Below, in pieces: positions 1-64,000 of a stretch of 64,000 nucleotides of DNA (the first letter of the stretch is position 1; each line of letters opens with the position of its first letter). A program made the position numbers and the translations under genes. Source of the DNA: Litchfieldia alkalitelluris (GTDB taxonomy: Bacteria > Bacillota > Bacilli > Bacillales > Bacillaceae_L); assembly GCF_002019645.1 (NCBI RefSeq), contig NZ_KV917374.1, positions 4,858,369 to 4,922,368 of the forward strand, written 5' to 3'. Below the pieces are notes generated by a model. It was given only the letters and a program-made list of their open reading frames with translations. It was not told the origin of the DNA and made no database searches.

Positions 1-1
1 T

Positions 2-1075
2 ACGTTTCAGATACCAATATTTAGTGGCGTTGCTTATTTTGAACACTTCTTTTCTATTAACATACTTTCTAAAGGACAATTTTACGGAAAAGTAATTGTT
101 GGACCTATCCTTTTTACCAGAGTTCCAGAGGAATCAATGTTCGGGGTCATTAACGATTTGGACTTAAAAGTTAGGAAAGAGGAGATGATTCATTACTATG
201 ATTCTCTACCCGTTTTAAGCCAATTGGATTTCATTAATATGAGTATGGGCCTCTATTACATGCTCTATCAAGAAAAGTTGGACCTAGTAGATCTACATCA
301 GAAAAATATACTGGGAGCAAAACCTCGCTTTCACATTGATCACCCAGACGTTTACTTATCAGAACAACGCCAACAAGCAACGACTCGTAGAGATCCATTA
401 TCTGAAAGGAAAATGTTCCAGTATATAAAGGAAGGGAAAACAGATGAACTCAAGGCGTTGCGAATAAAAATGACTGAAGTAGAAGTAGGGGTGCTTTCAA
501 AAGGTAGTTATTTGCGGAATATAAAAAATCTAGTCATCTCTGGAATCACACTTGCTTGTAGAGCAGCCATAGATGGAGGTCTAAATCCTGAAATTGCCCT
601 TAACCTAAGTGATTTATTTATTCAAAAGCTAGAAGAATTAAACAATATTAACGATATAGCGCAATTATCAAACACTGCATTTTTAGAGTTCACAGAACGA
701 GTTGCAAAAGGAAAAAAACATCAGTATTCTAAACCAATTAATATGTGCCAAAATTATATATTTACTCATCTATACAACGAAGTCACGGTCCCTCACTTGG
801 CTGATTTAGTAGAAATGAATCCAAATTATCTATCAAATCTTTTTAAAAAAGAAGTGGGGATTTCTATTATAGAGTATATACATCAAGCTAAAGTAGAAGA
901 AGCGAAAAATTTAATCACTTTTACCGACCACCCTTTGAGCGAAATTTCGGGTCTCTTAAACTTCCATGATCAAAGTTACTTTACAAAAGTATTTAAAAGA
1001 TTTACAGGTGTCACTCCAAACCAATATAAAAAAGGGATTGTTGGTAGCAAGGAAATACAAAATGGAGCGGATTGA
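2..1075 (+). CDS. AraC family transcriptional regulator, 5' partial
   Basis: DNA-binding regulator whose start lies left of the window. The frame is open from base 2 through the first internal ATG at 137 and reads as protein (ending GPILFTRVPEE before that ATG), so the ATG is probably internal. The C-terminal ~100 residues are a two-helix-turn-helix AraC domain: VPHLADLVEMNPNYLSNLFK, then a second helix pair with DQSYFTKVFKRFTGVTPNQY, the family signature. The upstream ~200 residues are a sensor domain I cannot assign. It is followed directly by a strong terminator. Its target is unknown; the DeoR/aldolase genes to the right face the other way. Confidence 0.85.
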   Translation, partial: TFQIPIFSGVAYFEHFFSINILSKGQFYGKVIVGPILFTRVPEESMFGVINDLDLKVRKEEMIHYYDSLPVLSQLDFINMSMGLYYMLYQEKLDLVDLHQKNILGAKPRFHIDHPDVYLSEQRQQATTRRDPLSERKMFQYIKEGKTDELKALRIKMTEVEVGVLSKGSYLRNIKNLVISGITLACRAAIDGGLNPEIALNLSDLFIQKLEELNNINDIAQLSNTAFLEFTERVAKGKKHQYSKPINMCQNYIFTHLYNEVTVPHLADLVEMNPNYLSNLFKKEVGISIIEYIHQAKVEEAKNLITFTDHPLSEISGLLNFHDQSYFTKVFKRFTGVTPNQYKKGIVGSKEIQNGAD

Positions 1076-1093
1076 AATTGATCCGCTCCTTTT
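1064..1093 (+). terminator. Rho-independent terminator of the AraC gene
   Basis: GGAGCGGAT and ATCCGCTCC form a perfect 9-bp stem with an 8-nt loop, followed by TTTTCTT. The stem starts inside the last codons of the AraC gene. Confidence 0.85.
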
Positions 1094-1099
1094 CTTGAT

Positions 1100-1290
1100 T
1101 TATTCCAAACTCTCCGAACGATTCTTCACAACTCCTGGAAGCCGGATGATCGTGGCTGAACGGGAGGCATTGTAAATAAGGATTATAAGGGTAATCGTTG
1201 CGAATATATTTAAACGGGTTCGTCCCGAACTGCTCGAACCTTGTCATAAGCTTCTTCATAACGGTCTTGCTGGATTTCTGGTACCTTATA
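1100..1290 (-). pseudogene. Sulfatase fragment, decayed
   Basis: The minus strand reads FKYIRNDYPYNPYLQ and FSHDHPA, which line up with FKYIRNYYPENPYMQ and FSHDHPA in the intact sulfatase at 29231-30961. After HPA a frameshift is needed to continue as FQEL, then TGA stands where the intact protein has Trp (FQELWR). DNA similarity is also visible (tgctcgaaccttgtcata against the 29.9 kb copy). Only about 60 codons of a ~575-codon gene remain, without start, active site or C-terminus, so this is a relic of a lost paralogue. Confidence 0.8.
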
Positions 1291-1427
1291 CTCACTAATG
1301 TCGGGAAAGATAAAATATCCTTGCACCATTTACTCTATAAACGACCTAAAAGAGGTTTTATCCTTTCAAATATAGCCCTACCGTCGTATTATCCACCATA
1401 TGAAGCAAAGAGAATAGATTTTTATAT

Positions 1428-2204
1428 TCACTCATTCCCAAAGGGAAACTCAACGACTTCAATTTCCACACCTGCTTCTATACATGACCGTCTTAATACT
1501 TCATCAGGCATACTGTCAGTCACAATACGGTGAACATAGGAAAGTGGTGCGAATGAAAAGAGCTCCTTCGCTCCAAATTTTGTATGGTCCATCACGATAT
1601 TTACTTCTGATGCCTTTTTTATCGCAATTTTTTTTATTTCAGCCTCATACATGTTTGAGTTACTAAATCCGTGTAAGTGATTTACACCAGTTGCTCCTAG
1701 AAAAATACGATCGAATGCCATTCCTGAGAGCGTTTCAGCGGTGATTGGGCCTACAAGGGAAGAAGTTGCTTCTAGTAAGGTCCCCCCTGTTATAATGGTT
1801 GGGATATTTTTTCCAATCAGCTCCGTGCCAATATTGATTGCATTAGTTACCACCGTAATATTCAGTTCAGATTTTAAATACCGAGCTACATGATGAGTAG
1901 TTGTTCCTCCATCAAGAAAGATTGATTCTCCCGGCTGTACAAGCTCTACAGCCCTTTTACCAATCAACATTTTTTCTTCAGACATATAACCCGTTCTTTC
2001 AAAAAGTGCAACATCCCTGCCAATGGGAATTGCACCTCCGAATGTACGTTTGGCAAGTCCCGCTAATTCCAATTTCTCCAAATCTCGCCGAATGGTCATC
2101 TCAGTGACTGAAAATTTATGTTTAAGCTCCGAAATTTTCACTTCTCCTTCGGTGTGCAGCAAATCAACTATCTGATGCTGTCTTGTATTCAATAATTCAG
2201 CCAT
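1428..2204 (-). CDS. DeoR family transcriptional regulator
   Basis: A 258-residue sugar-catabolism repressor. Residues ~6-57 form the DeoR helix-turn-helix, with the signature VTEMTIRRDLEKLELAGLAKRTFGGAI. The rest is the DeoRC phosphosugar-sensing domain, with DGGTTTHHVARYL and the VVTNAINI and FLGATGVN motifs. Length is normal for the family. It lies downstream of the aldolase and oxidoreductase genes on the same strand, ~90 bp after the latter, so it may be co-transcribed with them and regulate that operon and/or the divergent glcD-glcF genes. The effector is probably a phosphorylated sugar, by family analogy only. Confidence 0.88.
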   Translation of the reverse strand: MAELLNTRQHQIVDLLHTEGEVKISELKHKFSVTEMTIRRDLEKLELAGLAKRTFGGAIPIGRDVALFERTGYMSEEKMLIGKRAVELVQPGESIFLDGGTTTHHVARYLKSELNITVVTNAINIGTELIGKNIPTIITGGTLLEATSSLVGPITAETLSGMAFDRIFLGATGVNHLHGFSNSNMYEAEIKKIAIKKASEVNIVMDHTKFGAKELFSFAPLSYVHRIVTDSMPDEVLRRSCIEAGVEIEVVEFPFGNE

Positions 2205-2297
2205 TACTTGTTAAGCCTCCCGTTGTCCATTTAAAATTAACCTCATTATCACTCACTTACAGGCAGGAATCAATTGTTTTTAACTATTTTCAAGACT

Positions 2298-3470
2298 CTA
2301 AAGACTTGGCACTTCAGCCCAATCTATCTCAACTGTTTTACTTGAACGCTGTGATTCAAGGGCAGCTGTAAATAAGCGATGGCTATCGGAAGCTTCTTGT
2401 GGAGTTGCACAGCGGAACGTTTGTTGCATTTCCTCACCATTTATCAACTCATCACAAAACGCCGCCCACATTTGAAGGATTGAATCTGAGAATCCAAATT
2501 CGAAAATACCACCAGTAATTGTTCCATATGCAGATTTGTAAGAAGTATCAACAACATGCCATGCTTGCTGTTTTCCAGGTGTATAAGGTAAAGACACAAC
2601 TTGCTTTGGATTTTTGGTTGTAAATTCAGCAGAGAATTCAGTACCTTGAATACGAATAAACCATGTATTCGCATGTCCTGGAGCGATACGCTTCATTGAT
2701 AACACCATCGGAAACTCATTTTCACCCTCTTTAACTTCACATGCAAGAATGGCATTGTCCCACGTTTCACAAGGTACCATTCGACCTTTTCCATCTGGTC
2801 GTTCTTCTACAATTTTACTAAGTAATGAACGGACATTCGTTGGCTTCCATCCAAAGCGAAGTGGAAGATGTAAAACGTGTAATCCTAGGTCACCCATACA
2901 ACCGTATTCACCATTTGTAGCAATACGTCGTTTCCAGTTGATTGGCTTTGTTGGATCTAGATCACTAGAATGCCAAAATCCCGCTTCAACTTCGATAATT
3001 CTACCAAACCGACCTTCCTGTACCCATTTGAGAATTTCTTGTGCTCCTGGGAAAAACGGAAATTCCGATGAACTTCTGACAATCACATTCGGATTGGCTT
3101 TAATTGCCGCCTGAATCTTATAGTTCGCCTCCTTGTCAATTCCAAATGGTTTTTCACCCAAGAGGTGCTTACCAGCATTTATAATATCGATATAAAATTG
3201 CGCATGTAAATTATGTGGGACAGCACAATATACTGCATCTACCGTTGAATCAGCAAGCAATTCCTTATAATCCGAATAAGCTTGTTCAACACTTGGAACA
3301 TTTTCTTGAAACCACGCTAAAGCATATGGATTCGCATCACATACTGCGACAATGTGTGGTTCAAAATCAACATCAGTCAGGTGGCACCAACGTGCAGCAG
3401 CACTCGCAAATTCCTTCCCCATTAATCCACAACCAATGACCCCGAAACGAATGATTTTTTTTGCCATCAT
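2298..3470 (-). CDS. Gfo/Idh/MocA family NAD(P)-dependent oxidoreductase
   Basis: A 390-residue dehydrogenase. The N-terminus has a Rossmann fold (GVIGCGLMGKEFASAAARW, with GxGxxG-like spacing), followed by the family motif EKPFG. The C-terminal domain contains GCMGDLGLHVLHLPLRFG, where the catalytic His of the family is expected. Substrates in this family are cyclitols, sugars or sugar acids; the exact one cannot be read. The start is the first of two tandem ATGs and overlaps the stop of the upstream aldolase, so translation is coupled. AAAGGAG precedes it. Confidence 0.85.
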   Translation of the reverse strand: MMAKKIIRFGVIGCGLMGKEFASAAARWCHLTDVDFEPHIVAVCDANPYALAWFQENVPSVEQAYSDYKELLADSTVDAVYCAVPHNLHAQFYIDIINAGKHLLGEKPFGIDKEANYKIQAAIKANPNVIVRSSSEFPFFPGAQEILKWVQEGRFGRIIEVEAGFWHSSDLDPTKPINWKRRIATNGEYGCMGDLGLHVLHLPLRFGWKPTNVRSLLSKIVEERPDGKGRMVPCETWDNAILACEVKEGENEFPMVLSMKRIAPGHANTWFIRIQGTEFSAEFTTKNPKQVVSLPYTPGKQQAWHVVDTSYKSAYGTITGGIFEFGFSDSILQMWAAFCDELINGEEMQQTFRCATPQEASDSHRLFTAALESQRSSKTVEIDWAEVPSL

Positions 3471-4309
3471 TGAATTTCTCCTTTCAGGATCCGAAGTGCT
3501 TTATCAGCTGTAGCATTATGATGCACAATTTCCATTAATGCAGAAGTCATTCCTGCGGGGTTTGGATGTTGAACAACATTCCGACCATAAACAATACCAG
3601 AAGCCCCTTGTTTTATTAATTCCACAGTACGGTTTACTATTTCTTCATCGCTTGCTCTTCCACCACCTCGTACAAGAACTGGAATGCCAGATGCAACCTC
3701 TATTACTCTATGATATTCCGTTACGTCATTACATGGATCTGCTTTAATCACATCAGCACCAAGTTCTACTGCTTGACGAACTAATGGAATGATTTTGTTA
3801 ATATCGCCATCAACCATATATCCCCCTTTTTTCTCATTAGGAAGCATTACTAATGGTTCAACCATCAACGGCATTCCGTATTTTTCACATTCTGTTTTTA
3901 ATTGAGCTACATTACGGACACATTGGTGGTGAAGCTCTGGTTGACCAGGAATTAAAAGTAGATTCACACACACAGCAACCGCATCTAATTTAATAGCCTG
4001 CTCGATGGCCTTATCAATCAATTCACTAAATAAAAAACGTGGGAGTTCAGTTCCATAAATATTTGCAACATCAGTACGTAAAACTAATCCTGGTTTTTTC
4101 TTTCCTGGAATCTCCTGAAGGAAGCGAGCTTGCCCTGCACTTAATTGAATACAATTCGGATTCGCATCAACAATCACTTGGATAGCTTCCTTCATATTTT
4201 CAATTCCGGAAATAAAAGAATATTCATTAAAAAAACCATGATCGATTGCAACATCAAAACATTTCCCTTGCTCGCTGAACATTCTGTTTAAACGTGGTTT
4301 TTGATACAT
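3467..4309 (-). CDS. Class I (DhnA/DeoC-LacD type) aldolase
   Basis: A 280-residue TIM-barrel aldolase of the Schiff-base class. FDVAIDHGFF near the N-terminus matches the first barrel strand. The lysine in ADVIKADPC is the likely Schiff-base residue, and VLVRGGGRASDEE plus GASGIVYGRNV form the phosphate-binding end strands. The ATG at 4309 is preferred over an in-frame TTG one codon upstream because AAAGGAGAG is well spaced from it. It is the first gene of a minus-strand operon with an oxidoreductase and a DeoR regulator, and divergent from glcD-glcF. It probably cleaves a phosphorylated keto-sugar; the substrate is unknown. Confidence 0.75.
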   Translation of the reverse strand: MYQKPRLNRMFSEQGKCFDVAIDHGFFNEYSFISGIENMKEAIQVIVDANPNCIQLSAGQARFLQEIPGKKKPGLVLRTDVANIYGTELPRFLFSELIDKAIEQAIKLDAVAVCVNLLLIPGQPELHHQCVRNVAQLKTECEKYGMPLMVEPLVMLPNEKKGGYMVDGDINKIIPLVRQAVELGADVIKADPCNDVTEYHRVIEVASGIPVLVRGGGRASDEEIVNRTVELIKQGASGIVYGRNVVQHPNPAGMTSALMEIVHHNATADKALRILKGEIQ

Positions 4310-4335
4310 CAAAATCTCTCCTTTTGTTTGAAATA

Positions 4336-4350
4336 AACATTAATAATGTT
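4336..4350. promoter_or_regulatory. Palindrome in divergent aldolase/glcD promoter region, possible DeoR operator
   Basis: AACATTAATAATGTT is a perfect dyad. TGTTATT-like words recur downstream of it (around 4364, 4372 and 4401). It sits between the two divergent starts at 4309 and 4469. Assigning it to the DeoR protein is a guess from proximity. Confidence 0.35.
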
Positions 4351-4468
4351 ATTCTAAAACAAATGTTATTATGTTATAGTGAATATGTCAACAATTGTTT
4401 GTTATTTTTAAACATAATATATTCTCTTCGAACAAAACAATAAAATGGAAAAGCAGGGGATGATTTAA

Positions 4469-5881
4469 TTGTTAACAAAGGAAATAAAACAAAACCTAAT
4501 AAATATTGTCGGATCAGATAACTTTGATGACTCTAAAGTAGGAAGACTAGTATATTCCTATGATGCCACTCCACAGTTTCAATCAATGCCTCATGCCGTC
4601 ATCGCCCCAAGGAACACGCAAGAAGTTTCTGAGATTGTGAAGGTATGCAATAAGCACCATATCCCAATTGTTCCGAGAGGCTCGGGCACCAATCTTTGTG
4701 CCGGAACATGCCCAACGGAAGGAGGATTGGTTCTATTATTTAAAAAAATGAATTCCATTCTAGAGATCGACGAAGAAAATTTAACTGTTAACGTACAGCC
4801 TGGCGTCATTACATTAGATATGATTAATGAGGTTGAAGCAAAAGGTCTATTTTACCCACCAGATCCAAGCTCTATGAAAATATCAACGGTTGGTGGAAAT
4901 ATTAATGAAAACTCCGGAGGCTTAAGAGGTCTTAAATATGGGGTCACACGTGATTATGTTCTAGCTTTAGAGGTTGTCTTACCTAATGGAGACATCATCC
5001 GCACAGGTGGTAAACTTGCTAAGGATGTCGCAGGCTATGATCTAACTAGATTATTTACAGGATCTGAAGGGACACTAGGTGTTATAACTGAAGCAACTCT
5101 TAAACTAATTCCAATGCCAGAGTCTAATATGACGATGCTCGCCCTTTATCAAGACCTTGAAGCCGCGGCTAGAACCGTCTCAAAGATTATCGCAAACAAA
5201 ATCATTCCATCTACTCTTGAATTTTTGGATCAACCAACGTTAAAGGTCGTTGAAGATTTCGCCCAAATCGGCTTGCCTACTGATGTGAAAGCTGTCCTTT
5301 TAATTGAACAGGATGGCCCAATAGAAGTAGTTAAGCGTGATATCGAAAAAATAGCTCAATTATGTGAACAAGAACAAGCTGTATCAGTTAAAGTAGCAGC
5401 CTCAGAAGAGGAAGCAAAAGATTTAAGAACAGCACGAAGATCAGCTCTTTCTGCTTTAGCCCGCTTAAAGCCAACGACTATCTTAGAAGACGCAACGGTT
5501 CCACGCTCTGAAATTGCAAAAATGGTGAAAGCAATTAATGAAATTGCGGAAAAATACGAGCTCAACATTTGTACATTTGGTCATGCTGGTGACGGAAACC
5601 TTCACCCAACCTGTTTAACAGATGTACGTAACCATGAGGAAATCGAAAAAGTAGAAAAAGCATTTGAGGATATCTTTGTAAAAGCCATTGAACTTGGTGG
5701 AACAATTACTGGGGAGCATGGTGTAGGGGTGATGAAAGCTCCCTATCTCGAATTAAAGCTTGGTGAACCTGGGATTACTGCGATGAAAGCGATTAAAGCC
5801 TCACTTGATCCCAATAACATTATGAACCCGGGGAAAATATTCGCAAAGGATTCTAGAAAACGTGTGGTGGTGACAAAATGA
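4469..5881 (+). CDS. glcD: FAD-linked glycolate/D-lactate oxidase subunit
   Basis: A 470-residue flavoprotein oxidising 2-hydroxy acids (glycolate or D-lactate). The FAD-binding type 4 domain carries VPRGSGTNLCAG at ~68-79 and DPSSMKISTVGGNINENSGG. The C-terminal FAD-oxidase domain has FGHAGDGNLHP around residue 370 and GTITGEHGVG near the end. It starts at TTG, with AGGGGAT ~9 bases upstream. It overlaps glcF by 4 bases, the usual glcD-glcF arrangement. A glcE homologue is absent, as in many Bacilli. The pair may clear hydroxy acids produced by sugar breakdown encoded nearby. Confidence 0.9.
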   Translation: MLTKEIKQNLINIVGSDNFDDSKVGRLVYSYDATPQFQSMPHAVIAPRNTQEVSEIVKVCNKHHIPIVPRGSGTNLCAGTCPTEGGLVLLFKKMNSILEIDEENLTVNVQPGVITLDMINEVEAKGLFYPPDPSSMKISTVGGNINENSGGLRGLKYGVTRDYVLALEVVLPNGDIIRTGGKLAKDVAGYDLTRLFTGSEGTLGVITEATLKLIPMPESNMTMLALYQDLEAAARTVSKIIANKIIPSTLEFLDQPTLKVVEDFAQIGLPTDVKAVLLIEQDGPIEVVKRDIEKIAQLCEQEQAVSVKVAASEEEAKDLRTARRSALSALARLKPTTILEDATVPRSEIAKMVKAINEIAEKYELNICTFGHAGDGNLHPTCLTDVRNHEEIEKVEKAFEDIFVKAIELGGTITGEHGVGVMKAPYLELKLGEPGITAMKAIKASLDPNNIMNPGKIFAKDSRKRVVVTK

Positions 5882-7218
5882 CAACCCAAAAAGAACGTGA
5901 AGCCATCGGGCAGCAATTCAAAAAGAGAATGAATGAAGATGAACTTCTAAATTGCATGCGATGTGGATTCTGCTTACCTACATGTCCAACCTATATCGAA
6001 TCCGGTTTTCAGGAATCACATTCGCCAAGAGGTCGGCTTGCTATAATGAAAGCTGTTGTTGATGGGTTAATTGAACCTGATGAGGATGTTGAGCGCTCTC
6101 TTAATATGTGCTTAGGATGTAGAGCTTGTGAACCTGTTTGCCCCTCGGGTGTAAACTATGGACATTTACTTGAGGAAGCGCGTGATATCATTAATCAAAA
6201 TAAAAAACACTCTCTACCGGTTCGTACTGTACGTAACGTGGTTTTTAATGGACTTTTCCCTCATCAACATCGAATACAGACATTAACAGGACTACTTGGT
6301 TTCTATCAGCGTTCCGGTTTACAAAAGGTGGTACGGAAAAGTGGCATAATGAATCTTTTACCAGAAAACTTATCTGCAATGGAAAAAATTTTACCAGATG
6401 TTCCTACAATGAATGAAATCAAAAAACGTCCAACCCACCTTCCTGCAAAGTCAGAAGTAAAAAAACGGGTTGCCTTTTTCTCTGGATGCTTAATGGATAC
6501 GATGTTTATGAAAACGAATGACTCAACCATGAAGCTACTACAATTAGCAGGGTGCGAAATTGTGATCCCGACTGAGCAAGCATGCTGTGGTGCACTTCAC
6601 GGCCATACTGGCGAAAAAAAGGGGGCAAAGGAGCTTGCTAAACGTAATGTTATAGCATTTGAAAGACTTAATGTGGATTATATTATAACAAATGCTGGAG
6701 GATGCGGAGCATTTTTAATTGAGTATGATCATCTTCTTAAGGATGAACCTGAATGGGCTGAGCGTTCTAAACAATTTTCTGCTAAATTAAAAGATATTTC
6801 TAGTATACTTGTAGAGTTAGAATTTCATAAACAGAATTTAACACTACCAGAACAGGTGATTACCTATCAGGACTCCTGCCATTTACGTAATGTTATGAAA
6901 ACATCCATAGAACCACGGATCCTTCTCAAGGCAATAAAAAATACTAAATATCGTGAAATGAAGAATGCCGATGGCTGCTGTGGCTCGGCGGGAATTTATA
7001 ATATTGTTGAATCAAAGATGTCGATGCAAATACTCGATTCTAAAATGAAAACGGCTAAAGCGACGGAAGCTACGACCATCGTTATAGCCAACCCTGGTTG
7101 TCTACTTCAAATGAAACTTGGGATAGAGCGTGAAGGGTTAACGGATAGAGTTAGAGCTATCCACATTGTTGATTTACTCATTGAGGCAGCACAAACCGTT
7201 GAGAGTAATATTATATAG
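5878..7218 (+). CDS. glcF: Glycolate oxidase iron-sulfur subunit
   Basis: A 446-residue electron-transfer subunit. Two [4Fe-4S] motifs are present: CMRCGFCLPTCP (Cys 26, 29, 32, 36) and CLGCRACEPVCP (Cys 78, 81, 84, 88). Two CCG domains follow, with ACCGALHGHTG and GCCGSAG. It passes electrons from the GlcD flavin, probably to the membrane quinone pool. The ATG lies inside the end of glcD, so the two are translationally coupled. A clear terminator follows. The same architecture occurs in LutA-type lactate oxidation proteins, but the glcD partner supports GlcF. Confidence 0.9.
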   Translation: MTTQKEREAIGQQFKKRMNEDELLNCMRCGFCLPTCPTYIESGFQESHSPRGRLAIMKAVVDGLIEPDEDVERSLNMCLGCRACEPVCPSGVNYGHLLEEARDIINQNKKHSLPVRTVRNVVFNGLFPHQHRIQTLTGLLGFYQRSGLQKVVRKSGIMNLLPENLSAMEKILPDVPTMNEIKKRPTHLPAKSEVKKRVAFFSGCLMDTMFMKTNDSTMKLLQLAGCEIVIPTEQACCGALHGHTGEKKGAKELAKRNVIAFERLNVDYIITNAGGCGAFLIEYDHLLKDEPEWAERSKQFSAKLKDISSILVELEFHKQNLTLPEQVITYQDSCHLRNVMKTSIEPRILLKAIKNTKYREMKNADGCCGSAGIYNIVESKMSMQILDSKMKTAKATEATTIVIANPGCLLQMKLGIEREGLTDRVRAIHIVDLLIEAAQTVESNII

Positions 7219-7230
7219 TTATAGCGTTAG

Positions 7231-7275
7231 GCCACCAAACGGTAACAACCCTTTACTATTGGTGGCTTTATTAAC
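7231..7275 (+). terminator. Terminator after glcF
   Basis: GCCACCAA pairs with TTGGTGGC across a 20-nt loop and is followed by TTTATTAA, 13 bases after the glcF stop. Confidence 0.75.
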
Positions 7276-7338
7276 ACTCTCAACCCTAAAATGTTATGGA
7301 AAAGGTAATGTAAGCAGGAGTTGTTGCATCCGTAACAG

Positions 7339-7371
7339 AAAAAAACAGGAACAACCACAGTAATTCCTGTT
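7339..7371 (-). terminator. Terminator for the PfkB/xylose isomerase operon
   Basis: AACAGGAA pairs with TTCCTGTT across a 12-nt loop. Read on the minus strand the hairpin runs into a T-tract. It lies ~170 bp past the PfkB kinase stop. The remaining bases from 7276 to 7542 show nothing recognisable. Confidence 0.6.
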
Positions 7372-7542
7372 TTAGTTCCTGCACGATATAGTACCTCTTC
7401 CACTAAAAACTTTATATTTGTTTAACGTTCAGTTGATCCTTGAAGCATTTATGCATTATCACCATCGATATCGTCTTAGCTAGAATCTTCAAACGAGCGA
7501 CTTTTCCTTCAATCCTGATTGCAAAGCCTGTATCCTAAATAG

Positions 7543-8733
7543 TTAGTCATTTACTAATATATTTTGTTTATCCCAGCCATCATTTATCATTCTTTTCAAC
7601 TCTTTAAAAGGTTTTAGCCCACTTAATGCATCATATTCAGAAACACAGCACGCCCCTGTGGCTGTTGCAAACTGCAGGCATTGTTCAAGGCTGTATCCTT
7701 CTAAAATAGAAGTCAAAAAGGCTGCAATACTGGTATCGCCGGCGCCTGTGGCGGATAATACCCTATCAGGCTCATAGCTTTTTTCAAATCCTTCTTTATT
7801 CATCCAAGATTCTACGTTTAATTCTAATTTCGAACCAAGTCCGTTAAACAAACTCTTTCCAGCTGTTCTGTAGTACATACCAGAAGCTCCACATTTTATT
7901 AAAACAAATTTCGCTCCCATATCCATTAAACGATCAGCCAATGGCTTAATATCATCATTTATTGACAAGATGCTAGTAATTTCTTTTCCTTCTGCTCTTT
8001 TCAACCAGGTTTCATATTTATTTCGATCAAGCATAAAACCAAGTTCTTCTATACTAGGAACGAAAAAATCAACGAATGGAATTATTTTTCGTAAAATTTT
8101 ATTCCAATCAGCTTTACCAGCCTCCGATAAAGGATCAATTGCTGCCATATCCAATGAAGTGGCAATATTTTTCCCCTTTACTTTTTTTAATAATTTAAGT
8201 AATTCCTTACCTTCATGAAGATACATATTTCTCATCAACGTTGGATATCCAAAATGAAAGAGTGAAACATCGTGTAACATATCATCTGTAATATCTTCTG
8301 AACGGAAAGTATCATTCGCCCCCGGATTATGAAGAAAGATCCTATCTACTCCTGGAGAAGCAATAACGATTGAGTATGATGTACTAGTATTTGGGGCAAA
8401 AATCGTTCCTTCCGACGCTCCATATTTATTTAATATATTTAGTACAAGTTCCCCAAAGTGGTCCTCCCCAACCTTCCCTATGAGCTTAACGTCTACACCA
8501 AATCGTTTCATAGCCAACCCTACGTTGGCAACAGAACCACCAGTATGAATATCAGCTTGTTCTACATTCACCAACTTTCCTGGTGCCAATAAATTTGCAA
8601 GGTTTCCTTCATTGTTTAAGGGAAAAACGGGTGTAATATCAAGGCAAATATGACCTGCAACAGCTGCTTTTTTATTTTTCATTGACTTCATATTCCCCTT
8701 ACTTCTAGGCATTTTTTTATCTGGTTTATTCAA
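7543..8733 (-). CDS. PfkB family carbohydrate kinase
   Basis: A 396-residue sugar or nucleoside kinase of the ribokinase family. It has the N-terminal PfkB signature (HTGGSVANVGLAMKRFG and GKVGEDHFGELV) and the C-terminal signature ATGAGDTSIAAFLTSIL, whose Asp is the catalytic base. It is longer than ribokinase (~310) because of inserts after residue 230. Its start overlaps the end of the isomerase gene by 8 bases; an internal ATG at residue 15 or 18 is also possible. Pairing with a xylose-isomerase homologue suggests it phosphorylates that enzyme's ketose product, where a FGGY xylulokinase would be more usual. Confidence 0.85.
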   Translation of the reverse strand: MNKPDKKMPRSKGNMKSMKNKKAAVAGHICLDITPVFPLNNEGNLANLLAPGKLVNVEQADIHTGGSVANVGLAMKRFGVDVKLIGKVGEDHFGELVLNILNKYGASEGTIFAPNTSTSYSIVIASPGVDRIFLHNPGANDTFRSEDITDDMLHDVSLFHFGYPTLMRNMYLHEGKELLKLLKKVKGKNIATSLDMAAIDPLSEAGKADWNKILRKIIPFVDFFVPSIEELGFMLDRNKYETWLKRAEGKEITSILSINDDIKPLADRLMDMGAKFVLIKCGASGMYYRTAGKSLFNGLGSKLELNVESWMNKEGFEKSYEPDRVLSATGAGDTSIAAFLTSILEGYSLEQCLQFATATGACCVSEYDALSGLKPFKELKRMINDGWDKQNILVND

Positions 8734-9760
8734 TCCCCATTAAAAGATTCATGACATGCATTTCTAGCCCCTCAAAGTCTCTATTATCCACACATTTCTT
8801 CTGGTAATCATAATCAAATTTTTCAACCTTGGATTCCAGTGCCTTCACAATCTTTAAGCTATTTTCTAAGTGTTTGTATCTGTCTTCGTTCTTTGTGGTT
8901 CTCATTGCCTTCACATCAAGTCCTACATATTCACCATTAGAACCATAATTGTTTTCCATCAACACTTTAATCTGATTAAAGGCAGCACGGAGGTTTTCTA
9001 CTCCAAAAGATTTATCTTGATCAAATTTAATTCCATTTTGATCATTTAGATGAACACCCCAAAGTTTCCCCATTGCCATTGCAAATCCCATTTCGTGTGC
9101 AGGATCCAAACCAACCAATGTCGCATGAGCAGATTCTACTAATCCCCCTACCCTTGAAGGATCAATGGTTGCTGCTGATACACCGATTACATGTCCAATT
9201 GTTCCACAAATACTTCTGTCAATTGGTTCATTCGGCTTTGGTTCGATGACAATCCGAATATTTTTATCGTATTCTAACATCTTATTAAGCGCATCAACCA
9301 ATTGTTGAGTGGCCCATACTGGACTTTTGCTTTCTGCACAAAGAGTACCTTCTCTTGCAAGCCAGAGGACAATCATATCTGTTCCAAGTTCTTTGGCGAT
9401 GTCGATTGAACGATAGGCTCTCCACATCGCGAACTCTCTGTCTTCTTTGGAAGTAGACATAAAACCGCCTTCAATCGTATGAGGGTCCATCCATAACCTT
9501 GGAGCCACAAATTCTGCTGCTAAATCGTATTTATCTAGAAGAGTCTTTACTTTTCTAGCCTCTTCCCTTATTTCTTCTTCTGTAAGATCATTCATATTAG
9601 GTACAGCATCATCATCATGGAATTGAATCGCACTAAAACCCATTTCCGCAAATTTTTTGATTTTTTCCTCAAAAGAAATTTCATCTCTTGTCGCAGGTCC
9701 GTAAGTATCTGTTCCATCATGGACATTCCAGGGTCCAACCGAATATCTAAATCTTGACAT
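8726..9760 (-). CDS. xylA: Xylose isomerase family protein
   Basis: A 344-residue TIM-barrel aldose-ketose isomerase. The metal-site segments of the short (class I, actinobacterial-type) xylose isomerases are visible: IEPKPNEP, DPAHE (Glu and His of metal 2), HLNDQNG, KFDQD and GLDVKAMRT. The N-terminal FHDDDAVP corresponds to the segment with the catalytic His. Substrate may be D-xylose or another aldopentose or deoxyhexose; the family is promiscuous. It is first in an operon with a PfkB kinase and divergent from an AraC regulator, with a cre box upstream. Confidence 0.85.
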   Translation of the reverse strand: MSRFRYSVGPWNVHDGTDTYGPATRDEISFEEKIKKFAEMGFSAIQFHDDDAVPNMNDLTEEEIREEARKVKTLLDKYDLAAEFVAPRLWMDPHTIEGGFMSTSKEDREFAMWRAYRSIDIAKELGTDMIVLWLAREGTLCAESKSPVWATQQLVDALNKMLEYDKNIRIVIEPKPNEPIDRSICGTIGHVIGVSAATIDPSRVGGLVESAHATLVGLDPAHEMGFAMAMGKLWGVHLNDQNGIKFDQDKSFGVENLRAAFNQIKVLMENNYGSNGEYVGLDVKAMRTTKNEDRYKHLENSLKIVKALESKVEKFDYDYQKKCVDNRDFEGLEMHVMNLLMGIE

Positions 9761-9807
9761 GTTGATTCCTCCATTAGCTTTATTTTCATTTTTAAAATGA
9801 GTAATAT

Positions 9808-9821
9808 TGTAATCGTTTTCA
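9808..9821 (-). promoter_or_regulatory. cre box upstream of xylose isomerase
   Basis: On the minus strand TGAAAACGATTACA fits the CcpA consensus TGWAANCGNTNWCA at every position. It is 48 bases upstream of the isomerase start, where repression by preferred sugars is expected. Confidence 0.7.
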
Positions 9822-10065
9822 CTTCTTATTACAGTTTAGCATTCAATGATGGAGCATTACCGTATAAGTTTGTTATTATTTTCTGGTAACTTTGTGTTTT
9901 TTCAGATTAAGGAATGATAATCTTTACACTTAAAAGTATAATAATATACATTAAAACTAATAAAATACTAGAATATGCTATCATGAACGCATTTAAACGA
10001 TTGTTTCAGCGACTTTGATAAATTTGCTTTTATCTATTATAAAATCAAAATTAAGGTGGTTAATT

Positions 10066-11013
10066 ATGAATTACGAATACGAGTTTGTACGACATATTGA
10101 ATCAACTTCCTTAAAATTTTTCTTCGTCAGCATGACACATAGGCTTTATCATTGGCATAATGATATTGAAATCCTCATGGTCGTTGACGGTTCAGTTATA
10201 TTGGAGACTGGTAATAAGAAATATACATTATCCAAAAATGATATCTTCATTTTGAACTCAAATGAAGTACATAGCCTTTCCAAAACAAATGAAACGAATA
10301 CCATTTTAGCTATTCAATTTGACCCCAAATTTTGTAAGGCATACTTTCCACAGTTACAGAGGATCATCTTTACAAGTCAATATATTACCGAAAAAACTAG
10401 AAAGTTATGCTGGACTGAACTAAGTAGATACATGCTTCAAATCGTTAAAGAATACAATAAAAAAGATAAATGTTATCAGCTAAAGCTTATGAGTACGTTG
10501 CATCTTATGATTTGCAGCCTGATTGAAAATCTTGATTACGAGGATACAAGCGAAAAGAAATTGTCTTCTCAACAAAAAAATATTGATCGATTGAATCATA
10601 TTATTTTATACGTTAAAGAAAACTACATGAGTAAGATAACACTTAAGAGTATTGCAGAAAAAGAGAATTTAGATATGTACTATCTGTCCCATTTTATAAA
10701 AAAGCATCTGAGCATTTCCTTTCAAGAATATTTAAATAAGGTTCGTCTGGAGAAGGCTGTGGATTTATTAATGAGGACAGATATGAATATGCTAGACATT
10801 TGTATTGAGAGCGGATTTTCGGATTATCGATATCTAAATAAGATGTTTGTGAAAGAATTTGGTTGTACAGCGACAGAATATAAAAAGCTGAATGAAAATT
10901 CCAAGTCGAAGATACCTGAATTTCAAGATGAGTTGCAGAGTGAAGTTATTCATAATGACAAGGCACTAGAGGTATTTATAAAGCATTTAGAACAGAATAA
11001 CTTGATACTTTAA
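10066..11013 (+). CDS. AraC family regulator with cupin sensor domain
   Basis: A 315-residue regulator. The N-terminal ~130 residues form a cupin sugar-sensing domain (HRLYHWHNDIEILMVVDGS, then FILNSNEVHSLSK). The C-terminal AraC domain has ITLKSIAEKENLDMYYLSHF and a second helix pair ending FVKEFGCTATEYKK. The ATG at 10066 is chosen over an upstream in-frame ATG at 10015 because AAGGTGG lies 7 bases before it. It is divergent from the xylose isomerase/PfkB operon and is its likely activator. The divergent gap (9761-10065) holds the cre box and an AT-rich promoter. Confidence 0.88.
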   Translation: MNYEYEFVRHIESTSLKFFFVSMTHRLYHWHNDIEILMVVDGSVILETGNKKYTLSKNDIFILNSNEVHSLSKTNETNTILAIQFDPKFCKAYFPQLQRIIFTSQYITEKTRKLCWTELSRYMLQIVKEYNKKDKCYQLKLMSTLHLMICSLIENLDYEDTSEKKLSSQQKNIDRLNHIILYVKENYMSKITLKSIAEKENLDMYYLSHFIKKHLSISFQEYLNKVRLEKAVDLLMRTDMNMLDICIESGFSDYRYLNKMFVKEFGCTATEYKKLNENSKSKIPEFQDELQSEVIHNDKALEVFIKHLEQNNLIL

Positions 11014-11192
11014 ATAGTTAAGAGGTAAGAATACTAAATGAACTAACCTCTGCAACGTCCTAATACCTCTATACTAATGGTCAGGTATCTCTCTTTCCTC
11101 TGAGGTTAGCAGGACGACGATTCCATTTAATGTTAATTTCGCAATAATAAGCAATAATCCATGGGTAAAACCCTATTACCCCCTCCCCAATA

Positions 11193-11224
11193 AAAATGAG
11201 AACATCAGAAGTAATCTGATGTTC
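11193..11224 (-). terminator. Terminator of the P450 gene
   Basis: GAACATCAGA (11200-11209) and TCTGATGTTC (11215-11224) form a perfect 10-bp stem with a 5-nt loop. On the minus strand it runs into TCATTTTTATT, 16 bases after the P450 stop. Confidence 0.9.
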
Positions 11225-11240
11225 CCTAATTTTTATATCC

Positions 11241-12476
11241 TTACTTATAAACCTTCATCGGTAGAGAAGTTAAGGACTGCCCCGTAGAGGAAGCCGTTAA
11301 ATTTTCTTCTAAATTGAAACCTTCCACCGGTTCAATCCGAGTAAACTTTTGTAGGAATGTTTCTAGTGCTATTTTCATTTCTAATCGTGCCAGAGGGGCA
11401 CCCAAACAAAAATGCGGACCATTTCCGAATGTCAAATGCTTCTTATTGTTGGAACGATGAATGTTTAAAGTGAAAGGATCATCGAACATATCTTCATCCA
11501 TATTACAAGCACTCATCCACGCAACGACGACGTCTCCTTTTTTCAACTCGACCCCTAATAAATTATTGTCTTGCTTCACTGTACGATCTCTTCTTGACAT
11601 GTGAAAACGATACCGAAGCATTTCCTCGACTGCATTTGGTACTAACTCAACATTTTTTCTTAGTTCTCCATATAATGACTTATCGTCATAAAGCAATGAA
11701 TAGAAAGTATTGGCGATTGCATGGCTGGTTGTTTCAAGACCTGCACCTAATAGCAGCATAGTAACCATCACAATCTCCTCATCTGTAAACTTTTCACCAT
11801 CTACTTCAGCTTGGATTAAGTCAGAGATAATATCATCAGAAAGATTTGCTCGTTTTTGAATAACAACAGGGTAAAGATATTGGAAATATTCTTTTGCAGC
11901 ATTTTCTTTCTCTAGCTCAATGTCTTCAAGTCTTTCTTTGTCATATGGTTGGAACAGGGTATCAACCCATTTTCTGAACTGATATCTGTCTTGGAGCGGT
12001 ACCCCGAACAAATCAGCTATTACTAGACTAGGAAAAGGGGCTGCCAATGCTTCAACAATATTAACAGTGGAGCTATCTTCCATGTCTTCAACAAGTGCTG
12101 TTGCAACTTGTTGAATGCGGGGTTCCCAGTTCTTCAAACTCCGGGGTGTAAAAGCAGCTGATAACAAAGAGCGACACTTCCTATGTTGAGGTGGATCTGT
12201 GAATGTAATATTTAAAGGAGAATTTTTTGAGGGCGCACCATTACTATTAGCCCCAACAAAAATAGTTGTTCTAGCCCCTTCACTTGAAAAGTATTCATAG
12301 TTGCTTAATACTTGTTTAACATTTTCATATTTAAATACATTCCAAGTATTTGTTTTTTCATGGTAATAAACTGGATGATGGTGAAGCATTTCTTTAAACC
12401 AATCAATAGGGAAAAATTCTTCTGCACGTGATTGAAAATTAGGGATTTCTTTAATAGGAATAATTTCTTTTAGCAT
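11241..12476 (-). CDS. Cytochrome P450
   Basis: A 411-residue soluble bacterial P450 monooxygenase. It has the I-helix oxygen-activation motif LLLGAGLETTSHAI, the K-helix ExxR in VEEMLRYR, and the haem-binding loop FGNGPHFCLGAPLARLE with the axial Cys. The N-terminus (IDWFKEMLHHHPVYYHEKTNTWNVF) is typical of CYP107-like Bacillus enzymes. No redox partner is nearby. A PadR regulator is divergent across a 277-bp gap holding a dyad. Substrate unknown; the gene seems unrelated to the sugar genes around it. Confidence 0.9.
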   Translation of the reverse strand: MLKEIIPIKEIPNFQSRAEEFFPIDWFKEMLHHHPVYYHEKTNTWNVFKYENVKQVLSNYEYFSSEGARTTIFVGANSNGAPSKNSPLNITFTDPPQHRKCRSLLSAAFTPRSLKNWEPRIQQVATALVEDMEDSSTVNIVEALAAPFPSLVIADLFGVPLQDRYQFRKWVDTLFQPYDKERLEDIELEKENAAKEYFQYLYPVVIQKRANLSDDIISDLIQAEVDGEKFTDEEIVMVTMLLLGAGLETTSHAIANTFYSLLYDDKSLYGELRKNVELVPNAVEEMLRYRFHMSRRDRTVKQDNNLLGVELKKGDVVVAWMSACNMDEDMFDDPFTLNIHRSNNKKHLTFGNGPHFCLGAPLARLEMKIALETFLQKFTRIEPVEGFNLEENLTASSTGQSLTSLPMKVYK

Positions 12477-12525
12477 AGTATTTCAGTTCCTCCTTTTAAA
12501 AATAACTAAAAGCTTAAATTAAAGT

Positions 12526-12541
12526 TACTCTAATCAGAGTA
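12526..12541. promoter_or_regulatory. Candidate PadR operator between P450 and PadR
   Basis: TACTCTAATCAGAGTA is a near-perfect dyad (one mismatch in 8-bp arms). A further AGAGTAA half-site lies ~10 bases away. Assignment to the adjacent PadR protein is inferred from position. Confidence 0.45.
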
Positions 12542-12753
12542 GTTTGTAAAGAGTAATTTGTTATTGATTATTATTTAGTTCTTAGGTACTATGGGAGTAG
12601 ATAGAACAAGTAGCATACACATTAAAGGCCTTTCAGAAAGGGAATATTTCCATTGTAAGAAGGAAGGTATGATGAAGTATGTTGAAGTATGTTGAAGATT
12701 GATATGATAAAAAAAGGGGTTAAAATAATGAGTATCAGAAAGGAGAATTTCTC

Positions 12754-13305
12754 TTGTCTCTTGCGCTTTTTATACTAGGTAGTTTAGCTGATGAAAATAG
12801 TCATCCATATAAATTAAAAAAAATATTACTCGACACAATACCTATAAATAAAATAAGTGAAGGGAAATTTTATTATAATTTTGAGGCACTGCAGAAAAAA
12901 GGACTTATTGAACCTGTCGAAACCATTCAAAAAGAAAATCGCCCGAATAAGACATTGTACAGGATTACTGAGGATGGAAGACAATTTCTAGAACAAGAGA
13001 TTTACAACAGTTTTAAAAAAGTTTCAAAGATTGAAGATGTTTACATATCCATTTACCTGTTGAAATATATTGACCCAGTTAAAGCAGTTTTTTTACTAGA
13101 AGATGCAATTAAACAGGAAAAGAAACGTTGGGCTAAATATAAAGAGGCTAAAAATAACGATGAACTCGTAAAACAATTTCAATTACTAGATGATAAACAG
13201 CAGAAGGCAGTAAAGTTTATTAGTGATCATGCATATAGCCAATCAGACCATAATATTCTCTGGATGGAAAAGCTCTTAACTTTTTTAAAGAGGATTGATG
13301 ATTGA
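12754..13305 (+). CDS. PadR family transcriptional regulator
   Basis: A 183-residue regulator. The N-terminal winged helix has FILGSLADENSHPYKLKKIL and FEALQKKGLIEPVE. A C-terminal helical dimerisation region (Vir_act_alpha-like) follows, rich in Lys, Glu and Gln. TTG start with AAGGAG 8 bases upstream. It is divergent from the cytochrome P450 and probably controls it, as PadR proteins often repress neighbouring detoxification genes. Confidence 0.85.
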   Translation: MSLALFILGSLADENSHPYKLKKILLDTIPINKISEGKFYYNFEALQKKGLIEPVETIQKENRPNKTLYRITEDGRQFLEQEIYNSFKKVSKIEDVYISIYLLKYIDPVKAVFLLEDAIKQEKKRWAKYKEAKNNDELVKQFQLLDDKQQKAVKFISDHAYSQSDHNILWMEKLLTFLKRIDD

Positions 13306-13702
13306 AATAAAAGGCGGTATTTGAATGCCTACACATAGGAATATTGATAACTATATAGTTTATTGGGAAGGGGGATACTGCTCTTGCACCTTGAATACCT
13401 CCAGAGGAAGCGATGATAATATAAATATTATGATATGTATCAAGTCATTGGAGCAACATTGGTTACTGTTGAGAAAGAATTCAGTAATTAACAAACTAAT
13501 TTTAATAAAAAGTCATAAGGAAATTTTAAAAACTAAAACTTTTAAAAAAGCCGAACAATCTTTAAGCCCAAAAAACAACCGTCTAATACACAGACAGGTT
13601 GTTTTTTCACTCTTTTATTAATTTTTTGATAAAGTTGATAATAACATTTTGATGATTTAGTGGAGACAGCCAAACATACCATTAACCATGTTGAGTTTTC
13701 CT
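13306..13702. other. Gap between PadR and oxidoreductase, no convincing gene
   Basis: Apart from the bidirectional terminator at 13570-13607 no gene is recognised. A short plus-strand reading near 13430-13495 (YDMYQVIGATLVTVEKEF, then a stop) looks protein-like and may be the tail of a lost gene, but I cannot name it. Confidence 0.4.
13570..13607. terminator. Bidirectional terminator
   Basis: AAAAAACAACC pairs with GGTTGTTTTTT, with an inner GTCT/AGAC pairing. The A and T tracts allow it to work for the PadR gene on the plus strand and the oxidoreductase on the minus strand. Confidence 0.8.
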
Positions 13703-14965
13703 TCAATCGTTTGAAAAAACTTCTTCCCCTGGATAAACTACTCCCCATTGTGAACGAAGTCCATCCATAAGCTTCATCGTTTCCAATGTTTCATTAAGTG
13801 TCATGTTAGGACTTTCTTGTAAACCTGCATCCAGGCAACGCATCACCTCTTCTACCTCATATTCATATCCGTTAATCCTATAAGGGTATGTAATTTCCTT
13901 TACCCCCTGGGAATTATGAAGACGAATCACTTGTGCACTATGAAAAGGTGGATATACTTCGATATAACCATCGGTACCGGTAACTTTTGCTGTCATGTCT
14001 CCAAAGCGATCAATTCCACAGCTTAACTCTGCCTCTTCCCCTGATTGCCAATGGAATGTGACTGTATCAACACCATCAACTCCTGTTGATGTCAGCTCAC
14101 ATTTTGATGTGATTGTATCCGGGAATCTTCCCACAATTAAATTTGCAAAGGAGATTGGATATATTCCCAGATCCAGTAGTGCTCCTCCTCCGAACTCTGG
14201 CAATCTAAGAACTGAATCAGGCTCACAAACAAATGAAAAATCAGCTTCTATTTTTTTCACCTGACCTATACTGCCTTCATTTATCAATTCCTTTAGCTTG
14301 ATAATATTGGGGTTATATCTCATCCACATGGCCTCCATCAGAAAAACATTCTTGTTGCGTGCAATCGTAATTAATTCTTCTGCTTGTTTTGCATTGACCG
14401 TAAGTGGCTTTTCGCATAACACAGCAATCCCTTTATTTAGTACCAATTTTGCCGTTTCAAGGTGCTGTGATTTGAGATTTGCGATATATACTACGTCTAC
14501 TGCAGGGTCGTCGACCAACTCCTCATATGACCCATATACCTTTTGAACAGGAAAATCTTCCGTAAAGGCTTTTGCTCGGTCCAAAGACGTTGATGCAACA
14601 GCATAAAGTTCCGACCCCTCAATCCCCTTAATCGCTTCTGCCAATTGTTTTGCAATCTTACCAGGACCAATAATCCCCCATCTCAAATCATTTTTAAAAC
14701 CATTTCTTTTGTAAACTTGGTCTTTTTTAATGGTAATGGTTTCGATTTCTAGTTCATCTATTTTTGCTAGTTCTCTCACACATGCTTTCACTTTGTCCGG
14801 TGGCATATTTGATTGGGGAACTCCCGATATTACCTTAAGTGTAAATCCTTGAACTCTATCTAAACTTTTGGCAGTAGTGAATCCTGGAAAGTATTTTTCC
14901 AAAACCTCCTTGGCTGCTTCACTTTTTAACAAATCCCCTATTCTTGTATTTTCCGAAAATGACAT
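13703..14965 (-). CDS. Gfo/Idh/MocA oxidoreductase with N-terminal helical appendage
   Basis: A 420-residue protein. Residues ~95-420 form a Gfo/Idh/MocA dehydrogenase (LRWGIIGPGKIAKQLAEAI, CEKPLTVN, and GGGALLDLGIYPISF with the usual catalytic region), closest in feel to dihydrodiol/xylose dehydrogenases. Residues 1-~80 are an extra helical domain (TRIGDLLKSEAAKEVLEKYF, then FTLKVISGVP). That domain resembles the tail of the GH2 enzyme at 45753-47975 and of other Firmicute glycoside hydrolases. AAGGAGG lies 8 bases before the ATG. It probably reduces or oxidises a sugar released by the neighbouring hydrolases; the partner role of the appendage is unknown. Confidence 0.85.
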   Translation of the reverse strand: MSFSENTRIGDLLKSEAAKEVLEKYFPGFTTAKSLDRVQGFTLKVISGVPQSNMPPDKVKACVRELAKIDELEIETITIKKDQVYKRNGFKNDLRWGIIGPGKIAKQLAEAIKGIEGSELYAVASTSLDRAKAFTEDFPVQKVYGSYEELVDDPAVDVVYIANLKSQHLETAKLVLNKGIAVLCEKPLTVNAKQAEELITIARNKNVFLMEAMWMRYNPNIIKLKELINEGSIGQVKKIEADFSFVCEPDSVLRLPEFGGGALLDLGIYPISFANLIVGRFPDTITSKCELTSTGVDGVDTVTFHWQSGEEAELSCGIDRFGDMTAKVTGTDGYIEVYPPFHSAQVIRLHNSQGVKEITYPYRINGYEYEVEEVMRCLDAGLQESPNMTLNETLETMKLMDGLRSQWGVVYPGEEVFSND

Positions 14966-15106
14966 ATTCCGACCTCCTTATTCTATATTTACTATACATT
15001 CATCACAAATTCCCTAATTATATTAATTTAATATAATATGGTGTTTTCGCCTCATATTTGAAACTTTTTATAATCGGAGTAAAAATCTCATAATACGAAT
15101 TATAGA

Positions 15107-15142
15107 AAAATAACCGGACAATCGGTTGTCGGGTTATTTTTT
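15107..15142 (-). terminator. Terminator of the GH43 transcript
   Basis: AATAACC-G-GACAA and TTGTC-G-GGTTATT form a 12-bp stem with one mismatch and a 4-nt loop, with T tracts on both strands. It lies ~95 bp past the GH43 stop. Confidence 0.75.
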
Positions 15143-15235
15143 AAGAAAATCTATAATTATAGCACTATTTTATTTATCGTAACGATGGCGAAAATGTGCC
15201 TCCTCCATCTTCGAAATATCCAGGTTACCGATTAA

Positions 15236-16954
15236 TCAATCCACCACCGCCATAATTTCCCCCTCTGTTATCCCTTTTTCATTAAAAGTGTCTACTCTCA
15301 AATATATAGGCTGTCCTTTTATTAATGCTCCTATATTCACATAATTTCTACCAAAAACCATATAACTATGATAGAGTTTATCCGGTGCAAATCCCCAGAG
15401 CACATTATACCCGACGGCATCAACCACTTTCCATTTAACTACAAGGTCAAGATCGCTGACCAAATCCGCAGTTACTCCTGTTGCTTTTTGAGGATAGTTC
15501 CCTTCCCTAATCCCAAACACTCGAAGACCGGAGATGCATGCATTTTGGTTAAAAGGAGTTTCTTTTACCGTACATTTTATATATCTTGCTTGTAATCCAC
15601 TCTCTTTAACAACTAGATCATGAGGTAAATTCGTTTCTGCATCGGATTTGTCTTCAATAACAAAGTAATTTTCGCCGTCTATGGATCCTTCTAGTAACCA
15701 TCTAGTATAGTACTTCCTTTCATCAATATACCTTGCTTGAAATCCTTGCTTCTTTAAAGATACACCTTCAGGAAGAGGTATCTCCAATTTATCATCAGCA
15801 AAATTAATTTGAATGCAGTGAACATCACATATATGTTGAAGATCCACTTCAATCCACTGCTCAGGAGTATTAGATGACGCTTTCCACCAAGTTTGTACAT
15901 CTTCATCTGTAGCCTTCGAAGGATCCTTTCCTTCCTCAAAAGATGACGCCGTAGCTGGCTTATCGTACGACAATAACATCCACTCTGGATTATCCCATGG
16001 ATTCATTTGTAACTGCTCAATCTTTAAGGGCCAATCGCCATATCTTTGATTACAGAACAGTTCTCCATCATTATCAAACCCTGCTGGCCAAATCCCCAAT
16101 CGTCTTTCATACGGGTGATTCACACTAATTCTCATCGTTGCAGTATGCCAAATATTTCCAAATCTATCTTCCATTGTGGACCCATGTCCCGCACCAGGAA
16201 TAAAACCACCAGGCTTATAGGAGTAAGGGTTATTTTTAGCAAGCTTAAATGGACCTAATGGATTATCTGATATATACACCCCATCAGCGTACACATTATA
16301 TTCAGTACCTGGAGCTGAGTATTGCAGATAGTACTTCCCATTATGCTTATCCATCCAAGCCCCTTCAATGTATGGTAAGAATTCGTAATATTTCCTTATT
16401 GCATTCAACATTTCCTCAGATATTTCTGGATTTTTTTTGTATTTAGTCATTATCTCCTTTGCTTCTTCTGGAGAAATTGGAGGAACATGGTTTTCTCCGG
16501 CCCTTTCAAAACCATATATTTCTTTGTTAGGAAATATAAGTCCTATCGGTTCACTCTTTGGTTTCATATCCTCTGCATTTAATTCAACACCATATAATGG
16601 TGTTGAATTTGAACAACCCCAATAGAAGTAGATTCTTCCATCATCATCAACAAATAGATTCGGATCCCAAAAAGGAAAAGTACCTTCTATTTCCTCGAAG
16701 CCTTTATTTATCGGATCACTACTTCTGAAAAAGGAACAGTTTTCTTCTTTATTAGATGCTGAAAAATAAATATATTCCCCTATAACCCTTACATCTGGAG
16801 CATAATCGTAAGTTGGGACATCCTTTAGTGAATGAAATTCCCAATCTAAGAGATTGTCACTAGTAAGGAAACCTGTAGTCATTGAAGGAAAAAGATAGTA
16901 TTTTCCTTTAAACATAATCATAGAAGGGTCTGCAGCTTCTCTTGAAATAACCAT
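15236..16954 (-). CDS. GH43 family glycoside hydrolase with F5/8-type and FN3-like domains
   Basis: A beta-xylosidase/arabinanase-type enzyme, 572 residues from the ATG used here. The five-bladed propeller starts with AADPSMIMFKGKYYLFPS (Asp general base) and contains EGAWMDKHNGKYYLQYSAPG (Glu acid) and GAGHGSTMEDRFGN. Residues ~330-490 are a discoidin-like carbohydrate-binding domain and the last ~80 residues look FN3-like. No signal peptide, so it acts on imported oligosaccharides. The reading frame stays open 22 codons upstream (NPINIEYKYQF...) and reads as the conserved GH43 N-terminus. That extension begins at an ATA codon with a perfectly spaced GGGAGG. It is last in a minus-strand run after uidA. 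Confidence 0.85.
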   Translation of the reverse strand: MVISREAADPSMIMFKGKYYLFPSMTTGFLTSDNLLDWEFHSLKDVPTYDYAPDVRVIGEYIYFSASNKEENCSFFRSSDPINKGFEEIEGTFPFWDPNLFVDDDGRIYFYWGCSNSTPLYGVELNAEDMKPKSEPIGLIFPNKEIYGFERAGENHVPPISPEEAKEIMTKYKKNPEISEEMLNAIRKYYEFLPYIEGAWMDKHNGKYYLQYSAPGTEYNVYADGVYISDNPLGPFKLAKNNPYSYKPGGFIPGAGHGSTMEDRFGNIWHTATMRISVNHPYERRLGIWPAGFDNDGELFCNQRYGDWPLKIEQLQMNPWDNPEWMLLSYDKPATASSFEEGKDPSKATDEDVQTWWKASSNTPEQWIEVDLQHICDVHCIQINFADDKLEIPLPEGVSLKKQGFQARYIDERKYYTRWLLEGSIDGENYFVIEDKSDAETNLPHDLVVKESGLQARYIKCTVKETPFNQNACISGLRVFGIREGNYPQKATGVTADLVSDLDLVVKWKVVDAVGYNVLWGFAPDKLYHSYMVFGRNYVNIGALIKGQPIYLRVDTFNEKGITEGEIMAVVD

Positions 16955-17017
16955 TTGACCGTTATTTGATATAAACTGGTATTTATACTCTATGTTAATG
17001 GGGTTACATACATAATT

Positions 17018-17034
17018 TATGGTAATTACCTCCC
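17018..17034 (-). promoter_or_regulatory. Strong RBS placed before an in-frame ATA codon of GH43
   Basis: On the minus strand GGGAGG (17034-17029) is followed after 8 bases by ATA (17020-17018), which is in frame with GH43. No ATG, GTG or TTG lies between it and the ATG at 16954, and that ATG has no good RBS. Either ATA is used as a rare start or the original ATG has mutated. Confidence 0.6.
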
Positions 17035-17130
17035 AATTAATGATCTTTCATTACAAAATCTATTACTTTATTTACATCCATTTCCCATAGACATCTCAAT
17101 GAAGAAAAGTCAGCTATCCATGTCCTTCCA

Positions 17131-17313
17131 TCATTTAGGCCCCAGAAAATCAGGATGTGGACGGGCTTCTACACATACGGCCCGGATTTTTGATTCATGG
17201 ATACGGGCCATTTCTTCTCGAAGCACATCTTCTTCTTCACCATGCTGCCAAAAAAAAGGCAAAATATAATTATCTTCGTTACCTGTTACCATATCATAAA
17301 AACGCGTTGACAT
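17131..17313 (-). pseudogene. N-terminal stub of a large glycoside-hydrolase-like protein
   Basis: Sixty codons with its own start 21 bases after uidA and a weak AAGG site. The sequence NYILPFFWQHGEEEDVLREE then IHESKIRAVCVEARPHPDF is the conserved N-terminus of a ~1000-residue family of intracellular glycosidase-like proteins, recalled rather than looked up. It ends GPK-stop, and the next codons read WKDMD, the normal continuation (GPxWWxDMD), so the first Trp has become TGA. After DMDS nothing of the family remains before GH43, so the gene is truncated by a nonsense change and a large deletion. Confidence 0.65.
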
Positions 17314-17334
17314 TTTTCTACCTTGTTTTTTTGC

Positions 17335-19140
17335 TTATTTTTTATAATCAAAGTCAGGTATATTTGTCCATCGTCTTCGAAGTTCAAAGGCAGCTGCCTT
17401 TGGCTTACGGTCACGTGTGAAGACCCCTTTCTTATTTCCTTGTACTCTTATAATTCCTTGGCTTGTTTGGAAATCGGCAAAGTTCCATACTTGCTCACCC
17501 ACAAAATTAGGGAATTCATCGAACACTTCATGGTTTGCTTGAAAATACTCGACCTGATACTCTTCGGTGAACATAACTGCGTCAACATCATGGAAACCAG
17601 CAATAGTGTCTGCTCCATATTCAGTAAACATAATTGGCTTACCTGGACAACGTTTCGTCCAACCCTCTAACTCTTTACGTAAGTTAATCTTTGCTTGGTC
17701 GAAGTCGCCACCGTTTACGTACCAGCCATAGTAACGATTCAATGCAATCACATCAGTTAGTTCAGCCGTTCTATCTAACTGTGGCATCGCCATCATATGA
17801 GTCACTAATGTAACCGGGCGTTTTTGCGGATCCTCTTGTTTCATTAATTCAATTAATGGTTTAAAGTACTCATAAGCACCTTCTTCTTCTGATGCTGGTT
17901 CATTGGCTACCGACCACATCACCACAGATGGGTGGTTTTTATCACGGGCTACAAGCTCTTTTATTACCTCTTGGTGATGCTCGAAGGTATTGATTTCTTT
18001 GAATGTTTCGCGTTTTTTGCCCCTTCCATGTTGTGTCGGAGAGACATTCAAATGCACGCCCACAGCCGGAGTTTCATCAATTACAACAATCCCTTCCCTG
18101 TCAGCGAGTCGCATGATTTCTTCTGAATATGGATAATGTGCAGTACGAAATGAATTTGCTCCAATCCACTTCATTAGATTAAAATCCATCACATTTGCTG
18201 CTTCATTAAACCCTCGACCATGAATATCTGTATCCTCATGTTTACCAAAGCCTTTGAAATAAAATGCCTTATTGTTAATTAAGAATTTACTATCCTTAAC
18301 TTCTACTGTTCGGATACCAAACGGTTGATGATACACATCCACGACCTCACCATTATCAATAAGCTCCACTTTTAATGTGTAAAGGTAGGCGTTTAATGGC
18401 TCCCAAAGCTTCGCATTTTCAATTTCCAATGTACCTTTTTCACCTGTCTTAGTTGCTACTTGATTACCATCTTCATCTATAACAGATACCTGTAGTACTT
18501 CATTTGCTTGTCCAACCGTTTCAACCAGATACTCCACGAACCCACTATTCCCATTAATAGTAGGTATTGTAGAAATATCATGTATATATGATTTTGGTGT
18601 TGTATAAATTTTTACCGGTCGGTGCAAGCCTGCATAGTTAAAAAAGTCAAAATTCGGAAGGTTTCGTACTAATTTTCCTAACCCTTCTACTTCTGTTTCT
18701 GAATAGTGCCCCATTGGAAGAGTCGATTCATCAACAATATTATTTACGGCAACTGTCACACGATTTTTGCCGCTCTTTATACTTTCATTGATTTCTACTT
18801 CAAAAGGGGTAAAACCACCTTTATGCTCTGTCACAAGAACACCATTGATATATACCTTTGCCAGATGGGTGGCTGAGCCAAACCGTAGCACAAGCCTTTC
18901 TTCTAGCATATATCTCGGCACAAAGAATTCCTTTTCATACCAAACCCAACCAATGTGATTACGCAACTCCCTAGCAATCAACAAATCGTTATAAGAGGAA
19001 GGAACAGCCATGGTCATCGTGTTTTCCAATGGTTTCTCAAACCATTTAGCTTCTAGTCCTTCCCCTTGGTCTACTTTGAAGTCCCAAATACCATTTAAGT
19101 CAATTTGTCCTCTCGTTTCCGTTGTTATTGGATATAACAT
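17335..19140 (-). CDS. uidA: Beta-glucuronidase (GH2)
   Basis: 601 residues, matching the ~603 of E. coli GUS. Domains in order: jelly-roll sugar-binding (GIWDFKVD...), immunoglobulin-like, TIM barrel. The acid/base Glu is in [18 protein letters not shown] and the nucleophile Glu in [14 protein letters not shown]. The Asn-Lys pair that recognises the glucuronate carboxylate is in [19 protein letters not shown]. The start is the ATG at 19140, because GAGAGGCG precedes it and the conserved N-terminus [10 protein letters not shown] begins there; the frame extends 13 codons further. No signal peptide. It supplies glucuronate that the uxaC cluster could consume. Confidence 0.93.
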
Positions 19141-19270
19141 TTTACTCGCCTCTCTTTTACAAGCTTTTAAATGTATCATTTTCTTCTTGTCATTGATCCG
19201 CTTACATTATTTAAAAACTTTATTACATAGGTAGTTGTGTATTAATTTTATTACCCCTACACTTATGCTC

Positions 19271-19308
19271 TAGTAATAGGTTTCAGTTAGAATACTGAAG
19301 CCTATTAC
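19271..19308. terminator. Hairpin between GH1 and uidA
   Basis: TAATAGG...TCAG pairs with CTGA...CCTATTA around an 8-nt loop. The T-rich run is on the plus-strand side only. On the minus strand, where both neighbours are transcribed, it may slow or process read-through rather than stop it. Confidence 0.4.
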
Positions 19309-19341
19309 TCTATTTTTCTTTAAAAGTCTTACTGCAAGAGT

Positions 19342-20646
19342 TTACACAAGTTCCCTAAAAGAATGTAATCCAGATTTTTTAATATTTCCTAAAAACGACA
19401 AACTTTCCTTTGGATATCTCGTTTGAGTTGAGCGATCAACGGCAATCAAGCCGAAGGTTTGTGCATACCCTAATTGCCATTCAAAATTATCGAGTAAAGA
19501 CCAGTGTGTATATCCAATGATGTGAATTCCTTCGTCTAGACATTGAAGCACACCTGTTAGTGCTCGTTCGATAAATTCAACACGATCTTCGTCACTGTCC
19601 GTTGATATGCCATTTTCTGTCACAATGATCGGTTTGTCCCAGTGCTTCGAAACAAATCGAAGAACATTTTCTAAAGCTTCTGGATAGTATTCATACCCCA
19701 TTTTCGTGAGTCTCGCATTTTCATCTTTTAGAACTTCGCCATCTGGTCCATGAATTTTCCGAGAATAATTTTGAACCCCTAAGAAATCATCTTCTTGTAG
19801 ATATGGTAGATAGGAAAGCAAGTCTTCATGCTGTTCTTTTTCTACGAATTTTTCTCCCCCAGGCAATGCTTGATGGTCGTAAAGGGAGAATGTGATTCCA
19901 ACCTTGATCGTTGGGTTTAGAGCTTTGATGACGCTTCGAGCCTTTTGATGACATTCCATAATAATGCGTTCACCATTTTCCGTTTTAGGGGCAAGAAATG
20001 TGTGTACATTTCTTGGGTCAATTCCAAAAGTCTCTCCTAACGAACGATAATAGAGCTCCATCCTCGCTTTCATAGTATCCATATTAAGTCCTACTTGCAC
20101 ATCTCCATCAGAACTTTTCGTATTCGAAGCAGACATTTTTATCATAATTTTTGTAATTTGTTTGCCCATATTTGCTTCATTTATCGTACAGATGTAGGGA
20201 ATAAGATGACCTAGTTCAGAAACTACATAGTGAGCGTACTTTCCAAAGTATTCAATTGTCGTTTCACTTTCCCATCCACCTTCGGAAATCAACCATTTTG
20301 GTGATGAAAAATGATGCAAAGTCACGATTGGTGTTACATTTTTTAGATGACAGAACTCTAACACCTCTCTGTAATGTTGGATTTCAGCTTCATTAAAATG
20401 GCCTTTTGTTGGCTCAATTCTTGCCCATTCGATTGAAAATCGATAGGTGTCACAGCCTGCATCTACTAACAATTGAATATCTTCTTTGTATCGATGATAG
20501 TGATCCACAGCATCTAACGATGGTTCTTTGTACGTCGAATTTGGCACTTGCTCCATTGCCCAAAAATCACTATTCACATTATTTCCTTCTACTTGGTGTG
20601 CTGCTGTTGCAGCACCAATCATAAATCCATTTGGGAATTTTTTCAT
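19342..20646 (-). CDS. GH1 family beta-glycosidase
   Basis: A 434-residue (beta/alpha)8 retaining glycosidase. The N-terminus FPNGFMIGAATAAHQVEGN is the GH1 signature. The acid/base Glu is in TINEANM (NEA in place of the common NEP) and the nucleophile in IIVTENGIS. DNFEWQLGYAQTFGL lacks the residues typical of 6-phospho-beta-glucosidases, so a free glycoside is the likely substrate. It lies ~200 bp upstream of uidA on the same strand. No signal peptide. A cre-like box sits in its promoter region. Confidence 0.88.
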   Translation of the reverse strand: MKKFPNGFMIGAATAAHQVEGNNVNSDFWAMEQVPNSTYKEPSLDAVDHYHRYKEDIQLLVDAGCDTYRFSIEWARIEPTKGHFNEAEIQHYREVLEFCHLKNVTPIVTLHHFSSPKWLISEGGWESETTIEYFGKYAHYVVSELGHLIPYICTINEANMGKQITKIMIKMSASNTKSSDGDVQVGLNMDTMKARMELYYRSLGETFGIDPRNVHTFLAPKTENGERIIMECHQKARSVIKALNPTIKVGITFSLYDHQALPGGEKFVEKEQHEDLLSYLPYLQEDDFLGVQNYSRKIHGPDGEVLKDENARLTKMGYEYYPEALENVLRFVSKHWDKPIIVTENGISTDSDEDRVEFIERALTGVLQCLDEGIHIIGYTHWSLLDNFEWQLGYAQTFGLIAVDRSTQTRYPKESLSFLGNIKKSGLHSFRELV

Positions 20647-20715
20647 TTTAACTTCTCCCTTCAGAAATTTCTTGGCAATTAATGTTTAATCATAGTTGGT
20701 CATAACCCATATTAA

Positions 20716-20729
20716 GTAAAACGGTTACA
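20716..20729 (-). promoter_or_regulatory. cre-like box upstream of GH1
   Basis: The minus strand reads TGTAACCGTTTTAC, matching the CcpA consensus core but not its last bases. It is 70-83 bases upstream of the GH1 start. Confidence 0.4.
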
Positions 20730-20901
20730 TTTCCCATTTCAGTGTGCCAATTTTCACTTTTATCGTAGCATTCCTATATAAAAACCTATGGTATTTTGGT
20801 ACTTTTTTTAGCATTATTTAAAAGTAGTCAGATTATTTTATAACTATGAGAAGATTACGTTTGAGTAGTTAAATCGAAGAAATTAAAAAAGTGTGATCTA
20901 A

Positions 20902-21357
20902 TTGCAGAATCTTTTACATTTGCTAGTCCTTTTCATTGATCTAACTAGAGTGGTAATCTATGAGAAAATTAAGGAGAAGACGTTAAATCCTTTACATTTT
21001 AAACCAGATAAAGAATTTCATTTTCCGGTCATAAAAAAATCAGCATTTTCTGAAAGGATACATTTTAAAAAGTGTGATGAATTGAGATCTATTTTGAAGG
21101 AATCGTGACAATCGAAACCTACTGTTTCCCATCGACTATCAGAAGAAATTATTATCGGCATCGCTAATAACACACGAGCCTTTTTTACCGTGAAACTGTA
21201 CAAATGTATTATCAATCTTTACGGATACCCCTTGGATAGACTCGTACATTTGAGTGTGTTCTCTACTAAACTACTATGTTCAAAGGTTTTTTGTGAAGGT
21301 TTTTTAAAAAAAGTGGTTGGTATTACTCCAAAGCAATTTCGACCTTTAAAAAAATAA
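20902..21357 (+). pseudogene. Decayed AraC-type regulator
   Basis: The last 42 codons (21232-21357) read as the end of an AraC domain: SVFSTKLLCSKVFCEGF then KKVVGITPKQFRPLKK and a stop. FKKVVGITPKQF is the family signature, but the helix before it is disordered. Upstream the frame from the TTG at 20902 (LLHLLVLFIDLTRVV...) stops at 21108. Protein-like sequence with a shifted frame continues in between. No intact start-to-stop frame exists, so this is a relic. Confidence 0.6.
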
Positions 21358-21381
21358 CCCTACATGTGATTGTGTAGGGTT
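21346..21381 (-). terminator. Terminator downstream of the esterase
   Basis: AACCCTACA pairs with TGTAGGGTT over an 8-nt loop. On the minus strand it is followed by ATTTTTTT. It overlaps the last bases of the AraC relic and lies ~190 bp past the esterase stop. Confidence 0.6.
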
Positions 21382-21572
21382 AGAGTATAGACAAAGTACA
21401 AAAAGGATTACCTCTATCCACAAGCAAAGCTAAAGATGTCAAAACAGACACAAGACATGAAAAAGGATGCTCCCCAAAAGTCAGAGAACTTCTTAGGGCT
21501 AAGCACTGCAAGTTGATGTACTTTTCAATCGTTTAAGAATTTTATAAATTCCTAGTCTATCAAAAAGGATAA

Positions 21573-22685
21573 TCAGCGACCAAATACAGCCTTCAATCCT
21601 TTTGCAATTTCATTCATGCAATCTTCGGCCTGTGGGTATTCCCCGATTTTATCAATAAAGGCGTGATCCATACCATTGTACTGAATATGCTTGGTTTTCA
21701 CACCACTTCGTAAAAGCTTTCGGGTATAGGCTTCTGCTTCAAGACGAAGATAGTCATATTCTGCAGTGATCATTAATGTCTCAGGCATTCCAGAGAGATT
21801 TTCGGCAAACAGAGGAGATACCTGTGGATTTGATATTTCTGCTCGGCCCTGTAAATAAAGGTTATTAAAAAGAACTCCTGCTTCTCCCAGTGCGAGAACT
21901 GTTCCTTTAATAATCTCGTGATGATGTTCAATCACATACTGATCAAGATTCCATTTAAAGTCCTCGGTAGAATTTTTCCCCAGGTTAACAACTGGATAAA
22001 TCAAAGCCTGGAATTTGATCATATTTTTTCCCTTTTCCCTATCCATTAGTGCGCAAACGGTCGCAAGATTACCACCAGCGCTATCACCGCAAACGGCAAT
22101 CTGGTCACGATTTACTCCTAATTCACCTGCATGCTCATACACCCATGTTACCGCATCAAAACAATCTATTAACCCGGCTGGGAATGGGTGTTCTGGTGCT
22201 AGCCGGTAATCGACCGAAATAACAACCAAATTTGCTTTTTCTGCTAATGCCTTACATGAATTTTCAACCGCACCAACAGTACCCCCGATGAATCCGCCAC
22301 CGTGGAAAAATACCACGACTGGCAAAAAATCAATCGACTCAGGTGAGTAGATTCTAATTGGGATGCTTCCATTTTCACCGTTTATCTCACTGTAGGTCGT
22401 TGTAATTTCTGTTTTCGTTACATCCTTGTTTGGCCAGCCCATCGCTGAACGAAGAGCAATCGGAAAATTCTCCGGCTTGATACTACTAAAGTCTGGCATT
22501 GAATTACCAGCGTGTGCTTCATGTTGCTTAATCACATTTGCCAAAACTCTTGGGTCCAAATCACCACTGATATCTACATCAGGAATGTGTTTGATTACTT
22601 TTACAATCCCACTTTCATGCTTTACTTCTGACCTAGCCTCAACCAAACAAACAAGTTCTTCATATTGTTTACTTACAACTCGCAT
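21573..22685 (-). CDS. Alpha/beta hydrolase, hormone-sensitive-lipase-type esterase
   Basis: A 370-residue esterase. The oxyanion-hole motif HGGGFIGG, the nucleophile elbow GDSAGGN, and a late Asp and His (AEYDYLRLEAEAY, then DHAFIDKI) complete the HSL-family triad. The start at 22685 is preferred to one 17 codons upstream because AAGGAG lies 9 bases before it. There is no signal peptide. In this setting it might remove acyl decorations from glycans, but HSL-family esterases have many roles. Confidence 0.85.
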   Translation of the reverse strand: MRVVSKQYEELVCLVEARSEVKHESGIVKVIKHIPDVDISGDLDPRVLANVIKQHEAHAGNSMPDFSSIKPENFPIALRSAMGWPNKDVTKTEITTTYSEINGENGSIPIRIYSPESIDFLPVVVFFHGGGFIGGTVGAVENSCKALAEKANLVVISVDYRLAPEHPFPAGLIDCFDAVTWVYEHAGELGVNRDQIAVCGDSAGGNLATVCALMDREKGKNMIKFQALIYPVVNLGKNSTEDFKWNLDQYVIEHHHEIIKGTVLALGEAGVLFNNLYLQGRAEISNPQVSPLFAENLSGMPETLMITAEYDYLRLEAEAYTRKLLRSGVKTKHIQYNGMDHAFIDKIGEYPQAEDCMNEIAKGLKAVFGR

Positions 22686-23146
22686 CTGTAACAACTCCTT
22701 CAGTATTAGCGCTCCACAAGTGTTTTTATACATCATTATATCAATCGATTTACAAGATCTGCTAGTAAATCTCTAATACAAAGGATAACGGTTTCCATTA
22801 TTATAATTATACTTTTGTATAGTTTATGGTATGATATTCATATTTTTAGTATATTCGTTGTTTATTAACAAATTTTCATTGATAAAGTTTGCCCAATAAT
22901 CCCTGTTAAGAATGCTTATTTTAAAACAAGACTATTTGGAAGTCTAATTTTTCTTTATATTACCAAAACTTTAAATTTCATTTGGATATCGAGTGTGTGT
23001 TGACGATTCCACAGGAAGATGAAACACTCCTTTATAAGTTGTCCTAACTATAAGTACCAAATTAAGTTGTATATTAACAATAGTAACTTCATTTAATTAA
23101 TTCTTTGCTAGTACAAAGTAGTTGGGTGTCCACTTTTTATTCTAGC
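22686..23146. other. AT-rich gap upstream of esterase
   Basis: No gene, RNA or strong hairpin is recognised here beyond the likely esterase promoter near 22740-22860. Confidence 0.4.
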
Positions 23147-23330
23147 TGCAAAATTCCCCTTAATTCATAAAAAGGATTGAAAATAGCGTAAATAGAGGGA
23201 GAAAAGTTCTCTTATATGACTAGAAACACTTTAAAATAGGTAATTTTTTTATATAAGCGGAAAAGTTCCCCTTATTTACCGCAAAACTATCTCTAATCTG
23301 CAAATAACGGAAAAAGGTACGCTTATTTTT
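23147..23330. repeat. Four degenerate copies of a short GGAAAA-TTCC-CTTAT motif
   Basis: Related words occur near 23147 (TGCAAAATTCCCCTTA), 23193 (GGGAGAAAAGTTCTCTTA), 23251 (AAGCGGAAAAGTTCCCCTTA) and 23300 (AACGGAAAAAGGTACGCTTA). They are ~46-58 bp apart. Each is a weak inverted repeat. Similar short intergenic repeats occur in many Bacillus genomes; the function here is unknown. Confidence 0.5.
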
Positions 23331-23480
23331 TTTGTTGCCATTCCGCAAGTAATTCGCCCCATAAATAACAAGACCATAATATATATTTCAGTGTATTTAG
23401 ATGAAATAAGAATTTAGGTGTAAAAATAGCATTAAAAATGAATTAAAAAATGAATTAATCGTTATTATATCAACGAAAAA

Positions 23481-23528
23481 TAGCATACGAAAAATAGCAT
23501 ACGAAATATAATGCGAATTCGTATGCTA
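23481..23528 (-). terminator. pgmB terminator with duplicated arm
   Basis: TAGCATACGAA (23495-23505) and TTCGTATGCTA (23518-23528) form a perfect 11-bp stem. On the minus strand it runs into TTTTT. The arm plus A-tract is repeated once more at 23481-23490, a short tandem duplication. Confidence 0.7.
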
Positions 23529-23625
23529 AAGGTATTGTTTTTATTATTCTGTACTACTAAACTGAACTACTTAAGTTTAGATCTACTATGGTTTTTTTTG
23601 AATAGCTTCTTCCTCTTTTATTTAG

Positions 23626-24270
23626 TTAGTCTAGAACTTCATTTATATCAACATGAACTAAGTTGGCGTATGCCAACTGTGTTTTTGAATATGATGCAGC
23701 TGAACTAACTCCAACAGCCTTCATATCAGCTGATATTGCAGCGTCGATTCCAGCCTCAGCATCTTCAATAACCACACAATCCACAGGCTCTACTTGCAAA
23801 CGTTCGGCAGCAAGTAAAAAAACTTCAGGGTCGGGCTTACTTTTAGTTATGTCGTTGCCGTCCGCGACTGCATCAAAAACGTGTTCTAAACCGATTTGTT
23901 CCAGAATAAACTTTGTATTTTTACTTGAAGAGCCAATGGCAATTTTAATCCCTCTTTCTTTCAAGTGATTAATAAACGACAAAACACCAGGTAAGATATC
24001 CTTCTCACTTATATCTTTTAATAGGTTTCTATAGATGTCATTCTTTCTTTCCGTAAGTACCTCCTGTTCTTTTTCACTATATTGTTTCTGTGAGTAATTT
24101 AGAATAATTTGCAGGCTTTCAACCCTACTCACTCCCCGTAATTTTTCATTTATCTCTCTATTAAAATGCAAATTCTCTTCATCAGCGATTGCTTTCCACG
24201 CCTTGTAATGAAATTCATCGGTTGTGACGATCACGCCATCTAAATCAAAAATAACTGCTTGTTTACTCAT
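23626..24270 (-). CDS. pgmB: Beta-phosphoglucomutase
   Basis: A 214-residue HAD-superfamily mutase interconverting beta-glucose 1-phosphate and glucose 6-phosphate. The nucleophile and acid Asp are in IFDLDGVIVTTD. The cap substrate loop LRGVSRVES, the phosphate-contact IGSSSKNT and the Mg-binding VIEDAEAGIDAA are all present. It is normally partnered with a disaccharide phosphorylase, but none lies in the window. It is divergent from a TetR regulator. Its promoter carries two TTTACA..TGTAAA dyads shared with the sulfatase promoter. Confidence 0.9.
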   Translation of the reverse strand: MSKQAVIFDLDGVIVTTDEFHYKAWKAIADEENLHFNREINEKLRGVSRVESLQIILNYSQKQYSEKEQEVLTERKNDIYRNLLKDISEKDILPGVLSFINHLKERGIKIAIGSSSKNTKFILEQIGLEHVFDAVADGNDITKSKPDPEVFLLAAERLQVEPVDCVVIEDAEAGIDAAISADMKAVGVSSAASYSKTQLAYANLVHVDINEVLD

Positions 24271-24383
24271 CTATTATTCATCCTATTCAATAAGTTCTAT
24301 ACCCAAATAAAAACCTCTGTGATTATGAGTACGCATTCAATTTGCCAAAGAATGTTTATTAACTACAACTAATTACCTCTCTT

Positions 24384-24429
24384 TTACACACTGTAAGTAT
24401 ATTTTACACAATGTAAAATTCATTGTCAA
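24384..24429 (-). promoter_or_regulatory. pgmB promoter with two TetR-type operators
   Basis: On the minus strand TTGACA (24429-24424) and TAAAAT (24406-24401) are 17 bp apart. Two dyads overlap this promoter: TTTTACACAATGTAAAA at 24402-24418 and TTACACACTGTAA at 24384-24396. Their centres are 20 bp apart. The same layout is seen at 31161-31208. Confidence 0.75.
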
Positions 24430-24445
24430 ATAAAGGATAGACAAG

Positions 24446-24474
24446 TTGAGTTTCTGCATCGGTTAAGTTATAAT
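24446..24474 (+). promoter_or_regulatory. Promoter of the TetR gene
   Basis: TTGAGT and TATAAT with a 17-bp spacer, ~40 bp upstream of the TetR start and just downstream of the shared dyads. Confidence 0.65.
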
Positions 24475-24514
24475 AAGTGGGCTCATTAACAATATAGGAT
24501 TGGAGGAGAATGGA

Positions 24515-25150
24515 ATGGCAAAAAGCTGGAGGAATCATGCAGATGCATATCGTGTTCAAACTAGGGAAAATATTCTCGTAGCTACAAAAGAGCTCATTCT
24601 AAAGAAGGGTATTACAGAGGTTACGATACTGGATATCTCCAAAAAATCGGGTATTAGTCGTGTAACGTTTTATAAACATTTCAATTCGATCCACGAAATT
24701 GCAATGGAAATTCAAATTCAGATACTATCAGAAATCTCTGCCATAGAATTACCCAAAACCATGAAATATAAAAATGGAGCCGATAAGCTCCGGTGTTTGT
24801 TATTAGGATTTGCCGAATACTTTAAAGAGCATCGTGAAGATTTACGTTTTATTGCGATCTTTGATCTTGCATATGTTAATGAATACCCTTCAGAGGAATT
24901 GAAGCAGAAATACGCAGAGGAAATTTCCTCCTTTAAAACGCCGATAGTAGATGTCCTAAACTCCGGAATTCAAGACGGTTCTCTACAAGTAGATCAAGAT
25001 CCCAAGCTTGTAGGGCGTACCATTGCCCATTCCTTACTCGGACTTGTGCAACGTTTGGCGACAAGAACGAATCTGGTAGAAGCCCCCTCTACTGATGAAG
25101 ATATCTTGGAAGATTTTATTTCTATGATTGTGAAGTCGATTAGCAAATAA
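24515..25150 (+). CDS. TetR family regulator
   Basis: A 211-residue repressor. The N-terminal helix-turn-helix reads ITEVTILDISKKSGISRVTF followed by YKHFNSIHEIA. The C-terminal ligand-binding helices are unlike better-known members. The ATG at 24515 is chosen because GGAGGAG ends 6 bases before it; a TTG five codons upstream is in frame. It is divergent from pgmB, and two dyads overlap that promoter. The same dyad pair occurs at the sulfatase-GH3 promoter, so the protein probably controls both. The ligand may be a sugar from the sulfated glycan. Confidence 0.88.
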   Translation: MAKSWRNHADAYRVQTRENILVATKELILKKGITEVTILDISKKSGISRVTFYKHFNSIHEIAMEIQIQILSEISAIELPKTMKYKNGADKLRCLLLGFAEYFKEHREDLRFIAIFDLAYVNEYPSEELKQKYAEEISSFKTPIVDVLNSGIQDGSLQVDQDPKLVGRTIAHSLLGLVQRLATRTNLVEAPSTDEDILEDFISMIVKSISK

Positions 25151-25649
25151 ATGGTAGTATACTTATGATGTAAATTAAAGGACAGATTACGAAAGCAGAT
25201 TACCAAAATTAATAAAATAGCCTTACTCTGTAGATGTCATGTCATATTTACTTATTCCTCATTTTTTGAAATTTGGAAGCTCTACATATTTTTTAAATGT
25301 TATCTCTCTTCAGTAAGAGGAAGATTAAAAGATAACCATTTCTACAATTGAATATAAAATTTCAAATACATATGTTGGTTTGTGGTACACTGATAACACA
25401 CTTAAATCGAACAAATGTACAGAGCCATTAGATAAGGAATAACAGGTCTATTCAAATAGAGCTATTAGCCCCTCAAAAATAGACCTATTAATATTATAAC
25501 GATCTACGGATTATCAAATACTGGATTCGATAGTGCCTTTAGCAAAAATAATCATTACTTTAGCGTATCTATAGGTTATTCAACTTCAAAGATACAAAAC
25601 TATCTCAACTATGTCTCTTCCATAAATTTATAAAAACACTATTGGCACC
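25151..25649. other. Convergent gap, no gene seen
   Basis: AT-rich. A possible hairpin, AGGTCTAT with ATAGACCT around 25443-25486, may help end transcription from either side. No coding signal or remnant is recognised. Confidence 0.4.
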
Positions 25650-27032
25650 TTATGCTTTCCGTGCTTTTATTTCTTCAAGAATACTAATATATTTATCTTT
25701 ATCTAACCTATAGAAGTATATCACTATAATACCAATGATGGATGCAATAATTGGAACGATAGTCACAGAAATAAGAATTCCTTGTAATGCTTCAGGAGTC
25801 TGGCTTGAATTAGCTACATAACCTGTTGCGCCTAAAATTATACCTGACAATGCACCACCTAGTGCCATTCCTAATTTTTGAGTAAATATAAAAGTTGAGT
25901 ACACAAGCCCTTCTGCTCTAATATTTGTTTTCCACTCCCCATATTCTACCGTGTCTGGGATCATAGCCCAAAGTAATGGCCTTGATAAGCCCATCCCGAT
26001 AGCAACAATAATTCCAAATAAAAAGATTGAGAGTGCACTAGAGTGGAAAAAATATAATCCAATCCACCCTACAACAGATATTAATTGACTAAGAATGGCT
26101 AAATTTCTTTTACCCATCATTTTAACAAAGTAAGGACTTACCACAACAAATAATGTTGTTATTCCTAGGGTTACTGCAGAATAAGTTGCAAAGAGCACTA
26201 TATCACCATAGATATATTTGAAGAAATAAAGCATTGAACCACTTTGAACTGCAGCACCAAGCGAGTTTACTACTATAAAGATTAACATAATTAATAACGG
26301 TAAATTAGTTCCAATCACCTTCATTTTTAATTTGAAAGGGATTTTTTCTTTTTGCTTGCTAGCTGATTTATCTATAGTATCCCCTAGTCCTTTAGTACCA
26401 TAAAATGTTATGAGTAATGTGATTGTGGCTATAACAGCAAAAATAATACTTATTACTAGAAAACCAGTTTTTTCAGTTGAAAAGCTTTGAACGACTGGTA
26501 AGGTAGCACTAGCTACTATCAATGTAGCTACAGTACCAAATACTACCTTTACGGAAGAAATAGTAGACCTCTCTTGATAATCTTGTGATATCACAGCCAT
26601 AAGAGAACTGTATGGGATATTTACCACCGTGTACATAAGACCAAAACCAATGTAAGTAACATATGCATAAACTAGCATACCTGTGTCACTAAAATTTGGA
26701 ACCGTAAAACATAATACACCAGTTACTGCCATTGGAGTTGCCCCAAATAAAATATATGGTCTAAATTTCCCCCATCTACTTTTTGTTGAATCTACAATAA
26801 AACCTGCTCCTACATCAGTTACTGCATCAAGGATTCGAGTAACCAAAAATAACATAGCTGCTGCACTAGCAGAGATACCAAATACATCTGTATAAAAGTA
26901 GAGTAAATACATCGTCATTAAAATAAATATAAGGTTTAAACCAAAGTTTCCTATAGCGTATTGAACTGCTACTTTCATCCCAACTTTTTCAACAACTGGG
27001 TTTGACTGTTCAACCTCATTAACTTTACTCAT
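25650..27032 (-). CDS. GPH family sugar transporter (MelB/UidB-like)
   Basis: A cation-coupled glycoside symporter of 460 residues with about 12 hydrophobic segments. Family features are YAIGNFGLNLIFILMTMYLL at the N-terminus, the loop RILDAVTDVGAGFIVDSTKS then RWGKFRPYILFG, and the mid-protein PDTVEYGEWKTNIR. The ATG at 27032 has AGGGGG ~8 bases upstream. It lies between pgmB/TetR and the GH3-sulfatase operon and probably imports an oligosaccharide for them. A near-perfect cre box is upstream. Confidence 0.88.
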   Translation of the reverse strand: MSKVNEVEQSNPVVEKVGMKVAVQYAIGNFGLNLIFILMTMYLLYFYTDVFGISASAAAMLFLVTRILDAVTDVGAGFIVDSTKSRWGKFRPYILFGATPMAVTGVLCFTVPNFSDTGMLVYAYVTYIGFGLMYTVVNIPYSSLMAVISQDYQERSTISSVKVVFGTVATLIVASATLPVVQSFSTEKTGFLVISIIFAVIATITLLITFYGTKGLGDTIDKSASKQKEKIPFKLKMKVIGTNLPLLIMLIFIVVNSLGAAVQSGSMLYFFKYIYGDIVLFATYSAVTLGITTLFVVVSPYFVKMMGKRNLAILSQLISVVGWIGLYFFHSSALSIFLFGIIVAIGMGLSRPLLWAMIPDTVEYGEWKTNIRAEGLVYSTFIFTQKLGMALGGALSGIILGATGYVANSSQTPEALQGILISVTIVPIIASIIGIIVIYFYRLDKDKYISILEEIKARKA

Positions 27033-27075
27033 TTTCAAGCCCCCTGTTTTTTCCTTTATAACGCAAAAAGAGATA

Positions 27076-27089
27076 ATAAAGCGCTTTCA
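27076..27089 (-). promoter_or_regulatory. cre box upstream of GPH transporter
   Basis: The minus strand reads TGAAAGCGCTTTAT, matching the CcpA consensus except at the end. It is ~45 bases upstream of the transporter start. Confidence 0.65.
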
Positions 27090-27108
27090 TAATCTTAATA
27101 GAGGAAAT

Positions 27109-27189
27109 GGAGCTAAGCGAATAACAACGAACGAACATCGTGTACGAAATTCATTCATTGTTTGTCAGTCCTCTTTCCGCTATAGCTCC
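27109..27189. repeat. 81-bp imperfect inverted repeat
   Basis: GGAGCTAAGCG (27109-27119) faces CGCTATAGCTCC (27178-27189), with further weak pairing inside (AACAACGAACGAA against TTCATTCATTGTT). It could be a terminator-like or mobile-element-like hairpin. The rest of the gap to 27425 shows nothing clear. Confidence 0.4.
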
Positions 27190-27425
27190 TTTTCCGTATT
27201 CCTGTATATTTCTTGGAGTAAATTAGGCTGATTTCAAACCCTCCATCCTTCATACTCTTAGAAATTACAGATTCTCTTTTTAACTACAAATTTTCTTTTT
27301 CAACGTCAATTTTTAAGCAAGGGAGTAAATTTGTAATAAATATTAATAGATCCAAAACAAAAAACTGCTGATAGTCATCCAATTCTGTTCGCTTATCCTC
27401 TTTTAACAAAAGAAACTAATCAATT

Positions 27426-29174
27426 TTAATAACGCGCATCTACTCTGCCGCAGAAAGCATCGACCGGGCTCTTACCTTTGAACTCGGAGCGTCCCATTAA
27501 TTTATCAAAAAGATTTTCCAAAACATATTCATTATTCGTATAGGCATTGACATAGGAGTGAACCATTGGGACATCTAATAAATGATACGGGTTAGCTAAA
27601 CTAATAAACACTGTTGGTACTTCAGCTGTAAACCAAGGGGCATCGTCTCCCATACCTCCAAGTCCTTTCCAATTAATTCTGATTACTGTATTGTTGCTTG
27701 CCGTTTCAAAATTAGCAACATAGATGGCTAAATCATATTTGCCAGTAAAATCAGACACCTTCGCACCAATTTCTTGCATTACTTCTATTGTTCGAGCATC
27801 TGGTTTACCTGCCATAAATCCTTCCATATCTATATTAAAATCTCTGTTTCTTACATCAACGTCAAATCCTTCTCCCTCTAACATTGACTTAAGCTTTATA
27901 CGTAAAGGAGAATCGATGCGGTCATTTTCCTCCAGCACATTTAGGTAAACTTTTTTATACTTTTCGTTATTCAATGGCAACAGATTTTCTAGGTTTTTTA
28001 CAAGGGTGATTCCCTTATCTGCACATTCCTTTGCCCACTGAATATGTTTTTCATTCTTTAAAATGGAAAGCGCCTCTTCACTAGGAACCAATGTATTTGC
28101 AGCTTGCTTTTCATGAAGGTTTAATGCTGCTTTTGTTGCTAGTATTCTAGTAACTGCCTCATTTAAACGTTCATCCGTTATTAATCCTTTATGATAACCT
28201 TTAAACATAAATTCAATATCTTCTTCCATATTTTTAGTGAAAAGTAGCATATCACAACCCACTGCAATGGCTGTCGGGACGGCATCCTCCCGCTTCATAC
28301 CAGTTGTATATCCTACCATTTGTGAAGCATCAGTGATCGCTAAACCATTGAAACCTAACTTTTCTCGAAGCAATCCTGTTACTAGTTCTTTCGAAAGCGT
28401 TGCTGGCACAGGCTTATCATCTAATTCTGGATTCAATTTTTGGGCATAGGCCGGTTGGGCAATATGACCAACCATTACCGTTTGTGCTCCGTAATCGATT
28501 AATTCTTGATATACCTTACCAAAACTATTATCCCATTCTTCCACTGTTAAAGAATTGACACTTGTTAACAAATGCTGATCCCGTTCGTCTACCCCGTCGC
28601 CTGGGAAATGTTTGATACTAACTGCAACGCCTTCCTCTTTTGCTGCATCCATATAACGTTTAGCCATCTTTATTACTTGCTCAGCGTTGTCTCCGAAAGT
28701 TCGTAAGTTAGTAATTGGGTTTCTAAAATTCATATCAATATCTACAATTGGAGCAAATGACCAGTTACACCCAACCGCTGCTCCCTCACTACAAGATATT
28801 TTACCTAATGCATATCCCATTTCTGGGTCATCCGTTGCCCCGACTTGCAGGGGCTTAGCAAAGTCTGTACCCTCTCGAACAATACCATTTCCACCAGCTT
28901 CTAAATTAGCTGCAATTAACAACGGTATTTTAGAAGTATCTTGCAGTGTGCGATGTGTTTCTTGTATTGATTTTCCGTCTGTTGGTCGGTACATAATCCC
29001 ACCAACCCCAATGTTTTTAGTTAGCTTTTCTAAAAGATTCTTGTCACTAGAGACCCCTGGCAAACAAAATAATTGGCCTATTTTCTCTTCAAGTGTCATG
29101 CTTTTTAGAGTGTCTTCTACCCATTTAATACCGTTATCGTCCAAATAAAATGGATTTCCATTAAGATTAACCAT
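27426..29174 (-). CDS. GH3 family beta-N-acetylhexosaminidase-like glycosidase
   Basis: 582 residues. The NagZ-type catalytic loop KHFPGDGVDERDQH carries the Asp/His dyad used as acid/base in GH3 beta-N-acetylglucosaminidases. The nucleophile Asp is in LAITDASQMVGY. A C-terminal domain of ~200 residues with weaker conservation follows. The ATG at 29174 has AAGGAG ~10 bases upstream. It follows the sulfatase by 57 bp and belongs to its operon, so it may remove amino-sugar or other beta-linked residues after desulfation. No signal peptide. Confidence 0.85.
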   Translation of the reverse strand: MVNLNGNPFYLDDNGIKWVEDTLKSMTLEEKIGQLFCLPGVSSDKNLLEKLTKNIGVGGIMYRPTDGKSIQETHRTLQDTSKIPLLIAANLEAGGNGIVREGTDFAKPLQVGATDDPEMGYALGKISCSEGAAVGCNWSFAPIVDIDMNFRNPITNLRTFGDNAEQVIKMAKRYMDAAKEEGVAVSIKHFPGDGVDERDQHLLTSVNSLTVEEWDNSFGKVYQELIDYGAQTVMVGHIAQPAYAQKLNPELDDKPVPATLSKELVTGLLREKLGFNGLAITDASQMVGYTTGMKREDAVPTAIAVGCDMLLFTKNMEEDIEFMFKGYHKGLITDERLNEAVTRILATKAALNLHEKQAANTLVPSEEALSILKNEKHIQWAKECADKGITLVKNLENLLPLNNEKYKKVYLNVLEENDRIDSPLRIKLKSMLEGEGFDVDVRNRDFNIDMEGFMAGKPDARTIEVMQEIGAKVSDFTGKYDLAIYVANFETASNNTVIRINWKGLGGMGDDAPWFTAEVPTVFISLANPYHLLDVPMVHSYVNAYTNNEYVLENLFDKLMGRSEFKGKSPVDAFCGRVDARY

Positions 29175-29230
29175 TCTTGTACATCTCCTTGTTATCAATT
29201 ATTGTTTATTAAGGCTGACCTAACGATTAC

Positions 29231-30961
29231 TTATTTATCACTCTTTTTAGCAACTTCAAATAATCCTACAGCTTCCTCACTGTCTTTGTAACCGATCCGT
29301 ACGGATTTTGCTCTGATTTGCTTGGATCCCTCGTTTAGAATGATTGGCCCAGTGTATAACTTCCAGTTAGCGTTGTCACCCTCCTCAAACGTGTACGTTA
29401 TCGACGCTCCTTGTGTAGCCGAATGTAGCATGATGGCTGTTGGTTCATGATAAACACCTTCGCTCGCAGCTACTTTACCCCGCACCTGGCCATTAATTGG
29501 AATGAAAAGTGGTTTTGCGGTTTGAGGTTGAATACCCTCTGGCCACATTGTCTTAACCATCTGATCCTCAGGAATGTCTCCCCAAACGTCATATTTCTCA
29601 CACCACTTGTCTAGCTCCGCTCGAAGTATACCCAGTTGTTCCTTGTACTGCGGATCACTCGCCAAGTTATTCAATTCGTCGGGGTCATTCACACAATCGT
29701 ATAGCTCTTCCGGTGGACGTTTGTTTTGCAGAAAAGCTTGTAAGTCACCTTTCGCTTCGCCCGCTAATTGAAGTCTCCACAACTCCTGAAAAGCAGGATG
29801 ATCATGACTGAAAGCAACCCATTGCATATATGGATTTTCAGGATAATAGTTACGAATATATTTAAAACGATCATCTCGTATCGCTCGAACCTTGTCATAG
29901 GCTTCATCATATCTGTCTCGAGTTGCAAAAACATATTGCCTTTCCTCATCGTCATTACCGATAAAGGTCTTACCTTGGATATGCTGTGGAACCGGTATAT
30001 CCGCAAGTGACAGCATAGTCGGACCCAAATCAATTAAGCTGACCAATTGAGCAGTCGTATGTCCCTCGGAAATCTTACCCGGCCAACGAACAATTAGCGG
30101 GATTCTAATTCCAGCATCATACGGCCATCTCTTGGCTCGAGGCAATCCTTCGCCATGATCGCTCCAGAGAATAACAATGGTATTGTCTCTTAAGCCATCT
30201 TCTTCGAGTTGTTCAAGAAGCTTACCGACAAATTGGTCAGCATCTGCAATGCGGTCATAGAGTTTTGCGATAGAAAGTCGCGTTTTCGGTGTGTCTGGCA
30301 AATATGGGGGAACTTCAACTTTATCAGGATCGGTCACAACCGGTCTTTCTTGGGTAATCGATTTTTTTATTTCTTCAATTGACCGCCCTTTAAACAAATT
30401 TTTCACTTGTTCAGGTAATGGCTGCCCCCTCTCCAGCAATGGTAATAGTTGTGCCATTGGATTATCGGCGAACATTGCACTTTCGTGTGTAGCGTCATAA
30501 TTAAATACAGAGAAGAATGGTTGCCCTGAGTTCCTGTTACGCCAATGAGCCTTTGTCCCATTTTCATCCCAAGCTGTTACAGGTGGTAAAAACTGATAAT
30601 CCGTCTTAGCGTTATTGGTCGTGTAGTAACCATTTGCCCGTAGTATTTCTGGAATAAGTTTTACATGGGCAGGCGGGACAGCATAGTAAGGTGTAGGAAG
30701 CTCCGGCGTTTGTTTGTTATCATGCTCTGTCCGCATATGATGTGTGCCGATTGAATTTGCGTACATTCCGGTAATAATGCTTGACCGACTTGGCGCACAT
30801 ACACCAGCAGTACAGAATGCATTCTCATACATGGTACCTTCCTGAGCTAACCTGTCTATATTAGGTGTACGTGCTACGTTGTCTCCGTAACAGCCCATTC
30901 TTGGACTTGTGTCTTCAAGCGATATCCATAAGATGTTCGGTTTTTCATTTGTACTGTGCAT
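29231..30961 (-). CDS. Sulfatase (N-sulfoglucosamine sulfohydrolase-like)
   Basis: A 576-residue type I sulfatase. Cys55 in VCAPSRSSIITG is in the C-x-P-S-R motif converted to formylglycine. Metal ligands are in ISLEDTSP and LWSDHGEG. FKYIRNYYPENPY is typical of the SGSH-like branch, so a sulfated hexosamine is plausible. The C-terminal ~90 residues (HSATQGASITYTFEEGDNAN region) look like a beta-sandwich. No signal peptide is visible, so it is probably cytoplasmic, and no maturase gene is in the window. It starts an operon with GH3 and is controlled by a promoter carrying paired TetR-type dyads. Confidence 0.9.
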   Translation of the reverse strand: MHSTNEKPNILWISLEDTSPRMGCYGDNVARTPNIDRLAQEGTMYENAFCTAGVCAPSRSSIITGMYANSIGTHHMRTEHDNKQTPELPTPYYAVPPAHVKLIPEILRANGYYTTNNAKTDYQFLPPVTAWDENGTKAHWRNRNSGQPFFSVFNYDATHESAMFADNPMAQLLPLLERGQPLPEQVKNLFKGRSIEEIKKSITQERPVVTDPDKVEVPPYLPDTPKTRLSIAKLYDRIADADQFVGKLLEQLEEDGLRDNTIVILWSDHGEGLPRAKRWPYDAGIRIPLIVRWPGKISEGHTTAQLVSLIDLGPTMLSLADIPVPQHIQGKTFIGNDDEERQYVFATRDRYDEAYDKVRAIRDDRFKYIRNYYPENPYMQWVAFSHDHPAFQELWRLQLAGEAKGDLQAFLQNKRPPEELYDCVNDPDELNNLASDPQYKEQLGILRAELDKWCEKYDVWGDIPEDQMVKTMWPEGIQPQTAKPLFIPINGQVRGKVAASEGVYHEPTAIMLHSATQGASITYTFEEGDNANWKLYTGPIILNEGSKQIRAKSVRIGYKDSEEAVGLFEVAKKSDK

Positions 30962-31160
30962 TTAACATTTCTCCCTTCATATTTTAACGGTTAGTAGATA
31001 AAGCTAATGTTTCTAAGTAGACTAATAGGAGTTAATTTCTGGATTCAAAAACATGTGGTCCTATTTTTAATGATAAGCTTTCTGATGTCCCACTGGTGGA
31101 CAGTTAAGTTCAATATGTTGTTTATTTTTCGATTCAGGGTCAATTGGAACCTAAAAAAAA

Positions 31161-31208
31161 TTTACAGTGTGTAAATATATTTTACACACTGTAAATAACG
31201 GTTGTCAA
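31161..31208 (-). promoter_or_regulatory. Sulfatase-GH3 promoter with two TetR-type operators
   Basis: On the minus strand TTGACA (31208-31203) and TAAAAT (31184-31179) are 18 bp apart. Dyads TTTACAGTGTGTAAA (31161-31175) and TTTACACACTGTAAA (31181-31195) overlap it, with centres 20 bp apart. The core and spacing match those at the pgmB promoter. Confidence 0.75.
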
Positions 31209-31239
31209 CGGTTACATTAAAACCGCCAAAATCTTTAGT

Positions 31240-31400
31240 AACTCAGTCTGGAGTAAGGTTATCTTTCCCTTCAAAAGATCCAGTTGTTTTATGTTAAATA
31301 ACCCACTTATCTAAGGTATATGGCGTCAATTCGTATTCTTTAATAATTTCGTTTCTGGGTTTACCTGAAAGGTGTAGCTGAAACTTGATGACGGTAGTAC
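31240..31400 (-). pseudogene. IS3-family transposase OrfA fragment
   Basis: The minus strand reads FQLHLSGKPRNEIIKEYELT, PYTLDKWVI, stop, HKTTGSFEGKDNLTPD. This is the helix-turn-helix start of an IS3-type OrfA (…DKWVxQHxxTGSF), with a Gln codon changed to TAA. No orfB or terminal repeats are seen. Confidence 0.65.
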
Positions 31401-31466
31401 AGGAGTAATGCAAGCCCCCGGCTATTCTCTATCCGTTATACCACCTATAAATTCTTCTGATTGTTA

Positions 31467-32927
31467 TTAAAATTTTATGTCAATAGCACACATACCCTGT
31501 GATGGTACAAGTACTTCCAATGAGTTTATTTCTTCTTCCCTAAGTTCCGATGCTTTATACAATTGCTCTATATCATCTGCTTTAAGATACTTAGGGCTGC
31601 CCATATCCTTCCAATACTGCTTAGGGTTACAGTGTTCTTGATCGACCCGTTGAATTGTTATTTTTTTCGGATGTAATTCGTCTGAAATATCAATCTTAAT
31701 TACTTCATCTTTTATCTCAGCATCCGGAATATTATGATTATACACAATTACCCTCATACCATTTTCTTTGCTTAAAGCAATCGCTTCTACCGTTGCACTA
31801 GCATCACCGGAGATTACTTCATAACGTTCCTTGCCTGCTTCGTGGAACAGTTGGAAACAACGATAAACTGGTTTCGGAATGCCATAATAATTCATGAGTC
31901 CAAATCCTCCGTGATAAGCACCGTCAAGTTGTCCGCTCTCCTCAAAGATATCAGAGAAGGTCCAGAAAGCATAGCCATCAACCAATCCATCGTTATCTGC
32001 TAGAATTTTTGCAACCATAGTTGCTGCATAGCTCTCATCATGCTGTGCATCATTTAGCATTGCAGAAGTGTTCCATTCTGTATAGTACAAAGGGTATTTC
32101 CCTGCTTCTTCGCGTGCTTTTGAAGTCATCTTTTTGATAACGCCCCGCTCATATTTTCCAAATTCTCCGGCTTCAAAAAGTTCCTTTAAAACACTCATAT
32201 CTGTGCTTCCTTTTTTCCATAAGGGATCATCTGTTGGATAATGGTGTGTTGAAATAAAATCGAGCGGAACATTATTTCCTTCACAAAACTCAATCATATC
32301 TGTTATCCAGGCATTTATAGATGTAGCAGGACCTCCTACTCTTAATTGGTTATCAAAGCTCTTAATTGTTTTTGCGGTGTTCTCGTAAAGTTCGAAATAT
32401 TGCTCCTTTGTCCCTGACCAGAAGTGGATTAAATTGGGTTCATTCCACACTTCAAAAAACCAAGAACGGATTTCTTCTATTCCATAACGGTCAGCAAGAT
32501 GCTCTATAAAAGCATGAATGAAATCATTCCACAGATTGTAATCAGCAGGAGGAGTGATATTTCCTTTATAATGAAAAACCGTTTCCTTACCAGATGCGAG
32601 ACATTCGGGCATAAAGCCTATTTCAATGAATGGTTTCATTCCAATGCTTAATAGGAAATCAAAAATATTATCAATATTCGAAAAATTATAAACGAACTCT
32701 CCAGGTACCGGATAGCCAAATGACATCTTTCTAAGGCAAACGCTCATATCATCATTAAACAAACCATGAAATCTTACATACTTGAATCCTAACTCTTCCT
32801 TTGCCTTTTTAAGCTGTTTCCGATAGTCTTCACGTAATGCTGTATAAGCACGGCAGCTGCCCACACATTCCTCCCAATAATGAGGGAAAGAAGATTTTTT
32901 GTCTGTGTTAATAGTAAAATTAATCAT
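31467..32927 (-). CDS. GH39 family glycosidase (beta-xylosidase/iduronidase type)
   Basis: 486 residues. The acid/base Glu is in FEVWNEPNLIHFW and the nucleophile Glu in YYTEWNTSAMLND, both GH39 signatures. ALREDYRKQL and YVRFHGLFNDDM mark the barrel start. A short C-terminal beta-domain follows. No signal peptide. GH39 includes beta-xylosidases and alpha-L-iduronidases, and length and sequence feel favour the xylosidase branch. AAGGAG precedes the ATG. It stands alone, with the transposase relic between it and the sulfatase operon. Confidence 0.88.
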   Translation of the reverse strand: MINFTINTDKKSSFPHYWEECVGSCRAYTALREDYRKQLKKAKEELGFKYVRFHGLFNDDMSVCLRKMSFGYPVPGEFVYNFSNIDNIFDFLLSIGMKPFIEIGFMPECLASGKETVFHYKGNITPPADYNLWNDFIHAFIEHLADRYGIEEIRSWFFEVWNEPNLIHFWSGTKEQYFELYENTAKTIKSFDNQLRVGGPATSINAWITDMIEFCEGNNVPLDFISTHHYPTDDPLWKKGSTDMSVLKELFEAGEFGKYERGVIKKMTSKAREEAGKYPLYYTEWNTSAMLNDAQHDESYAATMVAKILADNDGLVDGYAFWTFSDIFEESGQLDGAYHGGFGLMNYYGIPKPVYRCFQLFHEAGKERYEVISGDASATVEAIALSKENGMRVIVYNHNIPDAEIKDEVIKIDISDELHPKKITIQRVDQEHCNPKQYWKDMGSPKYLKADDIEQLYKASELREEEINSLEVLVPSQGMCAIDIKF

Positions 32928-33128
32928 AATTTTTACTCCTTACTAGTTTTATAGTTTTCCATTTATTTTATTAATTATTTCTTTGAAATTATGAAATGCT
33001 GATACTACGTAACTCTATTCTCCTTAAAATCAGTTTCGTTTTCATAAACCCATGATAATATATTCGCTTCGAATGTTATGGTATGTCTGTACTATTTTTG
33101 GTAAGAAATTATCAATATCTGTAATGAA

Positions 33129-33172
33129 AAAGAGGCTTCTCAAGATTTGATTCAACTAATGGAAGCCTCTTT
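33129..33172. terminator. Bidirectional hairpin terminator
   Basis: AAAGAGGCTTC pairs with GAAGCCTCTTT, an 11-bp stem with a 22-nt loop. A and T tracts lie at both ends. No intact gene ends here. Confidence 0.6.
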
Positions 33173-33227
33173 TAATTCAATTATTTGACACTTTGGCTAC
33201 CAAAGAAAACCAAAACTATGAGGTTCC

Positions 33228-33347
33228 GATAAAAGTATCAATGAAATTAGTAACTACCTCTGCTTTTTAGATCAGAGTCACTTTCAAAAATCTTTTAAAA
33301 GTCAATACAACATTACACCTCAAGCATATCGAAAGTCTTTATTGTAA
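33228..33347 (+). pseudogene. AraC regulator C-terminal fragment
   Basis: Forty codons read DKSINEISNYLCFLDQSHFQ then KSFKSQYNITPQAYRKSLL and a stop, the last helix-turn-helix of an AraC protein. A stop codon lies just upstream and nothing earlier remains. Confidence 0.75.
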
Positions 33348-33392
33348 TCATTTTTCACTTATCAGATAACCCTCCCCGTTCAAGCTATGTTA

Positions 33393-33542
33393 ATAGTGTT
33401 GGTACCAAGGGCTGTAGTGCATCGTTTGTTATCTTTTCATTAATCATTGGTATGTTGTTTAAGATCCTTTTCTGTATTCGCCAAATAAAATCAAATGATC
33501 CATTATTAAATCTATCTGTATTCAAATATAAAGTCTTTATAT
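33393..33542 (+). pseudogene. MFS efflux pump fragment
   Basis: About 150 bases are clearly similar at DNA level to the interior of the intact MFS gene at 61150-62589 (around 61804-61951), including gttatcttttcattaatcat and ctgtattcgccaaataaaat. Both ends of the gene are missing, so it is an internal fragment only. Confidence 0.75.
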
Positions 33543-33557
33543 ATTTTTATACAATTT

Positions 33558-33593
33558 AAACAAGCCTTACAACTTCACGAATGAGGCTTGTTT
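33558..33593 (+). terminator. Hairpin terminator after the MFS fragment
   Basis: AAACAAGCCT (33558-33567) pairs with AGGCTTGTTT (33584-33593) and is followed by GTTTCT. Confidence 0.65.
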
Positions 33594-33931
33594 GTTTCTG
33601 GAAAGTTCCCAAACACTTATTGATATAATAGTAGAAATATTATCCCTTCTATATCTGCTTTCTCTTGATATAGTATTAGTTGCTCTAATAACTTAACCAA
33701 TGACTTCTGTCTTAGGATTGCACCTTTTTATCAGATTCCTTCTTTCTCCAAGGTAATGACTCAAGCCCTAAAAAAAGTAATCATTTACAATTATTAATAT
33801 ACATCTAGCATAGGTATGTTCAACACGCAACCTGCCATACTTGCAATTCCCCCTATTCCTAAAAAATCTAAGGTTATGCAAGGGTTAAGAGACCTATTAT
33901 TGTTGTAGATTCCATATTTAGTTAGATAGAT
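33594..33931. other. Gap downstream of larC2, no gene seen
   Basis: No coding signal is recognised on either strand and no clear terminator for the lar operon is visible. Confidence 0.35.
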
Positions 33932-34405
33932 CTATATTTCGTTAAGTTTTATCCAAACTTTTTCATATACTTTTTTTAAAGGTACCTTGTTAGCTCTCGC
34001 TATTTCTTTGCACTCTTCATATTCGGGGGACCTTTGGATGACTTCTCCTTCATAAATCCCTTCTTTAACAGTGACGGTTCCCCACTCAATATCCACCCTC
34101 CTAAATCTCCTCTCAACACGATGAACGGTTAGAGGATAATAGCGCAATCCAAGGGTAGTTGTTTCGTTGAATAAAATTTCCTTCATTCTATTCAAGTTCC
34201 TATTGGAACAAAGTAATTGAAGTAACACTCCAGGTCTATTTTTTTTCATATAAATCGGGGTGTAAAACACATCATTTGCCCCTGATTCAAAAAGCAAATC
34301 CATTACATATCCAAGCCATTCACCTGACATATCGTCTAAATTGACTTCCATTTTAAACATTTGATCATCCATATGTTCATGATTAGGAGGAAGCTTTGAA
34401 ACCAT
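33932..34405 (-). CDS. larC2: Nickel-pincer cofactor nickel insertase, C-terminal part LarC2
   Basis: The C-terminal half of LarC, which inserts nickel into the pyridinium dithiocarboxylate cofactor. It has the conserved FKMEVNLDDMSGEWLGYVMD then LFESGANDVF and the RRxxxE-like VERRFRRVDIEWG. The ATG at 34405 (157 residues) is chosen because AAAGGGGA lies 7 bases before it; an in-frame TTG at 34429 has no RBS. The frame is +1 relative to larC1, and a TAA closes it immediately upstream of that TTG. Read-through or simple slippage from larC1 therefore cannot give the fused protein. Last gene of the uxaC-lar operon. Confidence 0.85.
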   Translation of the reverse strand: MVSKLPPNHEHMDDQMFKMEVNLDDMSGEWLGYVMDLLFESGANDVFYTPIYMKKNRPGVLLQLLCSNRNLNRMKEILFNETTTLGLRYYPLTVHRVERRFRRVDIEWGTVTVKEGIYEGEVIQRSPEYEECKEIARANKVPLKKVYEKVWIKLNEI

Positions 34406-34442
34406 GCATGGGTCCCCTTTCATTGTCAATTATCTTTTTTTT

Positions 34443-35645
34443 CTATTCTCCTATAATGACACGTAGAACGTTTGGGCGATCTTTAAAAGTTTTCGTCCCG
34501 GCCCCATAACCTATAGATTTGACTTCCATTGATGGAAGGGTGCAAAACTCCTCGGACAACACTGATACTATGGCAGCTCCAGTTGGTGTAGTAAGCTCAA
34601 ATCTCACATTGCTTTGTTCAATTGGTACACCTTTTAGCATTTCTAATGTAGCAGGAGCTGGTACTGGGTAAATCCCATGATCAATATGAATTCTGCCCGT
34701 CCCTACTGGTATAGATGAGGATTTTATCCTCTTAATGTCTAATTGATGAATTAAAATGGCCGTACCAATAATATCGATAATAGAATCCACTGCACCCACT
34801 TCATGAAAATGTACATTTTCCAAAGGAATACCATGAATCTTCCCTTCTGCCTCACCAATCTTTTTAAAGATTTTTAGAGATGTTTCTTTTACTTCATCAG
34901 ATAATTCAGCTGTTTCAATTAACGTTACAATATCTTTATACGCTCGATGAGCATGGTGATGGTGATGAGCATGACGGTGACCATGTGAATGATCGTGATC
35001 ATGTGAATGATCGTGATCATGTGAATGATCGTGATCATGTGAATGATCGTGATCATGTGAATGATCGTGATCATGTGAATGATCGTGATCATGTGAATGA
35101 TCGTGATCATGTGAATGATCGTGATCATGTGAATGATCGTGATCATGTGAATGATCGTGATCATGTGAATGATCGTGATCATGTGAATGATCGTGATCAT
35201 GTGAATGATCGTGATCATGTGAATGATCGTGATCATGTGAATGATCGTGATCATGTGAATGATCGTGATCATGTGAATGATCGTGATCATGTGAATGATC
35301 GTGATTATGTGAATGATCGTGATCATGTGAATGAACATGGTTATGTGAATGATCGTGATCATGTGAATGAACATGGTTATGTGAATGATCGTGATCATGT
35401 GAATGAACATGGTTATGTGAATGATCATGCGAATGAGTAGCATCATCATTCAATATCACATCAAACTTTGTCCCAGTTATTCCATTTTTGATGACTTTCT
35501 TCCATTCCAGTGTATATTCTTCTGAAATGTTTAATTTTTTCAGTTCTTCTTCTAACTTACTAGGGTCCGCTCCTGCATCAAGCAATGCTCCAATAACCAT
35601 ATCTCCACTAACCCCAGAAAAACAATCAAAGTACAATGTCTTCAT
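34443..35645 (-). CDS. larC1: Nickel insertase N-terminal part LarC1 with giant His-rich insert
   Basis: A 400-residue protein. Residues 1-70 (YFDCFSGVSGDMVIGALLDA) and 234-400 (ENVHFHEVGAVDSIIDIIG, then ELTTPTGAAIV and RPNVLRVIIGE) are normal LarC1. Residues ~71-233 are almost purely His, Asp and Ser with a few Asn and Val, mostly repeats of SHDHDH. A loop in this place is commonly His-rich in LarC, but one of ~160 residues is extraordinary. It probably binds or stores nickel for delivery to the cofactor. The gene starts at the base after the larB stop, with AAGGGAG upstream. Confidence 0.9.
   Translation of the reverse strand: MKTLYFDCFSGVSGDMVIGALLDAGADPSKLEEELKKLNISEEYTLEWKKVIKNGITGTKFDVILNDDATHSHDHSHNHVHSHDHDHSHNHVHSHDHDHSHNHVHSHDHDHSHNHDHSHDHDHSHDHDHSHDHDHSHDHDHSHDHDHSHDHDHSHDHDHSHDHDHSHDHDHSHDHDHSHDHDHSHDHDHSHDHDHSHDHDHSHDHDHSHDHDHSHDHDHSHGHRHAHHHHHAHRAYKDIVTLIETAELSDEVKETSLKIFKKIGEAEGKIHGIPLENVHFHEVGAVDSIIDIIGTAILIHQLDIKRIKSSSIPVGTGRIHIDHGIYPVPAPATLEMLKGVPIEQSNVRFELTTPTGAAIVSVLSEEFCTLPSMEVKSIGYGAGTKTFKDRPNVLRVIIGE
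34983..35430. repeat. 18-bp tandem repeat inside larC1, about 25 copies
   Basis: The unit (plus strand CATGTGAATGATCGTGAT) is repeated almost perfectly. The copies near 35330-35430 are variants with AACATGGTTATG. It codes for the SHDHDH repeat on the minus strand and leaves other frames open. All units are multiples of 3, so slippage changes protein length without breaking the frame. Confidence 0.95.
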
Positions 35646-36395
35646 CTATATGACTCCCTTTTTTGCTATTTGATAGATTAAGGCAGCGTTATATGCACCA
35701 CCAAATCCGTTATCGATATTTACTACACTAATGCCTGATGCACATGAATTTAACATGGTTAGTAATGCAGACAATCCATTAAAATTCGCCCCATATCCTA
35801 CGCTTGTCGGAACGGCCATGATTGGATGAGAAACAAGTCCACCGACCACGCTAGGAAGTGCTCCTTCCATTCCTGCTACTACAACAGAAACTGTCGCATT
35901 TTGAATCTCTTCGATATTATCAAAAAGACGATGAATTCCTGCTACACCAACATCATATATCCTGCGAACATTACACCCTAACGCTTCTGCGGTAACTGCA
36001 GCTTCTTCTGCTACCTTTAAATCTGATGTCCCCGCACAGACAATGGCAATATACCCCTCAAAAGAATCTTCCTTTGTATCCTCCCTCCAAAAAAGGATTT
36101 GAGCTAGCTCATTATAAATAAACTCCGGATACTTCTTAAGGATATACTCCGCTTTTTCTTTTGTTATCCTTGTAACCAATACATCATTGTTATTTGACCT
36201 TATTGCATTAATAATTGAAAGTATTTGTTCCGCCGTTTTTCCTTCTCCATAAATGACTTCTGGAAATCCTTGTCTTTTTTTTCGATGATGATCGACCTTT
36301 GCAAATCCCAAATTCTCATATGTCGCAAGTTTTTCCTTTGCTTCTTTCACCGTTAATTTCCCACTTTGAACCTGCTCTAAAATCTCTTCCATCAT
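35646..36395 (-). CDS. larB: Nickel-pincer cofactor carboxylase LarB
   Basis: 249 residues. LarB carboxylates and hydrolyses nicotinic acid adenine dinucleotide in the first step of the nickel-pincer cofactor pathway. The C-terminal half is AIR-carboxylase-like: IVCAGTSDLKVAEEAAVTAE, then GVAGIHRL, VVAGMEGALPSVVGGL and PTSVGYGANFNGLSALL. The N-terminus has the usual DHHRKKRQGFPEVIYGEGKT. AAGGAG precedes the first ATG. It sits between gntK and larC1 in the operon, tightly linked to larC1. Confidence 0.95.
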   Translation of the reverse strand: MMEEILEQVQSGKLTVKEAKEKLATYENLGFAKVDHHRKKRQGFPEVIYGEGKTAEQILSIINAIRSNNNDVLVTRITKEKAEYILKKYPEFIYNELAQILFWREDTKEDSFEGYIAIVCAGTSDLKVAEEAAVTAEALGCNVRRIYDVGVAGIHRLFDNIEEIQNATVSVVVAGMEGALPSVVGGLVSHPIMAVPTSVGYGANFNGLSALLTMLNSCASGISVVNIDNGFGGAYNAALIYQIAKKGVI

Positions 36396-36441
36396 AATTA
36401 TTCACTCCTTAGTCGCCGCAAACAAATATATTTAACATTTA

Positions 36442-37914
36442 CTAAAAATACTTTTTTAGATCATGCACAAACAACTCATATTTCCTATATATCACTGAAT
36501 ATATTTCATGATTGTTTTGATCTGGTATAATTGGAGATCCCATCGGAATATTCTTTTTTATTTCATCAAAAGACGTTACCTTTTCTAATGCGACTAAAGC
36601 TGTCCATGCTGCTCCCCAGGCTGCACTATGATGGGTCTCTGAAACATATACTTCTTTTCCAAAAACATCAGCTAATATCTGTAACCATACTTTCGATCTT
36701 GATAAGCCTCCATTAACATAGATTTTTTCTGATTCACCAACTGAATGTTCTAATGCTTTAGCAATTTGGTATAAATTAAAAGTAATTCCCTCTAGCACTG
36801 CACGAACAAAGTGCTCGGGTTTATGGGTAACAGTCATTCCAAAAAAATTCCCTTTCGCATGTTGGTTCCATAATGGCGCTCTTTCACCATTTATATAAGG
36901 GAAAAATAACATCCCCTCCGCTCCTGGCATCACTCGTTCGGCTTCATTCGTAAAATCATCAAAGCTACCTTGGTAGGATAAAAGTTCTTTTAACCATTGT
37001 AGGGCAATCCCACCATTATTTGTCGGACCACCAATAATATAATCATCCTCTGTAAATGCATAACAAAAGGTTTCGTGGTTATCACTTAGCTTGAAACCTT
37101 TTGTAAACTGTCTGATAGCTCCGCTTGTCCCAGCAGTGATTGCCACTTCTCCCTTTGAAATGGCCCCAATTCCTAAGTTAGCTAATTGACCGTCAGCTGC
37201 CCCTATTACAAACGGGATTTCTCGTGGAAGTCCTAACTTTTCTGCTACCTCTTCCTTTAATCCAGTTAAAACTTTAGTTGGGGGAACAATGTTCGATAGT
37301 TGTTCCTTCTTGATTCCTGCTTTGTCTACAAGCTCATCATCCCACTGAAGAGTTTGACCATTAAATAGCCCTGTGGCTGACGCCATTGAATAGTCAATGA
37401 CTCGCTCATTAAACCATTTGAACAGAAGATACTCCTTGATTGAAAGAAAATATTGTGCATTAAGATATGGCTCATATTCCGTTTCCTTCATCCAAACTAA
37501 CTTTGATAGTGGAGACATCGGGTGTGTTGGCATTCCATTTTTTTCATAAATGTTCATTCCATCTGTTTGCATTAAATGAGCAGCTTGTTCACTACTTCTT
37601 CCATCAGCCCAAATAAATGCATTTGACAAAGGCATTCCATGCTCATCCATACAAAGGAGGGAATGCATCGCAGCTGATAGACCAACTGTTACTAATTCAT
37701 GTTTCTCTATGTTCGCAGAATTCATTGCCTCTAAAACAGCTTGTATAGCTAGTTGTTCTATTTCATCCGAATTTTGCTCAACCCAGCCTGGTTGAGGATA
37801 ATAGGAAGTGATTAATTTTTCAGATTCTGAGACAACCTTCCCCTCTAGTGTAAAAATGATCGCTTTTACACTTGTTGTTCCAATATCAAGACCCATGACC
37901 ATCTCTCTAGACAT
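36442..37914 (-). CDS. gntK: Gluconokinase (FGGY family)
   Basis: A 490-residue kinase phosphorylating D-gluconate to 6-phosphogluconate. The N-terminal ATPase lobe has MGLDIGTTSVKAIIF, then GLSAAMHSLLCMD and WADGRSSEQA. The C-terminal lobe has ITAGTSGAIRQF, the FFPYINGERAPLWN motif typical of Bacillus GntK, and YVNGGLSRSKVWLQILAD. It lies inside the run of nickel-cofactor genes between larE and larB. Its product is the substrate of Gnd, encoded 6 kb away under the same operator type. Confidence 0.92.
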   Translation of the reverse strand: MSREMVMGLDIGTTSVKAIIFTLEGKVVSESEKLITSYYPQPGWVEQNSDEIEQLAIQAVLEAMNSANIEKHELVTVGLSAAMHSLLCMDEHGMPLSNAFIWADGRSSEQAAHLMQTDGMNIYEKNGMPTHPMSPLSKLVWMKETEYEPYLNAQYFLSIKEYLLFKWFNERVIDYSMASATGLFNGQTLQWDDELVDKAGIKKEQLSNIVPPTKVLTGLKEEVAEKLGLPREIPFVIGAADGQLANLGIGAISKGEVAITAGTSGAIRQFTKGFKLSDNHETFCYAFTEDDYIIGGPTNNGGIALQWLKELLSYQGSFDDFTNEAERVMPGAEGMLFFPYINGERAPLWNQHAKGNFFGMTVTHKPEHFVRAVLEGITFNLYQIAKALEHSVGESEKIYVNGGLSRSKVWLQILADVFGKEVYVSETHHSAAWGAAWTALVALEKVTSFDEIKKNIPMGSPIIPDQNNHEIYSVIYRKYELFVHDLKKYF

Positions 37915-37985
37915 CCTTCATCTCCCATTTCAATGTAATAATGTTTACAGAAAAAGCCTTGGAGAAAATTCCAAAGCCTTTTCTA

Positions 37986-38786
37986 TTATGAAAGAACCTT
38001 ATTCATACTTCCGCTCTTGTAACCTACTAAATCTAATGTTATATATTTGAATCCGTATTTTATAAGCTCTTTTGAAATGGCTTCATGATTCTCTAATACT
38101 AGAGTCATATCACTCGGTTCTACCTCAATCCTTGCAATTTCTTGATGTGTTCTAACTCGGACCTGGCGTATATTTAATGATTTTAAATACATTTCTGCTT
38201 TTTCCACTTTTGTTAGCTTTTCAATTGTAATTTGTTCACCATAAGCAATCCTAGATGATAAACAAGCAAAAGAAGGTTTATTCCATGTTGGTAAATCATA
38301 GTCTCTAGAAAGCTCTCGAATCTCGTCTTTAAATAGATTTGCTTCTTGTAATGGCCCACGAATTCCCTTTTCCTTTGCCGCTGTCATGCCTGGACGAAAT
38401 TCATTTAAATCATCTGCTATAACACCATAAACAACATTATTAAATCCCTTTTTTTCCATGACAGGAATTAAGTGATCAAAAAGACTGCTTTTACAAAAAT
38501 AACAACGATTTCGATCATTTTCAGTATATCCAGGGATTGCTAATTCTGAGGTCTCTAAGACAAGATGATTTACCCCTATTCTCTTCGCTAACTCCTTTGC
38601 CTCTTCTAGTTCACTAGAAGGATATGTTTCAGAATCGGCGGTCACAGCAACTACCCGATCCGGCCCAAGTATATCAACCGCTACTTTTAATAAGAAGGTA
38701 CTATCCACTCCACCCGAAAAAGCGACAACAACAGAGTCCATTTCACGGAGAATTGACACTAACTTCAAATACTTTTCATTAATCAT
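37986..38786 (-). CDS. larE: Nickel-pincer cofactor sulfur transferase LarE, three-cysteine type
   Basis: A 266-residue PP-loop ATPase that adds sulfur to the pincer precursor. The ATP loop SGGVDS is at 24-29. Cys175 in PSFACLSSRIAYGE matches the sulfur-donating Cys176 of Lactobacillus plantarum LarE. Two more cysteines are present, Cys95 and Cys98 in RCYFCKSSLF, where the L. plantarum protein lacks them. Three-cysteine LarE proteins are reported to hold a [4Fe-4S] cluster and to work without sacrificing the protein. AAAGGAG precedes the ATG. It lies between the SDR and gntK genes. Confidence 0.92.
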   Translation of the reverse strand: MINEKYLKLVSILREMDSVVVAFSGGVDSTFLLKVAVDILGPDRVVAVTADSETYPSSELEEAKELAKRIGVNHLVLETSELAIPGYTENDRNRCYFCKSSLFDHLIPVMEKKGFNNVVYGVIADDLNEFRPGMTAAKEKGIRGPLQEANLFKDEIRELSRDYDLPTWNKPSFACLSSRIAYGEQITIEKLTKVEKAEMYLKSLNIRQVRVRTHQEIARIEVEPSDMTLVLENHEAISKELIKYGFKYITLDLVGYKSGSMNKVLS

Positions 38787-38867
38787 TGTCCTTCTCCTTT
38801 CTTATCAATCTGATATGTTTTAAAATACATAGATTCATAGATTAATAGTTCCTACCTTCTAATTCAA

Positions 38868-39638
38868 TTAAATTGTCATACTTCCAAAACCACCGTCAAC
38901 TCGAATAAGAGTACCGGTTACAAAGCTTGAAGCCTGCTCAGAGGAAAGCCAAACCGCAGCTCCTTTTAACTCATCCGGATTTCCAAACCTCTTCATAGGT
39001 GTATGATTCATTATTGATTCAATTCGCTCTTCGCTAAGGATTTTCCTATTTTGTTCTGCAGGAAAAAATCCAGGGATAATGGCATTTACACGAATCCCGT
39101 AAGGAGCAAATTCTCGCGCTAAAAACTGTGTGACACTATTTACTCCAGCCTTTGAGACTGAATACGTAAATACTTTTGATAATGGTGTAGTGGAAGAAAC
39201 TGAAGAAATATTAATGACGCTTCCTTTTTTTTCCTGTTCAATCATTTTTTTAGCAAATATCTGGCAGGCAACGACAAGCCCTTTTAAATTCACATCCATA
39301 ATGTCATCCCATTCTTCCATCTCTAAATCAAAAAATGGAGTTGCACTATTTTTCCCTGGTGCATTAAGTAAAATCTCAAACCCACCTGACCACTCTTCAA
39401 TTTCTTTTGCCACACGTTCTAAAGATTCTCTTGAGCAAACATCTGCTTGAAAGGCTTTACCTTCCCCTCCACTTTTTTCAATCTCTTGGACTACTACATT
39501 TGCTTTTTCAAGATTACGACCAACAATTGCAATCTTCGCCCCATGTTCAGCTAAGCCTTTGGCAATGGAAGCTCCTAATACACTATTTCCTCCAATTGCT
39601 ACAGCAGTTTTCCCAGTTAAATCAAATAATTGACTCAA
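38868..39638 (-). CDS. uxuB: SDR oxidoreductase, probable fructuronate reductase (D-mannonate dehydrogenase)
   Basis: A 256-residue short-chain dehydrogenase. The nucleotide-binding segment is GKTAVAIGGNSVLGASIAKG. The catalytic Ser is in NISSVSS and the YxxxK pair in YSVSKAG. PGFFPAEQNRKIL and MKRFGNPDELKGAAVWL resemble the SDR-type D-mannonate oxidoreductase of Bacillus (YjmF/UxuB). The TTG at 39638 is preferred to an upstream frame extension because AAGGGGG lies 8 bases before it. Between uxaC-larA and larE it is well placed to reduce D-fructuronate to D-mannonate. A gluconate 5-dehydrogenase role is the main alternative. Confidence 0.78.
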   Translation of the reverse strand: MSQLFDLTGKTAVAIGGNSVLGASIAKGLAEHGAKIAIVGRNLEKANVVVQEIEKSGGEGKAFQADVCSRESLERVAKEIEEWSGGFEILLNAPGKNSATPFFDLEMEEWDDIMDVNLKGLVVACQIFAKKMIEQEKKGSVINISSVSSTTPLSKVFTYSVSKAGVNSVTQFLAREFAPYGIRVNAIIPGFFPAEQNRKILSEERIESIMNHTPMKRFGNPDELKGAAVWLSSEQASSFVTGTLIRVDGGFGSMTI

Positions 39639-39720
39639 TTTAAAAGCCCCCTTAGCGCCATCTATAGGTAGCAATTTTCCCTGGTGAAAACTGAATTGCT
39701 ACCTGTCAGTGTTTTGTTTT

Positions 39721-40989
39721 TTAAAATAAGTTTCCGTTCTCATCAAAGGATAGCTCAAATAGTTCTGAACTCTGGTCCATTTGAGGATGCTGATTAATAT
39801 GGTCGAGTAAAGCTTCTGACACTTCGATTTCACTTATTTCAAGTGTATTTTTGATTCGAACCATTTTCACCTTTGTAAAATCCAAGATGTTACATGTTTT
39901 AATGGCTGCTTGTATCGCCTCTTTATCATTAGATAGAGTCGTTGCTATTTTTGTTGGTGCACACACCGTTGAAGTTAATCCATTGGCATAGGTAAATTCA
40001 AGATTCATTTTGTCAACTAGTCGTTGGGTCGTGAAATCTGCAGTTCCGACTCCATTGGCATTCCCTTCCGTTTCATGTGTTAAATCAAGGACCACCATTT
40101 TATTTACCTCTGGTCCACCATGTGCATATGGAGTTGGATAACGACCGGTGATATTGGGATCCATCCCGTCTCCGCTGATATTTTTCCCAATTTTGTCAAT
40201 CACAAGGACGTCTATCTGTTCAAAGAAAAGCTTTGGTAATAATTGTTTCGCTTGTTTCTGTAAGTCCGGTTCTTTTTCGGCAATTTCTTCGGCCGCTACC
40301 ACCTCAACACTCGTAACCTTATCAAAAGCATTTTCAATCGACGCTACCCCAAAGAGGACCGGTGTTTTTTCCATGATCATCTTTGCCATCGCAGGAACAT
40401 TTTCTGCCATATACTTAAATCCCAATTGATGACAAGCCTCTGCCCCCTTTTGTTTTCCTAAACCAATACTAATCATCTTCATAATTCCACTCTCAACAGG
40501 TCCACGAAAAGCTGTATGAGGTTTTATCCGATTAATCACCACAATTCCATCTGCTTTTGAAGCAAATTGATCTACATAAACAGGTAGGCCACTTGATAAT
40601 TCACCTAACTTTATAACGTCCATCGATGAACGAATTTCCGCACCTACAGTTTCTTCGGTTACACCAAGATGTGCTAAGACTTCACGCTGGCCTTCTGCAG
40701 TAGCACCTCCATGACTCCCCATACTAGGTACTATGAATGGTATCGCCCCTAGTTCTTTTAAATATTGTACTGTGACAGATGTAATATCAACTAGACGATC
40801 CATACCACGACTTCCAACTGCAATGGCAATTTCCATGCTGGGTTTTACTTTTTTACGAATTATTTCTTGATTTAATTTTCCTTTTAGGTCTTGCTCAAGA
40901 TTTTCTAGTTTTTTGTCATCAAAATGCTGTCTTACTTTAACCATCTTCGGCACTGGAATATCTTTTAATAAATCTTGAATGATGCCCAT
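39721..40989 (-). CDS. LarA family nickel-pincer enzyme, proposed D-mannonate/D-gluconate 2-epimerase
   Basis: A 422-residue homologue of nickel-dependent lactate racemase. Residues that hold the cofactor and act as acid/base are conserved: His93 (GSHGGATAEG), His158 (RIKPHTAFRG), Lys171 (GIMKMISIGLGK, the lysine linked to the cofactor) and His187 (GAEACHQ). The substrate loops differ from those of true LarA. LarA relatives include malate, aryl-lactate and gluconate epimerases. Lying between uxaC/uxuB and gntK, its best substrate is D-mannonate, the C2 epimer of D-gluconate. GGAGGGT precedes the ATG; it follows uxaC by 22 bp. Function is inferred. Confidence 0.8.
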   Translation of the reverse strand: MGIIQDLLKDIPVPKMVKVRQHFDDKKLENLEQDLKGKLNQEIIRKKVKPSMEIAIAVGSRGMDRLVDITSVTVQYLKELGAIPFIVPSMGSHGGATAEGQREVLAHLGVTEETVGAEIRSSMDVIKLGELSSGLPVYVDQFASKADGIVVINRIKPHTAFRGPVESGIMKMISIGLGKQKGAEACHQLGFKYMAENVPAMAKMIMEKTPVLFGVASIENAFDKVTSVEVVAAEEIAEKEPDLQKQAKQLLPKLFFEQIDVLVIDKIGKNISGDGMDPNITGRYPTPYAHGGPEVNKMVVLDLTHETEGNANGVGTADFTTQRLVDKMNLEFTYANGLTSTVCAPTKIATTLSNDKEAIQAAIKTCNILDFTKVKMVRIKNTLEISEIEVSEALLDHINQHPQMDQSSELFELSFDENGNLF

Positions 40990-41011
40990 ACCTTACCCTC
41001 CAATTACATGT

Positions 41012-42415
41012 TTACTTTACAGAAAAGAAGTTTTTCGCATTATGAAAACCTATATTTTCAACCATTTGATGTAGAATCTCTTCATCATTTGGCGCCTGGC
41101 CACTTTCAACCCATTCTCCAATGAGATGGCACAAAATTCTTCGAAAATAATCATGTCTTACATATGAAAGTAGACTACGAGAATCTGTGGTCATGCCGAT
41201 AAAATGACTGAGAATTCCCAAGTTTGCTAAGTCTTTCATCTGTCTTGTCATTCCATCTAGCTGGTCATTGAACCACCATCCAGAACCAAATTGAACTTTC
41301 CCTGGAACACCTTCCTCAAAGAAGTTCCCAATCATTGTTCCAATCACATAATTATCACGAGGATTTAAATTATATAGGACCGTTTTAGGCAGTGAGCCCA
41401 TGCTATCTAATGTATCTAAGAAACGGGATAAGCCTTCAGCCAAAAGTTGGTCTCCAATCGAATCAAAGCCACCATCAGCCCCAATTCGTTTTTGCATATG
41501 GGTATTATTATTTCTCAACGCTCCCATATGAAGTTGCATCACCCAATTTTTCTCCGCATACATTTTACCTAGTTCAACTAAAAGATAGGAACGATACCCA
41601 ATAATTTCTTCTTGGGTAAGTTCTCCCTGAATTAAACGTTTCTGAAAAATGGTTTCTACTTCGTTTTCCGAAAACGCTTTAAAGTTCATTTGTGTAATAT
41701 CATGATCTGAAGCCAGACAACCATTCTTTGCAAAGTAGTCCACTCTTTGTTTTAAAGCTTTAATCAACTCTTTTAAACTGGAAATCTTAATGGCTGAAAC
41801 ATCTTCGAGTTTACTCATCCAATCATGAAATGATGATCTTTCAATAAATAAGGCGCCGTCCGGACGAAAAGTAGGAGCAACTTCCACACTAAATGTTTCA
41901 TCTTCCTTTAATAATTGATGATATTCTAGCATAGAGGTTGGATCATCTGTTGTTCCTACAAATTCAACATTTGATTTCTCTATAAAGCGTCGAGGCTTGT
42001 AATCCGGAGTGCTTATTTTCTCATTACATTCTAGCCAGATTTCACGAGCGGTTTTTGGTGACAATCTCTTATCTATCCCAAAATAGGTTTTTAACTCCAT
42101 ATGTGTCCAGTGATACAACGGGTTTCCAATTAAATGAGGAACTGTCTCAGCCCATGCCTCGAACTTCTCCCAATCAGTTGCCTCCCCTGTGATAAGTCTT
42201 TCACTTACCCCGTGCATACGCATAGCTCTCCATTTATAATGATCTCCTGCAAGCCATAGTTGCGCTATATTTTCAAATGAATGGTTTTCATATATTTCTT
42301 TTGGACTTAAATGACAATGATAATCAAAAATCGGTAGTTTCTTCATGATATTTTGAAAAAGATGTTCTGCTGTAGAATTCGTTAATAAAAAGTCATCGCC
42401 TAAAAACGCCTTCAT
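41012..42415 (-). CDS. uxaC: Glucuronate isomerase
   Basis: 467 residues, the normal UxaC length. It converts D-glucuronate to D-fructuronate (and galacturonate to tagaturonate). DYHCHLSPKEIYEN at the N-terminus carries the amidohydrolase-like metal His pair. Further family segments are RMHGVSERLITGEATDWEKF, GTTDDPTS, QLHMGALRNNNTHM and GMTTDSRSLLSYVRHDYFRR. It is the first gene of the operon, preceded by GGGGGG and a perfect palindromic operator. It receives glucuronate released by the beta-glucuronidases. Confidence 0.95.
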   Translation of the reverse strand: MKAFLGDDFLLTNSTAEHLFQNIMKKLPIFDYHCHLSPKEIYENHSFENIAQLWLAGDHYKWRAMRMHGVSERLITGEATDWEKFEAWAETVPHLIGNPLYHWTHMELKTYFGIDKRLSPKTAREIWLECNEKISTPDYKPRRFIEKSNVEFVGTTDDPTSMLEYHQLLKEDETFSVEVAPTFRPDGALFIERSSFHDWMSKLEDVSAIKISSLKELIKALKQRVDYFAKNGCLASDHDITQMNFKAFSENEVETIFQKRLIQGELTQEEIIGYRSYLLVELGKMYAEKNWVMQLHMGALRNNNTHMQKRIGADGGFDSIGDQLLAEGLSRFLDTLDSMGSLPKTVLYNLNPRDNYVIGTMIGNFFEEGVPGKVQFGSGWWFNDQLDGMTRQMKDLANLGILSHFIGMTTDSRSLLSYVRHDYFRRILCHLIGEWVESGQAPNDEEILHQMVENIGFHNAKNFFSVK

Positions 42416-42445
42416 TCTTTTTGCCCCCCAAGTATTACCTATAAT

Positions 42446-42470
42446 TTAATTTGTTTACAAAACAAATTAA
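42446..42470. promoter_or_regulatory. Perfect ROK-type operator in the uxaC promoter
   Basis: Arms TTAATTTGTTT (42446-42456) and AAACAAATTAA (42460-42470) are perfect inverted repeats around ACA. This is like the XylR-type ROK operators of Bacillus. A possible promoter on the minus strand (TTTTGA, 16 bp, TAAAAT) lies just upstream of it, so binding would block uxaC transcription. Confidence 0.8.
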
Positions 42471-42639
42471 TTATTTTATCATTAGACTATCATCTCAAAA
42501 TGATTTCGTCAACAGGTGTCATTTATATAAATTTAGTAAATAAGGGAACATAAGTGTATAATGTTTTTATTAGAAATTTTGGTGATTTATAAAATCTTGA
42601 ATTTAGATAGATATAATTTGATTAAAAGGGTGGAGTTTT

Positions 42640-43824
42640 ATGGCAATTGGTGATGCTGCTTACATAAAGAAAATAAATAGAAGTCAAATCATAAGTAAAA
42701 TTATAGAACAAGGAATGATATCTAGAGCTGATTTATCTAAAATTACGAAATTAACCAGAGCAACGATTTCTGTCCAAGTGGCTGATTTATTAGAGGAGGA
42801 ATTGATTGTTGAATCCCAGCAGGAGCATAATACTGTGGGGAGAAAGCCAATCATGCTTTCTCTTAATCGACTTGCAGGATATGCTCTAGGAATTGATCTA
42901 GACTTTCGAACTATTTCTTTTACAGTATCGGATTTAACCGGTAATCCAGTTCGAACTGATCATGTTGAGTTAGAAAACTCAAATTATGATGAGGTTCTTC
43001 AAATCTTAATCAACGAGATTAGAGGCTATAAAGAAAAATATTCTCATAGTCGTTTTGGGATTGTTGGGGTTGTCATTGGCATCCATGGAATAGTCAAGAA
43101 CGACAACACAATTAGCTTTGTCACACAGCACAAATGGTACAACAAAGACCTTAAGGGTGACCTTGAGAGAAATTTACACACTGAAATATACATAGAAAAC
43201 AATGCAAATTTATGTTCTTTTGCGGAAAAGGTATATACTCATCATCAAAGTGAAAACTTGGTTAGCGTTAGTATGTATTCTGGCATTGGACTTGGAATCC
43301 TAATTAATGGTGAGCTATTAAAAGGATATCATGGTTACGCAGGTGAAATGGGGCACATGATCATCATACCTGACGGAAAACCTTGTAATTGTGGTAATTT
43401 GGGTTGTTGGGAGCTTTATGCTTCTGAGAATAGCTTCCTAAAACAATTAGCTGAAAATCTAAATCAACATCTACTGTCCTATGAGGAGGTTAAAGAGCTA
43501 ATTCATGCAAACAATCCAGTTGCCATGCAACAAATTGAAGAGTTTTTAAAGTACATAGCCGTAGGCCTTAATAATATTATCAATTTATTAAACCCAGAAA
43601 CTTTGGTATTAAATAGTGAATTACTAAAAATGATTCCAAATGCAGAAAGTAAGATTAAGGCGAACCTCAAATCCTCAATTAGTGATTATAAAGAATTGTT
43701 AATTTCAGAACTTGGCACAAATGCCAGTGTCATGGGTGCGTGTGCTTTAGCTATTAAAAATTTCCTAGAAATCCCAGAGTTAAGCTTTACCATCGAAAAT
43801 GATATATTAGAAGGGATTAATTAA
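42640..43824 (+). CDS. ROK family transcriptional repressor of the uronate genes
   Basis: A 394-residue XylR/NagC-type repressor. The N-terminal winged helix contains ISRADLSKITKLTRATISVQ. The ROK sugar-binding domain follows, with YAGEMGHMIIIPDG and the zinc motif CNCGNLGCWE. It is divergent from the uxaC-lar operon. Its likely operator, with AATTTGTTT/AAACAAATT arms, occurs before uxaC, before gnd and in a remnant region at 53972. The ligand is probably glucuronate, fructuronate, mannonate or gluconate. GGGTGGAG precedes the ATG. Confidence 0.9.
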   Translation: MAIGDAAYIKKINRSQIISKIIEQGMISRADLSKITKLTRATISVQVADLLEEELIVESQQEHNTVGRKPIMLSLNRLAGYALGIDLDFRTISFTVSDLTGNPVRTDHVELENSNYDEVLQILINEIRGYKEKYSHSRFGIVGVVIGIHGIVKNDNTISFVTQHKWYNKDLKGDLERNLHTEIYIENNANLCSFAEKVYTHHQSENLVSVSMYSGIGLGILINGELLKGYHGYAGEMGHMIIIPDGKPCNCGNLGCWELYASENSFLKQLAENLNQHLLSYEEVKELIHANNPVAMQQIEEFLKYIAVGLNNIINLLNPETLVLNSELLKMIPNAESKIKANLKSSISDYKELLISELGTNASVMGACALAIKNFLEIPELSFTIENDILEGIN

Positions 43825-43827
43825 ACG

Positions 43828-43874
43828 ACCTTCTTATAAGCAACTAGTCTAAGCTGCTTATAAGGAGGTTTTCA
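43828..43874 (+). terminator. Terminator of the ROK gene
   Basis: ACCTTCTTATAAGCA pairs with TGCTTATAAGGAGGT (15 bp, one G-T wobble), followed by TTTTC. Confidence 0.85.
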
Positions 43875-43936
43875 TTGTTAAGGAGACTGTTATTCTCCAG
43901 ATATATCTACTTATAGGTGGGCCTAAAAGGTTCATT

Positions 43937-43972
43937 AAAAAAATCCCTTCATTAATTGTTATTACGAAGGGA
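43937..43972 (-). terminator. Terminator of gnd
   Basis: TCCCTTC (43944-43950) pairs with GAAGGGA (43966-43972). On the minus strand it runs into a T7 tract, 27 bases after the gnd stop. Confidence 0.75.
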
Positions 43973-43998
43973 ATCTATTTTCTTAAAAAGGGAATCAA

Positions 43999-45408
43999 TT
44001 AAATCCAGTTTGTGTGGAATACTCCTTCTTTATCAACACGTTGATACGTATGAGCACCAAAGTAATCACGTTGTGCTTGCAATAAATTTGCTGGTAAGGT
44101 TTCGGAGCGATAGCTATCATAATAAGCAATAGCACTTGAAAATGCTGGTACTGGAATACCTCTCTCAATTGCCAATCCGACAACCTGGCGCAATTCTGCT
44201 TGGTAGTTTTCTGCAATTTCCTTAAAGTATGGATCTAATAAAAGGTTCGCTAGATTTGCATCACGCTCATAGGCATCTTTAATTTTTTGTAAGAATTGAG
44301 CCCGAATAATACATCCTCCACGGAAAATCATCGCGATGTCCCCATAGTTAAGATTCCAATCATATTCCTCCGATGCTGAGTGCATTTGAGCAAACCCTTG
44401 GGCATAAGACACAATTTTACTAAAATATAAAGCCTTACGTACTGATTCAATTAACTCCTCTTTGTTCCCCTTAAAAGCTTCCATTTTTGGTCCTTGTAAT
44501 AATTTGCTTGCTTTCACACGCTCATCTTTCATAGCGGAAATAAAACGAGCAAATACAGACTCTGTAATAATTGGAAGAGGAACACCCAAGTCTAATGCAT
44601 TTTGACTTGTCCATTTACCCGTTCCTTTTTGTCCAGCCGTATCCAAAATCAAATCTACAAGCGGCTTCCCGGTTTCTTCATCCACTTTCGTAAATATATC
44701 TGCGGTAATCTCAATTAAATAGCTGTCTAGTTCTCCTTTATTCCACTCTGCAAACACTTCATGAAGCTCGGTAGCACTTAAGCCAAGGGCATTCTTAAGG
44801 ATAAAATAAGCCTCACAAATTAACTGCATATCTCCGTACTCGATTCCATTATGAACCATTTTCACATAATGACCAGCTCCATTGGGACCGATATAGGTGC
44901 AGCAAGGATCATCTTCTACTTTTGCTGAAATGGATTTTAAGATAGGCTCTACCAATTCATATGCTTGTCTTTGGCCCCCAGGCATAATTGAAGGACCTTT
45001 AAGTGCTCCTTCCTCCCCGCCCGATACTCCTGTTCCAATAAAATGAATACCCGTCTTCTCCAATTCCAGATTCCGTCTTATGGTGTCTTGAAAAAATGTA
45101 TTACCACCATCAATGAGAATATCTTCTTTTTCAAGGTAAGGCTTTAAAGAATCTATCGTTGCATCTGTCGCAGTACCAGCTTTAACCATTAATAATATCT
45201 TTCTTGGCTTTTCTAAAGAATCAACAAACTCCTGAATCGTCTTTGCACCAACAAAGTTTTTCCCTTCTGCTTCATTTTTTAAAAACTCTTCTGTTTTATC
45301 ATATGAACGGTTAAATACAGATACAGAATAACCTCTACTTTCAATATTTAGTGCAAGGTTTTTACCCATAACCGCTAAGCCGATGACACCAATTTGCTGT
45401 TTTGACAT
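43999..45408 (-). CDS. gnd: 6-phosphogluconate dehydrogenase (decarboxylating)
   Basis: 469 residues, the standard length. It converts 6-phosphogluconate to ribulose 5-phosphate and CO2. The NADP-binding N-terminus is [20 protein letters not shown] and the substrate segments are [20 protein letters not shown] and [14 protein letters not shown], where the Lys and Glu are catalytic. The C-terminal [17 protein letters not shown] region is also typical. It is convergent with the ROK gene and carries the same operator type as uxaC, so it is probably induced with the uronate operon rather than being only the housekeeping copy. Confidence 0.95.
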
Positions 45409-45454
45409 TGTTCCTCAAATCCCTTCTTAATCTCTTTATTTAGCAAACTATTTA

Positions 45455-45479
45455 TTAATTTGTTTTGTAAACTAATTAA
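45455..45479. promoter_or_regulatory. ROK-type operator upstream of gnd
   Basis: Arms TTAATTTGTTT (45455-45465) and AAACTAATTAA (45469-45479) around TGT, 10 of 11 positions paired. It is nearly identical to the uxaC operator and ~50 bp from the gnd start. The rest of the gap to 45752 shows nothing clear. Confidence 0.78.
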
Positions 45480-45752
45480 TAAAAGGATATCATTCTCCTA
45501 TCCTACAGTCAATAATCGAAGTGTGACTATTCTTTTAAATTACTTCTATCTTTGCTTTTATATATAGTGGTACCATGTGCATGAAGACAAGATGCAATTA
45601 CTAGATTATTTCTCTGACAGATCTGGTTAGAGATCTTCTTAATAAAAAAAAGAAACACCCGTAATAATTCGACGCGGTTACGTAACCCATCCATTCATTA
45701 CTAGTGCTACCTTAATTTTATTATTTATTAATTTGTATTTTCTTCAATAGAA

Positions 45753-47975
45753 CTAGTCATTCACTTTTTGGATTTGATTCAATGCTTTGTTAATTTCAAC
45801 AACCATTGACTCAGGAATAGAGCCTCCTGATTGTTTAATTAGTGCTTCAACAGTCATAGCATTCATTATTTTAATCATGGATTCAGATTTTTTCACATTT
45901 TTTGCAACATCTCCTCGTTTTGCCTTTGCATAATTCATCATATTGTCTAGGATTTGGGCTCCCTCAGGACTTTTCCGAATATCCGCCATAACGTCTTTAA
46001 TAGAATAATAACCCTCAGGTTGGTTCATTTCTGGATGATCAAACCAATTTATAACATCTCGTCCTACTAGTACATAATCCTTATTCTTTTCTGACACTTT
46101 TCTTATCGTGATTTCATCTGAACAATTTCCTGCTTTTACTTCGATTCTATGCTCGTCCTGAAGTTTCAATTTAAATATAAATACTTTATTACCACTTTGC
46201 TTTTCTACAAGTTCGCCGTTACTATATAGTTCAACTGAGTCATAATTTGAGTACACTTTAATTTCTGTTACTTCTTCGTGACGCTCTACATAATTCCTTC
46301 CACATAAATGAACAAAAGGTTCATTATTCCAGTACGCCTTGTAAAGATAGAACGCATCCTTCTTATACTTTCTATCAAAAGTGATGAGCCCCTTCTGGTT
46401 TATGCCGTTCTCTCCACCCTCATCTCGACCATCTGCAGCGAAGTCAAACATATTCCATACATGTGTTGCCCAAAGATAAGGACGGTCATTAAACATATTT
46501 ACCATATGTTCATGATATACTGTCTGATATTGTTCTGTATAATCCCCTTTCTCTGGTGTTGGAGATTGTAATTTTGGATTAGCATCTGCACCATATTCAG
46601 CTAAACCAATTATTTTATCTGGGTATTTTTTATGAAAGTCATCAAAGAATTTATCATTATCCGCTAGATTTCCTAAATACCAACCATAGTATAAGTTATA
46701 AGACATAATATCAGGTAAGGTTACTAATGGTTCATCAATTTCAAGCATAAATACGTGAGCCATAGTTGTTGGTCTAGTACTGTCTAGGCTATGTGCCAAA
46801 TCATTTAATATCTTGTGGTTCTCCATTAAATCATCCGTTACACCCGTAACAGTTATTTCATTCGATAATCCCCAACAAATGATCGATGGATGGTTATAGT
46901 TCTGTACTATTAATTCTGTCAACTGTGTTATCGTATTCTCTCTTCCATTAGTCATATGTTCTGTGATATAAGGTATTTCAGCCCATACAATCATTCCATA
47001 TTCGTCACATAAATCATAAAAGTACTGATCATGTTGATAATGGGCTAAACGGATAGTATTTGCACCAATTTCCTTTATCAGTTCCATATCTTCTATCATC
47101 ATTTCTCTAGTAATAGCGTTTCCAGCACCTCTTCTGTCTTGGTGCCGCGAAACACCTCTAAGTGGATAAGGTCTACCATTTAAAATAAATCCTTTATCCT
47201 TATCAAAAGAAAATGTTTTACATCCGAAACGACTTTCTACCTGGTCGATCACGTTCCCATCTTTTATAAGCTCTGCTTTTGCTTCATATAAATATGGATT
47301 TTCCACACCATCCCATAATTGAACTTTTGGAATTTCAATTTTACCAGAAGCAACTCCTTCGACAACAGGAACTTCTGTGGATCCTACGCCATTAATTGTG
47401 TAGCGAACTACTTCGGCTTCACCTGTTACAAATGATTTCAAATCTACATTTGCAGATTTCTCAATTATTTCAGATGTTATATTTAAACCACTACCACCAT
47501 AATAATCCATATCAAAGTGACTATCAGCCACAATTACCATGTACACATCGCGATATATTCCACCATAAAAGGTAAAGTCAGCCTTCTGAGGATACACCCG
47601 ATCATTAGGACTATTATCAACAGAAACGACCAGCTCATTTTCTTCTTTTAAGACTTCTGTAATATTCACTCTAAAAGTCGAATAACCTCCATCATGTTTA
47701 GATAGTTTAGTATTATTCATCCATACTTCTGCTGTAGAGTTTGCACCTCGAAATTCCAGATATACCTGATCACCATTATTTAATTCTGGCTTATCAAAAG
47801 TCTTCCCATACCAGCAAGTTCCTCTGTAATAATCATTACCACCATCTTGTCCATCAATAGCGTTCCATGTATGAGGAATATTTATTTTCTCACCTTGTGT
47901 TCCGAATATTTTCTCTGCACCAACATTTTCTTTTACAAATTTCCAATCTTCGTTGATTAATATTGTCTTTCTCAC
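45753..47975 (-). CDS. GH2 family beta-glucuronidase/beta-galactosidase with C-terminal helical domain
   Basis: A 740-residue retaining glycosidase. It has a sugar-binding jelly roll, an immunoglobulin-like domain and a TIM barrel with acid/base Glu in CWGLSNEITVTG and nucleophile Glu in IGLAEYGADANP. NGINQKGLITFDRKYKKDAF has the Asn-x-Lys pattern of glucuronidases, but it also occurs in GH2 galactosidases, so specificity is open. After ~residue 560 comes a beta-domain, and the last ~90 residues form a helical appendage like the N-terminus of the oxidoreductase at 13703. GTG start with AGGAGG 7 bases upstream. No signal peptide. Confidence 0.88.
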   Translation of the reverse strand: MRKTILINEDWKFVKENVGAEKIFGTQGEKINIPHTWNAIDGQDGGNDYYRGTCWYGKTFDKPELNNGDQVYLEFRGANSTAEVWMNNTKLSKHDGGYSTFRVNITEVLKEENELVVSVDNSPNDRVYPQKADFTFYGGIYRDVYMVIVADSHFDMDYYGGSGLNITSEIIEKSANVDLKSFVTGEAEVVRYTINGVGSTEVPVVEGVASGKIEIPKVQLWDGVENPYLYEAKAELIKDGNVIDQVESRFGCKTFSFDKDKGFILNGRPYPLRGVSRHQDRRGAGNAITREMMIEDMELIKEIGANTIRLAHYQHDQYFYDLCDEYGMIVWAEIPYITEHMTNGRENTITQLTELIVQNYNHPSIICWGLSNEITVTGVTDDLMENHKILNDLAHSLDSTRPTTMAHVFMLEIDEPLVTLPDIMSYNLYYGWYLGNLADNDKFFDDFHKKYPDKIIGLAEYGADANPKLQSPTPEKGDYTEQYQTVYHEHMVNMFNDRPYLWATHVWNMFDFAADGRDEGGENGINQKGLITFDRKYKKDAFYLYKAYWNNEPFVHLCGRNYVERHEEVTEIKVYSNYDSVELYSNGELVEKQSGNKVFIFKLKLQDEHRIEVKAGNCSDEITIRKVSEKNKDYVLVGRDVINWFDHPEMNQPEGYYSIKDVMADIRKSPEGAQILDNMMNYAKAKRGDVAKNVKKSESMIKIMNAMTVEALIKQSGGSIPESMVVEINKALNQIQKVND

Positions 47976-48751
47976 TGTAACGCCTCCTATATATTATATA
48001 ATGTAGTCTACTCATTAGATTTTTCTAGTGATTTATCCGCTTTCTTTCATTTCTATCGTATCATTATTCATATGAACCAATCTGGTAATCTGGTATTATT
48101 TTTGGGAAGATATAATTCTCAAAATAACCTAACTGTTTTGGTTTTAGGTGGTAGTTCCTAAAGGGATTACCAAGGGGCTTTTTTTTACTAAGTCAAAAGC
48201 CTTCTTAGCAAACGTAAAAAAAGAGTCTGGATTATAATTGGAAAATTGACCAATAATTATATTCCTGACCCTCTTTATCATATTTAATGCCATTGAAGTT
48301 TCTTCAGATAAGATAAGGTTTGTAATTTATTGATTTCAAATTTAACATCTATGCCATATTTGTTTACTCAAACTGAAAACATGTACACTCTTCGGTATAA
48401 CAACAGTCTATATCATCACTGAAATTCTGAAACAGTGATATAGAGAATCGAGTAGGATTTGCGGATAATTGGCCAAATAAATGGTAAGACCTAGTAAAAT
48501 ATAGGGAACTCACCCAATTTATAGGTCTAACTTTCTTGCGGTACTTCACTTCTCTTTCCCTATTTCCTTACTTAATCAGAACTGGTTTTCAAGCGTGTTG
48601 TTGATTTTCAATCCAAACTGCAACTTGATTAATGAGCCTGGAGAATTCTAACATTAAATACTTACTTTAAATTGCCATTCTTAGAAATCGGAGTATATTT
48701 ACCAAATATCGGAACATTCCACATCCCCTAAGCAAGCACTCAATCACATTA
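47976..48751. other. Gap between GH2 and mgsA
   Basis: It holds the GH2 promoter region (right after 47975) and a large hairpin at 48215-48276. A 61-codon minus-strand frame at 48364-48549 shows no recognisable family and no RBS. I see no real gene. Confidence 0.45.
48215..48276 (-). terminator. Large imperfect hairpin with T-tract
   Basis: AAAGAGTCTGGA...TTATAATTGG pairs with CCAATAATTATA...CCTGACCCTCTTT around an 8-nt loop with a few mismatches. On the minus strand it ends in seven T's. It lies ~480 bp past mgsA. Confidence 0.55.
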
Positions 48752-48766
48752 TTAATAATGTGATTG
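48741..48766. repeat. Perfect 26-bp palindrome at the mgsA 3' end
   Basis: CAATCACATTATT followed directly by its reverse complement AATAATGTGATTG. It spans the mgsA stop codon. There is no T-tract, so it may stabilise the mRNA end or be a protein site. Confidence 0.6.
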
Positions 48767-49210
48767 AAACGACTCTAAAAACAAACTCTTTTTAAGAAGT
48801 TCTCTCTCTTTATCTTCACGTGCCACGTTACGCCACTCTAAATCACCACGCTCTAAGGAACGTACTAAAATTTCTGCTGACCCCATATTCGTTGCTAGAG
48901 GAATATCATACACATCACATAACCTTAATAAAGCGGTAATGTCTGGCTCATGTGGTTGTGCTGTTAACGGATCACGGAAAAAGATAACCATATCCATGTC
49001 ATTGTTTGCTACCATAGCTCCAATTTCTTGGTCACCACCAAGTGGTCCTGAGCGAAAGCGATGAATTTTTAATCCTGTTTTTTCAGAAACCAACTTCCCT
49101 GTTGTACCAGATGCATATACTGTATGTTTCTCTAGATAGGGTTGATATGCTTTAGCAAATTGAACCATTTTATCCTTGTTTTTATCATGTGCGATTAAAG
49201 CAATCTTCAA
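48752..49210 (-). CDS. mgsA: Methylglyoxal synthase
   Basis: A 152-residue enzyme turning dihydroxyacetone phosphate into methylglyoxal. Motifs [50 protein letters not shown] and [11 protein letters not shown] match the Bacillus enzyme closely. It is ~15 residues longer at the C-terminus than the B. subtilis form (137). TTG start with AAGGGG upstream. The usual mgsA sits beside dapB, so this copy next to a rhamnosidase is probably an accessory one, perhaps relieving DHAP build-up from deoxyhexose catabolism. Confidence 0.92.
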
Positions 49211-49293
49211 CGATCATCATCCCCTTAAATAGTTATTATGAATGAAAATTAATTTGGAATATAAAGTACTACTTATAACGAGCCCCTTTTGTA

Positions 49294-51483
49294 CTAGCTT
49301 TTGCACGTGAAAGTATAGGTACCAGAACTTACCTCTTGAGAATTCCCGTTAGGTAATTCTATTATTGTGTCACTTGGAGTACTTATTGTGAACTCAATCT
49401 GTTCGTCTACATACTCCCATTTCACTTCAATTAAACCCTCAACAGAAAGGTATTTCCCTGATACCATTTTTAATCGTTTATCTGTGTATGGCTGAATTTT
49501 AATTTTTTTATAGCCTGGCAATAATGGTTTGATTCCTAAGATGTATTGATAATAAAATTCACCTACACTTCCAAAAGCATAATGATTAAAGGAAACCATA
49601 TTATCATCTACAACTTTGACATCATTGACCGTACCATCTTCCTTTAATGCATCCCATCTTTCCCACGTAGTAGTTGCACCGCGTTTAACCTGATACATCC
49701 ATCCTGGACACTCTTCATTCAATAAAACATCAAAAGCCAATTTTCTCTCTCCTGCTTCAATCAATAGTGGAAGAATGAATTCTGTTGAGAAAAAGCCTGT
49801 TTTCATACCTTGCGTTCTCACCATTTTCACTAAATGACCTAATACTTTATGGCGCAATTCACCTTCTGGTATCACATATTGCAATGCCATAATATAGGCA
49901 CCCTGATAATCGCCGCTAATTTTACCATTTTTCTCAACAAACCTTTTGATATAGGCATCCCTAGTTAATCTATATTGTTCTTTATATCTTTTGGCATCAT
50001 CAACTCGGTCTAATTTTTCTGCGACTTCGCTGATTACTTTTAGATCGTTAACAATAAATGAATTGGATACAGGATCATTATGCATCGCCATCCATCTCAT
50101 GTCTTTATCAGGCATGAGCCAATCACCCAAATTAGTACCAATCCATAGGTTATCCTCACCCATCTTTCGGATCTCTGCTTCAACAAACAACTTCATACTT
50201 TCATACATATCTACAATGTAATCAAATTTGCCATATTGCCACCACAATATTTCAGGGATAATCGTTACTGCATTTCCCCACCCAAGCATACTCATAAAGC
50301 CGATCCCTGCAGGTCCTTCAGCTGGTATGGTTGGACCAACATATCCTTCTGAATTGTCCATTTGACTATAGCGAATATCCTTTAAAAACTTCGTCCAAAA
50401 CGCTTCTGTATTAAAGTTAAAGCTACCAGTCCGCGCAAACACTTGCCCATCACCAGTGTAACCCATTCTCTCATCACGCTGAGGACAATCCGTCGGAACC
50501 TCAACATAATTAGACTTTTGGCCCCAAACCTGATTATCATAGAGCTTCTGGACAAGTTCATTTTCACACTTGAAATATCCGGTTCTTTCCATATCACTGT
50601 ATATTGCATATGCTGTAAGTAATCCGTCGTAATACTCTACTCCTGATAGTTCAACATATCTAAATCCCATATATGTAAAACGCGGTCTATATTTTTTCTT
50701 TTCTCTACCTGCGTGGTACACAGTTGTGGCTTTTGCCTTTCTTAAATTTTCCGTATAAAGGCTGCCATCTGGATTTAGTACCTCACCATGTCTAAGTATT
50801 AAAGTTTGGTTCTCCAAGAGATTTGGGTCTATTTCAATAATTCCTGCAAAGTTTTGCCCAAAATCAAGAATAGTCTTATCCCCATGTTTTGTTACCTTTT
50901 TTACAGTTAGCTCTTCTTGAATTCGCACATAGTTCTCTGTTTGCTGTAAATTTTCGGGAATCTCACCTTCAAACTTTTTTACTCCGATTGTTTTCACATT
51001 GTCTATATCTGCATGATAGATTTCACCATCATAAAATCCTGCATAGGAATATGGGGATGTTTTCTCAACCACATTTTCAGATGATGTTATTTGTTCAACT
51101 CTTCCATCTGAGTATTCTAATTTCAACACCCAAGATATAGCTGGTTCTTCACCATAAATTTGCGTAATATTTTTATGTGTAAATCTACCACAGTACCAAC
51201 CTTGACCCAAAAACATCTCAAACTTGTTCTGCCCTTCCATAATCATTTCTGAGACATCATAATGCTGAAAGAACAAATCTCTAGGATAATAAGTATAACC
51301 CGGTGCAAACATTTGATCACCGACTTTATAACCATTTAAATCTACTTCATACACACCTAATGCTGTAATATAAAAATCAGCTTTTTTGACACTATTGACA
51401 TTAAACTCTTGAACGAATACACTTACCGCTCCCTCTTTATAAGAATTATAAGACGCTATAAAATGATTCTTTAACGATTCCAC
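49294..51483 (-). CDS. Alpha-L-rhamnosidase (GH78)
   Basis: An inverting (alpha/alpha)6 rhamnosidase of ~729 residues. It has an N-terminal beta-sandwich (GVYEVDLNGYKVGDQMFAPG, then GQGWYCGRF) and a concanavalin-like domain with LDFGQNFAGIIEI. The catalytic barrel carries TDCPQRDERMGYTGDGQVFA, with the general acid in the DER part, and GATTTWERWDAL near the end. GTG at 51483 is preferred: GGAGG lies 7 bases before it but touches the alternative ATG two codons upstream. No signal peptide. It is transcribed towards mgsA. Confidence 0.92.
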   Translation of the reverse strand: MESLKNHFIASYNSYKEGAVSVFVQEFNVNSVKKADFYITALGVYEVDLNGYKVGDQMFAPGYTYYPRDLFFQHYDVSEMIMEGQNKFEMFLGQGWYCGRFTHKNITQIYGEEPAISWVLKLEYSDGRVEQITSSENVVEKTSPYSYAGFYDGEIYHADIDNVKTIGVKKFEGEIPENLQQTENYVRIQEELTVKKVTKHGDKTILDFGQNFAGIIEIDPNLLENQTLILRHGEVLNPDGSLYTENLRKAKATTVYHAGREKKKYRPRFTYMGFRYVELSGVEYYDGLLTAYAIYSDMERTGYFKCENELVQKLYDNQVWGQKSNYVEVPTDCPQRDERMGYTGDGQVFARTGSFNFNTEAFWTKFLKDIRYSQMDNSEGYVGPTIPAEGPAGIGFMSMLGWGNAVTIIPEILWWQYGKFDYIVDMYESMKLFVEAEIRKMGEDNLWIGTNLGDWLMPDKDMRWMAMHNDPVSNSFIVNDLKVISEVAEKLDRVDDAKRYKEQYRLTRDAYIKRFVEKNGKISGDYQGAYIMALQYVIPEGELRHKVLGHLVKMVRTQGMKTGFFSTEFILPLLIEAGERKLAFDVLLNEECPGWMYQVKRGATTTWERWDALKEDGTVNDVKVVDDNMVSFNHYAFGSVGEFYYQYILGIKPLLPGYKKIKIQPYTDKRLKMVSGKYLSVEGLIEVKWEYVDEQIEFTISTPSDTIIELPNGNSQEVSSGTYTFTCKS

Positions 51484-51684
51484 TTTCATTCCTCCAAACA
51501 GAATAAACATACTTATTCATGAATTGTGTACTTAATTCAAAAGACTTACTTACATAAAAGATAAAGCAATTAATAGGATAGGATATTGTACAATAGTATC
51601 CTTTTTGGTGTAATAGTTTTATATCCGAAACTTTTTAATTAAAAATTCATCACCAAATACTTTAAGTACTATTTTCAAAATACA

Positions 51685-51721
51685 TAAAAAAAGCATTCGG
51701 TATATACCAACTATACGAATG
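51685..51721 (-). terminator. Terminator after the GH78 remnant
   Basis: CATTCG and CGAATG with inner TATA pairing. On the minus strand a T7 tract follows. It survives although its gene is gone. Confidence 0.6.
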
Positions 51722-51913
51722 TCAATAATCTAATTTAACCTTTCCGAGAATAGTACTTGGAAAATCAGCGAGTGTACCAGAAGCCCATGCATGACAATCA
51801 CTACGAGGGTTCTCTTCCATTTCTGGTAGCGTTGTCAGGCCTGGTTTTACATACACTCTCCAGCAATCCCACAGTTCGCTAGTTGCGCGGAACGGTACAA
51901 CTGCCTGTCGCAC
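51722..51913 (-). pseudogene. GH78 rhamnosidase C-terminal fragment
   Basis: The 63-codon frame contains TTLPEMEENPRSDCHAWASG, the C-terminal GH78 signature (TTxxEM…RSDCHAW), preceded by ELWDCWRVYVKPGL. Nothing upstream matches. It ends KLDY just before the old terminator. It differs in sequence from the intact GH78 next door, so it is a relic of a second rhamnosidase gene. Confidence 0.75.
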
Positions 51914-51918
51914 AAAAA

Positions 51919-51942
51919 GTGGAGTAGCTAAAACTACTCCAC
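51919..51942 (-). terminator. Terminator of the GPH transporter
   Basis: GTGGAGTAG and CTACTCCAC form a perfect 9-bp stem with a 6-nt loop. On the minus strand TTTTT follows. It is 20 bases past the transporter stop. Confidence 0.85.
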
Positions 51943-51961
51943 CTCACTTAATATGAACTAT

Positions 51962-53461
51962 TTATTTAGCTTTAGCCTCTATAACGCTTTCTTGATTTTT
52001 CTCACGTCGCTTGTCTAATTCAATTCTTATTTCTTCCATTTTATTTTTATCCAATTTATAAAATTTCATTGCAATAAGTGTTGCAATCCAACCTAAAATT
52101 AAAATTCCATAGTTTAAAAACATCGCCATCCAGAAGATACTGTCTGAGTATGGCGTATTAACATCAGGAAATGCAGCTTTAAAACCAATCATAGCTAAAC
52201 ATATACCTACGACGGTTTGAGCCAAAGAAGATACTCCTTTATCAATAAATGAATATACACTACTAACGACACCAGGTACATATCGTCCCGACTTATATGC
52301 TTCGTAATCAACAATATCTGGTATCATCGGTGTAACAAATGCTAATGGTAATTTAACAAGTGAAGTCAATGCGAGATATGATACTACAAATGCAACAGTC
52401 ATAAATCCCCAATTTGTTAGACTAATTTGAGTTGGATCACCAATCCATAAAACTAAAAAGGAAATAATAGCTACAAAGATAGACATCCAAGTTGTCATGA
52501 CTAAACCACTTTTTGAACCGCGTTTTCTAGCAAAGCCAAAACCAAACAGTATGAACAATATATTAGGTATTAAAGCAATTAATGCTAATTGACCAGCTAG
52601 CGCAAAATTCCCGATAATAATTCCAAATAGCATTACACCAACAACTTGATTACCCTTTATTTGCATAGCAAGCTTATCTGTTGCTGCTGCCACGATAAAC
52701 AATTGTAAATTCCTATTACCTTTAAGTACGGAAAACATTTCTCTAAAATTAAGTGGCTTCGCATCGACATTTCCATCTCCGTAATTTTCCACTCGATCTT
52801 TTGGCCAGATGACGAAAAGAGCTATTGAAGTAAGAACAGCACCCGCTACAATAATCCAGATTGTTAACTCTTGGTATATTCCCGCGTTATTAAGACCACC
52901 ATACTTCGGCACTAGGAAGTTTGATAATACAAACCCAAATATTGCGCTGACTAGTGATATATAAATCGCTGCTGCTGCTCCCAAAGTTGGACGTTGACTA
53001 GAGTCTCTGGTCAAGATGGAATACCCAGCTGTACTTGCTACTGAATAAAATGTGTACCCAAAAATAAAAATCACATATAAAAATATAAAATAAATCATTT
53101 TTATGGATTCAGGAACTAGATGAGAAGTAAAATATATTAATAACGTCGTTACAGCCATAATGATAAAACCAAAAAATAAAAATATGCTCACTTTACCAAA
53201 TCTTCCTTGAGTTCTATCAATAATATAACCCATTATTGGATCGGTAACAGAATCCAGAATACGCGTACCAGTAATGATAACCGAGGCAACAACAGTACCT
53301 AATCCTACAATACCTGCAGCATAAAAAGACACAAGCATCATTGCCATCAAAAATAATATACTAACAATCGCACCAGCCGGATAAAGGATCAATTCCCATA
53401 AATTCGTTCTACCATTATCTTGCCTTCTAGTAAGTGTTCCTAGTTGGTTATTACTTGACAT
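51962..53461 (-). CDS. GPH family sugar transporter
   Basis: A 499-residue symporter with about 12 membrane segments. RILDSVTDPIMGYIIDRTQG then RFGKVS is the GPH loop 2-3 signature and PDIVDYEAYKSGRYVPG the conserved central loop. The C-terminal tail is charged. It is unlike the GPH protein at 25650 in detail, so it probably takes a different substrate, perhaps the one cleaved by the GH78 or GH2 enzymes nearby. AGGAGG precedes the ATG and a cre-like box is upstream. Confidence 0.88.
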   Translation of the reverse strand: MSSNNQLGTLTRRQDNGRTNLWELILYPAGAIVSILFLMAMMLVSFYAAGIVGLGTVVASVIITGTRILDSVTDPIMGYIIDRTQGRFGKVSIFLFFGFIIMAVTTLLIYFTSHLVPESIKMIYFIFLYVIFIFGYTFYSVASTAGYSILTRDSSQRPTLGAAAAIYISLVSAIFGFVLSNFLVPKYGGLNNAGIYQELTIWIIVAGAVLTSIALFVIWPKDRVENYGDGNVDAKPLNFREMFSVLKGNRNLQLFIVAAATDKLAMQIKGNQVVGVMLFGIIIGNFALAGQLALIALIPNILFILFGFGFARKRGSKSGLVMTTWMSIFVAIISFLVLWIGDPTQISLTNWGFMTVAFVVSYLALTSLVKLPLAFVTPMIPDIVDYEAYKSGRYVPGVVSSVYSFIDKGVSSLAQTVVGICLAMIGFKAAFPDVNTPYSDSIFWMAMFLNYGILILGWIATLIAMKFYKLDKNKMEEIRIELDKRREKNQESVIEAKAK

Positions 53462-53509
53462 TATAATACCTCCTAAATATCGTTAAAACCTTAATTTTCC
53501 AAACCTATA

Positions 53510-53523
53510 AGCGAACGCTTTCA
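53510..53523 (-). promoter_or_regulatory. cre-like box upstream of GPH transporter
   Basis: The minus strand TGAAAGCGTTCGCT matches 12 of 14 positions of the CcpA consensus and is ~50-60 bases upstream of the start. Confidence 0.5.
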
Positions 53524-53740
53524 CGTTATCAGAAATTAAACTTAATAGTCTAATAGTATAAGTGACTCCGTTTCTTATTCTCTTAATTCAAAAGCTTCTC
53601 AACTAAAGGCGTTTCACTAGTTTGATAAGCAGTCTTACAATACTTCTCTCATTAGATAGTTAGAATAACTCCTTCTCACGCTCACTATTGAGCTAACCTC
53701 GAACTTTTTTTCTTTATACCCAAAATTTGGAATGCTAGTC

Positions 53741-53819
53741 TTATCGTTTACGTAGTTCAAATGCAACAGCTTTTGGCTTACGTTCTCCGTATCTCCGAGT
53801 AAAGATCTCTAAAAGTATA
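53741..53819 (-). pseudogene. Beta-glucuronidase C-terminal remnant
   Basis: The minus strand reads EIFTRRYGERKPKAVAFELR then KR and a stop. It matches the end of uidA at 17335 ([19 protein letters not shown]) in protein and DNA (ttttggcttacg is shared). Only ~26 codons remain. An intact ROK-type operator lies ~150 bp upstream. Confidence 0.75.
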
Positions 53820-53971
53820 AGTAAATAATCCCCTTAAAAATACGCTTTCAAAAAAATGTGATAGATTAAAGAATAGAAATAATAAAGTTTAAACTTATTT
53901 AATTATTTCATTAGTTGTCGTAGTGCACCTAATTCAATAACGTCAACCTAAAATATAACCTCCTTCATCCA

Positions 53972-53998
53972 TTTAATTTGTTTACCAAACGAATTAAA
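53972..53998. promoter_or_regulatory. Orphan ROK-type operator
   Basis: Arms TTTAATTTGTTT (53972-53983) and AAACGAATTAAA (53987-53998) around ACC, 11 of 12 positions paired. It matches the operators of uxaC and gnd. On the minus strand an AAGGAGG site follows ~15 bases later, but no intact gene does; only the beta-glucuronidase tail remains further on. Confidence 0.75.
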
Positions 53999-54388
53999 TG
54001 TTTTGCTCAGTTTATTCTAAGAAGCGACATATGTCAACATTTTTTTGCAACCGTTTTTATTTTAGATTGTGAGAGGCATAGAATGTAAATCTTGAATGTA
54101 CGGATACTTGGTTAGGCCTCTCTAATCCTGCGCCAGCTTGACCAAAAGGAAAAACTTATTGAAGCACTCGCCCCTGATCATTAATTGGAGGCGTAATGTG
54201 CTTCTTTTCAATTACACCGATTCACCAAGATATTATCAGATAATTTGTAATATGATGCAATAGATAGTACCTCCTGTATATGGTTCTCAAAAAACATACA
54301 AGCTGGCTATTAATATCAAGTCCCTTTTTCTTTACTAACACTAATGGTCCTCTACTTGAATTGAGGTGGTAGAAGGCAAAATCCCTAT
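53999..54388. other. Gap downstream of the second sulfatase
   Basis: No intact gene. A plus-strand stretch ending LDQKEKLIEALAPDH and a stop near 54180 looks protein-like but is unassigned. A hairpin with GAAGCAC/GTGCTTC and a T-tract (about 54158-54212) may be a terminator. Confidence 0.35.
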
Positions 54389-55861
54389 TTAAAAACGACT
54401 GTCAACCTTGTGTGGTACAACATCACTGGTCTCAAAGAAATGTGTTAACATCCGGTTCTTATAACCCTGTATAAGCTCCGCATACGCTGGATTGTCAATT
54501 TGATTATTTCTTTCGAGTGGATCAGAGTTCATATCATAAAATTCATCTTTCTCGTAATGTCTATATACATACTTGTAATTCTCATCTCTAATCATCATTG
54601 CCTTTGTGTGCTGAGGTATTTTTTCTTGTTCTGATGTTCTTGCCCAGTATTCACTTGAACGAGGTCCACCTTCTGCACAGTGCTTTTCTCCTTCTAGTCT
54701 TCCACCTTCACTAAATACGACGTCCCTGTGCTGTTCATCTCCAATTAATACATGTTGTAGTGATTTACCAAATTGTGTATGTTGATATTCGATATCAAGT
54801 AAATCGTGTAAAGTCGCTTGAACATCAATTAATTCGACTAATGCATTCGTTGTACGTGGTTTTGCTTTAGTGTCTTTTGCCGGTTTAATTATAAGCGGAA
54901 CCCTTGTTAACATGTCCTCGAATGTATTTTGGTTTTTCTCAGCGATTTCATAATCCCCAGTGAAATCACCATGGTCACTAAAGAACACGACGATTGTATC
55001 GTCATATACACCTTTTGCCTTTAAAGAATCTACTAATTCACCAATATAGTGATCTAACTTGGTACCCATCGCGTAATATGTTTGTTTCATTTTTTTCAAC
55101 CGATCATCTGACCAGTTATTGATCTTTTGATTATTTCGAATTCCTCTTAAGATACTTGGCTTCTTTTCCCATTCCTCATCGGTAAGTCTCACAGGAGCTG
55201 GAATGATGCTTTCATCAATTTGATCAAGCCATTCTTGTTCAGTTCCGTACGGTGGGTGGGGTAAGCTAAGGGCTAAGTACATACAAAATGGATCTTCTCC
55301 ATATTTTTCTTCTTCAAGAAACTGAATGGCATTCTTTATTTCTTTTACATCGGTATCACCCATACCTTTCATTACGCCTTTATAGTGGGAGTAGTCGTAC
55401 TCTTTTTCCTTTTCAGGTTCTTTCTTAATTTCACCATCTTTTTCTCTTGCTTTTTCCTTCATTAAATACTCTTTATAGCGTTTTACGGCTACGGCAAATT
55501 CATCATTCCTAGTGGAACAAAGTTTATAATCATCACCTTCCACTTTTAGAAAGTCATTACGTCCACCCCAATAAACATGGTATCCTGATTGTTTCAACGA
55601 TTTTAAAATATTCGGTTGTTCATCATCCATCAGATGTCCCATTGTCCGATGTCCTTTTGTATGCGGATACAATCCTGTCAAGAAGGAACATCTGCTTGGT
55701 ACACAAACAGGATTTTGACAATAAGCATTAGAAAAACTAACCCCTTCTTCTGAAAGTTTATCAACATTTGGTGTTTTCACGTTTTTATTGCCCGAATAGC
55801 CGATAGAATCATATCTCCATTGGTCAGCGACAATCATAACTATATTCTTCTTTTTACTCAT
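54389..55861 (-). CDS. Sulfatase (choline-sulfatase/arylsulfatase type)
   Basis: A 490-residue type I sulfatase. Metal ligands are in VMIVADQWRYDS. Cys53 in PVCVPSRCSFLTG is the formylglycine site (C-x-P-S-R), and FFSDHGDFTGDYEIAEK is the second metal segment. The long insert with EKAREKDGEIKKEPEKEKEY is charged. The ATG at 55861 is chosen because GAGG lies 6 bases upstream and the conserved N-terminus MSKKKNIVMIV starts there. The frame stays open for 58 more codons without an RBS. It differs clearly from the sulfatase at 29231. No signal peptide. Confidence 0.88.
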   Translation of the reverse strand: MSKKKNIVMIVADQWRYDSIGYSGNKNVKTPNVDKLSEEGVSFSNAYCQNPVCVPSRCSFLTGLYPHTKGHRTMGHLMDDEQPNILKSLKQSGYHVYWGGRNDFLKVEGDDYKLCSTRNDEFAVAVKRYKEYLMKEKAREKDGEIKKEPEKEKEYDYSHYKGVMKGMGDTDVKEIKNAIQFLEEEKYGEDPFCMYLALSLPHPPYGTEQEWLDQIDESIIPAPVRLTDEEWEKKPSILRGIRNNQKINNWSDDRLKKMKQTYYAMGTKLDHYIGELVDSLKAKGVYDDTIVVFFSDHGDFTGDYEIAEKNQNTFEDMLTRVPLIIKPAKDTKAKPRTTNALVELIDVQATLHDLLDIEYQHTQFGKSLQHVLIGDEQHRDVVFSEGGRLEGEKHCAEGGPRSSEYWARTSEQEKIPQHTKAMMIRDENYKYVYRHYEKDEFYDMNSDPLERNNQIDNPAYAELIQGYKNRMLTHFFETSDVVPHKVDSRF

Positions 55862-56324
55862 AATAATCCTCAAACTCCTCAAATAATCGTTTTTAAAAAA
55901 CTCAATATTTTCAGCAAAACAATATAGTTGATTCTTTTTTGACTCCTTCCAGTCAAATTTGATTTTTCCCGCAATATCCTTATTTAATTTTATTTCTTCA
56001 TCAGCAAGTGCTTTTGTTGTTAACTCCATTTCCAAGTTGTTAAATATATTAGCATAAATGCTAGCGCTCTTATGGTAATATGGTATTTTTTTTGGAAATA
56101 TTATAATTGTTTACTAAATTAATATTGTGTTCCTTTGTAATTGTCACACTCTTATTGGCAATTCAGCTTGATGACCATTCTTTTAAAATACTAGGCTCAT
56201 AATTAACAATATAACCTCAAGCAGTAAACAGTATCAAAGCAAGCCGGAATAACGATCTTTTTTGGAGTATGAAACACCTTGTTCTAAAAATCAATGCGTC
56301 CAAAACCTTAATTTTTACTGAATC

Positions 56325-56535
56325 TTGTCTAATCCAAACGGCCAAAAGAAGACCAGCATCATTAGCTGGTCTTCTTTGATCACGCATATTTTTTACTCTC
56401 TTCTTCCTTCCTAAAGAAGCTCTTCATCGCATGGAATATATCGGCTTTTTGCTTGAGGATATAATAACAGAACTTTTCATCTGAAATGTTTTTGTACGCA
56501 GACAGAAGGGTTGAATGACGGTTGTATTGATTTAA
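56325..56535. repeat. Direct repeat copy 1 of the yhbH 3' end
   Basis: About 210 bp, >90% identical by eye to 62914-63125. It covers the terminator and the last ~50 codons of yhbH. The two copies are in the same orientation, ~6.59 kb apart. Confidence 0.9.
56345..56377 (-). terminator. Copied yhbH terminator
   Basis: AAAGAAGACCAGC pairs with GCTGGTCTTCTTT, a perfect 13-bp stem with 7-nt loop, as at 62935-62967. Confidence 0.8.
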
Positions 56536-56562
56536 TTTACCAAATGTAGATATTTTATACAC
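56380..56562 (-). pseudogene. yhbH C-terminal fragment
   Basis: Reads [20 protein letters not shown], then [20 protein letters not shown] and [10 protein letters not shown]. This is the end of YhbH with a few substitutions (Arg-His to Cys-Tyr, Met to Leu). The first residues ([10 protein letters not shown]) are not YhbH. It is a duplicated and drifting tail of the intact gene at 62969. Confidence 0.85.
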
Positions 56563-56741
56563 TATTTACTTTATGTTTTTTGATATAGTATATAAAAGTC
56601 CTCTCACTTAGTAGGAGGATTGTTTTTTGAAATTTTACAATCGCTAAAAGAGTATGGTTGTACTGTGCAACAAAAAATTCTATTCAAAATTTTAGCTCTT
56701 GTTCAACTACCCGTTAGTTCAATAAAAAGACTAATTCTAGG

Positions 56742-57911
56742 TCATCTATCTGCCGGAAAAGCTGATTCCTTTTTTGTTTCTTGGACCTTTTGGGTACTAA
56801 GGACAAAACTAATGATTGCTGCAATACTACAAACATACGGAAGGAACGGGTATCCCCAATTGGATATGACGTAACCACCAATCATTGAACCAAAGGTAAT
56901 ACCAATATACAGAGCCGTATTATTCCAGGCCATAACAATTCCTCGTTCCTTTGGGTATTCGTCTGCTAATCGTGCTTGGTATGATGTAAATCCTGCATAC
57001 CCAACCAAAGCCCATATGAACAGAAAGAAATAAATCCAATCGCCAGATGAGAAGAATATCCCTAAACAAACGAGTATGACAGTCAAAAAAATTAGCATCG
57101 CTCTCGAAATCTTCCTTGCTCCAAACTTATCTGTTAATTGTCCACTTAGTAGACTTCCAAAAACAGCACCAATACCATAAAAAGTAACAGCTAATGCGAT
57201 TTCTGATGATGAAAATCTATTCTCGGAATAAAGAGCCGCCCCTAGGTAAACGTAAAGAGCATACATTGAAATCGCCCAAATGGTGGTAACACTTACCGAA
57301 CCAAGTATTCTTACCAGATTTCCTTCTAATCGATTTCTTGTAAAATCAGGTTTAGAAGCATATTTCCACGTTTTGAAATTTACTACTGCCAAAATAGCCC
57401 CAAAAATAGCAATTACAACAAATACTGAACGCCAACCAAGAAACTGCTCTAGTAACGTACCGACTGGTGCTCCTGCCCAAAGAGCTGTTAAATGTCCTGA
57501 AACAACAATTGAAAGCCAAGTTCCCCTCCGATTTGATGGTGCAAGATCCCCAATAATTGCATAAATCACTGGGGTAATCGCAGCAACCGACAAACCAGCT
57601 AAAATACGACTAATGATTAACCAGGTAAAAGAAGGTGAAAAGGCAGTTAAGATATTAGAAAAGGAAAATAACAATAACCCTAACGTAATAAAAGTCCCTC
57701 TTCCATTTTTATCTGAAGCCCAACCAAAGAAAGGTGCTACAACAGCATATGTTACTGCAAAAACAGTTACCATCCATCCCGTCATCGCTGAACTAACATG
57801 ATACGCTTCCGAAATGAACGGTAGTAGCGGAGACACTACAAATAAATCAGTCCCCATTAGAAACAAAGTTATCCAACCAACACTTAAACTTACTCTCCCT
57901 TGCAAATCCAT
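56742..57911 (-). CDS. MFS transporter, DHA1-like
   Basis: 389 residues, 12 predicted membrane segments. The motif between segments 2 and 3 is GWASDKNGRGTFITLG, and segment 5 has the drug-antiporter-like GHLTALWAGAPVGTLLEQFLGW. GGGGG lies 5 bases before the ATG. It probably exports sugars or drugs (AraJ/YdhP-like); the substrate is unknown. It lies inside the segment bounded by the duplicated yhbH ends. Confidence 0.82.
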   Translation of the reverse strand: MDLQGRVSLSVGWITLFLMGTDLFVVSPLLPFISEAYHVSSAMTGWMVTVFAVTYAVVAPFFGWASDKNGRGTFITLGLLLFSFSNILTAFSPSFTWLIISRILAGLSVAAITPVIYAIIGDLAPSNRRGTWLSIVVSGHLTALWAGAPVGTLLEQFLGWRSVFVVIAIFGAILAVVNFKTWKYASKPDFTRNRLEGNLVRILGSVSVTTIWAISMYALYVYLGAALYSENRFSSSEIALAVTFYGIGAVFGSLLSGQLTDKFGARKISRAMLIFLTVILVCLGIFFSSGDWIYFFLFIWALVGYAGFTSYQARLADEYPKERGIVMAWNNTALYIGITFGSMIGGYVISNWGYPFLPYVCSIAAIISFVLSTQKVQETKKESAFPADR

Positions 57912-57999
57912 TATGACCCCCGATTTACACTTTTGGTTATATGTATATTCTTTAGAGTCATAAAAGGAACTTATTGTTCAGTAAACTCCCGTTAGAGAA

Positions 58000-59293
58000 A
58001 TCGAGTAGAGGGAAAATAAGTTAATTATTTTCGCCCCTCTCACACCACCGTACGTACGGTTCCGTATACGGCGGTTCAATTTATATTACAGTGTGTACTT
58101 TTAGATAATGTTCTAAAGCAGAGGGAAGTCCCCTCTGCTTTAGTCTTTTGTTTGAAATTGCTCTTTGAACAACTTTCGATAATCCGATAAACCGGTAACC
58201 TTTTCGACAGAACGTTAGTCCTTTCGCTTCTTCTTCGGGTATCCCTAGTTGAATTAGCGATTTGATTTGTTTTCTTGTAATTTTCCATTGCTTCCAGATG
58301 ATGACTATAATTCTGGAGCGAAGCTTCTTATCAATTTGCTTTGTAGCTTCTTTCATGAACAGTATCGAAGAATCTTTCCAGGTCAATGTCCACTACCCAA
58401 TCGTGTCCATCATTCAGATATTCCAAGCTTTTAATAGTAGCCATCTCACAACTTCTTTTCGGTCTAAAGCCGTAACTGTATTCACTAAATTGCTTTTCAA
58501 ATATCGGACTGAGAACTTGATGAATGGCTTGTTGAACAACTCTATCCACTACTGTTGGTATTCCCAACTTGCGCATCTTGCCATTTTCTTTTGGGATTTC
58601 CACTCTTAAGGCAGCTTGTGGTTGGTATTTTCTTGTTCTGATGCGCTGACGTAGCTCATCTTTGTTCTCTTTCAGATATTGCTTTAGTTCGTCGACCGTT
58701 ATTCCATCGACTCCACTAGCACCTTTATTTTTATAGACACGCAGGTAGGCTTCATTCATATTTTGATTACTTAGAATCTGTTCTAAAAGTTCCACACTCG
58801 TTTCTCCTTTCCCCTCACGTAATAAGTGATAGCTCCATTTTGGTTATCCTTTGAGATACGCTCATACTTTCCCCATTAACACATTCGGAGTAGGTCACTT
58901 ATGCATTCGTGGCGTTGAAACACTATAAATTGTTCAGCCCTTCATGAATTACTTCATTACTATGGCTTCTGCTGACTTCTTGCGGCAAACCTTTTTCGAC
59001 TGTACCCATGTACATCCGCAAGACCTCCCAGGGTAAGACAACTATCTTTCCTCTTTTACTCGCCTGATTTACCCTACAGAGTTACGCACATCTTTTGGAC
59101 TTTGGCTTGTTTGGGAGCCTTATCCCTTTGTAGAGCCTTAGTATCAGATTCCTGTTCGTCGAGCCAAGATTTTATTACCACGCTTCCTCCAGCCCTTACC
59201 TCACGGTAAGTACCTTGCGCTTCCTTAGTGGTTGGTCGATGTGTACCCCCACAGTGGACTTTCACCACCTAGATAGTTGCCAGCCTGGCACAC
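58000..59293 (-). mobile_element. Group II intron (class C-like) with deleted reverse transcriptase
   Basis: On the minus strand the 5' end reads GTGTGCCAGGCTGG at 59293. A domain-V-like hairpin lies near 58040-58080 (GAACCGCC...GTACGGTGGTGTGAGAGG), and the 3' end is CTACTCGAT at ~58000. The element sits right after a terminator hairpin (59298-59320), the usual target of class C introns. The encoded protein lacks its middle, so it cannot move on its own. Boundaries are from motif recognition, accurate to a few bases at best. Confidence 0.8.
58081..58795 (-). pseudogene. ltrA: Group II intron reverse transcriptase/maturase, internally deleted
   Basis: The N-terminal part (58795-~58350) has RVYKNKGASGVDGITVDELK, VEIPKENGKMRKLGIPTVVD, SYGFRPKRSC and DIDLERFFDTV (RT motifs 0 to 3). 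The C-terminal part (~58386-58081), in another frame, has the maturase region KQWKITRKQIKSLIQLGIPE then RYRFIGLSK-like GYRFIGLSKVVQRAI. The catalytic YADD block and about 200 residues between are gone. Confidence 0.88.
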
Positions 59294-59297
59294 CAAT

Positions 59298-59320
59298 AAA
59301 AAAGGTTGCCACAGCAACCC
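59298..59320 (-). terminator. Terminator of the GNAT gene, intron target
   Basis: GGTTGC and GCAACC with a 4-nt loop. On the minus strand TTTTTT follows, then ATTG and the intron start. Confidence 0.8.
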
Positions 59321-59377
59321 TGAATCTTCGACTCTAGCACCCAATTAGTTTAATTAAGGAACACTTCGAATACTGAA

Positions 59378-59959
59378 TTATCGTATAAAGCTCTCCAGTT
59401 TGTCCTTCACTAGCACCCATTCTTGGTCGATTACACTGTAAAACACAGAGTCTCTTAAATAACCGTTAGGCATAATCATATGATTCCGAAGTACTCCTTC
59501 TTTTACCGCACCCAACCGTTCAATTGCCTGCTGAGACCGCACATTTCGACTATCTGTTTTCAACTGAACACGAATTGTCCCAAGTGTCTCAAAGCAGTGT
59601 TTCAAAAGAAGATACTTACATTCTGTATTTATTCTAGTACGCCAAACATTTGGAGACAACCATGTCCAACCAATTTCCAAGTTACGGTTTGGTATGGATA
59701 TATTAAGAAAACGAGTACTTCCCACAATTTTGCCCGAATCCTTATCGAAGATAACAAAAGGAAATTCGCTTCCTTGCTCTCTCGATTGAAGTGCTCCATT
59801 CACAAGGTAATTCATATCTTCAATCGATTGAACCTTCATTGGCATGTATGCCCATATAGCTGGATTGTTTCCAGCATCAAATAATTCCTGTAAGTGATAA
59901 TCTTCCATAGGTTGTATCTTTACTCTATCTCCTATTAATACTACTGGTGTTATCTCCAT
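59378..59959 (-). CDS. GNAT family N-acetyltransferase (RimJ/RimL-like)
   Basis: 193 residues. It has the acetyl-CoA-binding and fold motifs of the RimJ/RimL branch: FVIFDKDSGKIVGSTRFLNI, EIGWTWLSPNVWRTRINTEC and RVQLKTDSRNVRSQQAIERL then GAVKEGVLRNHM. It probably acetylates a small molecule or protein N-terminus. AAAAGGAG precedes the ATG. A terminator carrying a group II intron follows. Confidence 0.88.
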   Translation of the reverse strand: MEITPVVLIGDRVKIQPMEDYHLQELFDAGNNPAIWAYMPMKVQSIEDMNYLVNGALQSREQGSEFPFVIFDKDSGKIVGSTRFLNISIPNRNLEIGWTWLSPNVWRTRINTECKYLLLKHCFETLGTIRVQLKTDSRNVRSQQAIERLGAVKEGVLRNHMIMPNGYLRDSVFYSVIDQEWVLVKDKLESFIR

Positions 59960-60366
59960 AATTCTTCTCTCCTTTTCTTCGTTGGTAGAATTATATAAAC
60001 AAACTGTCCCGTATTAAAGTGTCAGTTGTTTATTTTTTATCAGGGTCAGATAAAAGAGGGAGGTTAAGAAGGAACTCTTCTTCCACTAATGGTCCGTTAC
60101 TTAAAGTACATTCTTTCACAAAGTCATATAAAAGTGAAGATTTAGTGCACAGTATGTGTCAAATACGAAAAGACAATTGCTTTGAACGTAACTGTCTTCG
60201 TTTGATAGGAAGTTTTTCAAGAGTATCTTTGTACTGGGAAGGAAATGACTAGTTATATTCGTAAACATAACACCTATTAGAATGGGGAAATTAGTATTTA
60301 ATTTACTCTGCTGATTACAAAGGATAATTAAAGCTAATCCCTTATTTTTTAATGAATTACTACGAA
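59960..60366. other. Gap between GNAT and TetR, possible gene relic
   Basis: No intact gene. On the minus strand about 60040-60250 reads protein-like with frame breaks (YKDTLEKLPIKRRQLRSKQL, then SNGPLVEEEFLLNLPLL), suggesting a decayed gene I cannot identify. Confidence 0.35.
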
Positions 60367-60915
60367 TTATTTTACCTTGTACATTAAATAAATTTGATTT
60401 GCAATATAATCAGAACTGAAATTCATCCCCTTCTTTATCCACCACATGATAATACCTACTAATGAGGCTGTTTTAATTTCAATAGCAACATAATCGTCAG
60501 GCAATTCCTCCTCGGTATTCTTCCTCCTTGTTTCTACTAATTCCTTTATTAACAAAAACAATTGATCTTCAAACTGGCTTATATTCAATAAAGTAAATAA
60601 ATTTCTCCGTTGAGTATATAGAAAATCAAGGAATTGTGTAAGTTGCTGTTTTTCAGATAAACCTTTTGCATGTACTAGAACAATAATTTTTTCTGAAAGC
60701 TCATTAAAAATATCATCGTTCATTTGTGTTAATAAGTCTTGAATATCATGATAATGTAAGTAAAATGTGGTCCTGTTTAATCCTGCTTTTGCAGCGACTT
60801 TCTGAACCGTCAAACTTGAAATAGTGCAATTCTCGCTTAGAAGAGAAATGACAGCATCTTTAAACATTTCTCTTGAACGAATGCTACGAGGATCTTCTTT
60901 TTTTTGTATAGACAT
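60367..60915 (-). CDS. TetR family regulator (TetR_C_7-like)
   Basis: A 182-residue repressor. The helix-turn-helix is SSLTVQKVAAKAGLNRTTFY then LHYHDIQDLL, followed by a helical C-terminal domain typical of the short Bacillus TetR proteins that control drug pumps. It is divergent from an EmrB-type MFS gene with strong palindromes between. AAAGGAG precedes the ATG. Confidence 0.88.
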   Translation of the reverse strand: MSIQKKEDPRSIRSREMFKDAVISLLSENCTISSLTVQKVAAKAGLNRTTFYLHYHDIQDLLTQMNDDIFNELSEKIIVLVHAKGLSEKQQLTQFLDFLYTQRRNLFTLLNISQFEDQLFLLIKELVETRRKNTEEELPDDYVAIEIKTASLVGIIMWWIKKGMNFSSDYIANQIYLMYKVK

Positions 60916-61039
60916 TCCAAACTCCTTTATAGATTATTATCCGACTTTCTCAACATTATAAATTTCAATTGTCGATTAATGAACATTTTGATTAAAACTG
61001 TTCATGGTCAGGAACTTATTTTTTTTGTTAGTATTAATT

Positions 61040-61060
61040 TTATCGACACAGTGTTGATAA
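61040..61060. promoter_or_regulatory. Probable TetR operator for the MFS pump
   Basis: Arms TTATCGACAC and GTGTTGATAA around a central A, one mismatch in 10-bp arms. A second dyad, ATGAACA (60979-60985) with TGTTCAT (60999-61005), is closer to the TetR start. Both lie in the divergent promoter region. Confidence 0.65.
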
Positions 61061-61149
61061 CGCAAATCAAAATATACAGATTTCTTTGGTTTTAAGGAGG
61101 AACAAGAAAAAGTTAAAAAGTCAATTAATGATAGAAAAGGAGTTTATAT

Positions 61150-62589
61150 ATGGAAAACGAGAGAGAAGACATAAAGAAAGGGATATTATTATTTGTACTC
61201 ATATCTGGTTGTTTTTTATCAGTATTGAATCAAACATTATTAAATGTTGCATTAAGTAATTTAATGGATGTATTTGATGTGACAGCGGCAACTGTTCAAT
61301 GGCTGTCAACAGGCTTTCTACTTGTAAACGGAGTGTTAATTCCGACAACCGCATTTTTAATGAAGCGTTTTACAACGAGACAACTATTTATTAGCTCTAT
61401 GTTATTTTTATTAGTAGGTACCGTTATTTGTGCAATAGCTCCCAACTTTACAACTTTATTATTCGGACGAATGATTCAAGCTGTTGGAGCAGGGATTATC
61501 ATTCCTCTTATGATGAGTGTCATTCTGTTTATTTACCCTGCGGAAAAAAGAGGTAGCGCAATGGGCTTAATTGGGTTTGCTATGATATTCGCCCCTGCCA
61601 TTGCTCCGTCTTTGGCTGGCTTTACTATCGATTACGTATCATGGCGTTGGCTATTTTTTGGTTTAGCACCTTTTGTATTCATTGTTATTTTACTTGCGTT
61701 AAAATATTTAGTGAATGTATCCGAAACAGCTAAATCAAAACTAGATTTTGTAAGTGTCATTTTATCAACCATTGGTTTTGGCTTTATATTATATGGTTTC
61801 AGTAGTGCTGGTAATAAAGGCTGGAGTGCCTTGATCGTTATCTTTTCATTAATCATTGGATTAGTATTTACGGTTTTATTCTGTATTCGGCAAATAAAAT
61901 CAAAGGATCCAGTATTGAACTTATCAGTATTCAAGTATAAGGTGTTTACTTTAACATCATTACTCAATGTATTAGTAACAATGATCATGTATGCGGATTT
62001 GATCTTATTACCTATTTACCTCCAAACGGGTAGAGGGTTTACTGCATTTGAAGCAGGTCTTTTATTATTGCCTGGTGCTGTCATTAATGCCATGTTATCT
62101 CCCGTAATCGGTAAATTATATGATAGCGTTGGTGCAAAGCCATTATTTATTATTGGGATTTTATTTATGATTCCTTCGATGTGGGCTGTAACTGATTTAA
62201 CAGCTTCTACTTCTTTCATGTATTTAATGATACGTACCATTATTTTACGTATTGGTTTAAGTTTCATTACGATGCCACTTAATACATCTGCATTGAACGC
62301 ATTGCCTAAGCAGTTAGGATCACATGGCTCTGCAGTTGTTAATACTGTACGCCAACTCGCAGGGGCAATCGGAACAGCTGTAGTGGTAACCATTTATACA
62401 GTACAAGTTACGGAACATACATCGGAAATTATGAAACAAAATCCAACAGCTTCAGCGGAACAAATTGTAAGTTTATCTTCTATACTAGGTTCAGGTGATG
62501 CTTATTTCTTTATGATGATATTAGCAGTAGTTGCAATTCTTTTAACGATATTTATGCCACAGAAAAAAATAAATCAACAGGATCTGTAG
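61150..62589 (+). CDS. MFS multidrug efflux transporter, DHA2 (EmrB/LmrB-like)
   Basis: 479 residues with ~14 membrane segments. DHA2 signatures are LNVALSNLMDVFDVTAATVQ then WLSTGFLLVNGVLIP, FGRMIQAVGAGIIIPLMMSV and PAIAPSLAGFTIDYVSWRWL. It exports drugs or other small hydrophobic compounds by proton antiport. AAAAGGAG precedes the ATG. It is divergent from its likely TetR repressor. An internal fragment of a close paralogue survives at 33393-33542. Confidence 0.9.
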   Translation: MENEREDIKKGILLFVLISGCFLSVLNQTLLNVALSNLMDVFDVTAATVQWLSTGFLLVNGVLIPTTAFLMKRFTTRQLFISSMLFLLVGTVICAIAPNFTTLLFGRMIQAVGAGIIIPLMMSVILFIYPAEKRGSAMGLIGFAMIFAPAIAPSLAGFTIDYVSWRWLFFGLAPFVFIVILLALKYLVNVSETAKSKLDFVSVILSTIGFGFILYGFSSAGNKGWSALIVIFSLIIGLVFTVLFCIRQIKSKDPVLNLSVFKYKVFTLTSLLNVLVTMIMYADLILLPIYLQTGRGFTAFEAGLLLLPGAVINAMLSPVIGKLYDSVGAKPLFIIGILFMIPSMWAVTDLTASTSFMYLMIRTIILRIGLSFITMPLNTSALNALPKQLGSHGSAVVNTVRQLAGAIGTAVVVTIYTVQVTEHTSEIMKQNPTASAEQIVSLSSILGSGDAYFFMMILAVVAILLTIFMPQKKINQQDL

Positions 62590-62660
62590 TATCTAGACCC
62601 ACCAGTCCAAGCAATGCAGATTAAAATGTATAGAAAGAAAGTTGAGTATAGTAACTTCTG

Positions 62661-62813
62661 AGAATTCGTTTACTAGAAGTTACAGAAATGCCAATTTCAG
62701 ATTTCAACAAGCTTGGTTTTTCTTCTCAAAATTATTTTCATACTGTTTTTAAAAAAGTTACTGGGATGACGTCGATTGAGTACAGCAATAAAGTAAACAT
62801 TACAAACCATTAG
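62661..62813 (+). pseudogene. AraC regulator C-terminal fragment
   Basis: Fifty codons read RIRLLEVTEMPISDFNKLGF, then SSQNYFHTVFKKVTGMTSIE and a stop. This is the last helix-turn-helix of an AraC protein (…NYFxxVFKKxTGMTxxxY). No start or first helix pair remains. Confidence 0.78.
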
Positions 62814-62934
62814 GGAAAATAATGATTTTGTTTTAAACAAACAGATCGATTTTTACAAAGAACTCCTACTTCTAAATATCGATGTGCCGAAGATCTTTAT
62901 TTTTAATAAAGTCTTGTCAAATCCAAACCGACAA

Positions 62935-62967
62935 AAAGAAGACCAGCATCATTAGCTGGTCTTCTTT
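62935..62967 (-). terminator. Terminator of yhbH
   Basis: AAAGAAGACCAGC and GCTGGTCTTCTTT, a perfect 13-bp stem with a 7-nt loop. The T-tract is on the minus strand and the hairpin lies just past the stop codon. Confidence 0.88.
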
Positions 62968-62968
62968 A

Positions 62969-64000
62969 TCACGCATATTTCTTACTCTCTTCTTCCTTCC
63001 TAAAGAAGCTCTTCATCGCATGGAATACATCGGCTTTTTGCTTGAGGATATAATGACGGAACTTTTCATCTGAAATGTTTTTGTACGCAGACATAAGGGT
63101 CGAATGACGGTTATATTGATTCACTTCTCCATATCCAAAGATATTTGATACCTTCATTAATTCTGATACTAACTTTACACAACGTGCATTGTCTGACGTT
63201 AAGTTATCTCCATCTGAAAAATGGAACGGATATATATTGTATCTTGCTGGCTGATACTTATCATCAATTAATTCTAATGCTTTACGGTAAACCGATGAAC
63301 AGATGGTTCCTCCACTCTCACCTTTAGAGAAAAAGTCCTCCTCTGAAACGACCTTAGCTTCCGTATGATGTGCAATAAATTCAATTTCAACCGTTTCATA
63401 TTTAGTTCTTAGGAATCGAGTCATCCAGAAAAAGAAGCTTCGTGCCATGTACTTCTCCCACATGCCCATCGAACCACTCGTATCCATCATCGCTAACACG
63501 ACTGCTTTTGAATCTGGCTTTACGACTTCATTCCATGTTTTAAATTTTAAATCCTCTTGATAAATCGGGTGGAATCCTGGTTTTCCCTGCATCGCATTCC
63601 GCTTGTAAGCTGTCATCATTGTACGTTTTTTATCAATGTTCCCCATTAACCCTGTTTTTCGAATATCATTAAATTCAATGTCTTCCACGACGTTTTCATC
63701 GCGTTCCTTTTGCTGAAGATTCGGTAGCTCCAATTCCTTGAATAAAGCTTCCTCTAATTCCATTAACGATACTTCAGCTTCATAATAATCTTCACCAGCT
63801 TGATCTCCGGCTCCTTGGCCTTTTCCAGGTCCACTTTGCCCTGGACTTGGAGATCCATCTCTCGCAATCACATCTCCCACTTGACTTTCGCCATCACCTT
63901 GGCCTACATGTTTGTTTTTGTCATAGTTATATCTTATTTTGTATTCATCTAAAGACCTTATTGGAATTTTGACAACCTCTCTACCATTAGACATCACAAT
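62969..64000 (-). CDS. yhbH: Sporulation protein YhbH (DUF444), 5' partial
   Basis: Its last 343 codons are present; the frame runs off the window (in-frame ATT-GTG-ATG at the edge) and family members are ~390 residues. [20 protein letters not shown] is the conserved start of the domain. A Gly/Ser/Pro-rich linker follows (~50-70), then a von Willebrand-like metal site [20 protein letters not shown]. YhbH is a stress/sporulation protein, often in an operon with the kinase prkA. It marks the conserved chromosome next to the island. Its 3' end is duplicated at 56325. Confidence 0.93.

Follow-up and report, generated by a model that had tools for sequence, protein, structure and literature searches.

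The nearest described relative of the pathway discussed here is a hexuronate route of Thermotoga maritima that includes GntE2 (LarAH20), which was proposed by Rodionova et al. 2012 (as related in PMC7583248 and PMC6978723) and whose epimerase activity was demonstrated by Desguin et al. 2020 (PMC7583248). Mannonate/gluconate epimerase activity has also been proven for other groups of the LarA superfamily (PMC7583248, PMC6978723, PMC11770544), and in extracts of Lactobacillus suebicus a mannonate kinase/6-phosphomannonate 2-epimerase route was measured, for which redox neutrality has been argued (PMC6978723). The idea of such a pathway is therefore not new, given the earlier proposal for T. maritima; what we propose as new is a distant LarA group in the mannonate/gluconate role, its regulon, and alternative orders of the steps.

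The operon and its operator

The window (the whole 64,000-nucleotide stretch of Litchfieldia alkalitelluris DNA that was analysed) holds a block of eight minus-strand genes, from uxaC to larC2, with intergenic gaps of 0-81 nt, together with gnd and a divergent regulator gene. All ten genes were found at their stated coordinates, with families set by profile scan:

41012..42415, minus: uxaC, glucuronate isomerase, first gene of the operon (NF002794 643 bits, cut-off 387; PF02614 707 bits)
39721..40989, minus: LarA homologue, NPN-dependent isomerase group 22, proposed D-mannonate/D-gluconate 2-epimerase (NF052515 558.8 bits, cut-off 400)
38868..39674, minus: UxuB-like SDR oxidoreductase, proposed fructuronate reductase (NF006132 281.1 bits, cut-off 281)
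37986..38786, minus: larE, sulfur transferase for the nickel-pincer cofactor (TIGR00268 364 bits, cut-off 150)
36442..37914, minus: FGGY kinase, gluconokinase-like (best family TIGR01314, 474 bits, below the cut-off of 648.55)
35646..36395, minus: larB, cofactor biosynthesis (NF033503 313.5 bits, cut-off 175)
34443..35645, minus: larC1 with a long His/Asp/Ser repeat (TIGR00299 225 bits, cut-off 90)
33932..34429, minus: larC2, split from larC1 (NF052512 150 bits, cut-off 50)
43999..45408, minus: gnd, decarboxylating NADP-dependent 6-phosphogluconate dehydrogenase (NF006765 790 bits, cut-off 413)
42640..43824, plus: ROK-family transcriptional regulator, divergent from the operon (PF00480 194 bits)

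Curated cut-offs are clearly exceeded by LarC2, LarC1, LarB, LarE, UxaC, Gnd and the LarA homologue in the family profile scan. The names UxuB and gntK are less secure than the first-pass annotation implies: each is the best-matching family, with the SDR just at its cut-off and the kinase under its own. The repeat within larC1 is an 18-nt unit in 25 copies (34977-35426).

The module probably leads from glucuronate through gluconate to 6-phosphogluconate, which is our best reading of it and follows the substrate logic proposed in the first-pass annotation, a logic supported by the company of UxaC, a UxuB-like SDR, a LarA-fold enzyme, a gluconokinase-like kinase and a gnd under the same operator, and by the conservation of their linkage. 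Under ROK control, UxaC would convert D-glucuronate to D-fructuronate, the SDR would reduce this to D-mannonate, the LarA homologue, carrying a nickel-pincer cofactor made by LarB, LarE, LarC1 and LarC2, would invert C2 to give D-gluconate, and the FGGY kinase would yield 6-phosphogluconate, from which Gnd would form ribulose 5-phosphate, CO2 and NADPH. For the LarA homologue, the SDR and the kinase we infer both substrates and products, and likewise the sequence of reactions that leads from fructuronate to 6-phosphogluconate. As far as ribulose 5-phosphate the route would be redox neutral, provided that the SDR consumes what Gnd yields.

Gene content and order were computed directly, as was the operator that the operon and gnd share, a palindrome of the pattern TTAATTTGTTT-N3-AAAC-N-AATTAA with an exact match on both strands. 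Its copies and the neighbouring genes that concern us are these:

42446-42470, no strand assigned: operator 1, exact match, between the ROK gene and uxaC, 31 nt upstream of uxaC
45455-45479, no strand assigned: operator 2, exact match, 47 nt upstream of gnd
53973-53997, no strand assigned: operator 3, exact match, 512 nt upstream of the GPH symporter gene
51962-53461, minus: GPH-family sugar:cation symporter, behind operator 3 (PF13347 139 bits; TIGR00792 153 bits, below the cut-off of 231)
45753..47975, minus: GH2 enzyme, beta-glucuronidase-like (best NCBIfam match beta-glucuronidase LacZ4, 565 bits, below the cut-off of 950)

These three exact copies, before uxaC, gnd and the GPH symporter gene, are the only ones in the genome, and none of 100 shuffled controls attains three; the claim of the first-pass annotation that the operon and gnd share an operator type holds. 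Across 43 related loci, a site with at most four mismatches occurs in 31 (mean 2.9 and maximum 6 in ten Markov-chain controls) and one with at most one mismatch in 23 (0 in the controls). The ROK protein, a homologue of which is present in 30 of 42 related loci, is the presumed binder of this predicted operator. To judge by its family match, the GH2 enzyme is a possible source of glucuronate. The window also codes for sulfatases, a rhamnosidase and GH39, GH43, GH1, GH2 and GH3 enzymes, and its locus seems to degrade polysaccharide.

The LarA homologue, the putative reductase and the kinase

The LarA homologue belongs to NPN isomerase group 22, for which we found no assay in the papers examined. 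In the AlphaFold model (mean pLDDT 81.4) the protein has the LarA fold and keeps both catalytic histidines: a structure search gave 19 PDB matches at E <=0.001, of which the top 18 are LarA, Mar2 or LarA-like structures (E 1.8e-12 to 1.3e-9), with a moderate fit over these 18 (TM-scores 0.48-0.53, rmsd 6.8-10). The model is weak (pLDDT <50) at residues 160-165, directly past H158, and at 270-275 and 283-289. Comparison of the group 22 profile with that of 14 canonical LarA homologues (probability 90.5, E 1.4e-6, 226 columns) aligns the catalytic histidines H108 and H174 of LarA with H93 and H158, and the cofactor residues R75, K184 and H200 with R61, K171 and H187; all five are invariant in 24 of 24 group-22 rows. 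In the register set by R61, LarA D72 has no equivalent, V58 standing in its place, and at the position of LarA K298, where the C-terminal alignment is weak, there is no lysine and an invariant R283 lies close by. GntE enzymes carry a loop signature, E and V/S just past the second of the catalytic histidines (PMC7583248, PMC11770544), which the window protein lacks, having T159-A160 there; neither phmmer nor profile searches matched the protein to 4nar (GntE2) at E <=10.

Group 22 is a large family, named in NCBIfam by number alone. In the window's phylum, 85 of the 398 genomes sampled have a match above the NF052515 cut-off, and some have four. The sister clade of the window-type enzymes (15 rows) has a UxaA-like dehydratase in 12 loci, and its two annotated loci carry aldonate-type dehydratases, one of them (L132) a galactonate dehydratase. 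Because the sister clade sits beside sugar-acid dehydratases, group 22 looks, from gene neighbourhood, like a family of sugar-acid epimerases in general.

The SDR scores 281.1 bits with the mannonate oxidoreductase model, right at its edge, where the canonical uxuB of the same genome scores 461.7; it is 42% identical to that protein, which has an additional segment of some 20 residues. Its second-best family is gluconate 5-dehydrogenase (219.8 bits, cut-off 279), and its best solved match by sequence is 1vl8, deposited as a gluconate 5-dehydrogenase, a protein that we take to be Thermotoga UxaD. These features would suit a route without mannonate, in which the LarA homologue acts on D-fructuronate, inverting its C2 to give 5-dehydro-D-gluconate, and the SDR, as a gluconate 5-dehydrogenase, reduces this to D-gluconate. 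D-fructuronate 2-epimerisation is not among the reactions that we found reported for nickel-pincer enzymes. By our own derivation the stereochemistry fits, since D-fructuronate is 5-dehydro-D-mannonate; these steps would be colinear with the gene order uxaC, larA, SDR, kinase; and the gluconate 2-epimerases assayed in the cited reports have a high KM for D-mannonate, 3.8-120 mM (PMC7583248, PMC11770544). However, the SDR favours the mannonate oxidoreductase model over that of gluconate 5-dehydrogenase by 61 bits, and activity as a mannonate oxidoreductase is reported for UxaD, a Thermotoga SDR (PMC5673643). One related locus, L147 (genome G637), has a canonical UxuB (417.5 bits) in the role of the window-type SDR, a substitution that suggests D-mannonate as substrate of the epimerase; this locus is from a draft, with in-frame stops in uxaC and larA22, and the absence of a window-type SDR was judged at the locus only. 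On balance we consider epimerisation of fructuronate unlikely, and reduction before epimerisation remains our preferred order.

The kinase raises the question of whether phosphorylation comes first, with a D-mannonate kinase in its place and the LarA homologue serving as the missing 6-phosphomannonate 2-epimerase, much as in L. suebicus, whose activities lack identified genes (PMC6978723). The window kinase does fall short of the gluconokinase cut-off, a separate gluconokinase elsewhere in the genome passes it with 784.7 bits, and for a LarA-like structure from a different subgroup a phosphorylated ligand has been modelled, speculatively (PMC12611868). On the other side, the LarA-family activities measured in the literature examined are all on unphosphorylated substrates, and loci that have uxaC-larA-SDR and no kinase gene (L023, L026, L028 and L031, with L022 likewise but near a contig end) are easier to understand with gluconate as the product, because a gluconokinase encoded elsewhere could take it. 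This order appears quite improbable to us, and we continue with gluconate as the likely product.

Linkage across the order and the canonical route

Linkage was counted over 42 loci of close relatives of the window enzyme; 43 had been found, and L047, 40% identical, was excluded. The SDR gene lies directly downstream in 39, the kinase gene is present in 31, larE in 31, uxaC in 22, gnd in 20 and the ROK gene in 30; contig ends truncate several loci, and since the species are related these counts are not independent. Other Bacillaceae retain this directly computed linkage and Paenibacillus retains part of it; in two Paenibacillus loci (L027, L029) both a close SDR and the kinase are missing. The kinase gene is absent from eight of the 37 loci that span 14 kb or more, and for at least L020 and L022 a nearby contig end explains its absence.

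Of 299 genomes of the order, 19 have the window-type clade, and UxaC is present in all 19 compared with 64 of the 280 others (one-sided Fisher 5e-12). This association, together with linkage to uxaC, SDR, kinase and gnd in other genera, argues against the view that the LarA homologue acts on another polysaccharide-derived sugar acid and stands only incidentally in a glucuronate operon, a view that could appeal to the sulfatases, rhamnosidase and GH enzymes of the window and to the galactonate dehydratase of the sister clade. We regard it as very unlikely and keep to glucuronate as the entry point.

The first-pass annotation had proposed that the module replaces UxuA, KdgK and KdgA. Its statement that the window lacks them agrees with the searches: genome-wide, UxuA and KdgA were matched only outside the window, and no KdgK was seen in the 30 window ORFs scanned, out of 46 with 150 aa or more. 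The genome search that it had suggested nevertheless recovered uxuA and kdgA, clustered with a KdgK-like kinase gene and canonical uxuB at C1:1352-1357 kb (L048), and replacement does not hold for this genome. Two further uxaC genes are also present, one in a xylan-type locus and one adjoining putative uxaB and uxaA. Since these canonical genes lie elsewhere in the genome, the proposed nickel route is parallel to the mannonate dehydratase route and would run beside it.

In relatives of this genome, the module may replace the UxuA route. The survey for the linkage without uxuA that had been suggested gave a divided answer: UxuA is missing in nine of the 19 window-type genomes and kept in ten, compared with 49 of the 64 other genomes with UxaC (one-sided p 0.044, kinship ignored), which is weak evidence of depletion and refers to the UxuA family of mannonate dehydratases. 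In three genomes without UxuA (G541, G637 and the single-contig G660) KdgA, too, gave no match that passed the cut-off. If the assignment is confirmed, some UxuA-less Bacillus relatives (nine of 19 surveyed) would need nickel for growth on glucuronate, and mannonate/gluconate epimerisation would have arisen more than once in the LarA superfamily; in any case the operon offers one group-22 clade a concrete, testable substrate.

Comparison with known systems

The canonical UxaC-UxuB-UxuA-KdgK-KdgA route of Bacillus and E. coli has its first two steps in common with the window module but ends in KDPG cleavage, and in this genome it is encoded separately. The L. suebicus route resembles our proposal in joining the isomerase route to 6-phosphogluconate and in being redox neutral to ribulose 5-phosphate, as far as its report describes it (PMC6978723), but differs in the order of phosphorylation and epimerisation and has no identified genes. 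Closest is the route of T. maritima, for which the same steps were proposed in the cited accounts: a fructuronate reductase, a LarA-superfamily mannonate/gluconate 2-epimerase, a gluconokinase and entry into the pentose phosphates. The two are alike also in the presence of canonical genes, as T. maritima likewise gave matches in the UxuA and KdgA control searches. LarA groups 18-20 (GntE) and the window enzyme have in common the fold superfamily, nearby cofactor genes and two catalytic histidines; past the second histidine, however, the GntE groups have E-V/S where the window enzyme has T-A. The T. maritima epimerase belongs to LarA group 20, whereas that of the window belongs to the distant group 22 and lacks the GntE loop signature, its host is a Bacillus relative, and its candidate regulator is a ROK protein.

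The lar operon, its operator and its surroundings

The genes named in the first-pass annotation are all present at the coordinates it gave, and those from uxaC to larC2 form one operon transcribed away from a divergent regulator gene.

Features of the operon and its operators, in window positions
42415 down to 33932, minus strand: operon, in the order uxaC, LarA homologue, SDR, larE, FGGY kinase, larB, larC1, larC2
42640-43824, plus strand: ROK regulator gene, divergent from uxaC
43999-45408, minus strand: gnd, behind the ROK gene
42446: operator copy 1, before uxaC
45455: operator copy 2, before gnd
53973: operator copy 3, 512 nt before a GPH symporter gene

The intergenic gaps, in order from uxaC to larC2, are 22, 46, 81, 71, 46, 0 and 13 nt. 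The operator is a 25-nt palindrome, TTAATTTGTTT-N3-AAAC-N-AATTAA, with six strand-matches at three places in the window (mean of 0.02 over 100 shuffles), and these are the only places genome-wide with a zero-mismatch match on at least one strand. The next-best sites in the genome have two and three mismatches, one of each, and the reversed pattern used as a control matches once. No operator was found at the canonical uxuA cluster of the same genome. The relatives were scanned with a slightly looser pattern in 43 related loci, a sample that overlaps in part with 59 further regions (for example L005 and L126), so the two are not independent. The operator was found with at most 4 mismatches in 31 of the 43 (10 control runs averaged 2.9 and reached 6 at most) and with at most 1 mismatch in 23 (control 0). 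In 29 loci a site precedes uxaC or larA at a distance of no more than 420 nt; in Paenibacillus the sites are weaker or absent. The proposal that uxaC and gnd share an operator is borne out by the copies before both genes and by their wide conservation among related loci, and we infer that the ROK protein would bind it. The two-mismatch site (L185, G000:C1:1733091) adjoins another ROK regulator gene, and by our own reading of the annotation a TIM-barrel isomerase-like gene and a Gfo/Idh/MocA-like gene lie downstream.

The operon has polysaccharide-type surroundings, with two GH2 genes (one beta-glucuronidase-like), GH1, GH3, GH39, GH43 and GH78 genes, two sulfatases, two GPH symporters and methylglyoxal synthase, and it is plausible that glucuronate would be set free by these enzymes. 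Given its sulfatases, GH78, GH39, GH43, GH2 and GPH symporters, the stretch 13703-57911 looks like a gene cluster for the use of a sulfated polysaccharide that contains rhamnose, glucuronate and xylose; an ulvan-like substrate would be a guess. A reverse transcriptase (RVT_1) fragment at 58331-58795 is perhaps a group II intron remnant.

Within larC1 an 18-nt repeat occurs 25 times (34977-35426), giving long ORFs on both strands and encoding a His-Asp-Ser-rich stretch that possibly binds metal; the product has 400 aa here, and shorter frames of 312-378 aa occur in some relatives. LarC of L. plantarum is made by frameshift fusion. In the window larC1 and larC2 are separate genes (34429-34443), and the larC2 frame is closed immediately ahead of its start, so such a fusion seems impossible.

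The LarA homologue and its relatives

The LarA homologue belongs to NCBIfam group 22. When the PDB was searched by sequence, neither the protein alone nor either of two profiles retrieved a LarA structure with a meaningful E-value. Its predicted model has a mean pLDDT of 81, the weak parts being loops right after H158 and around 270-289. In the PDB the model matches 18 LarA-family chains (E 1e-9 to 1e-12, TM-scores about 0.5, rmsd 6.8-10), and a comparison of profiles, made against 14 canonical LarA homologues, gave E 1.4e-6. All 24 group-22 sequences compared keep the two catalytic histidines and three cofactor-binding residues; the equivalent of D72 is missing from the LarA homologue, and that of K298 is probably missing too. 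After the second catalytic histidine it has T and A, whereas gluconate epimerases have E and V/S there, according to the available portions of PMC7583248 and PMC11770544; no group-22 assay was found in those portions.

A quick tree of 126 rows places the window protein among 58 rows that form one clade (SH-aLRT 98). Where surroundings are readable the SDR is present, mostly with the kinase, the exceptions being L147, with a canonical uxuB and a kinase, and L027 and L029, with neither SDR nor kinase. In the sequence stretch examined, these last two, from Paenibacillus, carry larA22, larE, larB, larC1 and larC2 and no close SDR, uxaC or kinase. The SDR lies directly downstream of the window-type enzyme in 39 of 42 close loci. 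Three Lederbergia loci (L018, L022 and L031) have a variant cluster of uxaE, uxaC, larA22 and SDR, the tagaturonate epimerase UxaE scoring 656 bits in L018; in L022 and L031 the cluster continues with KdgA, and a short frame for a PfkB-type kinase is present in L022. No gluconokinase-like kinase was seen at these three, of which L018 and L022 end soon after.

The sister clade has 15 rows (support 100); UxaA-like dehydratase matches turned up at 12 of its loci and KdgA-like ones at 3. Annotation there covers two loci: L132, with galactonate, IlvD/Edd-type and galactarate/altronate-type dehydratases, a TRAP transporter, a KdgR-like regulator and KdgK-like and KdgA-like genes, and L135, with an IlvD/Edd-type enzyme and a KdgR-like regulator. 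Its group-22 enzymes are possibly talonate/galactonate-type epimerases.

Order of the steps

We think it probable that D-fructuronate is reduced to D-mannonate, which is then epimerised at C2 to D-gluconate and phosphorylated. With the canonical uxuB of the genome the SDR shares 42% identity; it lacks a segment of about 20 residues and scores at the cut-off of the mannonate oxidoreductase model. These features, together with gluconate 5-dehydrogenase as both the second family and the name of the best solved match (1vl8), would fit an order with epimerisation first: D-fructuronate being 5-dehydro-D-mannonate, its epimerisation at C2 would yield 5-dehydro-D-gluconate, which the SDR would reduce to D-gluconate. 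The same gene set would serve and the gene order agrees, but the mannonate model leads the gluconate 5-dehydrogenase model by 61 bits, and in L147 the role of the SDR is taken by a canonical UxuB (417.5 bits); we consider this order unlikely. Phosphorylation before epimerisation, the order measured in L. suebicus extracts according to the portion of PMC6978723 available, is conceivable because the window kinase falls below the gluconokinase cut-off and a separate gluconokinase elsewhere in the genome exceeds it, and we regard it as less probable still.

A probable route alongside the canonical one

Reduction, epimerisation and phosphorylation in that order had been proposed to replace UxuA, KdgK and KdgA, a claim contradicted by the presence of the canonical route in the same genome. 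A cluster at C1:1352-1357 kb holds a LacI-type regulator, a KdgK-like kinase (KdgK is its best family, with a score below the cut-off), kdgA, uxuA and the canonical uxuB. Of two further uxaC genes, one stands in a glucuronoxylan-type locus and the other beside genes that we interpret as uxaB and uxaA. Among 299 genomes of the order, 19 have the window-type clade. UxaC is found in all 19, against 64 of the 280 others, and UxuA is missing from 9 of the 19, against 15 of the 64 other UxaC genomes (one-sided p 0.044, uncorrected for relatedness). For three of the nine, G541, G660 (a single contig) and G637, no match to KdgA reached the cut-off either; stop codons interrupt uxaC and larA of G637, which is to be weighed lightly. 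The operon is also present in Litchfieldia salsa (L005), with an enzyme 95% identical to that of the window, and UxuA gave no match in G416, the source of L126.

No group-22 enzyme in glucuronate use was found in the titles, abstracts and passages searched, most subscription journals lying outside the search. According to the available portions of PMC7583248 and PMC6978723, Rodionova et al. 2012 had put the steps forward for T. maritima; epimerase activity was demonstrated for GntE1 and GntE2 (PMC7583248) and later for LarAH15 and LarAH10 (PMC11770544). The pathway idea is thus already known and is the same as in the T. maritima proposal. New here are that the LarA group is a distant one, that the host belongs to another lineage, that the set of operators is defined and that the textbook route exists in the same genome.
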